A stretch of DNA of 42,058 nucleotides, taken from the IMG/VR virus record IMGVR_UViG_3300024054_000030, positions 1 to 42,058 of that record; one strand, written 5' to 3'. Positions within the stretch are counted from its first letter, which is position 1. Each line of letters opens with the position of its first letter. Shown piece by piece: positions 1-42,058 of this stretch. This stretch comes from a virus. A program made the position numbers and the translations under genes. Under the pieces are notes generated by a model that ran no database searches, was not told where the DNA came from, and saw nothing but the letters and a program-made list of their open reading frames with translations.

Positions 1-162
1 AGCGAGGGTGGGAGGTGGGAGACCAGAACCCTCCCTCCACCACACAACCCCCGTCCAGTGGTGGCAGTGAGGTGGGGGAGGTGGGAGGCCGTGGACGGCC
101 AGCCCGAACGGCTCTCTTGATTGAGTAGGTCCCCCTCCTCGCAATTTCCCTCCTCCTCCCCC
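1..162. other. Non-coding leader at the window start
   Basis: No convincing gene is visible here. The stretch is very rich in G and A on the + strand, with GGGAGGTGGGAG-like runs near 10-21 and 76-88. A short hairpin (GGCCG, loop TGGA, CGGCC) spans 88-101. If the molecule is circular this is part of the gap between the two divergent operons and would hold both promoters. No clear leftward promoter could be picked out. Confidence 0.5.
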
Positions 163-178
163 TTGACAGCATGATAGC
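163..178 (+). repeat. 16-nt repeat, inverted copy at 42043-42058
   Basis: TTGACAGCATGATAGC here matches, on the opposite strand, bases 42044-42058 at 14 of 15 positions (TGATAGCATGATAGC). If position 1 follows 42058, the match extends to TTGATAGCATGATAGC, 15 of 16. A 13-base core (CAGCATGATAGCA) also occurs on the minus strand at 40037-40049, over the start codon of a small gene there. The flanking positions at the two operon heads suggest an operator or a promoter element. Confidence 0.5.
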
Positions 179-192
179 ACATGTGGTAGTAG
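163..192 (+). promoter_or_regulatory. Putative rightward promoter
   Basis: TTGACA at 163-168 matches a bacterial -35 box exactly. After 18 bases comes TAGTAG at 187-192, a weak -10 preceded by a TG extension at 184-185. It sits just before the first rightward gene, whose ribosome site is at 234-242. The -35 box lies inside TTGACAGCATGATAGC, which recurs inverted at the other window end, so a repressor could act here. The weak -10 keeps confidence modest. Confidence 0.45.
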
Positions 193-247
193 GGTGGTAT
201 GCGGAATGAATGAGGGCGGTGGGTGGGAACCTGAAGGAGGTGTCGGG

Positions 248-781
248 ATGGCACGGTTGAAGCCGGTGAAGGCTCAGGAGCCTCAGGCGACATACGGGTG
301 GTTGGGGAAGGGTCACAAGGCGTACAAGATGGTGGTGGGGTTGCTGAAGACGTACTACGGGGAGAGGCTGGGGTTGGGTGATGTGCGGCCGGCGTTGCGG
401 AGCGGGGGGAAGGCAGTGAGCTGGGGGGCGAAGCTGTTGTCGGTTCCGGGTCCGCTGCGGGCGTTGCAGTCGGAGGGTCCGACGAACGGGGTGTTGCTGA
501 TCGACGAGGCGTGGTGGAACGGGGCGGGGTTGCGGGAGCAGGAGGGTGTGTTGCACGGGGTGTTGGCGCAGGCGGCGAAGGAGGAGCGGGTGGTGGTGTA
601 CGCGAGCGCCGTGGCGGCGCACGGGGCGTACACGGTGCAGCTGGAGGACGTGGTGCAGCACGGGTACAAGCAGCTGAAGTTGCGGTTGGAGGAGGCGGAG
701 GAGACGTGGGGGATCGGGGAGGGCTCCAAGGGCGGGAAGGTTGAGGGAGAGGTGCTGGCAGCGGCAGCGGGAGGGCAGTGA
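248..781 (+). CDS. Hypothetical protein with a Walker B-like strand
   Basis: A 177-residue protein of unknown function. The start at 248 (MARLKPVKAQ) is chosen over GTG 194 because AAGGAGGTG at 234-242 lies 5 to 7 bases before it. Near residues 94-102 it has GVLLIDEAWW, which looks like a Walker B strand ending in DEA. No Walker A loop is visible in this protein or close by, so ATPase activity is not supported. The C-terminal third is rich in Glu and Lys and probably helical. The codons favour G endings (GTG, TTG, GGG), as in the next few genes and unlike the enzymes after 2313. It is the first gene behind the putative promoter, so early expression is an inference. Confidence 0.7.
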   Translation: MARLKPVKAQEPQATYGWLGKGHKAYKMVVGLLKTYYGERLGLGDVRPALRSGGKAVSWGAKLLSVPGPLRALQSEGPTNGVLLIDEAWWNGAGLREQEGVLHGVLAQAAKEERVVVYASAVAAHGAYTVQLEDVVQHGYKQLKLRLEEAEETWGIGEGSKGGKVEGEVLAAAAGGQ

Positions 782-1035
782 GTGGGCCGATAGGTCGAAG
801 TCGACGGATGGGGTGGTTGGCGAGGTGTTTTGGGCCGCAGCGGGCCTGTAGGGCCATTCCACGGGCGAATGGGGAAGTCGACGACTGAGGGAGTGGCGTG
901 AGTTTGCCCGGCGGGCGGTCGGTTCCGTATCCGGGCCGTGCTGGCGGCTCGTAGAGAAGGCGACGCTGCCGAGGACGCAAGCGAAAGGCCAACCGCCCTA
1001 CCAGCCGGGTGACGGGAGGTCGTGAGGTGCAGAGC
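782..1035 (+). other. 254-nt gap with a possible folded RNA
   Basis: No gene of useful length was found. The longest open stretches with starts are 26 codons (808) and 18 codons (GTG near 900). From about 930 to 1013 the bases can pair as a closed multi-branch element. GCTGGCGG near 942-950 can pair with CCG and CCAGC near 997-1006, and an outer CCGG/CCGG extends the stem. Short inner hairpins (for example CGCAAGCG) and a GNAAA-like GCGAAAGGC stretch sit inside. The string GAAGTCGACG occurs twice, near 798 and 872. This is inference from hand folding; no known RNA family was recognised. Confidence 0.3.
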
Positions 1036-1287
1036 ATGAACTGCAGCTTGTGGAAGCAGTGTCGCAAGCACCCGGTGTTCGGGGTGCAGAGGCTTACCGC
1101 GGCTCGGGCGGACTGTCCGCACTTCGTGGTTGGTGGGATGGTGAACGAGAGGCACAGCCCGTCGATAGGCAGTCCTCACGATGATGGGCGTCCGAGTTGC
1201 GCTATCGTCACGGGAGGCTGGTGTGTCTGCGTGGCCTACGAGCCGGCGGAGGACGGGAGTGTGTCCTCTGAGGCGGGAGGGGTGTGA
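1036..1287 (+). CDS. Small Cys-rich hypothetical protein
   Basis: An 83-residue protein. ATG 1036 is preferred because GAGGTG lies about 8 bases upstream; an earlier GTG at 1009 has no better site. It carries Cys at residues 3 and 9, a DCPHF stretch near 27-31, and a GGWCVCVA segment near 60. These could bind metal but do not form a standard zinc ribbon. Its end runs up to the start of the next gene. No family was recognised. Confidence 0.5.
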   Translation: MNCSLWKQCRKHPVFGVQRLTAARADCPHFVVGGMVNERHSPSIGSPHDDGRPSCAIVTGGWCVCVAYEPAEDGSVSSEAGGV

Positions 1288-1292
1288 GCCCG

Positions 1293-1766
1293 ATGGGGTA
1301 TGACATCCACATCCAGCGGGAGTTGGAGGCCGGTGCGGACATGTACCGGCTGAAGTTCGTGAGGCCAAGAGGGAACTCCTACCCATTTCCGGCGGGCACG
1401 TTGCCGGAGGTACTGTGGCAGGCCAGTTTCCTGAACGAGGAGCACGGGCCGATCCAGGTCATCCTTGACGCTTACGCGCTGGAGGAGGTGGCGGAGCTTG
1501 CCTATGAAGAGCAGTGCTCAGGGATGGACTCATGTGTGAGGTGTCAGGGACGGGGGTGGCATAGCCGGACGGGGGAGAGTCCGTTCGTGCCGGAGAGGGT
1601 GGCTTGCGAGGAGTGCAAGGGTCGGGGCCTAGTGCGACGGGTGGAGGGGACGGTGGAGGACGGGAGCGTGTGTGGGGATGCCCCGTGCGGGGGCGTAGGG
1701 GCATTCTGCGGGGCTCCGAGGGGTGAAGTGGGGCAGGAGGGCCAAGTGGGGGTTGGGAGGGCGTAG
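1293..1766 (+). CDS. CxxCxGxG zinc-finger small phage protein
   Basis: A 157-residue protein starting MGYDIHIQRE, an N-terminus of a type often seen in small phage and accessory proteins. Two DnaJ-like zinc motifs follow: CVRCQGRG and CEECKGRG, about 30 residues apart, which should together bind one zinc ion. No J domain is present, so this is not a DnaJ. The C-terminal 35 residues are Gly/Val-rich and may be disordered. The start could also be GTG 1284, but that lies only 3 bases from the GGGAGG site; ATG 1293 is better spaced. The stop is 1 base before the next ATG. A related Cys-rich gene lies on the other arm at 39746-40045. Confidence 0.7.
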   Translation: MGYDIHIQRELEAGADMYRLKFVRPRGNSYPFPAGTLPEVLWQASFLNEEHGPIQVILDAYALEEVAELAYEEQCSGMDSCVRCQGRGWHSRTGESPFVPERVACEECKGRGLVRRVEGTVEDGSVCGDAPCGGVGAFCGAPRGEVGQEGQVGVGRA

Positions 1767-1767
1767 A

Positions 1768-2103
1768 ATGGCTGTAGCCGCGAGGGAGGGCCATGATGTG
1801 AAGACAGTGCTTGGACGGATCGGTCGCAAGGTGCCTTCGGTGAGCATCGCCATCGCCGATGTGATGCTGGATGTGACGCCTGAGGGGGAGGAGCGTGATG
1901 AGCTTGGGCGTTGGATTGCCTGTGCGGTCAGGGATAAGGTGTTGGTGCTCAGGGAGCGTGGGGATCGGGAACCTGGGACGAAGATGAGCATCGCGAGGGA
2001 GTATCGTCGGCTGTTGGTCGCCCTGTTATGCCATAGGATGGGGGTTGGCTACGAACACGGAAGGGCTCTCTACGCTCGCATTGAGAGTCAGATGCAGGCA
2101 TGA
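1768..2103 (+). CDS. Hypothetical protein
   Basis: A 111-residue protein starting MAVAAREGHD, with GGGAGGGC 7 bases upstream of the ATG. It is mostly helical in appearance, with a basic Arg-rich C-terminal half (SIAREYRRLLVAL, then a short Gly-Tyr-Glu-His segment). No motif was recognised. It sits directly after the zinc-finger gene and before a ribbon-helix-helix gene, so a regulatory or early role is possible but only by position. Confidence 0.6.
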   Translation: MAVAAREGHDVKTVLGRIGRKVPSVSIAIADVMLDVTPEGEERDELGRWIACAVRDKVLVLRERGDREPGTKMSIAREYRRLLVALLCHRMGVGYEHGRALYARIESQMQA

Positions 2104-2131
2104 GCCGCGAGGGAGGGCAGGAGGGGTGTCC

Positions 2132-2323
2132 GTGAGCGAGAAGGTGCTGCAGACGGTGCGTGTGAGCCCTGAACTCCGCAAGCGCCTGAAGCTGTGGAGC
2201 GCCGAGACGAACGAGCCTGCGCAGAAGGTCTTCCTGGAAGGACTCCGGCTCTACGCGGCGAAAGAGGGCCTGGACCTGTCGGGCCTGGAGGACTACGAGG
2301 AGGGGTCGGACAATGGGCGCTGA
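2132..2323 (+). CDS. Ribbon-helix-helix (CopG/Arc-type) regulator
   Basis: A 63-residue protein with a GTG start at 2132, 7 to 8 bases after GGAGG. Residues 5-45 read as one beta strand (LQTVRVSP), a first helix (ELRKRLKLWSAETN) and a second helix (PAQKVFLEGLRLYAAKEG), the arrangement of CopG/Arc/MetJ dimers. Such proteins bind DNA as dimers through the strand. A short acidic tail follows. Its stop overlaps the sulfotransferase start by 11 bases, so it is cotranslated with the glycan block and may autoregulate this operon; that last point is inference. A full-length antisense reading frame here was ignored. Confidence 0.7.
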   Translation: MSEKVLQTVRVSPELRKRLKLWSAETNEPAQKVFLEGLRLYAAKEGLDLSGLEDYEEGSDNGR

Positions 2324-3023
2324 TCCCGTGGGCCCGTTCGGTGGGCCAGGGACCTCGCAGCACGGAGGTCCTCTCTTCGTGACCGGAGCCCCGCGTTCCG
2401 GCACCACGCTGGCGTCGATGTTCCTGAACTGGCACCCCGAGTGCATGATCTTCTACGAGAGCCACCTCCTGCTGGACCTCCTGCAAGGCTTCAAGCCCAA
2501 CTGCGGACCGGCGCCCACCATTCACCTGCCGACGACCTGGAAGGGCGAGCAGGTCACGGCGTACCACTGGGGCTTGCATCAGGTCACGGCGAAGCTGGGG
2601 TTGACCCTGCCGGACCCGGAACTGCAACTGGTGCGCGGGTGTCTGCGTGGGTTGTGGGATCGGTGCTGGACGTGGAAGAAGGTCCTGGGGGACAAGAGCC
2701 CCTACTACGCCTTGACCTGGGAGACGGTGAAGCGGGTGCTGCCGGAGGCGAAGTTCATCGCCCTCATGCGGCCGGAAGCCGAGTGCGTGGAGTCGGTGCT
2801 GGAGCAGGGCTGGGGCTACACGCGCGAGCAGGCCGAAGCCTGGGTGCGGGCGCACTTCGAGGGGCTGACGACCATCCAGGACTGCATCTTCGTCGAGCTG
2901 GAGTGGCTGCAGCGCGACCCGCGGCAAGCCGTGGGGGCTATGCTGGAGTGGGCGGGAGTGGACCCGCAGCGGATGCAGTGGGACGGCGCGCTGGCGGAGA
3001 TGGCGCGCGGGGCGGTGAACTGA
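2313..3023 (+). CDS. Sulfotransferase family protein
   Basis: A 236-residue protein that should transfer a sulfuryl group from PAPS to an acceptor. The 5'-phosphosulfate loop is clear: FVTGAPRSGTTLAS near residues 22-35. The 3'-phosphate site fits R153 and S161 in LMRPEAECVES, with the usual eight-residue spacing. GDKSPYY near 126-132 resembles the loop that closes the active site in Sulfotransfer_3-type enzymes. The acceptor is unknown. Because glycosyltransferases and surface proteins follow in the same run of overlapping genes, a glycan or Tyr on a virion or host surface is the best guess. GAGGAGGGG precedes the ATG. It shows C-ending codons, unlike the genes just before it. Confidence 0.88.
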   Translation: MGADPVGPFGGPGTSQHGGPLFVTGAPRSGTTLASMFLNWHPECMIFYESHLLLDLLQGFKPNCGPAPTIHLPTTWKGEQVTAYHWGLHQVTAKLGLTLPDPELQLVRGCLRGLWDRCWTWKKVLGDKSPYYALTWETVKRVLPEAKFIALMRPEAECVESVLEQGWGYTREQAEAWVRAHFEGLTTIQDCIFVELEWLQRDPRQAVGAMLEWAGVDPQRMQWDGALAEMARGAVN

Positions 3024-3259
3024 TGCTGCGGCGTGTGGCCGAGTGGATCATCGAGCGGTTCTTCGCGCAGCAGTTGGACCGAGCGCTGATCCGCGACCCG
3101 CAGGCGTTCTACCGCTACCTGCGCCGCGCCGGCTACCCGCTTGCAGGAGACACGCTCTTCGTGTACGATGCCCCGCAAGACCGACAGCGGTTCCTGGCAG
3201 CGATCTTCTGGTCGCTGCGACAGTGCCTGAAGGAGCGTGAGCGGAATGTCGGCGCGTAG
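3023..3259 (+). CDS. Small hypothetical protein
   Basis: A 78-residue protein starting MLRRVAEWII, reached through a TGATG overlap with the sulfotransferase stop. It is rich in Arg and aromatic residues and looks all-helical, with a DPQAFYRYLRRAGYP segment in the middle. No motif or membrane segment is evident. The tight coupling on both sides (its end overlaps the next gene by 14 bases) supports it as a real gene. Confidence 0.6.
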   Translation: MLRRVAEWIIERFFAQQLDRALIRDPQAFYRYLRRAGYPLAGDTLFVYDAPQDRQRFLAAIFWSLRQCLKERERNVGA

Positions 3260-3755
3260 CGATCTCTTCGCAGCAGCAGTGAACACGAACCGGACCTTGG
3301 TGACCTCGGCTTCGGAGCCTGCCGTGTGGACGATGGGGGGGCGGGTCCTGTGTCTCCATGCGGTAGGCTCGCGAGTGCGGTTGCGCCAGATCGAGGTGAG
3401 CAGCGCCTCGATTGCGACCGTGACGCTTCGCGTGGGAAGCACCGGGGTCACGAAGACGAATGAGGGCAGCGACGGCACCCCGGTTTCGGTTGGGATCGGC
3501 AACCTCAACCAGGAGGGGAACCGGGCGGCAGCCGCCGTGGCGTACAGTCCGGCCGCCGACAAGTCGAACTACGGCTGCGCCGGCACGGTCTACAACATCC
3601 TGGTGTCGCGCATCATGGCGAACGTGCCGGTCCTCTGGCGCTTCGATCACCACGAGGTGCGGCTCGGGATCAACGGGTCGTGCGTGCTCCGCGTGAGTCC
3701 GGCCAGCAACGGGGATGTCGTCACGGCGACGCTGATCTGGGAGGAGTTGGACTGA
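3246..3755 (+). CDS. Putative virion surface/decoration protein, paralogue 1
   Basis: A 169-residue beta-rich protein (MSARSDLFAA). ATG 3246 is preferred over GTG 3237, which is too near AAGGAG. Its C-terminal half aligns by eye with the protein at 5836-6285. Shared points are an RQIEVS/RRIEVS strand, a GNLNQEG/ANLNGEG turn, VPVLW followed by FDHHEVRL/YDHLEFRL, and a final IWEEL/EWEEL. The two genes flank the glycosyltransferase-radical SAM gene, so they may be its substrates or partners. Low Cys content, many Ser/Thr/Ala and the position among tailspike-like genes suggest a virion surface role; no family name can be given. Confidence 0.65.
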   Translation: MSARSDLFAAAVNTNRTLVTSASEPAVWTMGGRVLCLHAVGSRVRLRQIEVSSASIATVTLRVGSTGVTKTNEGSDGTPVSVGIGNLNQEGNRAAAAVAYSPAADKSNYGCAGTVYNILVSRIMANVPVLWRFDHHEVRLGINGSCVLRVSPASNGDVVTATLIWEELD

Positions 3756-5836
3756 TGGAGGTCCCGCGCAGTGTGGCGATCTTCTCCGGCTGCGGATGGT
3801 CGTGTAGCGGCGGAGCGCAGCGTCCGGTGGCGATGGCCCGGCAGTTGCGAAAGCGGGGCTTCGAGGTCTGGTACTACTCGGAGGTCGATCGACAAGCCTG
3901 CCGGTCGCCCGAAGGCGTGCATGTCATCGGGCAGCAGCGGTTCGACCCGCAGAGCCTGCCCGCCGAAGGCCTAGCGATCTGTTGCCTGCCCCCGTACTTC
4001 CCCTATGTGCAGAAGCTCCACGAACGCGGCTGGAAGGTCCTCTACGACCTGCTCGACGACTGGGAAGCCTTCATCGACGAAGACCACCTGCAGCCGGATG
4101 CCCTGGAACACGAGTCGGCGCTCATCGAGTGCAGCTCGGCTTGCATCGCCTCGGCGCCGAAGCTCCATGACTACCTGCGCGCCCAAGGCGCGAAGCACGT
4201 CGAGCTGATCCTCAACGGCGGGCCGGAAGAACCCGTGACACCGGCGCATCGGGTGAGCGGGCCCGGGATCTATCCCGTGCTGTGCTCGCACCTCTTCGGG
4301 GAGTGGATGGACTGGAAGATCATCGAGGCCGTGACACACCAGCCGGACCTCTTCCTGTCCATCATCGGGAAGTACCACCTGGAGCAGGACTGGACCGGAC
4401 GCCGGATCGATTCCCGCGTGGACGGGTATGCCCCACGGGCGCACTTCCGTGGCGAGCTGCCCTGGGAGTCCGCGCTGAAGTTGATGGCGACCCAGGACTG
4501 CGGCATCATCCCCTTCAAGGGGCGCATCTGCCACTCGGTGGACCCGATCAAGTACTACGACCACCTGGCCTGCGGCCTGTGGACCGTGGCGAGCAGCGAC
4601 CTGTGGCCGATGATCGACCGCAAGTACACGCTCATCGCCAACCGCAGCGACTTCCCCGAAGCAGTGCGGCTGGCCGCCAAGCAGCGCAAGCGAGAGCCCG
4701 TGGACCCGGCCGAAGTGGCGGCCAACGCCTGGTCGGCGCGGGTGGAGTCTCTGTTGGCGTTCCTGGAGCGAGTGCCCGAGCCCGCTTTGGCGGTCCCGGC
4801 AGCGAGACAGAGAGAGTCGAGACCTTCCCCTCGAACTCCCTCCGCGAAACCCTCCCGTTCGCGTGCGGCCGGTCTCGCTGCCGAGGACTGCCGTCTGACT
4901 GCCTCGGTGCAGATCCCGGGGACCTGTCAGATGCAGCCGCAGTGCCCATACTGCAACACGGCGGCGCTCCGGCAGCGCCAGACAGCACTGTCGGCCTCGG
5001 CCGACCAGTGGGCAGACGCGCTGCTGCGCCTGGGCGACCGGCACGGTCCGGTGTACTACACCTTCTGCCACGGGGAGCCGCTGGGCTCCGACGAGTGCAT
5101 CTCCGTGCTGGCGAAGGTGGCGCAGCGCAATCACATCGACGTGGTGACGAACCTGCTGACGCCCGCGAGCCGGTTGCTGCGGCTGCCCCGCAACGGCAAC
5201 CTGGCCTTTGCGACGAGCTTCCATCCGCATGCCTGGCGCAGCGTGGACGAGTTCATGCGCCGTCGCTGGGAGTACGAGATCGGCGGCCTGCGGATGGGCA
5301 CGGTGGGCATCGTGGCCTACCCGCCGCACTTCGACCGGCTCGAAGGTTGGCGGGAGCAGTTTCTGGAGCGCGGGCTGACCGCCGACGCCTTCGTTGTGAT
5401 CCCCTACCACGGAAGCTATCACGGACAGCACTACCCCGCAGCCTACACTGCCAGCCAGCAGTCCGCGCTCCAGACGTACCACCAGCAGAGCTACCTGGGT
5501 GAGTTGCAGGTGCCCATGCGCACATGGGAGCGTTCCCAGGGCCTGCCGTGCCGGACGGGACGGGACTTCGTGTTCATCGAGTGGGACGGGACGGTGCATC
5601 GGTGCACGCAGGGTGGGCAGCCGCTGGGCAACCTCCTGCAAGGGACGCTGAAGCTGAACGCGGGCGCCGAACCGTGCCTGCACGAGACCTGTCCCTGCCC
5701 CGACCTGTGGAAGTACATCGAGCCCGGCACGGTGATCTACCCGCCCGGGGAGTCGCCGCATGAGCGGGCGCTGAGGTTCGCAGCCTACGAGCGACATCGA
5801 CGGGAGCAGATTCGTCTCCCGGTGGAGGTCCGGTGA
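3755..5836 (+). CDS. Glycosyltransferase fused to a radical SAM/SPASM-like domain
   Basis: A 693-residue fusion. Residues 1-340 look like a GT-B glycosyltransferase: an early strand SVAIFSGCGW, a helix SGGAQRPVAMARQLRKRG, a YDLLDDW segment, and a C-terminal half ending YYDHLACGLWTVAS. A Ser/Arg/Pro linker follows (about 345-380). The C-terminal domain opens with C391, C397 and C400 (TCQMQPQCPYC), a CX5CX2C version of the radical SAM cluster site, then HGEP at 439-442, like the GGEP strand that binds SAM. The tail carries IEWDGTVHRC (C617) and CLHETCPC (C641, C646, C648), as in SPASM/twitch auxiliary cluster regions. The start is through TGATG. The reaction is unknown; transfer and modification of one sugar or peptide target is an inference. 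Confidence 0.82.
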   Translation: MEVPRSVAIFSGCGWSCSGGAQRPVAMARQLRKRGFEVWYYSEVDRQACRSPEGVHVIGQQRFDPQSLPAEGLAICCLPPYFPYVQKLHERGWKVLYDLLDDWEAFIDEDHLQPDALEHESALIECSSACIASAPKLHDYLRAQGAKHVELILNGGPEEPVTPAHRVSGPGIYPVLCSHLFGEWMDWKIIEAVTHQPDLFLSIIGKYHLEQDWTGRRIDSRVDGYAPRAHFRGELPWESALKLMATQDCGIIPFKGRICHSVDPIKYYDHLACGLWTVASSDLWPMIDRKYTLIANRSDFPEAVRLAAKQRKREPVDPAEVAANAWSARVESLLAFLERVPEPALAVPAARQRESRPSPRTPSAKPSRSRAAGLAAEDCRLTASVQIPGTCQMQPQCPYCNTAALRQRQTALSASADQWADALLRLGDRHGPVYYTFCHGEPLGSDECISVLAKVAQRNHIDVVTNLLTPASRLLRLPRNGNLAFATSFHPHAWRSVDEFMRRRWEYEIGGLRMGTVGIVAYPPHFDRLEGWREQFLERGLTADAFVVIPYHGSYHGQHYPAAYTASQQSALQTYHQQSYLGELQVPMRTWERSQGLPCRTGRDFVFIEWDGTVHRCTQGGQPLGNLLQGTLKLNAGAEPCLHETCPCPDLWKYIEPGTVIYPPGESPHERALRFAAYERHRREQIRLPVEVR

Positions 5837-6285
5837 TGAAGCACTCGAGCGACGTGTTTGTGGCAGACGCCGGCGGCGTGGCCGGCGCGACGGCCGGAGT
5901 CTACACGCTGGTGCTGAACGCCAACGGGAAGAAGCTGCGTATCCGGCGCATCGAGGTATCGCAGGAGACAGCCGGTAGCGTGGTGATCTCGCGGGCCTTG
6001 GCCTCGGGTGTCTCCGGCGGGGCGGCGGTGACGGAGGCCAACCTCAACGGCGAGGGTTCGGGTCTGCCTACGGCGGTGGCGACCAAGGGGACGCGAACAT
6101 CGGATCACACGGTGGGTAGCCCGGTGACGCTGGAAGCGCAGACAGTGGCCGCCGACGTGCCGGTGCTGTGGATCTACGACCACCTGGAGTTTCGCCTGTC
6201 GGAGTTGCAGGCGCTGTGCATCAAGCAGGTCGTCACGACGAACGACGATCTGTGCTACGCTCACATCGAGTGGGAGGAGCTGTAG
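5836..6285 (+). CDS. Putative virion surface/decoration protein, paralogue 2
   Basis: A 149-residue beta-rich protein (MKHSSDVFVA) started through a TGATG overlap, with GGAGGTC upstream. It is the paralogue of the protein at 3246-3755, sharing the IEVS strand, the NLN-EG turn, the VPVLW-(F/Y)DH-E-RL segment and the WEEL end. Gly, Ala and Val are abundant and no enzyme motif is seen. The pair lies on both sides of the fusion glycosyltransferase. A decoration or fibre-associated role is inferred from composition and context only. Confidence 0.65.
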   Translation: MKHSSDVFVADAGGVAGATAGVYTLVLNANGKKLRIRRIEVSQETAGSVVISRALASGVSGGAAVTEANLNGEGSGLPTAVATKGTRTSDHTVGSPVTLEAQTVAADVPVLWIYDHLEFRLSELQALCIKQVVTTNDDLCYAHIEWEEL

Positions 6286-6287
6286 CC

Positions 6288-6584
6288 ATGCCCATGAAGC
6301 CTACGACTGGCCCTGAGGCCGAGGACGTAGAAGCCAAGATCGCCGACGCGCCGGATGGTGTGGAACTCATCGTGCGCCCGCTCGCCCCCGGCAACGCGCA
6401 CCGGACGCAGCATGTGCGGTACTCGGAGGCGCTGGGCCTCTGTACTCAGCGCGTGGGGAGGTTCGTTGCGAAGCGCGCTGAGGACGGGGAACTCCTCGGC
6501 TACGAGCGTCGTGGCGAGGACGTGTTCGTGGGGGACGCAATCCCCGCCGACCTGAGCGGGACCGTCGTCGTCGAGGAGGGGTGA
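6288..6584 (+). CDS. Hypothetical protein
   Basis: A 98-residue acidic protein starting MPMKPTTGPE. GGAGGAGC precedes the ATG. It has a possible small beta fold (GVELIVRPL, RFVAKRAEDG, GYERRGEDVFVGD) and no known motif. It lies between the second surface paralogue and the tailspike-like gene with gaps of 1 to 2 bases, so it is probably a virion accessory or chaperone; this is position only. Confidence 0.6.
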   Translation: MPMKPTTGPEAEDVEAKIADAPDGVELIVRPLAPGNAHRTQHVRYSEALGLCTQRVGRFVAKRAEDGELLGYERRGEDVFVGDAIPADLSGTVVVEEG

Positions 6585-6585
6585 C

Positions 6586-7968
6586 ATGGCTGTCGTCCAC
6601 AGGTACGTCCGCACGGACGGCAACAATGCCAACAGCGGCGCGACGGCTGCGCTCGCCTGGGCCACGCTGGACTACGCCGCCTCGCAGGACTACTCCGGAA
6701 ACGCGGACGGCACCGACATCCACGTAGCACCGGGCACCTACCGCGAGACGGTCGTCGTGGACTTCGCTGGAGCTTCCGGGCGCGTGACGCGCTTCCTCGG
6801 CGATCCGGAGAACCTCTGGTTCGGGGCCACAGCCAATCCTGGTCGGGTCCGGATCACCGACGCGAACAGCAGCGAGCAGCACCCCAACGGCGGAACCGCC
6901 GTAGTTATCTCCTGCAACAAGGACTACGTGGAGTTCCACGACTTCTACCTCGACGCCAGCTACCGTGCGGTGAACTTCACCGCTCAGGGTACCGGGCGGG
7001 CGCTCAACAAGTGCATGATCTTCTCGCGTGAGACCGGGGTGCTATACGGAAGTTTGATCAAGGACTGTGTGATCTTCTCCGGCCTCTACGCAGTTCGCTC
7101 ATCGTCCAGGACGGTGGACTGCTTCCTGTTTGGCGGAACCACCGGAGCGATCGTGGTGGATGTCATGAGTGCAGTGTTCGACAACTGTCTCGTTATGGGA
7201 ACCACTGGTGCTCGCGTGACCACCGCTGGTGGGTCGCTGACGTGCCGGAACTGCGTGGCGTTTGGGTGTGTGAACTATGGTTTCCAGCAGACAGGTGGCA
7301 CGATGACTCTGTCGAGCTGCAATGCCGTGTTATGCGGGACTTCCGACCTCGGCACTATCTCCGCTACCGCCTGTTACGCCAGCGGGTGCGGAACGCTCAA
7401 TGCGTTCACGACGGGAGGGGGTTCTGCTCTACTGGACTTCAACGTCCTGCGTGAACTGGCGCCCTACGTCGCGGCAGCCGGAGTCGGTGGGATCATCGCA
7501 CAAGGCGACAACACCGGACCGGCCTTCACGGCAACCGACACCGACATCTCGGGGCATCGGCTGCGCCTGCGAGGCGGGACTGTGTTGGACATCGGGCCGA
7601 CTGCCATCTCCTCGCCGACCGACCTGCCGGGCGGGATGCTCGACTGGACCACCTACAAGATCGCCGCGCCCTCGGTGCAGATCGTGGCTGAGGGGGACGT
7701 GCTCCTGCAGGTACCCGCCGCTGTCTCGGTGCCGGTTCGTGTCGCCGTGTGGGTCCGGCACGACTCGATCACCGGCAACAAGCCGCAGATCGTACTGAGA
7801 GGCGACTCGATCACCGAGCAGACCGCAACCGCTACGGCAGGAGACGCCACCTGGGAGCAGCTGGTCGTGACGGCTACTCCGACTATCGACGAGGTGCTCA
7901 CTCTCGTCTTCCGTGCCCGCAACAGTGCGGGGACGTGTAGGTTCTCGGATGCCGAGGTGATCGCATGA
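6586..7968 (+). CDS. Beta-helix tailspike-like protein
   Basis: A 460-residue protein. The N-terminal part (YVRTDGNNANSG, then WATLDYA and IHVAPGTYRETV) is the typical opening of a pectate-lyase-like right-handed beta helix. About 200 residues of short repeating strands with NC, SC and DC steps follow (for example LTCRNCVAFGC, MTLSSCNAVLC). The C-terminal 130 residues change to a jelly-roll-like stretch resembling a carbohydrate-binding module. Such proteins recognise or cut surface glycans of the host. There is no obvious particle-binding domain at the N-terminus. The gene is 1 base after its neighbour and overlaps the next by ATGA. Confidence 0.72.
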   Translation: MAVVHRYVRTDGNNANSGATAALAWATLDYAASQDYSGNADGTDIHVAPGTYRETVVVDFAGASGRVTRFLGDPENLWFGATANPGRVRITDANSSEQHPNGGTAVVISCNKDYVEFHDFYLDASYRAVNFTAQGTGRALNKCMIFSRETGVLYGSLIKDCVIFSGLYAVRSSSRTVDCFLFGGTTGAIVVDVMSAVFDNCLVMGTTGARVTTAGGSLTCRNCVAFGCVNYGFQQTGGTMTLSSCNAVLCGTSDLGTISATACYASGCGTLNAFTTGGGSALLDFNVLRELAPYVAAAGVGGIIAQGDNTGPAFTATDTDISGHRLRLRGGTVLDIGPTAISSPTDLPGGMLDWTTYKIAAPSVQIVAEGDVLLQVPAAVSVPVRVAVWVRHDSITGNKPQIVLRGDSITEQTATATAGDATWEQLVVTATPTIDEVLTLVFRARNSAGTCRFSDAEVIA

Positions 7969-8132
7969 AGTGGGTGTGGAACTACGGAGGATGGTTCAAC
8001 TTCCCCGGCCGGTTCGGCTCCGGATTTCATGTGGGGCCGACCGGCGCTTTCGTCTCGTCCATCTCTGCGGAGGCGCAGCCCACGATCGACCTGCGTCGGC
8101 GGCGTCTGTACCAGAGGGGCGGCAGGAGATGA
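7965..8132 (+). CDS. Small hypothetical protein (55 aa)
   Basis: A 55-residue reading frame with ATGA overlaps at both ends, with the tailspike-like gene (7965) and the acetyltransferase (8129). It begins MKWVWNYGGWFNFPG, very rich in aromatic residues and Gly, and ends in a basic Arg run. No family is recognised. The double coupling is the main support. It may be a small virion component or a spacer gene that keeps the acetyltransferase translated. Confidence 0.55.
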   Translation: MKWVWNYGGWFNFPGRFGSGFHVGPTGAFVSSISAEAQPTIDLRRRRLYQRGGRR

Positions 8133-8596
8133 TCCGGTCCATCCGCGCGATGCGCCAGAGCGACATCCCGGTGATCCTGGGCTACTACCAGGAGGCCTTC
8201 GGGATCAACTTCCCCGGGCGGGACTTCGAGCGCGTGAAGCGCGCCGCGCGGATGCGCGTTCTCCAGGCGCTGCCGAAGGAGTCGGATGAGGTCGTGCTGG
8301 TCGCCGAGGGACCCGAGGAGCTGATCGTGGCCTACGCCTGGCTCGCGAAAGGGCGCTCCGGTGACGGCGAGGAGTGCGCGACCATCGAGGGCTTCGGGGT
8401 GCATCCCGACTACCGGCGCCAGGGGATCGGCGCGATCATGGCCGAGGCGGCGCAGGAGTGGGTGTTCCGCCTGTGGGGGCTGAAGCGGCTGCAGTGCGTG
8501 GTGTCTCTGGACAACGAGCCGGTGGTCGGGCTGCTGGAGAAGATGGGCGGGCAGGCGCGGTTCGTGACCTACGTGAAGGACGTGGATCATGGCTAG
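8129..8596 (+). CDS. GNAT family N-acetyltransferase
   Basis: A 155-residue protein with the GNAT fold. The acetyl-CoA pyrophosphate loop is R96-R97-Q98-G99-I100-G101 after the strand ATIEGFGVHPDY. The next helix and the strand LQCVVSLDNEPVVGLLEKMG match the end of the fold. It should acetylate an amine or a sugar amine. The neighbours are surface and glycan-modifying genes, so an amino sugar or a surface protein is a plausible acceptor. AGGAG overlaps the 3' end of the small gene before it. The substrate is unknown. Confidence 0.88.
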   Translation: MIRSIRAMRQSDIPVILGYYQEAFGINFPGRDFERVKRAARMRVLQALPKESDEVVLVAEGPEELIVAYAWLAKGRSGDGEECATIEGFGVHPDYRRQGIGAIMAEAAQEWVFRLWGLKRLQCVVSLDNEPVVGLLEKMGGQARFVTYVKDVDHG

Positions 8597-9206
8597 TGTC
8601 CGGTACGACCAGGGCGCTCAATTGGTCGCCGTTGTGCGGATGCCCTCGCTGCCGGCCGGATCGGCTGTCATCGGGGCTGTGACGATCTCCGGCACCCCGA
8701 ACGTTGCCGTGACTTCGCTGCCCGAGGTAGTAACCGTCGATCACCCTCACGAGGAGATTCACGACGGGGATTCCTTCACCTACCAGGATGTCATCACGCT
8801 GGGCTCGGCCGCCACGCAGGACTACCTGCTGACCGTAGCCAACACGACCAAGTGGCCGCAATTCGTCTTCGAGGTAGAGGGCACTTTCGGGATCACGGTT
8901 GAACTGTACGAGGGCGCCGACCGTACCGGGACTTCGGCTCAGTCCATCATCAACCGCAACCGGAACAGCGCCACGACGGCGGGCATGACCGTCCACAAGG
9001 GCACGAGTGGCGGCACGACAGACGGAACGCGAATCCAGTGGACCGCCTCCGGTTCGGGGACGGCTGCCGGTCGTCAGGCTGGCGTTCGACGCGATGTGTC
9101 CGAGATGATCCTGGATCAGAACGTGAAGTACATCTTCCGAGTCACGTCCGACGCCAACAACAACCGCATCGCAGTGAAGCTGGATTGGTACGAGCACGTC
9201 GTGTAG
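8589..9206 (+). CDS. Phage virion surface protein of the YEG/NRNRNS type
   Basis: A 205-residue beta-rich protein that overlaps the acetyltransferase by 8 bases. It has VDHPHEEIHDGDSFTYQD, then VELYEGADRTGT, IINRNRNS, and a C-terminal IAVKLDWYEHVV. This pattern recurs in many tailed-phage structural proteins of unknown exact role, as far as I recall. The final LDWYEH is reminiscent of the IEWEEL ends of the two paralogues upstream. A head-fibre or tail-decoration role is an inference. Confidence 0.65.
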   Translation: MASVRYDQGAQLVAVVRMPSLPAGSAVIGAVTISGTPNVAVTSLPEVVTVDHPHEEIHDGDSFTYQDVITLGSAATQDYLLTVANTTKWPQFVFEVEGTFGITVELYEGADRTGTSAQSIINRNRNSATTAGMTVHKGTSGGTTDGTRIQWTASGSGTAAGRQAGVRRDVSEMILDQNVKYIFRVTSDANNNRIAVKLDWYEHVV

Positions 9207-9215
9207 GAGACCGTC

Positions 9216-9596
9216 ATGCCCTTCACCACGGACAGCCCGTTCCGAGCGTTCCTCGATCCTGGCTTCGAGCGCCAGTCGCGTCGGCGGCTCGATGAGTACC
9301 CGGACATCCACCTGAAGCTGGTGCAGCTCGACGGGAACGTGTTCGACCTGGGGACGACGGTGAGCGTGGTGGTGGACCTGATTGACCATGCGCGCGGGAT
9401 GACGGTGCTGGACGACCTGGCCGGCACCGTGGACAGCGCCTCGAATGGACTCCTGCATGTGTCGTTGACGGACGCCAACGTGCAGGAGATCGCCGCGCCG
9501 GCAACGCTGGAGGTCGTGGTGAAGGTGACGAACCTCAACGGCAACAAGCAGGCGCAGAACGTGAACCGTCCGGTGATCGAGGTGCTCAGTGCCTGA
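9216..9596 (+). CDS. Putative virion structural protein
   Basis: A 126-residue protein (MPFTTDSPFR) with TAGGAGACC upstream. After a basic N-terminus it has alternating strands (IHLKLVQLDGNVFDLGTTV, then LLHVSLTDANVQE and LEVVVKVTNLNGN), like a small Ig-like or jelly-roll domain. No exact family. Its stop overlaps the GTG start of the zinc ribbon gene. It fits the surface gene block by composition. Confidence 0.6.
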   Translation: MPFTTDSPFRAFLDPGFERQSRRRLDEYPDIHLKLVQLDGNVFDLGTTVSVVVDLIDHARGMTVLDDLAGTVDSASNGLLHVSLTDANVQEIAAPATLEVVVKVTNLNGNKQAQNVNRPVIEVLSA

Positions 9597-9747
9597 TCCG
9601 CTGGAGCCGGACCCGCTGGATGAAACGCAGATGGCCGTCTGCGAGGAGTGCGGGTACCGCGCCGAGATGAAGAGCTTCCTGGCGCGGGACTCGGAGGACA
9701 CGGCCTGTCCGCGCTGCGGCGCGGATGAGGTCAGCTACGAGATGTGA
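9589..9747 (+). CDS. Zinc ribbon protein (52 aa)
   Basis: A 52-residue protein with a GTG start at 9589 after GAGGTGCTCA. It has a clear zinc ribbon: C18 and C21 in CEECG, then C40 and C43 in CPRCG, 18 residues apart. An acidic, Pro-rich N-terminus precedes it. It overlaps the previous stop by 8 bases and is 11 bases before the glycosyltransferase-methyltransferase gene. Its role is unknown; such ribbons bind nucleic acid or act as scaffolds. Confidence 0.65.
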   Translation: MPDPLEPDPLDETQMAVCEECGYRAEMKSFLARDSEDTACPRCGADEVSYEM

Positions 9748-9758
9748 AGGGGGACCCC

Positions 9759-11447
9759 GTGAAAGGCAGTCGTCCGTTCCACTTCGTCGCACCCGTCTAC
9801 TTCGAGCAGTGGGACTACCGTAACCCCGACGACCCCGGCATTGGCGGCAGCGAGACGCAGGTTGTGGAGATGGCGCGCCGACTCGCCGCCCGTGGCGAGG
9901 AGGTCCGCGTTTTCGCCCCGCTGCGCAAGGACACGGAGAGCTTGTACGAGGGCGTCCACTGGCATCCGCTGGAGGAGATCGAGCGCTACCGGCAGGAGAA
10001 CGCGGTCTGGGTCCTGTCGAGGTGCCCGAAGCTGGTGGACCTGGGCTTCGGCGGGGAGACCTGGCTGGTGTGCCAGGACGAGGACTACATGTTCCAGGAT
10101 CGGGACGTGTGGAGTCCGGAGCGCGTGGAGCGGATTGACCGGGTGCTGGCGCTCTGCCCGACGCACCAGGCGGCCCTGCTGAAGCACGAGGAGTTGGCAG
10201 GGAAGGTGTGGCTCTCGACCAACGGGGTGCGGGTGGACCTGCTGGAGCAGATGGAGCAGGAGGGCATCGAGCGGGACCCCAACAAGTGCATGTACTTCAG
10301 CAGCCCGGATCGTGGTCTCGTGCAGGCGGTGCTGCCGAACTGGGGACGGGTGCGGGAGTTCGCGCCGGAGGCCGAGCTGCACATCTACTACGGCTGGGAC
10401 AACATCCAGAAGTGGATCGCCAAGGGCGTGAAGAACGACGCCATGAGGTCTCTGCTGGCGCGGTTCGAGCGCTTGAAGGATCGGGAGGGAGTGGTCTGGC
10501 ATGGGCGCATGGGACAGACGGCGCTCTACCGCGAGCTACTCTCGGCGTCGGTCTGGCCGTACTGGAGCGACTTCAAGGAGACCTCGTGCATCGCGAGCCA
10601 GGAGGCTCAGGCGGCGGGGCTCATCCCTGTTGTTCGGCCGATCTGGGCGGTTGGCGACAACGTGCGCTTCGGGCTCATCTACGACGGCAGCGCTTACAGC
10701 GACGGACTGGCTCTTGCCAGTGCGGTCGGTTACACCGCGTCTGCCGTGTCTGATCCCGCCTTCCAGGAGACGCTACGCCCGCGGATGATGCAGCGGTCGC
10801 GGTTCCGCTTCGATTGGGAGCGCGTGGTGGATCAGTACCAGTGCTGGGAGCGCGGGATGTGGTTCCCTCACATCGACTGCGCGGAGGATCACGGGCTGCC
10901 GTTGCCGTGGACGGCGTTCCAGCGGTTGGAGTCGGAGGGCACGACGCTGATCGTGGGCGCCGGTGGGGACGTGGCGAACTTCTGGAACCTCCCTGGGTGC
11001 GTGCTGACGGACGTGGCGCCCACTGATCCGGTGACGGGGCGGCTCAACAGGATCCACTTCGAGATGCAGGGCGACGACCTGCAGTTCCCCGACAACAGCT
11101 TCGACAGCGTGGTGTTGGGCGAGGTGATCGAGCACGTTGACCTGCAGCGTGGCTTGAAGATGGTGGATGAGGCGTTGCGGGTTTCGCGGTCGAGGGTCGT
11201 GGTGACGGTGCCGGAGGACGGGCGCAGCATCGAGCAGCAGATGAGCGACGACCTGCGGGACATCGGGCAGGTTCACCGAGCGGAGCAGTATCATGGCGGG
11301 GCGTCCACGTATCATGTGACGCGCTGGACGGAGCCCCTGCTGCGGAAGATGGCGGAGACGTTGGGGGCCCGAGTCGTGACACACCGCAGGCTGCGGCAGC
11401 CCTACGGGGCGGGCCACGGGATTGTCCTGAGCAAGGGGGGCGTCTGA
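9759..11447 (+). CDS. Glycosyltransferase fused to a SAM methyltransferase
   Basis: A 562-residue fusion. GTG 9759 is chosen over GTG 9744 since AAGGGGG lies 7 bases before it. Residues 1-365 resemble a GT4-type GT-B glycosyltransferase: GGSETQVVEMARRL at 29-42, the mid strand KCMYFSSPDRG, and an acceptor-half stretch SQEAQAAGLIPVV. Residues 390-562 are a class I methyltransferase: LIVGAGGDV near 397-405 for SAM and FPDNSFDSVVLGEVIEHVD at 443-461, the usual post-motif II strand and helix. Transfer and methylation of a sugar by one protein is the natural reading. The stop overlaps the next start by TGATG. Confidence 0.85.
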   Translation: MKGSRPFHFVAPVYFEQWDYRNPDDPGIGGSETQVVEMARRLAARGEEVRVFAPLRKDTESLYEGVHWHPLEEIERYRQENAVWVLSRCPKLVDLGFGGETWLVCQDEDYMFQDRDVWSPERVERIDRVLALCPTHQAALLKHEELAGKVWLSTNGVRVDLLEQMEQEGIERDPNKCMYFSSPDRGLVQAVLPNWGRVREFAPEAELHIYYGWDNIQKWIAKGVKNDAMRSLLARFERLKDREGVVWHGRMGQTALYRELLSASVWPYWSDFKETSCIASQEAQAAGLIPVVRPIWAVGDNVRFGLIYDGSAYSDGLALASAVGYTASAVSDPAFQETLRPRMMQRSRFRFDWERVVDQYQCWERGMWFPHIDCAEDHGLPLPWTAFQRLESEGTTLIVGAGGDVANFWNLPGCVLTDVAPTDPVTGRLNRIHFEMQGDDLQFPDNSFDSVVLGEVIEHVDLQRGLKMVDEALRVSRSRVVVTVPEDGRSIEQQMSDDLRDIGQVHRAEQYHGGASTYHVTRWTEPLLRKMAETLGARVVTHRRLRQPYGAGHGIVLSKGGV

Positions 11448-11662
11448 TGGAAGAGAACAGCGTCATCGAGACCATCATCATGGCTGTCATGATTCCAATG
11501 ATCAAGGAGAAAGTCGCTCAGGTGCTGTGCTCTGAGACCGACGAAGATAACCGGATACATGATGCTGTTTGTGCGGGGTTTGCTCTTGGGTTGGAGTTCC
11601 AGAGGAGCCTGATTGGTGCCTTCCAGACCAAGTTCTGGGAGCTTTCGGATAGGGGAGTCTGA
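11447..11662 (+). CDS. Small hypothetical protein
   Basis: A 71-residue protein starting MEENSVIETI, coupled through TGATG on both sides. The first 20 residues are hydrophobic (IIMAVMIPMI) and could be a membrane-touching helix, but it is short for a full membrane span. The rest is amphipathic. No family is recognised. Its place between two glycosyltransferase genes suggests an accessory part in the same pathway. Confidence 0.55.
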   Translation: MEENSVIETIIMAVMIPMIKEKVAQVLCSETDEDNRIHDAVCAGFALGLEFQRSLIGAFQTKFWELSDRGV

Positions 11663-12456
11663 TGGGACCGTATGCGGCGTTGGGCGGGCGCACGGTGCAG
11701 GGAACCATCGGGATCATGGGCGGGGTGCCGGAGGTTCCGGTGCCCTTCGTGATGTCGTTGTCCGACATGCTCCAGTACAACTACGAGCACGCGCTGGCAC
11801 GTCTGGAACGGGTGCGGGTGACGAGCGCCTTCTGCTCGCTGCACTCGGCGGCCAGGAACCAGCTCGCGCGGGACTTCAGCGGCGCCTTCCTGCTGATGCT
11901 GGACACGGACATGGTGCACCAGGCTGATGCGATGTGCCGGTTGCGTCGGACGATGTTGTTCCACGACGCGGACGTGGTGAGCGGGGTGTACTACAAGACG
12001 AACCCGCCGCACTTCCCGGCGCTGTGGGCGTGGGACGCGGAGGACCAGTTCTTCCGCGAGGCGATGGTGGCGCCTGACGTGCAGGGTCCGTTCCGCGTAG
12101 ATGCTGCGGGAGCGGGTATCCTGATGTTGAGCCGGCGGGTGATCGAGCGGGTGAAGGCGGAGCACGGAACAGACCCCTTCGACATCGAGCCCGGGGCGGC
12201 GAAGGGGCATCCGCCGTTCGGAGAGGACCTGAGCTTCTTCCGCAAGCTGCTGCTGTTGAATCCGCGTCCGAAGGTGCTGTGTCATCCTGGAGTGGTGAGT
12301 CGCCACCTGCGCTGGCAGCCGGTGGGGCCTGAGGACAACGAGTACGAGTTGAGCAAGCTGATCGTGTCGAAGGACGACCCCGCGCATGATCGGTCGATGG
12401 TGGCGCTGTACGACGGCCAGGAACTCGACGTGAAGAAGCTGAGGCCTGGGGCATGA
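11662..12456 (+). CDS. GT-A type (GT2-like) glycosyltransferase
   Basis: A 264-residue protein with the GT-A features seen in many phage and capsule loci. ARNQLARDFSGAFLLMLDTDM has the DXD motif at D81-T82-D83, which binds metal and the nucleotide sugar. Later FRVDAAGAGILMLSRRVIE and GEDLSFFRKL (near 180) match the acceptor side, with the ED pair as likely catalytic base. It probably works with the two fusion enzymes upstream. The start is TGATG-coupled and the stop overlaps the next ATG. The sugar and acceptor are unknown. Confidence 0.8.
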   Translation: MGPYAALGGRTVQGTIGIMGGVPEVPVPFVMSLSDMLQYNYEHALARLERVRVTSAFCSLHSAARNQLARDFSGAFLLMLDTDMVHQADAMCRLRRTMLFHDADVVSGVYYKTNPPHFPALWAWDAEDQFFREAMVAPDVQGPFRVDAAGAGILMLSRRVIERVKAEHGTDPFDIEPGAAKGHPPFGEDLSFFRKLLLLNPRPKVLCHPGVVSRHLRWQPVGPEDNEYELSKLIVSKDDPAHDRSMVALYDGQELDVKKLRPGA

Positions 12457-13106
12457 GCGCGGAGATCGAGCGGGCGCTGACGCCGCGACAACACGCGAAG
12501 CAGCTCTTCATGCAGGGGGTCCCCAAGGCGGAGATCGCGGAGACCCTCGGGCTGGGGCTGCCCGAGCTTCAGGCGTGGGCGGCCGAGTGGGCGTCTGTGG
12601 ATGTGGACACGATCATGCCGGTGCAGCGGGTGATGCACGCCTTCGCCACGCGGGCGGTCCCGCTGGTAGAGAACCTGATGGCAGCCTGTGAGCGGTTGGC
12701 GGGTCAGCTTCACACGAAGCCCCACAAGGAACTGATGCAGTCGGCCAACGTGATTGCGAAGATGGCGAGTACGGTGGTCGAGGTGGTGAAGACGTGCAAC
12801 CAGAAGACGGACCGGATCCTGGACCCGATCTCGGCGACGCAGGTCAACATGCACTTCCCCGGGGTGCGGCTGCCCGACCCGCAGGAACTGATGAATGCGG
12901 TGGAGGTGGAGGAACTGGGGGCGGAGTCTGCTGCGCCGGTTCGCACGTACCTGGACGACTTCCGGGACAAGGCAGTGGAGCGCCTGGGCCAGATGGAGGG
13001 CGTGGCCGAGGCGGTCGTTGATGACCTGTCGCTGCAGGTGGCGCGGTCTCCGCTGGACATGCTACGAGACGGGGAGGACATCGGTGTCCGCGACGAGACT
13101 GACTGA
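12453..13106 (+). CDS. Putative terminase small subunit
   Basis: A 217-residue protein directly before the large terminase, with which it overlaps by 23 bases. Residues 11-45 hold a helix-turn-helix (AKQLFMQGVPKAEIAETLGL), typical of small subunits that bind the packaging site. A long helical middle and an acidic C-terminus follow. Sequence of small subunits is poorly conserved, so the call rests on position and the helix-turn-helix. Confidence 0.6.
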   Translation: MSAEIERALTPRQHAKQLFMQGVPKAEIAETLGLGLPELQAWAAEWASVDVDTIMPVQRVMHAFATRAVPLVENLMAACERLAGQLHTKPHKELMQSANVIAKMASTVVEVVKTCNQKTDRILDPISATQVNMHFPGVRLPDPQELMNAVEVEELGAESAAPVRTYLDDFRDKAVERLGQMEGVAEAVVDDLSLQVARSPLDMLRDGEDIGVRDETD

Positions 13107-14583
13107 CGCCGGTCCGGCCGACATCTACATCGGCTTCCGGCACCCGGTCACTCGAAGACCTACCAATCCGCTGCCTGCGCAGGCTGCGTTCCTCTCCAGC
13201 CGCGCCAAGCATCGGGGGCTCTTCGGCGGGTACGGGTCGGGCAAGTCCGTGGTCGGCGGGATGGCCGCCAACATCGAGTGTGAGATGTACCCCGACAACC
13301 TGGGGATCATCGGGCGCCGCATCTGGAACGACCTGCGCGACTCCACGATGGAGGTCTTCTTCCGCGAGGTGCTGCCGCCCGAGCGCAACCCGCTCATCGG
13401 CGACAAGCGGGCCGAGGGGAAGTGCAAGTGGATCGCCACCTCGAAGGACCTGATCTACCCCAACGGCTCGAAGATCATGTTCCGCCACATGGACGACCCC
13501 TCGCGCTACCTGTCGGAGGAGCTGGGCTGGTTCTACCTGGACGAGGGGATCGAGAGCGGGATGGACTTCGCGTACAAGGTGCTCTCGTCTCGGTTGCGTC
13601 GCGGGCGCTCTTCGCGTCGCGGCTGGACGACCAGCAACCCCGGGCCCCGATCCTCGTGGCTGCACCAGAAGTTCATCGAGGGCATGAAGCGGGACCCGAA
13701 CAGCTACTTCGCCATCTCGGCGTCGTCCCTCGAGAACCGCTACCTGCCACGGGACTACCTCGCGGAGCTGATGGAGTACCCCGACGAGGAGTTCAAGATG
13801 TACGTCATGGGGCAGTTCATCGCGGCGCAGGGGGCGGTCTTCCCGAAGTTCCGGCGCGACGTGCATGTGGTGCGCCCGTTCGAGATTCCTGAGGAGTGGC
13901 CGAAGCTGCGAGCCATCGACTACGGGCTGAACCATCCCTTCGTGTGCCTGTGGATCGCGGTGGACGAGTTCGACCGGAAGCTCTACGTGTACCGGGAGTG
14001 GGTGGCGACGGACCTGGACCTGGCGCAGCAGTGTCAGATGGTGCATGGCCTGAGCATCGGCGAGAAGTACCTGCACACGGCGATCGACCCGTCTACTCAG
14101 GCGAGGGTCATCACGGGTGGGCTGCCGGTGATTGACCAAGTGCGGATGTACCTGGACAACGTGATCCCGGGCTTCAACGACGTGAACTCCGGCGTGACGC
14201 GCATCCGCACGTTGCTGAACTGGAACGTGGATCAGCAGGGGAACTTGACGCGGCGCCCGATGCTCTACTTCTTCGACAGCTGCCCCACGGCCATTGACCA
14301 AACTGAGGCGCTTCAGTATGATGTCCGCAAGGGTGTGAGCACGGGGAAGCCGGTGGATCGTGACGACGACGCGGTGGACGCGCTGAAGTACGGGGTGCAG
14401 AGCATCGGCGGTTTCGAGGGGTTCAAGGTGGAAGAGGCAACCCCCAGAGATACGATCCAGAGCCGGTGCCGCAAGCAGGCCGAGAGGGAGCATGGCAGGA
14501 AGTTCAGGGGAGGGCGTGGAAGGAAGAGCTTGAGGGACGAGCTGATCGAGCGTGAGGTAGCACGGCTTCAGGTGAGCGCATGA
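13084..14583 (+). CDS. Terminase large subunit
   Basis: A 499-residue ATPase/nuclease that pumps DNA into the prohead. The start is GTG 13084, with GGGAGG 8 bases before it. Walker A is GGYGSGKS at 48-55, Walker B ends FYLDE (D153, E154), and the coupling motif TTSNPGP comes near 180. The RNase H-like nuclease domain has AIDYG (D279), AIDPSTQ (D335) and DRDDDAVDAL (about 425-434), the usual acidic set. It is complete. Its stop overlaps the portal start by ATGA. Packaging type (pac or cos) cannot be read from it. Confidence 0.93.
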   Translation: MSATRLTDAGPADIYIGFRHPVTRRPTNPLPAQAAFLSSRAKHRGLFGGYGSGKSVVGGMAANIECEMYPDNLGIIGRRIWNDLRDSTMEVFFREVLPPERNPLIGDKRAEGKCKWIATSKDLIYPNGSKIMFRHMDDPSRYLSEELGWFYLDEGIESGMDFAYKVLSSRLRRGRSSRRGWTTSNPGPRSSWLHQKFIEGMKRDPNSYFAISASSLENRYLPRDYLAELMEYPDEEFKMYVMGQFIAAQGAVFPKFRRDVHVVRPFEIPEEWPKLRAIDYGLNHPFVCLWIAVDEFDRKLYVYREWVATDLDLAQQCQMVHGLSIGEKYLHTAIDPSTQARVITGGLPVIDQVRMYLDNVIPGFNDVNSGVTRIRTLLNWNVDQQGNLTRRPMLYFFDSCPTAIDQTEALQYDVRKGVSTGKPVDRDDDAVDALKYGVQSIGGFEGFKVEEATPRDTIQSRCRKQAEREHGRKFRGGRGRKSLRDELIEREVARLQVSA

Positions 14584-16562
14584 GTACCCTGGCGACCGAC
14601 CCGGGCATTCAGAAGAGCCCTGACAGGAAGCGCGCGATCACCGATGCAGTGATGCAGCGGTACCGTGACGCTTCGATGGCGCGGCACGACTGGGAGAACC
14701 AGGCGTACATGAACATCGCCTTCTTCCTGGGCTACCAGTGGATCGGGTGGTCTGACGGGACCGGGTGGATTCAGAAGGCCGAAGACGCGGAGATGCGCTA
14801 CCACCTGGTCTACAACCTGCTGCAGCCGGCGGTGCGGACGCAGGTGAGCCGCACGATGAGCCACAAGCCCTGGGTGACGTGCCTGCCGACGACGGCGGAA
14901 GAGGAGGACGTGCAGGCGGCGAGGTTGGGCACGAAGCTCCTGCAGCATTGGCGCCGGCGGCTGTTCACTCCAACGCTGGAGGCTGAGTTCTACACCTGGC
15001 AGGCGGTGTGTGGGACGGCCTTCTGGCGAGTCGGGTGGGATGCGTATGCTGGACGTTCGATCATTCAAAGGCCGCTCGCACCCTTCGGCGAAGGTATTCT
15101 CTCTCCACACCGGGCGGAAGCATTTCGTGCCCGGCCCGCGAAACCAGACACCCGGGCCCCCTTTGAGCGGTACCTGGCCGAGAGCATCGAGGCAGCGGGT
15201 AGTGGGGGCGTTGGGGGGAGTCCTGAGAGCGAAGCAGCGATAGAGGAGCTGCCGGAGGGGGATGTGCTGCTGGAGGTCGTGAACCCCTTCGAGATCTACC
15301 CTGAGCCTGGCGTGGAGTCGTGGGACAAGGCGTCATGGGTCATCCATGCGCGACGGAGGAGCCGAGATGATGTGCGGGCTGCGTGGGGTGATACGGTGGC
15401 TCGCACAGCGCTGGGCATCCCGGCGAACACGCTGACGGAGGGGCCGGGCTTCAACCCGGACCGGGTACCGAAGTCGGGGGATCCGCAGAACCTCAACGCG
15501 CTCTTCGGGGTAAGCGAGAAGGTTGAGGACGACATCCCGGTGGTGGAGTACTGGGAGCGCCCGAGCAAGGGGTTCCCGAGCGGCCGGCATGTGCTGGTGG
15601 TGGGGAGCGTGTTGGTGCACGATGGGCACAACCCGTTCCCGTTCAACGATGTCCCGCTGGTGCATGTGCCGTTCGAGCGGGTGCCGGGGACGGTGTGGGG
15701 TCGGGGGATGGTGGAGTCGGTGCGCCCGATGCAGGAGGAGTTCAACCGGACGATCAGCCAGTTGGCGGAGGCCCGCGACTACAGCAGCTTCCCGAAGGTG
15801 CTGGTCCCGAGGGGCACCAACCTGTCGCCGATCGTGGGGGACAACCTGCCCGGGGAGTTCTGGGAGTACAGCGGGGCGATGCCGCCGCATGTGATGCAGG
15901 CGCCGCAGATGCCCGCGTACATGGGAACGATCCTGCAGCAGAGCTATCAGATGTTCATGGACCTCACGCACCAGCATGAGGTGACGCGGGGGACGACGCC
16001 GCCGAACGTGGAGTACGGGATCGCGATCCAGCTGCTGCACGAGGCAGACAACAGTCCGTTGCGCTCGACGTATGACATGATCGACGACGGTCTGGTGCGG
16101 GTGTCTCGGATGCTGCTGGCGGTGGCGCAGAAGTACTACACGGAGCCGCGTTACCTGCGACTGGTGGGGCAGCGCAAGGAGCCGCAGGTGATCGCGTTCA
16201 CGGGGAGTGACCTGCACGGGATCGTGGACGTGTACGTGGAGCCGAGGAGTGCTCAAGCGAACACGCTCGCGGCGAAGCGGCAGGAGATCATGTCTCTCTA
16301 CCAGAGCGGTCTCTTCGGACCTCCGGGTGATCCGGTGGTGACGCAGCGGGTGCTGCAGGCGCTGGAGATGGGCCACCTGAGCGAGATGTTCGAGGAGAAC
16401 ATGACGGTGGAAGAGGCCGTGATGCTGCACCTGCAGCAGATGGTCTCCCAGCCCGGGGGACTGGAGATGCTGGTGCAGTGGCTTCAGCAGTTGGGGGCTC
16501 CGGCTGGGGCCCAAGGGGCGCCCGTGGGGCAGCCCATGATGATGTTGCCGGCGGCAGGGTAG
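14580..16562 (+). CDS. Portal protein
   Basis: A 660-residue protein that would form the 12-subunit portal. The length and motifs (YHLVYNLLQPAVR, EVVNPFEIYPEPG, VWGRGMVESVRPMQEEFNR, VEYGIAIQLLHEADNSPLR) fit the long portals of podoviruses such as P22. One oddity is a 60-residue stretch after VGWDAY (nt about 15045-15220, before LPEGDV). It is low in homology-like pattern, Ser/Arg/Pro/Gly-rich, with codons (ATT, CAA, TTT, AAA) that are rare in the flanking gene. It looks like an insertion that kept the frame. The C-terminus is Gln/Pro/Met-rich. Confidence 0.9.
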   Translation: MSTLATDPGIQKSPDRKRAITDAVMQRYRDASMARHDWENQAYMNIAFFLGYQWIGWSDGTGWIQKAEDAEMRYHLVYNLLQPAVRTQVSRTMSHKPWVTCLPTTAEEEDVQAARLGTKLLQHWRRRLFTPTLEAEFYTWQAVCGTAFWRVGWDAYAGRSIIQRPLAPFGEGILSPHRAEAFRARPAKPDTRAPFERYLAESIEAAGSGGVGGSPESEAAIEELPEGDVLLEVVNPFEIYPEPGVESWDKASWVIHARRRSRDDVRAAWGDTVARTALGIPANTLTEGPGFNPDRVPKSGDPQNLNALFGVSEKVEDDIPVVEYWERPSKGFPSGRHVLVVGSVLVHDGHNPFPFNDVPLVHVPFERVPGTVWGRGMVESVRPMQEEFNRTISQLAEARDYSSFPKVLVPRGTNLSPIVGDNLPGEFWEYSGAMPPHVMQAPQMPAYMGTILQQSYQMFMDLTHQHEVTRGTTPPNVEYGIAIQLLHEADNSPLRSTYDMIDDGLVRVSRMLLAVAQKYYTEPRYLRLVGQRKEPQVIAFTGSDLHGIVDVYVEPRSAQANTLAAKRQEIMSLYQSGLFGPPGDPVVTQRVLQALEMGHLSEMFEENMTVEEAVMLHLQQMVSQPGGLEMLVQWLQQLGAPAGAQGAPVGQPMMMLPAAG

Positions 16563-16593
16563 CCGTCGAGCCATGAGGCCAGGAGGCTGAAGG

Positions 16594-17589
16594 ATGGCTG
16601 CGGACAGGAGCGAGCAGGTGCCGTTGGACGACTACGCAAGTGAGCGTGTGGCCGGCGGCGACGAGGCGATGCCGAGCCTGGATGATGTGGAGGCATATCT
16701 GGCAGGGGCTCTGGAGGGCGCTGGAGCGCCCCCGGACTACGGAGTGGGGCTCCAACCCGATTCCGGCGTCGGAGTGCCACAGAATGCGCCACAGGGGCTT
16801 CCTGTAACGCCTACAGCGCGAGGCGAGGAAGACTTCGTCGGACAGGGGCTGGACCGGCTGTACTCTCGGCAGGAGGTCGAGGACCAGCAGCCTGGGGTGC
16901 CGGCCAAGGGGCCGGAGTCTGGGTTCGTGGTGCGCGAGGCCTATGAACGGGTCAAAGCGGCACGTGATGCAGCCCAGGCGGAACTGGAGCAGTGGAAGCC
17001 TCTGCTCGACCAGGCGAGGCAGTATGGGCGGAACGGCCAGGAGGTTGTGGACTCCTTCCAGCGGGCGTTGATGGTGCAGAACGCGCAGTCGAGCCCCTAC
17101 GGGGTGGACAGCTACAACCAGAACCCTAACCCTCCGCTCCCGTTGCCCACACGACAGGCGGAAGGTACGAAGCTTGACCCAGAAGACCGTGCGATGCTGA
17201 AGCAGGTCCTGGAGCGCCAGGAGAAGGCTGACCTTCAGATCGAGCAGCAGCGGCTTCAGCAGGAGATCGCGACGGGGTTGCAGCGCTACCAGTTGGAGCG
17301 CGACCCCCTGGCTCTGGACTACGTTCGCATGGCGATGGCGAGCTTCCCGAACGCCACGATGGATCAGATCCTGAAGTCCTACCTGTCGAAGCGACACGCG
17401 AGCCTGCAACAGACCACGGCGCTGAAGCGCGAGGCAGGTTCGCTCACACCAGACGTGCGAGGTGGAAGGACAGCAGCCGGAGCATCCAATCGCATCGAGG
17501 ATCGGATCGCTCAGATGAGTGACACGGAGCGGCGCCAGGCGGCGGCCGCAGCCCTCGCCCGGGCGGGCGGGTTGGCAGACCTCAGGTAG
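16594..17589 (+). CDS. Putative scaffolding protein
   Basis: A 331-residue acidic and helical protein between portal and capsid genes, the standard scaffold position. It has Gln/Glu-rich helices (LERQEKADLQIEQQRLQQEI) and a disordered, Pro/Gly-rich N-terminal part. AGGAGG lies 7 bases before ATG 16594. The Arg/Ala-rich end (TERRQAAAAALARAGG) could be the coat-binding helix-turn-helix. No protease gene or motif was seen, so scaffold exit without cleavage, as in P22, is likely. Confidence 0.7.
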   Translation: MAADRSEQVPLDDYASERVAGGDEAMPSLDDVEAYLAGALEGAGAPPDYGVGLQPDSGVGVPQNAPQGLPVTPTARGEEDFVGQGLDRLYSRQEVEDQQPGVPAKGPESGFVVREAYERVKAARDAAQAELEQWKPLLDQARQYGRNGQEVVDSFQRALMVQNAQSSPYGVDSYNQNPNPPLPLPTRQAEGTKLDPEDRAMLKQVLERQEKADLQIEQQRLQQEIATGLQRYQLERDPLALDYVRMAMASFPNATMDQILKSYLSKRHASLQQTTALKREAGSLTPDVRGGRTAAGASNRIEDRIAQMSDTERRQAAAAALARAGGLADLR

Positions 17590-17607
17590 TCGGCGCTCGG
17601 GCCACCT

Positions 17608-17642
17608 GTCTGACCTCGCATTCGACCACGAGGAGGTCAGAC
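17608..17642 (+). promoter_or_regulatory. Hairpin over the capsid ribosome binding site
   Basis: GTCTGACCTC at 17608-17617 is the exact reverse complement of GAGGTCAGAC at 17633-17642, with a 15-base loop. The right arm covers part of the AGGAGG ribosome site (17631-17636) of the capsid gene at 17647. No T run follows, so it is not a normal terminator. It could control capsid translation or protect the mRNA after processing. Confidence 0.5.
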
Positions 17643-17646
17643 CGAG

Positions 17647-18861
17647 ATGGCGTCAACCAGCACACTGACGACGCTGGACAACCTCCTGAAGACCCTGTAC
17701 CTGCCGGGTCTCAGGTGTCAGATCAACAACACAGTCCCGCTCTTCTCTCAGCTCTATCGCGACGAGGAGTCGGTGAGCGGGAAGAACTTCACCATCGGGC
17801 TGCACGCGGCCAACAACCAGGGTGGCGGTGCCGCGGCCGAGAACGCAGCCCTCCCCGACCCGGGCGAAGAGGACTACCGGGTCTGTGTGATTCCTCAGCG
17901 GTACGTGTACTGGCGGCTGCGCCTCACGGGTCAGACGATCCGGGCGACGCGGACGAGCGTCGGCGCCTTTGCGAACGCCTTGGAGAAGGCGGTTGCGGGG
18001 TGCGGCGAGGCGATGAAGCGCGACATCAACCGCCAGCTCTTCGGAACGGGCGCGGCCACGCTCTGTCTCGTGAACGGAGCGGTGACGGGCGCGGCGTCGA
18101 TCACCTGCGACAACGGGGTCAGTTCCACTGTGGGCACCACCCGTCGCATCTACAAGGACATGCTCATCGACATCTGGGACGCGGCGGGCACGACGCGCCA
18201 GGCCCAGAACATCAAGGTCAGCGCGGTGTCTTCGGCGACGGTGTTCACCACGTCCGAGAACGTCACGGTTGAGAACAACGCCATCGTGACGCGGGCGGGT
18301 GCGAAGACGGCCTCCGGCGGCCTGGAGATGATGGGCATCGACCTGATCGCCGACAGCGCGGGCGCGCTCCAGAGCCTCAACCCGGCCACGAGCGGCGAGG
18401 AGTTCTGGACTGCCTACGAGCGGGCCCTCGGCGGTGCGCTGACGCAGGCGGCCATGCTGACGGCGGTGGACGGCATCAACACCAACAGCGGCGAAGACCC
18501 GAACCTGATCGTGACGACCAAGGGCGGGCGCCGCGCGTACTTCGATCTCTTCGACACGCAGGTGCAGTTCAGCCCGCAGGTGCTGCGGGGCGGCTGGCGT
18601 GTCCTGACGTTCGCGGCCGGAAGCCAGGAGATTCCGATCCTGGTGGACGACGACTGTCCGCTGACGAACTGGTACTTCCTGAACACGCGGCACCTGTCGG
18701 TGTACCAGATGGCGGACTTCGACTGGATGGACATGGACGGGTCGAGGCTGGTGCGCGTCCAGGACCGGGATGCCTACGAGGCGGTGCTGTACATCTACGC
18801 CAACCTGGGCACGGACAAGCGCAACGCGCACGGCAAGATCACCGGCGCAACCGAGGGCTAA
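17647..18861 (+). CDS. Major capsid protein
   Basis: A 404-residue protein in the canonical place after the scaffold. It shows an HK97-fold outline: an N-arm (SQLYRDEESVSGKNFTIGLH), an E-loop-like Gly-rich stretch (NNQGGGAAAENAALPDPGEEDY), a spine helix with AFANALEKAVAGCGEAMKRDINR, and a C-terminal P-domain strand IPILVDDDCP. ATG 17647 follows AGGAGG by 10 bases, inside the hairpin described here. Length is close to podovirus coat proteins (P22 coat 430). No maturation cleavage site could be seen. Confidence 0.85.
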   Translation: MASTSTLTTLDNLLKTLYLPGLRCQINNTVPLFSQLYRDEESVSGKNFTIGLHAANNQGGGAAAENAALPDPGEEDYRVCVIPQRYVYWRLRLTGQTIRATRTSVGAFANALEKAVAGCGEAMKRDINRQLFGTGAATLCLVNGAVTGAASITCDNGVSSTVGTTRRIYKDMLIDIWDAAGTTRQAQNIKVSAVSSATVFTTSENVTVENNAIVTRAGAKTASGGLEMMGIDLIADSAGALQSLNPATSGEEFWTAYERALGGALTQAAMLTAVDGINTNSGEDPNLIVTTKGGRRAYFDLFDTQVQFSPQVLRGGWRVLTFAAGSQEIPILVDDDCPLTNWYFLNTRHLSVYQMADFDWMDMDGSRLVRVQDRDAYEAVLYIYANLGTDKRNAHGKITGATEG

Positions 18862-18874
18862 GGAGGCACCCACG

Positions 18875-19201
18875 ATGGCAATCGAAGAGCTGAACCTCAG
18901 CCAGTTGGCGACTCGGGAGCGCCTGTTTGTGATGAACGGGTCGGAGACGGTTTCCGGCTACAAGCAGCTTCAGACAGGGCTCTCCGAGGTGATCGGCGTC
19001 TGGGCGACGCTGGACCAGTTCCCGACTGCAACGCACATGGACACGGGTGCGGCAATCTCGGACCAGTCCACCGAGCCCGGGCAGATCGAGCTGTACGTGA
19101 CCATCCCGACCTCCATCTCGACGAACGCTACACCGACGACGGCGGCGACGGCGGCGAAGGTGTCGTGGATCGCGATTGGGGCGAAGCCTGGCCTGATGTA
19201 A
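18875..19201 (+). CDS. Small capsid-adjacent hypothetical protein
   Basis: A 108-residue protein starting MAIEELNLSQ, with GGAGGCACC upstream and 13 bases after the capsid stop. It has Thr/Ser-rich, beta-type segments (GQIELYVTIPTSIS). Its location suggests a head decoration or cement protein, but no family is recognised. Confidence 0.6.
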   Translation: MAIEELNLSQLATRERLFVMNGSETVSGYKQLQTGLSEVIGVWATLDQFPTATHMDTGAAISDQSTEPGQIELYVTIPTSISTNATPTTAATAAKVSWIAIGAKPGLM

Positions 19202-19232
19202 CACGCGGGGCAGGTGGGCGCGGGGTCCCCCC

Positions 19233-19250
19233 GGGGGGATCACCCCCTTT
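19233..19250 (+). terminator. Possible terminator after the capsid genes
   Basis: GGGGGG at 19233-19238, a 4-base loop and CCCCC at 19243-19247 are followed by TTT. A second GC palindrome (CCCCCCGGGGGG) overlaps it. The T run is short, so only partial termination, to lower tail gene output after the abundant capsid mRNA, is plausible. Confidence 0.35.
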
Positions 19251-19282
19251 CCTCCCGGGGGGAAGGACCAGAGGAGTCGGCT

Positions 19283-19555
19283 ATGAGCAGCATTCAGGTG
19301 CGGGATCGTCTGACGAAGGAGCAGCATGAGCGGAGGCAGCACAACGCCCGTGTGCTGGAGCGCGTGGACCGTGACAACGCGCGGATGAAGGCGGAGGCAG
19401 CGCAGAAGCAGTCCGACCTCATCCAGGACAGCAGTCGCTACTTCGGGAAGATGATCCAGCAAGAGGCGTCGGGCGAAGCCGTGCGTCACGGGAGCCGGAT
19501 GGGCGACGCCATCCGGGCATACAAGCGGCAGGCGGGCCTGTCGGTAGATGACTGA
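19283..19555 (+). CDS. Charged helical hypothetical protein
   Basis: A 90-residue protein with AGAGGAG before ATG 19283. It is highly charged and probably a single coiled coil for residues 5-60 (ERRQHNARVLERVDRDNAR). No motif was recognised. It lies between capsid-side and adaptor genes and may be a small head or scaffold-related protein. Confidence 0.55.
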   Translation: MSSIQVRDRLTKEQHERRQHNARVLERVDRDNARMKAEAAQKQSDLIQDSSRYFGKMIQQEASGEAVRHGSRMGDAIRAYKRQAGLSVDD

Positions 19556-19567
19556 GGAGGTTCCGTC

Positions 19568-20491
19568 ATGGTACTTTCCGAGCTGGTCGAGCACGCGATG
19601 CAGGCGGCCAATGCCGAGAACTCAGATCGGCATTCCCCGTCCTCGGTGCGGCGTCTCATCAACAACGCGCAGAACGCCATCGTGAAGGCCGGCAACCTGC
19701 TGGTGACTGACCCACTCACGGTGACGGAAGACCTCAAGGCCCATGTGACACAGATCAACGGGGCCCAGACGGCGAGCAACGTCTTCTACGTGGACTCCGT
19801 GAAGTACCTGAAGGTCGGAGACCGGATCGACGTGCTGAACATCGGGGGCAGCAGCCCCGGCGAGACGCTGACGCGGAAGTTCTCCGACAAGCGCATCTCG
19901 GCGCTCAACCAGAACTCGATCTCCGTGCAGATCGGCACGACCATCTCGTGCGCGGACAACGACTACCTGCTGTTCGCGAACGACGTGGGGTTGATCGACG
20001 CGGTGGAGGATGAGCCGGTGTATCGGTCTCCGATCCGGTCGCTGGACATCCTGAAGGTGGAGTACAAGCGGTCGGCAACTGGGACGTACATCCCGCTGCG
20101 CCAGACGGACCAGAAGCGCATCGCGCGTTCCCAGCGCACCGACACGGGCTTTGCTCCCGGTTCGGTCGGGACGGGTTGGCCGACCGAGTGGTACATGATC
20201 GGGGTGCATCAGTTCGGCTTGTACCCGGCGCCGGACGCTGCGCTGGCAGAGGCGCTGCGCCTCACCTACGTGCGGCAGCCGCTGGAGCTGATCGAGCAGG
20301 ACGACGAGCCGGAGATCCCGGACTACTACCATGATGTGCTGTGGCAGTACGCGGCGGCGCAGATGCTGAAGCGCGACGCGAACTTCGACGGCGCGGCGGC
20401 GTTGCTCCAGGACGTGAACGGCTCGATGATGATGGCCCTGATGCAGACGGGCGGCAACCCGCGAGAGCCGATGACGAGGGGCGGTTCCTGA
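19568..20491 (+). CDS. Putative head-tail adaptor protein
   Basis: A 307-residue protein. Helices at the N-terminus (SELVEHAMQAANAENSDR), a central beta part, the segment FGLYPAPDAALAEALRLTYVR and PEIPDYYHDVLWQYAAAQML match the pattern of connector proteins that dock under the portal (gp6/gp4-like). AGGAGG precedes ATG 19568. Its stop overlaps the next gene by TGATG. The call is by pattern and order. Confidence 0.65.
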   Translation: MVLSELVEHAMQAANAENSDRHSPSSVRRLINNAQNAIVKAGNLLVTDPLTVTEDLKAHVTQINGAQTASNVFYVDSVKYLKVGDRIDVLNIGGSSPGETLTRKFSDKRISALNQNSISVQIGTTISCADNDYLLFANDVGLIDAVEDEPVYRSPIRSLDILKVEYKRSATGTYIPLRQTDQKRIARSQRTDTGFAPGSVGTGWPTEWYMIGVHQFGLYPAPDAALAEALRLTYVRQPLELIEQDDEPEIPDYYHDVLWQYAAAQMLKRDANFDGAAALLQDVNGSMMMALMQTGGNPREPMTRGGS

Positions 20492-22776
20492 TGCCCGACC
20501 AGCGGATCACGTTCGCCGACTTCCGTGGGATGGACCAGAGGACGCCGGCGGATCAACTGGGTCCACAGGTGGCGCGCTCCATCCAGAACCTCTACCTGGA
20601 TCGGGGCGCGCTACGCTTGAGGAGTGGGCGGAGCAAGCACAACAGCTCCGAGGTCTCGGGCGGGGCGGTGCAGGGGTTGCACAAGTACTACCCCATCTCC
20701 GGCACGGACAAGGTGCTGATCGTGGTGGGCGGCAAGCTCTACCACGCCAGCGCGGGGACCTTCACGGAGGTGAAGGACACCACTGCGCCGACTCCGCAAA
20801 GCCTGGCGGCCGGCTCGGGCGACGTGCACTTCGTGACGTTCAACGACAAGGTGTACTTCGTCTCGGGGAGTGGGGGGCCCTGGTACTACGACGGGACCAA
20901 CTGGTTCCTGATCAACGCGCCTGCGAAGCCTGCTGCGGCGCCTGTGCTGGAGCCGAGGTACACGGTTCTTGAGGACTGCAACGACACGACGAACTGGGCA
21001 ACGACGGACGCGGGCAACACGCCGATCGCGCAGGAGACGGCGATCAAGCGTATCGGTTCCGGCTCGCTGAAGATCAGCATCTCCTCCGGCAGTAGTCGCG
21101 GGGACCGTGTGTACTACGACAACACGACCGGCGTGGACCTGAGCGGGGTGCGCCAGATCGCCTTCTGGATGCGAGGGACGGTCACGGGTGCACTGGTCGC
21201 GTTCGGCATAGGGGAGACCTCGCCAGCAGGGGCGCCTTTCGACTACACCTGGACCATCGAGGTCATCGAGGCCAACACCTGGCAACTGGTCTTCGTGGAT
21301 CTCACCGACATCGCCGACAGCAGCACGACATCTGGCGAGGGCAAGGACGCGATTCGCTACTGGGGCTTCGAGGTGCTGGAGGACGGTAGTGCGGCCACGG
21401 TCTACGTGGATCACATCGTCTACACGGGCGGGTTGGTCGGCCAGTACCTGTACCGCTACAGCTACTACAACCCGACCACGGGGCTTGAGGGAGAGAGCAG
21501 TTCCGATGCCCTCATCACAGTGGGGGACGGGCAGTACCAGTCGGTGCGTCTGAGGATGACGACCTCCGGCAGCGCTGCGAACGACATCAAGATCTACCGC
21601 AAGGGCGGGATCAGTTCCATCTGGCGCCATGTGGCGACGATGGACGACAGCGGTTCGGGGGTGCAGACCTACACCGACACCGACGCCGAGCACCTCCTGG
21701 GCGCGGAGGAGCCGACCGCCCGGGGGAACCCGCCGAGTGATGCTCGCTTCATCGCGCGCTTCAAGAACCGGATGGTGTACGCGCGGACCACGACGAACCC
21801 GGCGAAAATCTGGCTCTCGAACTACGAGTCGCCCGAGGTGGTGCCCGACCTCACGCTGCTGGAAACGGAGCCCAACGCCGGAGGTCACATCCGGGTGGCA
21901 CACGGCGAGGGCGACCACATTCGGGGTCTGTGCGTCTTCAACGACCGGCTGCTGATCTTCAAGCGCAACAGCATCTGGGCTCTGGTGGGGACGAACTTCC
22001 TGGACTTCACGCTGCAGTCCGTCACGCGGGACCTGGGGTGCATGAGCCACAAGAGCATCGCCCAGTACCAGAATGGGATCATCTGGTACACGGGGAAGGA
22101 GATCGTGCTCTTCGACCAGAGTGGCTTCCGGGTCTTGAGTGACGCGGTGCAGGACCACTTGGACGACGTGCGCGACGGCTACCGCAACCAGTCCGTGGGC
22201 GTCATCTACAACATGCGCTACTACTTCTTCTACACGCCCACCGGCCAGACGCGGAACACGAAGTGCATCGTGTACGATCTGCGGGTGCAGGGGTGGGTGG
22301 AGCTGACGGGCTGGGAGATACAGTGCGCGCTGTCGTTGCGCGGGGACTCTGAGACGTGGAGCCTGTACTGCGGGGACTCGGCCTCCGGCTTCGTGTGGGA
22401 TAGCGACACGGGGTTCACGGACAACACGGCAGCTATCCCGTGGTTGGTTCAGCTGGGGGACTTCACGGGCGGGAACCCGGTAGACGAGAAGGTCGTGACG
22501 GGGTACACGCTGGCGGTGAAGAATGCGGACGAGCTGGCGGTCGTGGAGGTGGACGCGGACCAGGGGCGCGCGAAGCTCCAGTACGTGCACTCGATGCGAA
22601 ACGAGAGGGCGGGCGACGAGGTGCCCGAGCAGACGCTGGTGCGGTACCGTCCGCGGCCGGCTCCGGGGCGCCAGTTGCGGATGGAGTTGAGTGGGTCGGC
22701 GGATGAGGAGGTCGCGCTGTATCGAGTGGAAGCGGAGGTGCGCCTTGTCAGCAACCGAGCGCCGGTTGCCGGTTGA
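20491..22776 (+). CDS. Tail nozzle/stabilisation protein (gp10-like)
   Basis: A 761-residue beta-rich protein. The opening (ITFADFRGMDQRTPADQL, then LYLDRGALRLRSGRSK) and repeated propeller-like strands (FNDKVYFVSGSGGPWYYDG, NDRLLIFKRNSIWALVG, GIIWYTGKEIVLFDQSG) are typical of podovirus nozzle proteins such as P22 gp10 or tail tube B. An inserted middle part, about residues 150-320, looks like a jelly-roll carbohydrate-binding module (KRIGSGSLKISISSGSSRGD). This resembles the module at the end of the tailspike-like protein. Start is by TGATG. Confidence 0.75.
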   Translation: MPDQRITFADFRGMDQRTPADQLGPQVARSIQNLYLDRGALRLRSGRSKHNSSEVSGGAVQGLHKYYPISGTDKVLIVVGGKLYHASAGTFTEVKDTTAPTPQSLAAGSGDVHFVTFNDKVYFVSGSGGPWYYDGTNWFLINAPAKPAAAPVLEPRYTVLEDCNDTTNWATTDAGNTPIAQETAIKRIGSGSLKISISSGSSRGDRVYYDNTTGVDLSGVRQIAFWMRGTVTGALVAFGIGETSPAGAPFDYTWTIEVIEANTWQLVFVDLTDIADSSTTSGEGKDAIRYWGFEVLEDGSAATVYVDHIVYTGGLVGQYLYRYSYYNPTTGLEGESSSDALITVGDGQYQSVRLRMTTSGSAANDIKIYRKGGISSIWRHVATMDDSGSGVQTYTDTDAEHLLGAEEPTARGNPPSDARFIARFKNRMVYARTTTNPAKIWLSNYESPEVVPDLTLLETEPNAGGHIRVAHGEGDHIRGLCVFNDRLLIFKRNSIWALVGTNFLDFTLQSVTRDLGCMSHKSIAQYQNGIIWYTGKEIVLFDQSGFRVLSDAVQDHLDDVRDGYRNQSVGVIYNMRYYFFYTPTGQTRNTKCIVYDLRVQGWVELTGWEIQCALSLRGDSETWSLYCGDSASGFVWDSDTGFTDNTAAIPWLVQLGDFTGGNPVDEKVVTGYTLAVKNADELAVVEVDADQGRAKLQYVHSMRNERAGDEVPEQTLVRYRPRPAPGRQLRMELSGSADEEVALYRVEAEVRLVSNRAPVAG

Positions 22777-22948
22777 GATCGGCTTCAACCCGCTGGTGGA
22801 TGAGTACCAGTCCGAGGAGCGGCCGCCACGGCTGAGGACCGAGAAGCCCACTGAGCCGCGCCAAGGGATGATGTGGCTGGACAAGGAGAACCGCAGGATC
22901 GAAGTCTACGTGAACGGGGAGTGGCTGTACCTCTTCCTGTCCGGTTAG
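22745..22948 (+). CDS. Small hypothetical tail protein, TTG start
   Basis: A 67-residue protein beginning LSATERRLPV (TTG 22745, read as Met) with GGAGGTGCGCC just before it; no ATG in this frame is as well placed. The C-terminal part (GMMWLDKENRRIEVYVNGEW) resembles short G-x-W-type surface repeats in phage tail proteins. It overlaps the nozzle gene by 32 bases. Function unknown. Confidence 0.55.
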   Translation: MSATERRLPVEIGFNPLVDEYQSEERPPRLRTEKPTEPRQGMMWLDKENRRIEVYVNGEWLYLFLSG

Positions 22949-22957
22949 GAGTCGGTG

Positions 22958-23998
22958 ATGGGAGCGCTCTTTGGCAGTAGTGATCCTGGGGGTGCCGGCG
23001 CGATGTCGGCCCAGGCGCAGCAGATGCTGATGCGGATGGCGCGGCAGCAGTGGGACATCGCGCGGCCTGGGGTGCAGAACTACTGGGACCAGCAGATCTG
23101 GCAGTCGGGGATGTCGCGGGAGCTGGTGCCCTGGTTGGTGCAGACCTTCGTGGATCGGTACGGTGGGACGCCGAACGTGCGCTACCAGATACCGGGGCTC
23201 TCTCCGGAGTCTCCTGGCCCTGGGGAGTCGGCGCCTACGACACCTGTGCGCGGCCCTGCCCCTCGCCCGCCGGGCGGCGGGGACGTTGCGTCGGTAGCGG
23301 ATCAGCGGAACACCGGGTGGCGCATCGACCCCTTCCCGAACGCGCCTGCGCCCACACCGAGTCCAGCACCTACGCCTCCGCCGGCACCTCCGCCCACGCC
23401 TCCGCCGGCGAACCAGCCGCAGTTCGACTTGCCTCCACGGGGTGGGGTGGGGACCTTCGACACGACGCTCTACGACCTGGAGCGCCAGATCATGGAGCAG
23501 AGCCGCACGAACATCGAGCGGTTCGGGCGCCAGAACATGGACATGCTCCAGCAGAACCTGGGGAGTCGGTTCGGGATCAGCGGGGCGTCGGGGAGCCTGG
23601 CGGCGGGGGCGAGCGCGGAGCTGGCCGGGAAGATGAACGAGCAGTACATCGGGGCGCAGCAGCAGGTAACGTCGCAGATGCTGGGGTTGCAGCAGGCTCG
23701 GGAGGCAGCGTTGGCGGGGATCATCATGCCGATGATGGGTCTGGACCCGAGCGCGGTGTCGTGGGCGAGCGCGAACGCGAACCAGGCGTTGCAGGGTAGC
23801 GCGCAGGTGGGGGCGCAGTTGGCAGCGCAGGCGGCGCAGCGGAAGCAGGCGTTGTGGGGGAGCTTGCTGGGGTTGGGGCAGGCATTCGGTGCGGGCGCGT
23901 TCGGGGACCTCTTCAGTGGCGGGGCGTCGTACCCGATTGTGGGAAGCACGGTTCCGGGGACTCCACCGTCGTACTACAACAATCCTCTGAACCCATGA
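22958..23998 (+). CDS. Putative internal virion (ejection) protein
   Basis: A 346-residue protein; ATG 22958 is 6 bases after AGGAG. The N-terminal helical part is followed by a Pro-rich stretch (APTPSPAPTPPPAPPPTPPP) near residues 130-150. Then come Gln/Ala-rich helices (MDMLQQNLGSRFGISGAS, AGASAELAGKMNEQYIGAQQ) and a Gly-rich end. Pattern and position resemble small DNA-ejection proteins of podoviruses. No catalytic motif. Confidence 0.6.
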   Translation: MGALFGSSDPGGAGAMSAQAQQMLMRMARQQWDIARPGVQNYWDQQIWQSGMSRELVPWLVQTFVDRYGGTPNVRYQIPGLSPESPGPGESAPTTPVRGPAPRPPGGGDVASVADQRNTGWRIDPFPNAPAPTPSPAPTPPPAPPPTPPPANQPQFDLPPRGGVGTFDTTLYDLERQIMEQSRTNIERFGRQNMDMLQQNLGSRFGISGASGSLAAGASAELAGKMNEQYIGAQQQVTSQMLGLQQAREAALAGIIMPMMGLDPSAVSWASANANQALQGSAQVGAQLAAQAAQRKQALWGSLLGLGQAFGAGAFGDLFSGGASYPIVGSTVPGTPPSYYNNPLNP

Positions 23999-24008
23999 GG
24001 GGTGAACC

Positions 24009-25226
24009 ATGAACGAGCTCTTCTCGTTGGCGGCCGGGTACGCGCAGGGTCGCGTGCAGCGTCAGCAGATGGAGCAGGAGCAGAAGAACTGGGAGCGACA
24101 GCAGACGCTCTCGGAAGAGCTTGGACGCCGGGGGGCAACGGTCCAAGAGCGCGGGGCGACGGTTCAGGAGCGTGGAGCCGATCTGGCGCAGCAGGCTCAG
24201 ACGTTTCAGGAGTGGGCCTTCGGCCAGATACCGGCAGAGCAGCGAGAGGCGTTTCGCATTCAGGAGCTTGGGATTGAGCGGGACTTTGAAGCCACGTTGA
24301 GGGGCCAGGACTTCGACAAGATGGCTCGTGACGGATCGCTCAAGGAGATGATCCGGCAGTTTGACGAGACGATGTCGAAGATCAGCATCCCGGAACTTCA
24401 GATGAGACAAGACGCCGAAGGTCGGGCGAAGATGTTGTTCTCGTTCGATCGGGCTATCAAGATGGCCGAGACTATCGGGGCATGGGTGCGGGAGAGGTAC
24501 AACGTCGCGACGCTGAACGACAGGATTGAGCTGTCGAAGCTCGCGGGTCTTGCTGCGAAGATGCAGCTCGATGCCGAGAGGCTGAAGTTGCAGTCGCTCC
24601 CTGCCGACCTCGCTGCCGAGTTGTACTTCAAGAAGGCTCAGGGGTACGCCACCAGGAGACAGGGTGACATGACGACGGAGCAGATCATCACCGAGAGGGC
24701 TCTTCGTCCGTACCGGGAGAGCGGGATGATCTCCGAGCAGGCTTACCAAGCTGCGATGGCGGATGCGGCGCAACAGAATGCTGCCACGGGGGCCTACAGC
24801 GCGGAAACGGAACGCATGGGGGTTATCTTGGGGGGGGACAGGAACTCGGGGGGGTTGACGAACCAGCTCGTGACCGCCTTTCAGGATGTGGACGAGACAG
24901 CGCAAGCCTTCAAACTTCTCCAGGGTAGCGGGAAGGCTTCTGAGGGCGAGTTGTCCGCTGCTGCTAGTAGCGTTGGTGATGCCCGGAGGCGGCTTGCAGT
25001 ACTGCTCGACAAGCTCGGTGTGGTCTATGACCCATACACCAAGCAGGTCGATGGTGTTCCGATAGACGTCTTCCGCAAGAACCTGGTCCAGGGAAAGTCG
25101 GAGGGAGCGTCGAGAGGGATTGGTCCGCGACCGGCAATCGTTGACCCCGATCTGCAGTCACAGTATCGGGTGGACAGAGAGGGACGCCTCATCAAGCGGC
25201 CCGAACCTACGAGCATGAACTTCTGA
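24009..25226 (+). CDS. Putative ejection protein with coiled coil
   Basis: A 405-residue, mostly helical protein, 10 bases after the previous stop. Near residues 38-62 a seven-residue unit repeats (RGATVQE, RGATVQE, RGADLAQ), a perfect heptad rhythm. Long charged helices follow. The C-terminal 100 residues contain a Gly-rich turn (ILGGDRNSGG) and a basic end. An internal virion protein that leaves with the DNA is the best guess. The stop overlaps the next start by TGATG. Confidence 0.6.
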   Translation: MNELFSLAAGYAQGRVQRQQMEQEQKNWERQQTLSEELGRRGATVQERGATVQERGADLAQQAQTFQEWAFGQIPAEQREAFRIQELGIERDFEATLRGQDFDKMARDGSLKEMIRQFDETMSKISIPELQMRQDAEGRAKMLFSFDRAIKMAETIGAWVRERYNVATLNDRIELSKLAGLAAKMQLDAERLKLQSLPADLAAELYFKKAQGYATRRQGDMTTEQIITERALRPYRESGMISEQAYQAAMADAAQQNAATGAYSAETERMGVILGGDRNSGGLTNQLVTAFQDVDETAQAFKLLQGSGKASEGELSAAASSVGDARRRLAVLLDKLGVVYDPYTKQVDGVPIDVFRKNLVQGKSEGASRGIGPRPAIVDPDLQSQYRVDREGRLIKRPEPTSMNF

Positions 25227-25510
25227 TGATCGAGCTACCGAACAGCCAGTCGATCACCGGGGCGGGGCGCGGCCAGGGGCGAGACACAGCCACCGGCCGC
25301 TTCTCGCGCAAGCCTGGGATGCAGGGGCAGTTGCTCCAGCATCTTGCAGGTCCGAAGCCCACCGGACATGCGCTTATCTGGAGCATCCTGGAGCGTAGCG
25401 CTCCGCGCGTTTCTGGGCTACTCCAGGCGCTTGCGGGTGCCGGAGTGGCACAAGGGGGCGGGGCCTCGTCAACAGGCCCACAGAATGGCTCAGAACGCCT
25501 GCTACGGTAG
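25226..25510 (+). CDS. Hypothetical protein
   Basis: A 94-residue basic, Gly/Gln-rich protein (MIELPNSQSI). It has one hydrophobic patch (HALIWSILERS) and no membrane segment of full length. Coupled to the ejection-type gene upstream by TGATG, it is 12 bases before the cysteine peptidase. Role unknown. Confidence 0.5.
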   Translation: MIELPNSQSITGAGRGQGRDTATGRFSRKPGMQGQLLQHLAGPKPTGHALIWSILERSAPRVSGLLQALAGAGVAQGGGASSTGPQNGSERLLR

Positions 25511-25521
25511 GGGGTAGTAGG

Positions 25522-26283
25522 ATGTCCGACCTTCCGTTCGCCGGAAGCTCAGTCGCGGGCAGGCCCAAGGGGCCTCCACGACCGTCTGTTCCTCAGTCGG
25601 TGCGGGCTCCTGCGGGACCGGCGCGGCCGTCGATGCCCTCTCCTGCCGGAGCGGTGATCGTGGGAAGCTGGAAGACCGCCGGAGGAACCCCGCGCTACAG
25701 CGAGGACCCCATCGACTGGGGGAATGCTGTCATCTGGCGCTTCCCGGACGAGACCCGCAAGAAGCTGTTCGGAGGCCTCGTCGAGTACGGGCGTACAGGT
25801 CGGCTCACCGAGGGCGGAAGCCGCTGTGCGGCCTGGGTGCAGCGATTGGGCGTCAAGGTTGGGGCGCCCGGGTTCTACCAGGGCATGGGCAACGCGAACT
25901 CGATGGGTGGTGCACTGGCGCAGGCGGGTGGTGTGCGGGTGACGGATGGAACCGTGTTGCCCGGGGATGTCGTGCAGTACGTGAGAGGGCACGGGCGCTA
26001 CGGGCACATCGGGATCGCTGCGGGGATGGGCCGTGGGCAGACCTACCGTCCGGCTCCCCCTCAGCAACGGGTGAGCGTCAGTCGGAGGATAGGCCGTGTG
26101 GCGCGCAACTGGACCCCGCCCGAGATCATCAACCGACAGCCCGACCCGATGCAGGAACTCATGGTGCAGTCCAGGCTGACGCGGGAGCCGGAACTGAGCA
26201 TGGGCGAGAGGACCATCCTCGGCCAGATCGCGCAGATGGTGCCAGACGTGGCGGGCATTCTGGAACGGCTCTTCTTGGAGTAA
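25522..26283 (+). CDS. Virion-associated cysteine peptidase (NlpC/P60- or CHAP-like)
   Basis: A 253-residue protein. After a disordered, Pro-rich N-terminus, residues 98-175 look like a cell-wall cysteine peptidase: catalytic C102 in GGSRCAAWV, then LPGDVVQYVRGHG and catalytic H162 in GHIGIAAG. It should cut peptidoglycan peptides as the DNA passes the wall. Its place among ejection-type genes, away from the lysis cassette on the other arm, supports an entry role. GTAGGATG before the start is weak (AGTAGG). The acyl-acceptor side and the third catalytic residue were not placed. Confidence 0.72.
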   Translation: MSDLPFAGSSVAGRPKGPPRPSVPQSVRAPAGPARPSMPSPAGAVIVGSWKTAGGTPRYSEDPIDWGNAVIWRFPDETRKKLFGGLVEYGRTGRLTEGGSRCAAWVQRLGVKVGAPGFYQGMGNANSMGGALAQAGGVRVTDGTVLPGDVVQYVRGHGRYGHIGIAAGMGRGQTYRPAPPQQRVSVSRRIGRVARNWTPPEIINRQPDPMQELMVQSRLTREPELSMGERTILGQIAQMVPDVAGILERLFLE

Positions 26284-26285
26284 CC

Positions 26286-29200
26286 ATGGGCTACGACCCG
26301 TATGCGTCTACTGCTGGTATAGCAGACCTCATGCCGCTGCTCGGCGGGGGAGTCCCCTCTCCATCTCCCAGTGACCCGCTGAAGTCTCTGCGCGGGGAGT
26401 CTCTCCTCGGCAACCTCCTGGAAGAGTCCGACTTCCGCAAGCGTCAGCGCATGGAGCGTGGGTACTGGAACCCTCCGGCGTGGCTGAACGCGCTGGTCTA
26501 CGCAGGCGTCGGAGCCCTGCCGGCCATGGCGGCCCATGAGGTCATCCAGTGGCACGCGAAGCGCGCGGCGCGTGGCCTGGACGAGGAGATGGGGTTCCAG
26601 GGGCGGCCTGTTGACTGGATCGAGGCACCCGCTGGAGCGGCCATGGCGGCGGCGGCCTTGGCGATTGGTCGTTGGCAGGACCGCGTGATCCCCGAGCCCG
26701 TTGCCCGGAGGAACGAGGCGCTGCAGGGGATGCGTCGGATCGCCTACGGGGCGGCGGATGCGTCCTTTGCGATGCAGGCAGCGCTCCCCGAGTTCATCCG
26801 GCAGTCGGCACTTGCGGTCTACAAGAAGGTCGCAGGGACCTACGACCCGCTCAACGATCAGCCGGTGATCTTGCCGAATGCCGAGGTCCTGCACACCTAC
26901 CACCCGGGCTGGGCTTCGACCACGTTGTACGACAACCAGGATGTGCTGGCAGCGCTAACTCCCTGGTCGAACCTGCTGGCCCCGGAGGGCAAGCCGGGGC
27001 TCGGGAACTGGATGGCGCGGAAGTGGCTGCGGATCGGCGTTGACATGCCGGGCGCCATGTTGCAGCACGTCGCCAAGATGCCGCGTGGAGAAGCGCTGGG
27101 CCTGGGCATGGACATCCTGCTGGACCCCTCGACCTACTTCTCCCCCAACGTGGGGAAGCTGCTCAAGGACAGCGGACTGAAGTTCGGGAGCAAGATCTCC
27201 CAGGTGTTGGAAGGGCGTTTGCGCTTCGCGGTAGCTGGGGCCGAGAACGCCGACGACCTGCTGCGTATCGAGCGGTCCTGGTCGTATCGCGCTAACCAGT
27301 GGATGCTCCGACAGGATCAGGGCATTCGTCGTCTGCTGTGGCGAGGCTTTCACCTGCCGACGACAGCCGAGGAGGGGATGACCTACGAAGCCCTGGGTCA
27401 AGCCATCCAGCAGGCGACAGCCAATGCCGGGCATGTGTCGAGGTCTCTCGGGAACACACTGAAGGACATCCGCGAGATCGTGAAGACGAGACTCCCGGGG
27501 CGGTTGGTGGATCAGGTACCGGACACGACGAACGCGGAGTCGGTGCTGCGGTATCTCTACGAGAAGGCCGGCGAAACGTACAACAAGCCCTGGTGGCGTT
27601 ACGCCACGCGGGCAGGCAAGGACTGGCGCCCGGTCATTGAGCACATCGAGTCCCTGGTCCAGCGCGGGGGCTTCTCTGCCTGGGATCGCTTCATGGAAGA
27701 AGGCCCGAAGGTCATGGAGCGTCTCGGAGCAGTCGGCGAGGGTGAGAGTGCCAGCGAGGCTTTCCTCCGCCTCCTCAACAGCGACGACCTGGACGACCCC
27801 GCCGTGGGAGCCTTGCGCGATCTGCGGGACAGCGCGCTGAAGTCCCAGTGGGAGGATGTCGGCCAGAACTTCGGCGGCGAGGTTCGGAAGACCGTGGAGG
27901 AAGTCGCAGAGCGCTGGAAGCTCTACCAGCAGGACCTCGCTACTTCGCTCAACGCGATGCGAGTGATGGGGGGTGTGAGGCGCGAGCTTCTTCCGGCGAT
28001 GCACAGCTTCCGCAGCTACGCCTGGCACTATCGTCCGGAAGAGATGGCGGCCATGCTGGAGTTGAGTGACCCGCAGGCGGCCGCCGTGCTGGAGGGACGG
28101 ATTGGTGGGAAGGTTGGTCCGTTGGAGTTCCTGGGGATCGCCGACTCCCGACGCCCCCACGTGCGGAACTTCCGCCTCGTCAAGGGGCAGAACCCAGGAC
28201 AGGGCCTGCTGAAGATGCGCGAGGCTTCCCCCGAGTTGGCGGAAGCTCTGGGCATCCTGAGCATGGAAGAGTCGGCGCTGTTGGAGGGGCGTTCCCAGGC
28301 CAACCTCCAGGCACAAGCCATTCTGCGCGACCAGATACAGCAGATGGCGATCAGAGGAATGCCGGGCGTTCGCACCGTCGAGGAAGGCTGGGCGTGGGTG
28401 TTCCAGGGCTTGCCCCCCGAGGCGCTTCAGGAGTACGGAGTCAAGAGCTACACGGAGCTGTCGCGTCGCTTCTTCCCTGTGGTGCATGGGCGCAGTCGGG
28501 CGCAGGAAGTGACTGCCGTGATGAACCTCGTGGACAACAACTGGGAGTTCGCGAAGCAGGTGCTCGACCGTGACAGCATCCGCAAGTGGCGCTCGATGGC
28601 GTTTCCCGACAACAGCATGTACGGCTCCATCATGGGAGAGGGGCTCTTCCCGCGCGAGATTGTGGAGCGTCTGACCAGCAGCGAGTGGCATGTGAACCGC
28701 AACTGGTACACGAACCTTGTGGCGAAGTGGCGCTTCGGGAAGGCGGTCTGGAACCTGGGCGGGCAGGCGCGCAACATCCTGTCCAACGTGATCCAGACCT
28801 ACAATGCCGTTGGCTTCCCGGTCTCGTTCAACGACCTGCGCGGCATCTGGCGCGACGACAGCGAATGGGCCCTGGCCCGCGAGGAGCTGGGCTCCAGCCG
28901 AGCGATGAGTTTCGAGGAGGGAGCGGGTTTCGCCAACGGGCTAAGGAAGAACTTCGCCCGTCACGCGGACAAGATCACCTGGTCCAGCGAACTGAAGGAG
29001 GCGCTCGACCCGATCTTCGACAGCTTCGGTCGGATGTGGGCCTTCTCGGAAGACACGCAGTCCGCGGTCCCGCACAAGTACATCTTCGAGCGCCTGATGG
29101 AGCGCTTCCAGAAGGCCGGTGGCGCCATCGTGGGGGCTCCCGATCTCCACAGTGACCTGTCGCAGGAGTTCGTGAAGCGTGGTGGGCGTATCCTGGAGGA

Positions 29201-30452
29201 GAGTCGGCTCGCGGTCGGCAAGGCGCGGGAGCTGTCGGACGGTCGTGTGGCGATGATGAATGCCAAGGGGGAGTGGGTACCGTGGACCCGTCAGGCTCTG
29301 GCGGCCCAAGCGGCTGCCGAGCATATCGCCAACAAGGCGGTCGTGGAGTACAGCCGGGTCCCGCCGGTGATTGAGGCGATGCGCGGCTACGGCCTCGTAC
29401 CGTTCATCGCCTTTCCGTACAAGGCTCTCCCGATCACCTTCCAGGCGGCGCTGGATCATCCCAACCGCTTCGCCAACTGGGGGCGGTTGATACAGACCGT
29501 GGAGAACATGGACCGGCAGGGCGCCGAGGAGCGGGCACACTTCTCCGACTGGATGAGCAGGTCTGGATACCTGCGGGTGCCTGGGGAGAATGGGGCTCTC
29601 ATCACGAACCTCAGCTACCTGTTGCCTTGGGGCGACATGTTCGACATGGGAAGCCTCTTCGTTCAGCGGGAAGCGTTGCCGCTGGACCCCAGTGCAAGCC
29701 TCGGGGCAAGGGCAGAGGACTTGGCGGATCGGGTAATGCTCAGTATCCCATTTGCCAACTTCATAGAGGAGATTCGCACGAAGCAGTCCACCCTCACGGG
29801 CCGTTCCTACGTGGAGAAGGACGATCCGCCCAGCGTGGTACGCAAGAAAGTGCTGGCGCGCCTGTGGATGAACGTCTTGCCGCCTGCGTTGTTCGGGTCG
29901 CAGTCTACGCAGGAGTTCGCTCGGGCATGGATCAAGGAGTGGGAGAAGTACCGGACGACGGGCAAGGTGCCAACGGTGGTCGGGTCGAAGCTCGTGGACC
30001 TGCCGGCGGGTGAGGCGCTGCTGCGGGCTTACGACGAGTTCAGCCAACTGGTCTACAAGTTCCCGGCCGTGTACCAGGGAGCGAGGGCGGGGGACTCTGC
30101 CCCGAGCTTGACCACGGCAGCGTGGCGCAGCTTCGGGTTGAGGGCTCTGCCGTTTGACCGCGAGAAGCAGCGGGAAAGCCTGGAGTCCGGTCTCGACCGT
30201 GCGGAGGAGTCGCTCGACAAGGAACTGCAGTTCATCGAGGAGGAGCGTCGCGGGAACAAGTACTCGAAGGACGCCGGCCGTAACGACGAGATCGCCGACG
30301 CCTTGCGCGCGGGCAAGCTGAGGGGCTTCAAGGAGTGGTACGAGAACCAGCCCTACGTGCGTTGGCATCGGTACTACTACACGCCCCCCAGCTACGGGGA
30401 TCAGACTTGGTTCGAGCGCGAGTTGGCGGAGCTTGAAGGGAGCCGTGAGTGA
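26286..30452 (+). CDS. Large internal virion (ejection) protein, 1388 aa
   Basis: The largest protein here, 1388 residues, in the last position of the ejection genes. N-terminal hydrophobic stretches (LNALVYAGVGALPAMAA, and IEAPAGAAMAAAALAIG) suggest membrane contact. The middle is long and helical. Near 830-850, KAVWNLGGQARNILSNVIQT resembles the NP-x-RN-type motif found in very large phage virion proteins. A late segment (AMRGYGLVPFIAFPYKALP) is another possible membrane part. No enzyme motif (lytic transglycosylase or polymerase) was identified. The ribosome site is weak (GGAG). Its stop overlaps the next start. Confidence 0.65.
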   Translation: MGYDPYASTAGIADLMPLLGGGVPSPSPSDPLKSLRGESLLGNLLEESDFRKRQRMERGYWNPPAWLNALVYAGVGALPAMAAHEVIQWHAKRAARGLDEEMGFQGRPVDWIEAPAGAAMAAAALAIGRWQDRVIPEPVARRNEALQGMRRIAYGAADASFAMQAALPEFIRQSALAVYKKVAGTYDPLNDQPVILPNAEVLHTYHPGWASTTLYDNQDVLAALTPWSNLLAPEGKPGLGNWMARKWLRIGVDMPGAMLQHVAKMPRGEALGLGMDILLDPSTYFSPNVGKLLKDSGLKFGSKISQVLEGRLRFAVAGAENADDLLRIERSWSYRANQWMLRQDQGIRRLLWRGFHLPTTAEEGMTYEALGQAIQQATANAGHVSRSLGNTLKDIREIVKTRLPGRLVDQVPDTTNAESVLRYLYEKAGETYNKPWWRYATRAGKDWRPVIEHIESLVQRGGFSAWDRFMEEGPKVMERLGAVGEGESASEAFLRLLNSDDLDDPAVGALRDLRDSALKSQWEDVGQNFGGEVRKTVEEVAERWKLYQQDLATSLNAMRVMGGVRRELLPAMHSFRSYAWHYRPEEMAAMLELSDPQAAAVLEGRIGGKVGPLEFLGIADSRRPHVRNFRLVKGQNPGQGLLKMREASPELAEALGILSMEESALLEGRSQANLQAQAILRDQIQQMAIRGMPGVRTVEEGWAWVFQGLPPEALQEYGVKSYTELSRRFFPVVHGRSRAQEVTAVMNLVDNNWEFAKQVLDRDSIRKWRSMAFPDNSMYGSIMGEGLFPREIVERLTSSEWHVNRNWYTNLVAKWRFGKAVWNLGGQARNILSNVIQTYNAVGFPVSFNDLRGIWRDDSEWALAREELGSSRAMSFEEGAGFANGLRKNFARHADKITWSSELKEALDPIFDSFGRMWAFSEDTQSAVPHKYIFERLMERFQKAGGAIVGAPDLHSDLSQEFVKRGGRILEESRLAVGKARELSDGRVAMMNAKGEWVPWTRQALAAQAAAEHIANKAVVEYSRVPPVIEAMRGYGLVPFIAFPYKALPITFQAALDHPNRFANWGRLIQTVENMDRQGAEERAHFSDWMSRSGYLRVPGENGALITNLSYLLPWGDMFDMGSLFVQREALPLDPSASLGARAEDLADRVMLSIPFANFIEEIRTKQSTLTGRSYVEKDDPPSVVRKKVLARLWMNVLPPALFGSQSTQEFARAWIKEWEKYRTTGKVPTVVGSKLVDLPAGEALLRAYDEFSQLVYKFPAVYQGARAGDSAPSLTTAAWRSFGLRALPFDREKQRESLESGLDRAEESLDKELQFIEEERRGNKYSKDAGRNDEIADALRAGKLRGFKEWYENQPYVRWHRYYYTPPSYGDQTWFERELAELEGSRE

Positions 30453-30724
30453 TGGCAGAGGGTACGATCTCCGAGAAGACGAGGCTGCCCTTGTCGCTGG
30501 TGATTGCCGTGGCGGTGCTGGTGGCCGGCGCCGCCGGAGGGTTCCAGGTGGTGAAGTCCAGCTTGGACGAGCACAAGGGCAACTGTGCCTTGCACCACGA
30601 CACGGAACAACTGGACGAGCGGTACGTGTTGCAGCAGGTCAGCACTGAGCGCTACGAACGCTTGTCGAAGGTCATGGAGCGGATCGAAGCCAAGCTCGAC
30701 CGGATCGAGGAGCGCGGACGATGA
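30452..30724 (+). CDS. Small membrane protein with coiled coil
   Basis: A 90-residue protein with one membrane segment (LSLVIAVAVLVAGAAGGF, about 14-31), then a charged coiled coil (YERLSKVMERIEAKLDRIEE). The start could be GTG 30449 instead of ATG 30452. A short N-terminal tail, one span and a long outer helix suits a holin-like or spanin-like product, but that remains a guess. It overlaps the next gene by ATGA. Confidence 0.55.
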   Translation: MAEGTISEKTRLPLSLVIAVAVLVAGAAGGFQVVKSSLDEHKGNCALHHDTEQLDERYVLQQVSTERYERLSKVMERIEAKLDRIEERGR

Positions 30725-30948
30725 GACGAACCCTGGCATTACTGACGTTGCTCGCGATTGTGGGGGGGTTGTCGGTGGCGTTGGTGGTGTTCGGGGTAGC
30801 GCAGCTGTCGATGGGTTCCACGGCGCCCTGTGCTCTACCGACCGAAGCGCTGCCGACTGGGGAGCCCAACCTGTCGCCCGAGTACGAGAAGCTGCTGCTG
30901 CAACTGGAACTGGCGGAGTATCGTGTGGACGCGATGGCCGAGCAGTAG
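30721..30948 (+). CDS. Small membrane or exported protein
   Basis: A 75-residue protein. Residues 1-28 are basic then hydrophobic (RTLALLTLLAIVGGLSVALV), like a signal anchor. A single Cys at residue 37 and an amphipathic helix (YEKLLLQLELAEYR) follow. Cys 37 is not in a lipobox position. It ends the rightward operon, 2 bases before the terminator. With the previous gene it could be a spanin-like pair; this is weakly supported. Confidence 0.55.
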   Translation: MRRTLALLTLLAIVGGLSVALVVFGVAQLSMGSTAPCALPTEALPTGEPNLSPEYEKLLLQLELAEYRVDAMAEQ

Positions 30949-30950
30949 GG

Positions 30951-30982
30951 AAGAGCCCTCCCGATGCACTGGGAGGGCTCTT
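30951..30982. terminator. Bidirectional terminator between the convergent arms
   Basis: AAGAGCCCTCCC (30951-30962) pairs perfectly with GGGAGGGCTCTT (30971-30982) around an 8-base loop. Stop codons of both operons lie within 5 bases of the stem (30948 on the + strand, 30987 on the minus strand). The arms have A and T ends on both strands, so it can stop transcription from both sides. Confidence 0.9.
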
Positions 30983-30986
30983 GCTG

Positions 30987-32972
30987 TCACCTCTCGCTGA
31001 CGGTCTTCCCTGCCTCCTTCAGGTATCCCGTACTCTCCAGGTACTCCAGCACTTCGTCGGCTTGACGCTTCGTGCAGCGCATTCGCTGCAGCAGCCTCCC
31101 GCGATCGACACGCGCTTCCGAGCAGCGCTCGATGAACTTCTGCGCCACGGCCACGATACGCTGGAAGTCTCCCTCCAGGCGGCCCTTCAGCACCCACCGC
31201 ACCAGACGCTGCTGATGCTTCACTAGGGGTTCCGCCAGCTCCACGATGGAGAGCGGGATCGTATCGCTTTGCGGTTGCAGGTCGATGCTCAGGAGGATGC
31301 AGAGCTTCACCAGCATGGTCGGGATCCGGGCGTAGAAGCTGCCCAGGTACTCGTCTCCCTCCACCTCCGGCGCGTGGAAGAGGTTCGTGCCGATCTGTCC
31401 GATACGGGTCAGGGCTGCCTCCTCGAAGCGCAGCAGGTGGGTGGGCTGGTCGTCTTCGGGTCGGTTCCACTGGTCGCGCAGTCCGCGCAGGAAGTTCCGC
31501 AGGTACTCCCGCATGTGACGGTCGCGCGGCTGCGGGCTGCTGTTCCACTCCTGCGAGTAGTGCTCCCACTGGGGAGCCAGCAGCACGAAGCGTGGCAGGA
31601 AGCCCCCGTACAGCATCTCGCTGGGGAGCTTCTCGGAGAAGAAGCGGGGCTGGACGCCGGCCATGAGGTTGATGCAGGGGTTCTGGACGACGAAGGTGTC
31701 CTGCCGCGTGTCCTTGGTGAACTCCCCCTCGCTGTCGTAGAGCTGGGCCAGCAGCTCGAACCAGCCTCCCATGTACTCCCGGCGGGCGGTCTGCACTTGG
31801 ACGCTGAACTCGGGCCAGAGAAGCACGCCCCAGGCGCACGGGTTGCGCCGAGACAGACGGGCGATGAAGGCCTCCGGCGTCGTGCTGGTAGGCAGCATGT
31901 AGGTGTTGTTGATGTCCGTCTCCGGCAGCGAGGCGACCTTCTCCCCCAGCGGCTGGAGAATCTCCGACACGCCGGAGATGGCGCTGGACTTGAAGCTGCG
32001 TCCCGACTCGCCAATGCAGATGACGAACAGGTTGGGGAACGTGGGCTTCGGGCCCCACTCGACGGCCGTGCGGCGCCCGAGCACTGTGGACAGGGCCACC
32101 AGTCCCCCGTAGTAGATGAACTCGGCCGGGGCGGAGACGCTGTTTCGCATCCAGCGGTAGTACAGGGTGAGGAAGTTGCTCTCTTCGGGTAGCAGCTTCT
32201 CGATGGGGAAGCGCGGGCAGTTCTTCGGGTGGTCCTCTTCCGAGGTCTTCAGCCTCAGGTCGTTGGCGCGGGAGATGTGGTTCTTCAGGCTCTCCAGTCC
32301 CTGGTTCAACCGGACCCAGGAGTGCAGACCCTGCGATGGTACGGTGATCCTCTGCACGGCAACGCCGGCCAACCGCAGGGCCTTCACGATGTCCACGAGG
32401 ACGTGGGCGCTGTCGGGCTCCGGCTCGGTGAAGAGCACGAAGCAGGGTTCCTCGCCGGAGCGAGCGGCAATCATGCGAGCCGCCTCATCGTAGGCGTAGG
32501 GGTCCTTCCCGAGGCAGGTGGCATTGAAGCCCAGGCGCGTCAGCGTACAGGCGTCCAGCACGCTCTCGCAGAGGAAGACGCTCATCCCCTGCGAGAGCGC
32601 ATCGGGTCGCCACAGCACGGGGCTTGTGGTCGATCCCCACCAGAGCCAACGGCCGGTCTTCGGGTCGAGGTCAAGCAGCCCCATGAGCCGGTCTTCCGCC
32701 TCCCAGGGGAAGATGTACCGTTGGCGCTGTTGATCCCACCCGATCCCCAACGCCTCTACCTGGGGCAGGTTGAAGCCACGCACTTGCCACCACGACAGGA
32801 GCCCTCGCTCTGCCAGGCACAGGGTGCGGCGGCAGTGGGCTACGTACTCCTCGGGCTTGTGCACGATGTCGGGGTCTCTCCCCTTGTCCACGTTGAGAAG
32901 CTCCTCGTACAGCTTGAGGTGCTGTCGCACGAGTTCGGTGGGCATGACTCGACTGTAGTCGATGGCCTGCAC
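30987..32972 (-). CDS. TOPRIM and DUF3987-like primase/helicase
   Basis: A 661-residue protein starting at GTG 32972 (GAAGGGGGTC upstream). Residues 127-190 look like a TOPRIM domain: VFLCESVLDACTLTRLG with E136. The usual DxD strand appears only as FTEPEPD (182-187), an altered form. Residues 310-600 fit a DUF3987-type P-loop domain, with GESGRSFKSS at 321-330 as an unusual Walker A lacking the Gly before Lys. No zinc finger or RNA polymerase catalytic core of DnaG was seen. It should act as the replication initiator or helicase, perhaps with altered primase activity. Confidence 0.72.
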   Translation of the reverse strand: MQAIDYSRVMPTELVRQHLKLYEELLNVDKGRDPDIVHKPEEYVAHCRRTLCLAERGLLSWWQVRGFNLPQVEALGIGWDQQRQRYIFPWEAEDRLMGLLDLDPKTGRWLWWGSTTSPVLWRPDALSQGMSVFLCESVLDACTLTRLGFNATCLGKDPYAYDEAARMIAARSGEEPCFVLFTEPEPDSAHVLVDIVKALRLAGVAVQRITVPSQGLHSWVRLNQGLESLKNHISRANDLRLKTSEEDHPKNCPRFPIEKLLPEESNFLTLYYRWMRNSVSAPAEFIYYGGLVALSTVLGRRTAVEWGPKPTFPNLFVICIGESGRSFKSSAISGVSEILQPLGEKVASLPETDINNTYMLPTSTTPEAFIARLSRRNPCAWGVLLWPEFSVQVQTARREYMGGWFELLAQLYDSEGEFTKDTRQDTFVVQNPCINLMAGVQPRFFSEKLPSEMLYGGFLPRFVLLAPQWEHYSQEWNSSPQPRDRHMREYLRNFLRGLRDQWNRPEDDQPTHLLRFEEAALTRIGQIGTNLFHAPEVEGDEYLGSFYARIPTMLVKLCILLSIDLQPQSDTIPLSIVELAEPLVKHQQRLVRWVLKGRLEGDFQRIVAVAQKFIERCSEARVDRGRLLQRMRCTKRQADEVLEYLESTGYLKEAGKTVSER

Positions 32973-32983
32973 GGCGACCCCCT

Positions 32984-33595
32984 TCAGTCGGGCGGCATGG
33001 TCATCTCATGCTCCGGCGGCGGCTCGCTGATGGTGTCCCCGAACATGCTCTCCCCGTCGTCGAACGGGTCCACCGGCACCTCCTCGCTCATGTACGGGTC
33101 GTCGGGCGGAACGTCGGGCTCGGGCAGCCCCGGCCCGGGAGGTCGGTATGCGTGCGCGGAGGCGGGTTGCGGGACTCGCCGGTCGTTGAGGGGCAGCACG
33201 TCCCACGGGGCGATGTCGGGCCAGCGCCCTCCGCGTTCGCCCTCCCGGTACTTCTTGATCTCTATGCCGATCTCTTCTCCCACCAACGACGACCACCCGT
33301 TGTTCATGTCCAGCACGTTGCGCTCGAAGTCGTGGGTCGGGTACACGGCCTGGAGTAGCGGGAGGGCATACTGTAGCTTGTCCGCGTCGGTGGGTATGCC
33401 GAACGACAGCCTGCGGCCGCTGTAGTGTTCCGGTAGCAGCACGGTGCACATGATCCGCAGGCGTCCGGTACCTCGTCGGGTTGTGGTCAGCTCGTAGTCG
33501 GTGATGCAGACGCGGTAGAAGCCAAGCGGCAGCGGGGTCCTCTCCTTGCTGTGGGCGCCTTCACTTGCCGCCTGGCGTCGCATGTCAAGTCGCAT
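32984..33595 (-). CDS. DUF669-like ssDNA-binding protein
   Basis: A 203-residue protein. The first 125 residues resemble DUF669 (LPLGFYRVCITDYELTTT, RRGTGRLRIMCTVLLPEHYSGR, then LSFGIPTDADK). The last 60 are Pro, Glu and Asp-rich, ending EHEMTMPPD, an acidic tail like those of single-strand binding proteins. It lies between the Sak4-like ATPase and the primase/helicase, which is a common arrangement in tailed phages. ATG 33595 has AAGGAG upstream; the start lies 11 bases inside the Sak4-like gene. Confidence 0.65.
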   Translation of the reverse strand: MRLDMRRQAASEGAHSKERTPLPLGFYRVCITDYELTTTRRGTGRLRIMCTVLLPEHYSGRRLSFGIPTDADKLQYALPLLQAVYPTHDFERNVLDMNNGWSSLVGEEIGIEIKKYREGERGGRWPDIAPWDVLPLNDRRVPQPASAHAYRPPGPGLPEPDVPPDDPYMSEEVPVDPFDDGESMFGDTISEPPPEHEMTMPPD

Positions 33596-34397
33596 CCGAT
33601 GCTCCTTCCTCCGTCTCTTCGGGCGGGGCCATCGACCCGTTGCCGGCCTTCGCCGGCTTCAGGTCGCGGCGAGGGAGTTCCTTGGCGATCTTCGCCAGCT
33701 CCTCTGTCGTCAGTTCGTCCTTCCCCTGCTTGTGCATCCACTGGTCGATCAGCCGGCAGCGGTTCCCGGCCACCCGGTGATCGGCCATGAAGCTGACGAT
33801 CCGCACGGTGCTCTTCACCGAGAAGCGGCCGTCGTCTCCCATCTGGCGGTCCACGTAGGAGCGCAGGTGGCCGATGCTGTCGCAGGCGCGCTGCACGTAG
33901 CCGGCCGTCTGGCCGGCGAGGTCGGGGCGCACCTCGATCATGCCGTTCGACTCATGCTCCTTGGCGTGGCAGAGTACCAGCACATGCGTGGGCAGGCTGA
34001 ACAGCGTGTCGATCACGAACTGCATCTCCCGCAGCAGCAGCCCCCAGTCCTGCATCTCCATCGTCTGGTGACTGGTGGCCCGCAGGATGTCCTGGATGGC
34101 GAGGCTCTGCGCTGCCGAGAGCGTGTCCACCACCACCGTCTCGTAGCGGAGGGCCTGGTGTAGCTGGAGTTCACGGATGGCGCTCTTCCACTCGGACCAC
34201 GACTCGCAGCACATCCGGTGCACGTTCTTGCCGGCGAAGCCTTGCAGCCCGTCGTCGAAGTCCAAGATCAGCGGGGCAGGCCACTGGACACCGAGGGTGG
34301 TCTTCCCCACCTTCGGGTCGCCGTAGAGCAGCATCCGCAGGCGGGTGCCGGGCGTCACGTCCTTCATGGACTGGATCGGCAGCCGGTCATTCCCCAT
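33585..34397 (-). CDS. RecA-like recombination ATPase (Sak4 type)
   Basis: A 270-residue P-loop ATPase. Walker A is GDPKVGKTT at 26-34, then a LILDFDDG strand and the Walker B strand VVVDTLSAAQ with D91. LVLCHAKEHES near 145 resembles the sensor region of AAA_24/Sak4 proteins. It should help strand annealing or exchange and works with the DUF669-like protein next to it. The C-terminal 40 residues are acidic and disordered. The ATG overlaps the previous stop by 11 bases, with GGAGGCTGG upstream. Confidence 0.8.
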   Translation of the reverse strand: MGNDRLPIQSMKDVTPGTRLRMLLYGDPKVGKTTLGVQWPAPLILDFDDGLQGFAGKNVHRMCCESWSEWKSAIRELQLHQALRYETVVVDTLSAAQSLAIQDILRATSHQTMEMQDWGLLLREMQFVIDTLFSLPTHVLVLCHAKEHESNGMIEVRPDLAGQTAGYVQRACDSIGHLRSYVDRQMGDDGRFSVKSTVRIVSFMADHRVAGNRCRLIDQWMHKQGKDELTTEELAKIAKELPRRDLKPAKAGNGSMAPPEETEEGASDAT

Positions 34398-34779
34398 GGT
34401 ATCCAGCCTCCTCCGCTGCTCTTCGCAGCAGCTCCGATGCTACCTCAAGTGGGCTTGGGGAATACTCGGCGAGTCGAAGGCCAACCTGTTCCAGCCCGAC
34501 GATGATGTAGTGGAGACCCTGCTTCCCGATGCCGGGTATGGCAAGGATGTCTTCCTCGGTGCGGAAGAGTAGCTGACCCGGCAACACAATGCCAGAAGCC
34601 GCAAGGGAGTAGAACGTCCTATTGGGCAGCTCCAGCAAGAAGCGCTTCCAGTCTTTCGAGAAGCCGTTGACCACGTACTCGGTCCACGCTGTACGCCCTC
34701 TTCTACCGTAACTCGAAGCGTGGGGGGCGTATGGCTGAGGCTGTGGTTCTGGTCTCATCCCTCTCTTCCTACTCCCCAT
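34387..34779 (-). CDS. RNA polymerase alpha C-terminal domain-like protein
   Basis: A 130-residue protein; ATG 34779 is chosen since the longer frame upstream is out of keeping with the neighbour gene. Residues 48-104 align by eye with bacterial RpoA C-terminal domains: LELPNRTFYSLAASGI, then LLFRTEEDILAIPGIGKQG, then a GL-x-QVGL-x-L end. R54 matches E. coli R265, and G85 matches G296 (both DNA contacts). N268, K298 and S299 are changed to Tyr, Gln and Gly. The N-terminal 45 residues are Pro/Arg-rich and the C-terminus is acidic. It could bind UP elements, or touch host activators, or be a plain helix-hairpin-helix protein. Confidence 0.6.
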   Translation of the reverse strand: MGSRKRGMRPEPQPQPYAPHASSYGRRGRTAWTEYVVNGFSKDWKRFLLELPNRTFYSLAASGIVLPGQLLFRTEEDILAIPGIGKQGLHYIIVGLEQVGLRLAEYSPSPLEVASELLRRAAEEAGYHGE

Positions 34780-35047
34780 TCGACTCGCCCCCTTTGTCGT
34801 CCATGTAGTCCAACGAGTCCTGGGTAATGGTGCCCAGCAGGTGTCTCGCCCAATCGACCCCTGACCAGAATCCCGTGAGGAAACAGGTTTCGGTATCGAC
34901 CAAGCCCTTCTTCCGGAGTTTCTCAACAAGTTCAGCAGCCTTCTTCTCGATGGGCTTATCGTAGGCCAAGCGGATCAGAACCCTGACAGGAATCCCCTCC
35001 GCATCTGTCGGACTTCTCCATTTTCCTCCCGCCGACTCAGTCTCCAT
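34769..35047 (-). CDS. Hypothetical protein
   Basis: A 92-residue protein with GGGGGAGAG before ATG 35047; its start overlaps the stop of the Cas4-like gene by 11 bases. It has a LIRLAYDKPIEKKAAELVEK strand-helix pair, a TGFWSGVDWARHLL segment and an acidic end. No family known to me. Its position between nuclease and alpha-CTD-like genes suggests a role in replication or host takeover, not more. Confidence 0.6.
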   Translation of the reverse strand: METESAGGKWRSPTDAEGIPVRVLIRLAYDKPIEKKAAELVEKLRKKGLVDTETCFLTGFWSGVDWARHLLGTITQDSLDYMDDKGGESNGE

Positions 35048-36074
35048 TCGTCTCTCCCCCTTCCCATCCGGTGTTGCTGCTCAGGTGCTCCCGAGGCGCG
35101 GCCACGTAGAAGTCCCCGTCCCGCAGGGCCTGCGTGTCGTCCCCCCGGAACTCAGCGATGCAGAGCCTCGCGTAGGCGCACAGGTTGCAGGTTAGCTGTC
35201 CCGTGTGGCGCGGCGTCGCGTCCTTGCCGATGGCGCTGTCGATCAGGCGACACAGCGGAGTGATGTCGGCGCTCAGGAACCGCGCCAGCTGATCCTGGGT
35301 GTAGCTGTTGCCGAAGAACTGCAGCAGGTAGTCCCGCCGCGAGGGCAGGGACTGCAGCGCCTCCGCGTAGAGGTCCGGGTCGAGCTTGACCTCCGAGGCC
35401 GCAACCTCGTCGATCGCGGCCTGCAGTGTGTCGCGGTCGGTGTGCATCGAAGCCGCGGTCGAGGGGCGCCCGTCCTTGTTGATCTTCGCCGAGGGTAGCC
35501 CCAGGTACAGGACGTGCATCTGCACTCCGACGAGACCCTCGACGCGCGTCTGCATCGCCAGCAGGTAGGTGAGCAACTGGCGGTCCATCTGGAGCAGGTG
35601 GGTGTCGTAGCGCCTAGAGCTGGACTTGAGTTCGAGCAGCCAGCGGTGTCCCTCGGGACCCTCGAGGATGCCGTCCACCCGCCCCACCAACACCGTGCGG
35701 GCTCCGGGCACCCGCCACTGGAACTCCTGCTCGCCGGCCAGGAGCTTGAAGTCATCCCGCTCCCGCACGAAGGCCTCGTACTCAATCAGCGTCGCCATCA
35801 GGCGGGCGGTCTTGTCGGACACGGCTTCCACTTCCTCCGCGTTGCAGGTCTCCTCCAGCTTCTCTGTCTCCCACCCAAGCAGCTTCGGTCGCCACTCCCT
35901 TCCCTGGTAGATCATCTGGCAGCACTCATGCAGCACACTGCCGCTGTCCAGGGCCAGGGCTTTGCGCTTCGGGGCCAGCCGCTCGCGGTAGCGGTACCAC
36001 CAGCGTCGCGGGCAGGCCAGGAAGGTCTGCATCTCTGTGTTGTCTCGCATCTTCACGACTCCGCCTCGTGGCAT
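35037..36074 (-). CDS. Cas4/RecB-type Fe-S nuclease
   Basis: A 345-residue PD-(D/E)XK nuclease; ATG 36074 has GGAGG 8 bases upstream. Cys ligands for a 4Fe-4S cluster are C21 (FLACPRRW) and C296, C299 and C305 in CNLCAYARLC. Catalytic residues fit H49 (GSVLHE), D134 (GRVDG), E148-L-K150 (ELKSS) and Q166-x3-Y170. This is the AddB/Cas4 layout, a 5'-3' resecting exonuclease. Its partners here are the Sak4-like ATPase, the ssDNA-binding protein and RuvC, so a phage recombination or end-processing job fits. No Cas1 or repeats are present. Confidence 0.88.
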   Translation of the reverse strand: MPRGGVVKMRDNTEMQTFLACPRRWWYRYRERLAPKRKALALDSGSVLHECCQMIYQGREWRPKLLGWETEKLEETCNAEEVEAVSDKTARLMATLIEYEAFVRERDDFKLLAGEQEFQWRVPGARTVLVGRVDGILEGPEGHRWLLELKSSSRRYDTHLLQMDRQLLTYLLAMQTRVEGLVGVQMHVLYLGLPSAKINKDGRPSTAASMHTDRDTLQAAIDEVAASEVKLDPDLYAEALQSLPSRRDYLLQFFGNSYTQDQLARFLSADITPLCRLIDSAIGKDATPRHTGQLTCNLCAYARLCIAEFRGDDTQALRDGDFYVAAPREHLSSNTGWEGGETNGD

Positions 36075-36076
36075 GG

Positions 36077-36415
36077 TCAGTCCTCCCGCTTCGGGATGTT
36101 GAAGATGTTGCCCAAGTTGTGGAGCCCGGCAATCACGGCAGCGCACGCCAGCCCCGTCCACACGGAGCCTGTCCAACCCTCCCCCACCAGCCGGTAGCCG
36201 AACTGCACGAACGCCACGGGCGGCAGCACTCCCGCCACGAGCAGCCGGATCAGGCTGCGGTACGCTTCTGCGCGCACGACCTGCGACACGGCGGGCATGG
36301 AAGCATCCGTCGCTCTCCAGAAGCCGACGCCGATCTGCACCAGCTTGCTGAAGGCGTGGATGAGGAACCGACACGCCGCCAGCACGATGACGACATCGAT
36401 CGCTTGCTCAGTCAT
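36077..36415 (-). CDS. Small membrane protein, holin candidate
   Basis: A 112-residue protein (MTEQAIDVVI) with GGGAGG before ATG 36415. Three hydrophobic segments are seen: IDVVIVLAACRFLIHAF (near 6-22), LIRLLVAGVLPPVAFVQF (near 55-72) and GLACAAVIAGLHNLG (near 88-102). ATGA couples it to a 37-residue membrane gene that in turn overlaps the lysin. This is the usual order of a lysis cassette. Confidence 0.6.
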   Translation of the reverse strand: MTEQAIDVVIVLAACRFLIHAFSKLVQIGVGFWRATDASMPAVSQVVRAEAYRSLIRLLVAGVLPPVAFVQFGYRLVGEGWTGSVWTGLACAAVIAGLHNLGNIFNIPKRED

Positions 36416-36525
36416 GGCTTGTACCTCCCTGCCATCCAGTAGCCGGCGAACATGGCTGCCGTGGAGATCAGGAATCCGCACATCAACCCTCCAAGGAAAT
36501 GGACGACAAAGCCCTGCTCCATCAT
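36412..36525 (-). CDS. 37-aa membrane protein of the lysis cassette
   Basis: MMEQGFVVHF then LGGLMCGFLISTAAMFAGYW, one membrane segment, and a basic end. The ATG (36525) has GGAGGCACACC upstream and overlaps the lysin stop by ATGA; its own stop overlaps the next ATG by ATGA. It could be a small holin or antiholin. Too short to judge by sequence; the two-sided coupling is the support. Confidence 0.55.
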   Translation of the reverse strand: MMEQGFVVHFLGGLMCGFLISTAAMFAGYWMAGRYKP

Positions 36526-37175
36526 GGTGTGCCTCCGTCCTGCCGGTCGGCGTCGTAGCGGTGCAGCACGGCCGCCAGCATCTCGCGAGTTACCGCTCCT
36601 TGCGGGTTCTTCCCGTCCATGATCTGCGCCACGTTGACGGCCCAGTCCCAGTCTTCCTTGGCCCACGGGCTGGGCTCATCGGGAGTCCCGGCCCCACCGT
36701 TGCCCATGTCCATGAGCGCCACCATCTTGTCGCGCAGGGCTTCCGGCCTTGGGGCCGCCACGCTCATGCCATTCACCCACAACTCGAAGTGTAGGTGGGG
36801 GTCGCTGAGGTCTCCGCGCACCACCCCGAGCTTCGTGCCCCTGGGTACCGGGGCACTGAGCTTGATCGACTCGTCACGGTTGATGTGGGCGTACACGGCC
36901 GTGATGTAGTCTCCATCCGAGATACCCTCGAAGTAGATCACTTCGAGACGCTTCGCGTCGAACTGCCAGCGCGTGATCGCTCCGTCGCACACGGCGTACA
37001 CGGGCGACTTCCAACCCGTGCCTGCGATGTCGAGCGCGTCACCTTCCCCCGGCGTGTTGTAGCCCTTGAAGACGTTGTGCCCAGTCACGTCCTCTGTCCG
37101 GTACACGCTCCGACCGTGGAGCGTCTGGTTGATCCGGCTGCTGTCGAACCCGTCAATCGGCACGTGCAGCTTCAT
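36522..37175 (-). CDS. M23-like peptidase with SLH-like tail (lysin)
   Basis: A 217-residue protein with AAGGAGGTC before ATG 37175. Residues 25-135 have the M23/LytM outline: ALDIAG (D49), SPVYAVCDG, the YAHIN strand (H97), and HLHFEL (H127, H129). The first zinc His, expected four residues before D49, is Gly here, so the active site is not standard; it may be weak or use another ligand. Residues 170-207 (WAKEDWDWAVNVAQIM, then AVTREMLAAVLHRY) resemble an SLH-type wall-binding stretch often seen in lysins for Gram-positive hosts. Membrane genes follow, so it is the likely endolysin. Confidence 0.75.
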   Translation of the reverse strand: MKLHVPIDGFDSSRINQTLHGRSVYRTEDVTGHNVFKGYNTPGEGDALDIAGTGWKSPVYAVCDGAITRWQFDAKRLEVIYFEGISDGDYITAVYAHINRDESIKLSAPVPRGTKLGVVRGDLSDPHLHFELWVNGMSVAAPRPEALRDKMVALMDMGNGGAGTPDEPSPWAKEDWDWAVNVAQIMDGKNPQGAVTREMLAAVLHRYDADRQDGGTP

Positions 37176-37377
37176 CCTTGACCTCCTTGCGCGCGAGGCG
37201 CGCAGCGTTCCAGGCATCCAGCGCCTGGGTTTCGAGTACGATGACTCCGCCTGCGATCTGGTATGCCTTGACCCCGGAGTCCGGGTCCCGCATGAGCTGG
37301 GTGATGTAGGACCGGGAGATCCCGAGGCGCACTGCGGCGTGGCTGACGGTCTCGATCTGGTCAACGGTAGGTTTCAC
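37153..37377 (-). CDS. Helix-turn-helix DNA-binding protein
   Basis: A 74-residue protein from GTG 37377, with AAGGAGGGACG before it; a longer start at 37428 (MAQDATDTTS) has GGGAGG too and cannot be excluded. The core is SHAAVRLGISRSYITQLMRD, a helix-turn-helix, then a small strand pair (VIVLETQALDAW), as in excisionase-like or MerR-like winged helices. It overlaps the lysin start by 23 bases and may be the regulator of the lysis cassette; that is inference. Upstream (37429-37519) is non-coding. Confidence 0.65.
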   Translation of the reverse strand: MKPTVDQIETVSHAAVRLGISRSYITQLMRDPDSGVKAYQIAGGVIVLETQALDAWNAARLARKEVKDEAARAD

Positions 37378-37519
37378 GGCGTCCCTCCTTCCTGTGTGGG
37401 ATGTGGTGTCCGTCGCGTCCTGAGCCATTCTACGGCCTCCCTTCCCTCGTTTGGCCTCCCTACCCCACTCCGCCCCTCCGAGCGCCCCAGGTGTCCCCAG
37501 GACGCCAGCACGGGGCATC

Positions 37520-38023
37520 CTATGCGCGGCGTAGCGCCGCGACAGCCACCGCCGCTGCGTCGGCGCGGTCCTCGCCCAGCTTCTTCCCGTACAAGGTCTC
37601 GACCATCTGCTTCACCTGCTCCTTGGTCGCCCGCCCGTTGCCGGTGATCGCGACCTTGACGGTCGTCGGATGAACCTCAACCAGCCTTGCCTCCTCAGCG
37701 ATCACCGCCGCCGCCAGGAGACCGCGCACGTAGGCCAACTTCAGCGCTGCGGCCGCCGTCGCATAGAGCGCGGTGAGTGCCTGCTCCTTGCTCATCCGCG
37801 CGGTCTGGGTAGCAGGCAGCCGAGGAGCGTACTGTGTCTCGATGCCCACCACGTCCGCGCGGGTCTCCTCGATCAGGTTGCGAGCCATGTTGTAGTAGGC
37901 CGAGGAGTCCTCTCCCCCATCGAGCTTCAGCGTCCCGACCTCCAGCGTGTCGGCGTCGTCATCGTACAGCGCCCAAGCGATGCCCTTGCTCAGGCCAGGG
38001 TCGAAGCCGAGTGAGCGGCTCAT
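37520..38023 (-). CDS. RuvC-like Holliday junction resolvase
   Basis: A 167-residue protein with the RuvC set: D8 in LGFDPGLSKGIAW, E62 in VVGIETQY, HPTTVKVAITGNGRATKEQV (118-136) and the final DRAD pair D152/D155. All four acidic residues match E. coli RuvC (D7, E66, D138, D141). It should resolve replication and recombination branches before packaging. GGGAGGTTCC precedes ATG 38023. A CGCGGCG hairpin lies over its last codons, with no T run. Confidence 0.9.
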   Translation of the reverse strand: MSRSLGFDPGLSKGIAWALYDDDADTLEVGTLKLDGGEDSSAYYNMARNLIEETRADVVGIETQYAPRLPATQTARMSKEQALTALYATAAAALKLAYVRGLLAAAVIAEEARLVEVHPTTVKVAITGNGRATKEQVKQMVETLYGKKLGEDRADAAAVAVAALRRA

Positions 38024-38056
38024 GGAACCTCCCTTTCGCGTTGCAGGGTCACGGGT

Positions 38057-38218
38057 TCACCTCACCACCAACAGGATGGTCGCAGCCGCAACCCCCGCGA
38101 CGAACAGCGTCAGGGCGAGGGCGCTCGCCAACCCTACGAACGCCCGCAGGCCATTGGCCTCGTCCTGCGCCCACTGAGCGAACTCATCCTTGGTCAGTCC
38201 GGCGTGGCGCTTGCGCAT
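38057..38218 (-). CDS. 53-aa membrane protein
   Basis: A charged N-terminal half (MRKRHAGLTKDEFAQWAQDE) then one long hydrophobic segment (AFVGLASALALTLFVAGVAA) at residues 26-50. ATG 38218 follows GGGAGGTGCC. It overlaps the next upstream gene by 25 bases. No family known; several such small membrane proteins lie in this arm and may alter the host envelope or block rival phages. Confidence 0.6.
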   Translation of the reverse strand: MRKRHAGLTKDEFAQWAQDEANGLRAFVGLASALALTLFVAGVAAATILLVVR

Positions 38219-38358
38219 TCCGGCACCTCCCTCGTGTAGCGCCCTCCGCCGGTCGCGGACTGCAACGCGGCAACCGCTCGCAGGCGCAGGTACTCGGCCC
38301 GGCTCACTCGGACCTCGGTGAAGCAGCACTCTGGAATGTCTCGCGGGTAGCCTCTCAC
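38194..38358 (-). CDS. 54-aa hypothetical protein, GTG start
   Basis: An open frame from GTG 38358 (MRGYPRDIPE) to 38194. GGAGGAAGG lies 6 to 9 bases before the start and the GTG overlaps the previous stop TGA. It encodes a Cys pair (ECCFTEV) and a helix SRAEYLRLRAVAALQ, and no motif known to me. The coupling makes a real gene likely. Confidence 0.5.
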   Translation of the reverse strand: MRGYPRDIPECCFTEVRVSRAEYLRLRAVAALQSATGGGRYTREVPECASATPD

Positions 38359-38699
38359 GTCGGACCTTCCTCCTCCCCGCTTCGGACCCTCAGGGCATCA
38401 CGAACGTAACTCGCGGCGTCTCGCAAGCGCGAAGCGTTGTGCTCGGCTTCCTGCTTCAAGTCAGGGAAATGCGCCCAACCGGCCTCGTGCGCTGCGATCG
38501 AATCCAAGTCCACGTCGCCCAGCCCCAGCATCTCCACCGCGTCTGCCGCGTCGAAGGGCCGGACCCTGGAACCGTGAGGGCAGGGAAGCGCCGAAAACGG
38601 CGTGACGTGGAGGAACCGGAGGCCTTGGTCATGGGGGTGGTACACGAGGTGACAGGTGCATCCGGTCTCCCGAGTGATGACGACAGCGATGCTACTCAT
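38355..38699 (-). CDS. Hypothetical protein
   Basis: A 114-residue protein starting MSSIAVVITR with GAGGGG upstream of ATG 38699. It has Cys and His residues (TGCTCHLVYHPHDQG, PCPHGSR) that could bind zinc, and a helical C-terminal half. Coupled at both ends. No family identified. Confidence 0.6.
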   Translation of the reverse strand: MSSIAVVITRETGCTCHLVYHPHDQGLRFLHVTPFSALPCPHGSRVRPFDAADAVEMLGLGDVDLDSIAAHEAGWAHFPDLKQEAEHNASRLRDAASYVRDALRVRSGEEEGPT

Positions 38700-38878
38700 T
38701 CAGCACACCCCTCGCAGTAGTGCTCCCAGTCCTCCTTGCGCTTGCGGCTCCGCCAGCCGTCCTCGCGCATAGCGGCCATAAGGCCCTGCCAGTCATCATG
38801 GGGCACGTCGTACTCCTTGTGGTAGTCGCACCCGTCGCAGAAGACCTCAAACCCGAACGTCTCTCGCTCGATGCTCAT
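38696..38878 (-). CDS. Zinc-binding small protein (60 aa)
   Basis: A 60-residue protein with CDGCDYH near residues 14-20 and HYCEGC at the C-terminus, a two-CxxC zinc fold around the helix DDWQGLMAAMREDGW. GGGAGGTG precedes ATG 38878. It overlaps both neighbours by 4 bases. Probably a nucleic-acid or protein-binding regulator made early. Confidence 0.65.
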   Translation of the reverse strand: MSIERETFGFEVFCDGCDYHKEYDVPHDDWQGLMAAMREDGWRSRKRKEDWEHYCEGCAE

Positions 38879-39339
38879 TCCGCACCTCCCGCCGCCCTCG
38901 CGGCAATCTCCTGGTTCGTCGGCGCGCGGTTCTCCAACGTCTCACGGACCCGATGCCGACGCCGGGCAGCCTCCAGCGCGGTCGGCGGCCGGTACAGCGC
39001 AGGGGGCGGGTTCGTCGGGCCGGCCGGCTGGTGCAGAGGCTCCGACGCCCAACGCGCCGCCTGCTCGGGCAGCGGGCTGTCATACGCCACCGCGATGTCC
39101 ACGTCTGTCACCTTGGGAACAGGCTCCGACTCGCGCAGGTCCCGCAGGCGGGAGTACTTCTCGCCAGCCTCCTTGAGTTGCCCCCGCAACTCCTCGATAC
39201 GCAGCCCGCGCGATACGCATTCAGGGCACTCTTGCCCCAGCACCGCCATCTTCACCCGATGCCACCACCGGCGCAGGCGGTCCTCTGTGGTCAGCTCGGA
39301 CTCAAGCTCCATCAGCTCGATCTCGCGCGTCTTGCTCAT
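38875..39339 (-). CDS. Coiled-coil hypothetical protein
   Basis: A 154-residue protein. Residues 1-75 are charged and helical (RIEELRGQLKEAGEKYSRLR) with one CPEC pair; the second half is Pro/Ala/Arg-rich and likely disordered (PTNPPPALYRPPTALEAARR). GGAGG precedes ATG 39339. No motif. It overlaps the neighbour at the 5' side by 38 bases. Confidence 0.6.
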   Translation of the reverse strand: MSKTREIELMELESELTTEDRLRRWWHRVKMAVLGQECPECVSRGLRIEELRGQLKEAGEKYSRLRDLRESEPVPKVTDVDIAVAYDSPLPEQAARWASEPLHQPAGPTNPPPALYRPPTALEAARRRHRVRETLENRAPTNQEIAARAAGGAE

Positions 39340-39529
39340 GGCTGCCTCCTGTCACTCTGGCCGCGAACCCTTGCGGCCACAACCAATGGTTGCAGACTAC
39401 GCACGTGCGACGGCCGTACTCGTCGGCTTCCTCTTGCGGGACGAGCACGTTCTCCTTCTTCTGGCGCAACACCCAGCCTACGGCGTCTACGAACTTCCAC
39501 CTTTGGCAGTCGCACACCAGGTGCCCCAT
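39302..39529 (-). CDS. Zinc-binding small protein (75 aa)
   Basis: A 75-residue protein with CDCQRW at residues 6-11 and CVVCNHW near 43-49, four Cys that can hold a zinc ion. A basic linker (VLRQKKENVLVPQEEADEY) lies between. GGGAGGC precedes ATG 39529. Function unknown; it belongs to a run of Cys-pair proteins on this arm. Confidence 0.6.
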   Translation of the reverse strand: MGHLVCDCQRWKFVDAVGWVLRQKKENVLVPQEEADEYGRRTCVVCNHWLWPQGFAARVTGGSHEQDARDRADGA

Positions 39530-39544
39530 CGGAGAGCCTCCCTC

Positions 39545-39688
39545 CTACCGGACCTGCGCCTGAGTCAATCCCCGCCATGCCAGCTTGCCAATGGCGAAGA
39601 TGACCCGGGAGATGCACAAGGTAATCATCCAGGCTGCTGCCTCCCCATGACCAGTGAAGTCCGCGTATACCCCAACGATCAGCGTCAT
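39545..39688 (-). CDS. 47-aa putative membrane protein
   Basis: A short frame starting MTLIVGVYAD, with one hydrophobic segment (AAAWMITLCISRVIFAIG). The ribosome site is poor: GGAGAAGG lies about 12 bases before the ATG; a TTG start ten codons earlier is also possible. Its stop is 15 bases before the next gene's ATG. It is the only frame that fills the gap between the genes at 39529 and 39746. Confidence 0.4.
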   Translation of the reverse strand: MTLIVGVYADFTGHGEAAAWMITLCISRVIFAIGKLAWRGLTQAQVR

Positions 39689-39745
39689 TATGACCGTGTG
39701 GCCTTCTCCGGCAATCAACGACCCGCTTCGTCTCGCGCTGGTCTC

Positions 39746-40045
39746 CTATCTGGACTGGGTCCGCGCCGCGCGCCACTCTTCCAGCGCGCCACGTATGGCA
39801 TCGAGATGCGGAAGCATGGCTCTGTGGCTCTCCGGGTCCTTGACGTACTCGTCTGCGTAGATCACCCACGACGACCCCCAGCCCGAGCACCAGTCCTCGA
39901 TTCCGTGACCTTGGCAGGCGAGACAGTCACCGCAGCCATCACAGAAGTCTTCGCCACAAACAGGCTCGGCCTCTATCTCCAGCAACGTGTCACAGTGAAA
40001 ATCATCATCGGCCTTGTACACCGGGCCAACCACTCTTGCTATCAT
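39746..40045 (-). CDS. Cys-rich zinc-finger protein
   Basis: A 99-residue protein with CGEDFCDGCGDCLACQGHG and CSGWGSSW, a DnaJ-like mix of Cys and Gly (compare CxxCxGxG). AAAGGAC lies 7 bases before ATG 40045. The ATG lies in the 13-base core CAGCATGATAGCA shared with the promoter region at 167-179. The C-terminus is a charged helix. It may be the partner of the CxxCxGxG gene at 1293-1766; that is only by likeness. Confidence 0.65.
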   Translation of the reverse strand: MIARVVGPVYKADDDFHCDTLLEIEAEPVCGEDFCDGCGDCLACQGHGIEDWCSGWGSSWVIYADEYVKDPESHRAMLPHLDAIRGALEEWRAARTQSR

Positions 40046-40072
40046 GCTGGCGTCCTTTCCGAGCGTCGCTGC

Positions 40073-40630
40073 CTATCTGGCCTGCGCCTGTGTGATCCGC
40101 CCCAGCCGCCAGCACGGGAACCGTCTCCAGTTGCAGCGGTCGAGCGCGAGGTACCGCTCGGGATCGGGCTCGCAGATGTCAAGGCGATCAGCCCCGTTCA
40201 CCCCTGGGCCGCAGTCCACGACAATCTGCAGGTGGTCGATCACGTCCGGCACGTACAGCACCGTGCCATAGGGGGCGGCCCGCACGGTCGTGCCCACGGC
40301 GCAGTGCCCGCGCCGGAGACGCAGCCCGCCCCAGGCTGCCCACGCCCCTCCTCCGAGGGGATCAATCGGGTTGTTCGGGCAGTACAACGTCACGCGGGCC
40401 TCGAAGCGTCCGATGGTGCGCGCCCGCACACGGGCGGCCAGCTCGCGTTTCCAGGACGGGGCGAGCGGGTCTTGCTCGATCCGGGCGGCGAGGGCAGACA
40501 ACGGCGCAGGCAGCTCCGCCCCCCGCGCCCGGCTGCACGGCCCGAGGATGCACACCAGCGCCGCCGCCAGGGCGAGGCAGATTGCGCCTCCGCAGGCTTG
40601 CGAACGCGGAGAGGGTTCAGTCGGGTTCAT
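40073..40630 (-). CDS. Exported 3D/RlpA-like domain protein
   Basis: A 185-residue protein from ATG 40630 (GGAGGGCAACC before it). Residues 10-35 are a signal-like hydrophobic stretch (AICLALAAALVCILG). Residues 75-180 look like a double-psi beta barrel: RVTLYCPN, GHCAVGTTV, GTVLYVPDVID and VVDCGPGVNGADRLDI, like 3D domains of wall lytic enzymes, with six Cys in the mature part. It may act outside the membrane on peptidoglycan. An enzyme role is not proven; the catalytic Asp pair of the family fits only the late D residues. Confidence 0.65.
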   Translation of the reverse strand: MNPTEPSPRSQACGGAICLALAAALVCILGPCSRARGAELPAPLSALAARIEQDPLAPSWKRELAARVRARTIGRFEARVTLYCPNNPIDPLGGGAWAAWGGLRLRRGHCAVGTTVRAAPYGTVLYVPDVIDHLQIVVDCGPGVNGADRLDICEPDPERYLALDRCNWRRFPCWRLGRITQAQAR

Positions 40631-40797
40631 GGTTGCCCTCCGAGGGCGTAGAGGTACGCGCCCACAAGGAACCCCGCGACGCACAGCAGGCCCGGTATCC
40701 CCAGGGCGTACCGCACACGCGGGTTCGCCGACGCCAGGATGGCGCCCGAGATGAGGACCATGCCGGTGCAGCAGAGGCACGTGAGCAGTTCACGCAT
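40627..40797 (-). CDS. 56-aa membrane protein
   Basis: A 56-residue protein (MRELLTCLCC) with two hydrophobic segments: TCLCCTGMVLISGAILA and ALGIPGLLCVAGFLVGAYLY. GAGGAGG lies before ATG 40797. It overlaps the exported protein's start by ATGA and the gene before it by 8 bases. Role unknown, perhaps a partner for the exported barrel protein. Confidence 0.6.
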   Translation of the reverse strand: MRELLTCLCCTGMVLISGAILASANPRVRYALGIPGLLCVAGFLVGAYLYALGGQP

Positions 40798-41443
40798 CGG
40801 GGGCCTCCTCGACCGGGGCCTTCGTCTCCCGGCCGTCCTCGTCGTCGTCCTCATCCAGGGGTCGCGGCTCTGCGGCCGGGGCGCACTCGGCCTCTGTGCC
40901 CGAACCGGGTAGCCTCCCAGTCTCGGCGAAGTGTTGGAGGGCCGGGAGTATCGCCCGCACGAGGTTGCGGCCAAGGAACATCACGGAATGCCCCTTGCTG
41001 ATCCCGAGCCCAACCGCATCCTCCTTCCAGGCTTCACTCTCCTCCAGCGCGCAAAGTTCGTCGTACAGGTCGAGGAAGTCCGCGCGGCGGAACCCGCTGT
41101 AGGTATCAGACCACTCAAGCAGCGGAGGGACCGGCTCGGCGGGCTCCGCAGGCTTCAGCCATTTCGCGTCCAGCTCGGCCCGCGTCGCCGCCCGCGTCTC
41201 GGCCACGATCCGGTCGGCCTCGTCGGCGTCGATGACACCACGGGAGGCGAACAGGAAGTAGACCTCCAGCAGCGCCATCTCCCTCCCGAGCGCGAGGCTT
41301 GCCGCACCGGCAAGGCCAGTGTCTGGACTCCCGTCCCTCCACGACCGACCGTGCGCGTACTGCCAGCGTGCTTCCTCTGCGCAACTCGCCCGTATGCGCA
41401 ACACCTCTCTCGCGTCACCCGCACCCAGTTTCTTACCCTCCAT
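40790..41443 (-). CDS. Hypothetical protein
   Basis: A 217-residue mostly helical protein with GAGGGAGGCC before ATG 41443. A central helix-rich part (YSGFRRADFLDLYDELCALE) is followed by a FLGRNLVRAILPALQHF helix and a long acidic, disordered tail (EDDDEDGRETKAPVEE). No motif known to me. The first residues overlap the previous gene by 11 bases. Confidence 0.6.
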   Translation of the reverse strand: MEGKKLGAGDAREVLRIRASCAEEARWQYAHGRSWRDGSPDTGLAGAASLALGREMALLEVYFLFASRGVIDADEADRIVAETRAATRAELDAKWLKPAEPAEPVPPLLEWSDTYSGFRRADFLDLYDELCALEESEAWKEDAVGLGISKGHSVMFLGRNLVRAILPALQHFAETGRLPGSGTEAECAPAAEPRPLDEDDDEDGRETKAPVEEAPDA

Positions 41444-41624
41444 CGTGGGCCTCCCTCTCTTGCTCTGCGTAGTCGCGGAGGAACTCCTCGCTCATGGGCT
41501 CCCCGTGCTCGTAGCAGTAGCGGCCATACTCCTCGAACAACCGGCCAGCGTGGAACCTGCTGTGTAGCTCATCCGCGCGGCGCTCGGCCTCGTGGAGGGC
41601 TTCGGAGTGCGGTCCTTGCCTCAT
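41433..41624 (-). CDS. Small hypothetical protein
   Basis: A 63-residue charged helical protein starting MRQGPHSEAL at 41624; GAGGGG lies near the ATG. It has several His and Glu and one Cys. Coupled to both neighbours by short overlaps or a 4-base gap. No family. Confidence 0.55.
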   Translation of the reverse strand: MRQGPHSEALHEAERRADELHSRFHAGRLFEEYGRYCYEHGEPMSEEFLRDYAEQEREAHDGG

Positions 41625-41628
41625 GGGG

Positions 41629-42006
41629 TCACGCCCCCTCGCCGCGCAAGGCGGCTTCGAGTTCGTCGCATAACCCATCCATCGCCATCCAGGAGCCGTC
41701 GCAGCTGCACCCCGTCCCGTTGGGGTCCCCGCGCGCCCACTCTACGTCAGCCTGCAGGCTTGTCTCTTTGACCCGCCCCCGCCACTTGGGCAGGAGGGCC
41801 TCGACCCGCGCGAGTTTCGCCTCCAGCCCGTGGACCTTCGTGGCGAGGGGGCAGGGGAGCCTGTCCAGGCCGAAGTGACAGGTGACTGCCTCCCCGTTGC
41901 TCCACAACAACAGGCCGCAGATACTCCATCCAAGCGGACTGTCGGAAAAGTGCCCGCATGTCTCGCGGCCTCGCAGCGGCTTGACGACCGGCTCGGCATC
42001 ACTCAT
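41629..42006 (-). CDS. First gene of the leftward arm, hypothetical
   Basis: A 125-residue protein. ATG 42006 (MSDAEPVVKP) is chosen because GGGAGGGC lies 9 bases upstream; a longer start at 42051 has no site that can be seen. It has scattered Cys and His (ETCGHF, TCHFG, GCSCDG) and a coiled-coil helix (LEAKLARVEALLPKW). Its upstream DNA runs off the window end, where the 16-nt repeat lies. No family known. Confidence 0.6.
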   Translation of the reverse strand: MSDAEPVVKPLRGRETCGHFSDSPLGWSICGLLLWSNGEAVTCHFGLDRLPCPLATKVHGLEAKLARVEALLPKWRGRVKETSLQADVEWARGDPNGTGCSCDGSWMAMDGLCDELEAALRGEGA

Positions 42007-42058
42007 CGGGACTGCCCTCCCTGTGTGCACGGCTCCTGCTTGCGCTATCATGCTATCA

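Follow-up and report, generated by a model that had tools for sequence, protein, structure and literature searches.

A predicted glycosyltransferase–radical SAM fusion enzyme encoded by two unrelated phages

Results

One open frame joins two domains within a packed gene cluster

The window analysed here is a 42,058-nucleotide stretch of an IMG/VR virus record (IMGVR_UViG_3300024054_000030, positions 1 to 42,058) encoding a terminase, a P22-like portal, a major head protein and an SU10-type adaptor. A first-pass annotation had placed in it a gene for a glycosyltransferase (GT) joined to a radical SAM/SPASM-like domain, and translation of positions 3755-5836 bears out the single chain, yielding 693 residues in one open frame with a single terminal stop, an ATG start at 3755 and a TGA stop at 5834-5836. 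The motifs quoted in that annotation also lie at the residues given for them, i.e. C391/C397/C400 (CX5CX2C), HGEP at 439-442, IEWDGTVHRC at 608-617 and CLHETCPC at 641-648. The gene shares TGATG overlaps with the genes upstream and downstream of it, and GGAGG stands ahead of its own start and of the downstream one, so that it forms one link of a tightly packed operon. The features of the locus are as follows.

3237..3755, plus strand: upstream paralogue A, 172 aa, its stop overlapping the fusion start (TGATG)
3755..5836, plus strand: GT-B/radical SAM fusion gene (protein P0001), 693 aa, ATG start, TGA stop
3755..4789, plus strand: N-terminal GT domain (residues about 1-345) with GGAQRP loop, YDLLDDWEAF and IIPFKGRICHSVDPIKYYDHLACG, assigned by sequence homology
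4790..4882, plus strand: proline/arginine-rich linker (about residues 346-376), coding-frame signal lost or shifted, not conserved in the second phage
4868..5833, plus strand: predicted C-terminal radical SAM domain with a five-Cys auxiliary-cluster tail (residues 372-693), from NF038073 match, alignment, AF2 model and fold matches
4925..4954, plus strand: cluster loop CX5CX2C, C391-C397-C400 (CQMQPQCPYC), spacing identical in the second phage (TCQMAPACPYC)
5066..5080, plus strand: CHGEP, putative SAM-binding GE motif with the phage-specific C438, from alignment with STM4011 proteins and the second phage
5549..5698, plus strand: putative auxiliary Fe-S region with C599-X12-G-X4-C617 and C641-X4-C646-X-C648, unchanged in the second phage and across 34 STM4011 proteins
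5836..6285, plus strand: downstream paralogue B, 149 aa, its start overlapping the fusion stop (TGATG)

Third-position GC is high across the GT and radical SAM domains alike and the fusion frame is therefore coding. Over about 90 bases confined to the linker (about window 4795-4885) the coding-position GC signal switches frame and then returns, a pattern that resembles two compensating frameshifts or a fusion scar, and one that is as expected from a drifting linker or from two compensating frameshifts. The flanking genes are, as had been noted, paralogues of one another (34% identity, E 8e-16), and no relatives of either were found in our searches; no tool marked either of them as the surface protein that the earlier annotation had proposed.

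The N-terminal half is related to glycosyltransferases of polysaccharide loci

An Actinomycetota GT is 33% identical to the fusion protein over residues 7-337, a span covering both Rossmann-type halves; that protein has a Glyco_trans_1_4 match above cut-off and its gene adjoins a GT2 and an ABC-2 polysaccharide exporter. A Pseudomonas plasmid GT from an O-antigen-type locus was likewise matched by the domain (tblastn 3e-12), whilst the Pfam match of the phage domain itself to PF13692 (Glyco_trans_1_4) was weak (E 0.0099, below cut-off). These profiles and homologues support the earlier assignment of the N-terminal half, which by homology is a GT-B-type glycosyltransferase; the fold assignment rests on that homology, the single-sequence model of the whole fusion protein having a pLDDT of 35.6. 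With GT-B enzymes of polysaccharide loci (Glyco_trans_1_4 group) the phage domain shares 26-33% identity and YDxxDxW and PxKxYEYLA-type motifs, except that both of the phage fusion proteins described here have Asp for the usual Glu of the YEYLA (EX7E) region. Elsewhere this GT group is often fused to glycan enzymes, namely a pyruvyl transferase, a GT2 or another GT, whereas the phage partner is a radical SAM domain. On a further viral contig of 64.8 kb (L114), a 725-aa protein (6819-8996) consists of two GTs in tandem, the second of which is 30% identical to that of the window; a GT9 heptosyltransferase-like gene (4216-5544) lies next to it.

A divergent STM4011 relative makes up the C-terminal half

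The NCBIfam model NF038073 (STM4011 family) matched the C-terminal half with an E value of 9e-19 and 67.8 bits, against a family cut-off of 200 bits and scores of 380-408 bits for true members. An HMM that we built from 34 STM4011 proteins gave the fusion protein 68.9 bits, compared with at most 7.6 across 500 shuffles of its C-terminal part. In Pfam, the generic radical SAM and SPASM matches were under cut-off (SPASM PF13186, 15.3 bits vs 21.5), and sequence searches of the PDB gave no match. Homology to STM4011 proteins extends along the whole radical SAM domain at 25-30% identity, with conservation in the 34-protein alignment of the three cluster Cys, GE, TN, HP, CRTG, DGTVxRC and the five C-terminal Cys; CPYC, LGNL and PC-X4-CxC are likewise shared. 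A full-length alignment was dropped, because the N-termini of the STM4011 proteins fell on the GT domain. Besides the fused GT, the phage enzyme differs from STM4011 proteins in its cluster loop, CX5CX2C as against CX3CX2C in those sampled, and in C438 just ahead of GEP (window 5066-5068), which is invariant in both phage fusions and non-Cys in STM4011. From the alignment, C438 is a possible candidate for a phage-specific active-site residue.

The AF2 model of this domain, of moderate confidence (pLDDT 70.8, pTM 0.71), is a predicted (beta/alpha)6 barrel followed by a Cys-rich tail. The Cys, GE, TN and HP motifs map to barrel-strand ends, with C391/C397/C400 in a ten-residue loop after predicted strand 1 and G440-E441 after strand 2. 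All of the 50 VIA entries listed are radical SAM proteins, including BlsE (7vob; Z 16.3, 267 residues aligned, rmsd 3.7), SkfB (15.9), SuiB (15.2), a viperin-like protein (14.2) and anSME (14.0); anSME is also the best Foldseek match (E 8e-6), and the leading fold matches also include ChlB, PqqE and EpeE. Profiles and model thus agree with the radical SAM assignment made earlier for the C-terminal half, which we regard, on sequence and predicted structure, as a genuine radical SAM domain, one that is distantly related to the uncharacterised STM4011 family and lies outside the family proper by the NF038073 cut-off.

The SPASM part of the earlier description needs one qualification. The tail is Cys-rich and has the SPASM element CX9-15GX4C (C599-X12-G612-X4-C617), but CX2CX5CX3C and the final Cys are absent, C617 being followed by C641-X4-C646-X-C648 alone, so that the region has five Cys where SPASM is defined by seven. 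The proposed architecture of GT-B-type GT, radical SAM domain and SPASM-like tail is supported by profiles, C-terminal fold and a fused homologue, with STM4011 as nearest family and a tail that is short of a full SPASM domain. The SPASM/Twitch-type enzymes BlsE, SkfB, SuiB and anSME share barrel and Cys-rich tail with the phage domain at 12-16% identity and differ from it in the cluster loop, the five C-terminal Cys and the fused GT.

A CX5CX2C loop is recorded for HcgA/HmdB, for which a [4Fe-4S] cluster and formation of 5'-deoxyadenosine from SAM have been reported (PMC10100467). HmdB was rejected as the family of the fusion protein since its profile match was weak, covering about 27 residues (E 0.03), and, the families being different, the common spacing is probably convergent.

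A second phage encodes the same fusion

Scanning viral contigs with a GT alignment recovered L112 and L113, contigs from two metagenomes that are near-identical and belong to one virus; the homologue was reached only by way of an alignment that took in the L102 protein. Positions 7866-9842 of L113 specify a protein of 658 aa in which both domains recur, 40% identical to the window protein along its length (BLASTP E 1e-133). GT motifs including VDPIKYYD, the CX5CX2C loop, C-[HY]-GEP, FHPHAW and the five tail Cys are kept, all eight cluster Cys being conserved between the two proteins, whilst the long, low-complexity linker has drifted. In L113 a GTA-like tail module and a tail hub/fibre gene are followed by an 84-aa gene, the fusion gene, which overlaps that 84-aa gene, and a tyrosine integrase. 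The closest tail relatives of this virus are phages of Roseobacter, Rhodobacter and Caulobacter, and it is a temperate phage unrelated in virion type to the window virus; beyond the fusion gene, comparing the window with L113 by tblastx yielded sum-statistics noise only. A further contig (L115, 5524-6939) has the L113 gene cut about 180 codons in and joined to GH65-type glycoside hydrolase-like sequence, probably a chimeric assembly.

Since a full-length copy with every cluster Cys occurs in an unrelated phage, the fusion is neither an assembly error nor a one-off. Identity is 40% between the radical SAM domains of the two phages and about 27% between either of them and STM4011 proteins, which sets the phage enzymes apart as a group of their own. 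We conclude from these comparisons that the fusion represents a real, and apparently undescribed, phage enzyme family. No fusion was found in sampled genomes of Pseudomonadota (388-398) or Actinomycetota (386-396), the two phyla covered by repeated, overlapping draws, in which matches were GT-only or STM4011-only; exact peptide patterns of the protein or its halves returned nothing or weak matches only in viral contigs, phages, plasmids and genome contigs.

The left arm of the window looks like a suite of glycan-modification genes

Other genes in the window include a sulfotransferase (2313-3023; Sulfotransfer_3, 1.5e-16), a GT4-type N-terminus fused to a methyltransferase (9744-11447; Glyco_transf_4 1.2e-6, Methyltransf_11 2.4e-5, MftM-like), which shows 79% identity with a related contig (L003), a GT2 glycosyltransferase (11662-12456) and an acetyltransferase. 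STM4011 operons carry STM4012-STM4015 (L005, L006), none of which was found by NCBIfam among the main left-arm ORFs scanned, so that the fusion gene is not surrounded by an operon of this kind, though the record is possibly a fragment. L009, a contig from another metagenome, is 99.98% identical over 20 kb (window 13103-33102) and begins inside the TerL region, confirming the virus but not its left arm. As listed, the start of the TerL ORF runs about 210 bases into the preceding gene (12895-13106) and has an unlikely sequence there; the true start is probably near 13100. A 1388-aa ORF (26286-30452) has no Pfam, PHROGs or NCBIfam match.

Discussion

We propose, at about an even chance of being right, that the protein is a bifunctional enzyme in which the GT attaches a sugar and the radical SAM domain alters it, on a virion tail/fibre component or a host surface glycan. 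The GT-B domain would take a sugar from a nucleotide-sugar and pass it to an acceptor. The radical SAM domain would bind a [4Fe-4S] cluster through C391/C397/C400 and cleave S-adenosylmethionine reductively, and the resulting 5'-deoxyadenosyl radical would alter the transferred sugar by epimerisation, oxidation or deoxygenation, perhaps with the help of a single auxiliary cluster bound by the five C-terminal Cys. The likely purpose would be an unusual glycan on the tail or fibre, or an altered host surface glycan, in either case with possible effects on receptor binding, superinfection or recognition.

A shared target for the two domains, as first suggested, is plausible: the fusion is kept in an unrelated phage with its motifs conserved and its linker drifted, which argues for a joint function. 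A glycan is favoured as the object of the radical chemistry since the GT relatives lie in polysaccharide-export and O-antigen-type loci, since the best fold match, BlsE, acts on a sugar nucleoside (PMC3715490), and since genes for a sulfotransferase, a GT4-methyltransferase fusion, a GT2 and an acetyltransferase share the window with the fusion gene. Against the proposal as a whole count the sub-threshold Pfam matches of the GT, the low pLDDT of the model that includes it, its Glu to Asp change, the lack of other glycan genes in the L113 stretch and the fact that several of the closest folds (SkfB, SuiB, anSME, ChlB) belong to enzymes of peptides or proteins.

Alternatively, the radical SAM domain may modify a protein or peptide side chain, by epimerisation, oxidation or a C-C or C-S crosslink, in the manner of RiPP maturases or anSME, with the GT then glycosylating that protein, most likely a tail/fibre component or the flanking paralogues. 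SkfB, SuiB, anSME and ChlB, which modify peptides or proteins, are among the best fold matches together with PqqE and EpeE, and the fusion gene overlaps small genes in both phages, following the tail hub/fibre gene in L113. We nevertheless think this unlikely, if worth keeping in view, as neither a peptide-binding RRE-like domain nor a recognisable precursor was seen and the linked genes of the window point to glycans; a peptide acceptor is less likely than a sugar. The two paralogues, which the first-pass annotation had offered as candidate substrates, are doubtful in that role and unlikely to be a general substrate, because neither has a homologue in the L113 stretch, where the enzyme is present. 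A tail component or a host surface glycan is the more likely target, and the placement of the L113 gene just after the tail hub/fibre and 84-aa genes counts towards the virion.

Fusion merely for co-expression, with the two domains serving unrelated substrates, would fit the long, unconserved linker and the variety of partners to which the GT relatives are fused. It is improbable given that two unrelated phages retain this domain pair and that the other partners of this GT group likewise act on glycans. Improbable, too, is a catalytically dead domain retained for binding: both domains score under their Pfam cut-offs and the cluster loop is of non-canonical length, yet the eight cluster Cys, GEP and the PIKYYD of the GT are invariant between phages at 40% identity, and HcgA/HmdB, with the same loop spacing, are reported to hold a [4Fe-4S] cluster and to form 5'-deoxyadenosine (PMC10100467). 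Finally, an assembly or frameshift artefact, to which the break in coding signal in the linker and the want of a second assembly of the gene from its own virus (window 13103 is where L002/L009 starts) might point, is effectively refuted by the intact homologue in two separate assemblies of another phage.

In the open PMC literature we found no precedent for GT-radical SAM fusions in phages and no substrate, product or activity for any STM4011 relative, STM4013 being merely named in one paper. Against that literature the separate domain kinds are already known, and it is the fused, CX5CX2C-bearing pair in unrelated phages that was not found there. Returning to the sugar-modifying reading, we suggest, with somewhat less than even confidence, a new phage enzyme family, combining GT-B with an STM4011-like radical SAM domain, a CX5CX2C loop and C-[HY]-GEP across unrelated phage lineages, that would install a sugar and remodel it by radical chemistry, giving a glycan or glycopeptide outside known pathways on virions or infected hosts.

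Phages often carry glycosyltransferases. The conserved fusion points to radical chemistry in the decoration of virions or host surfaces, a use without precedent in the papers searched; such a decoration might bear on host recognition, on the masking of receptors or on visibility to immune systems. The STM4011 group gains a functional lead, since its phage cousin is joined to a glycan enzyme, and the phage CX5CX2C loop offers a second case, beside HcgA/HmdB, for studies of cluster-loop variation.
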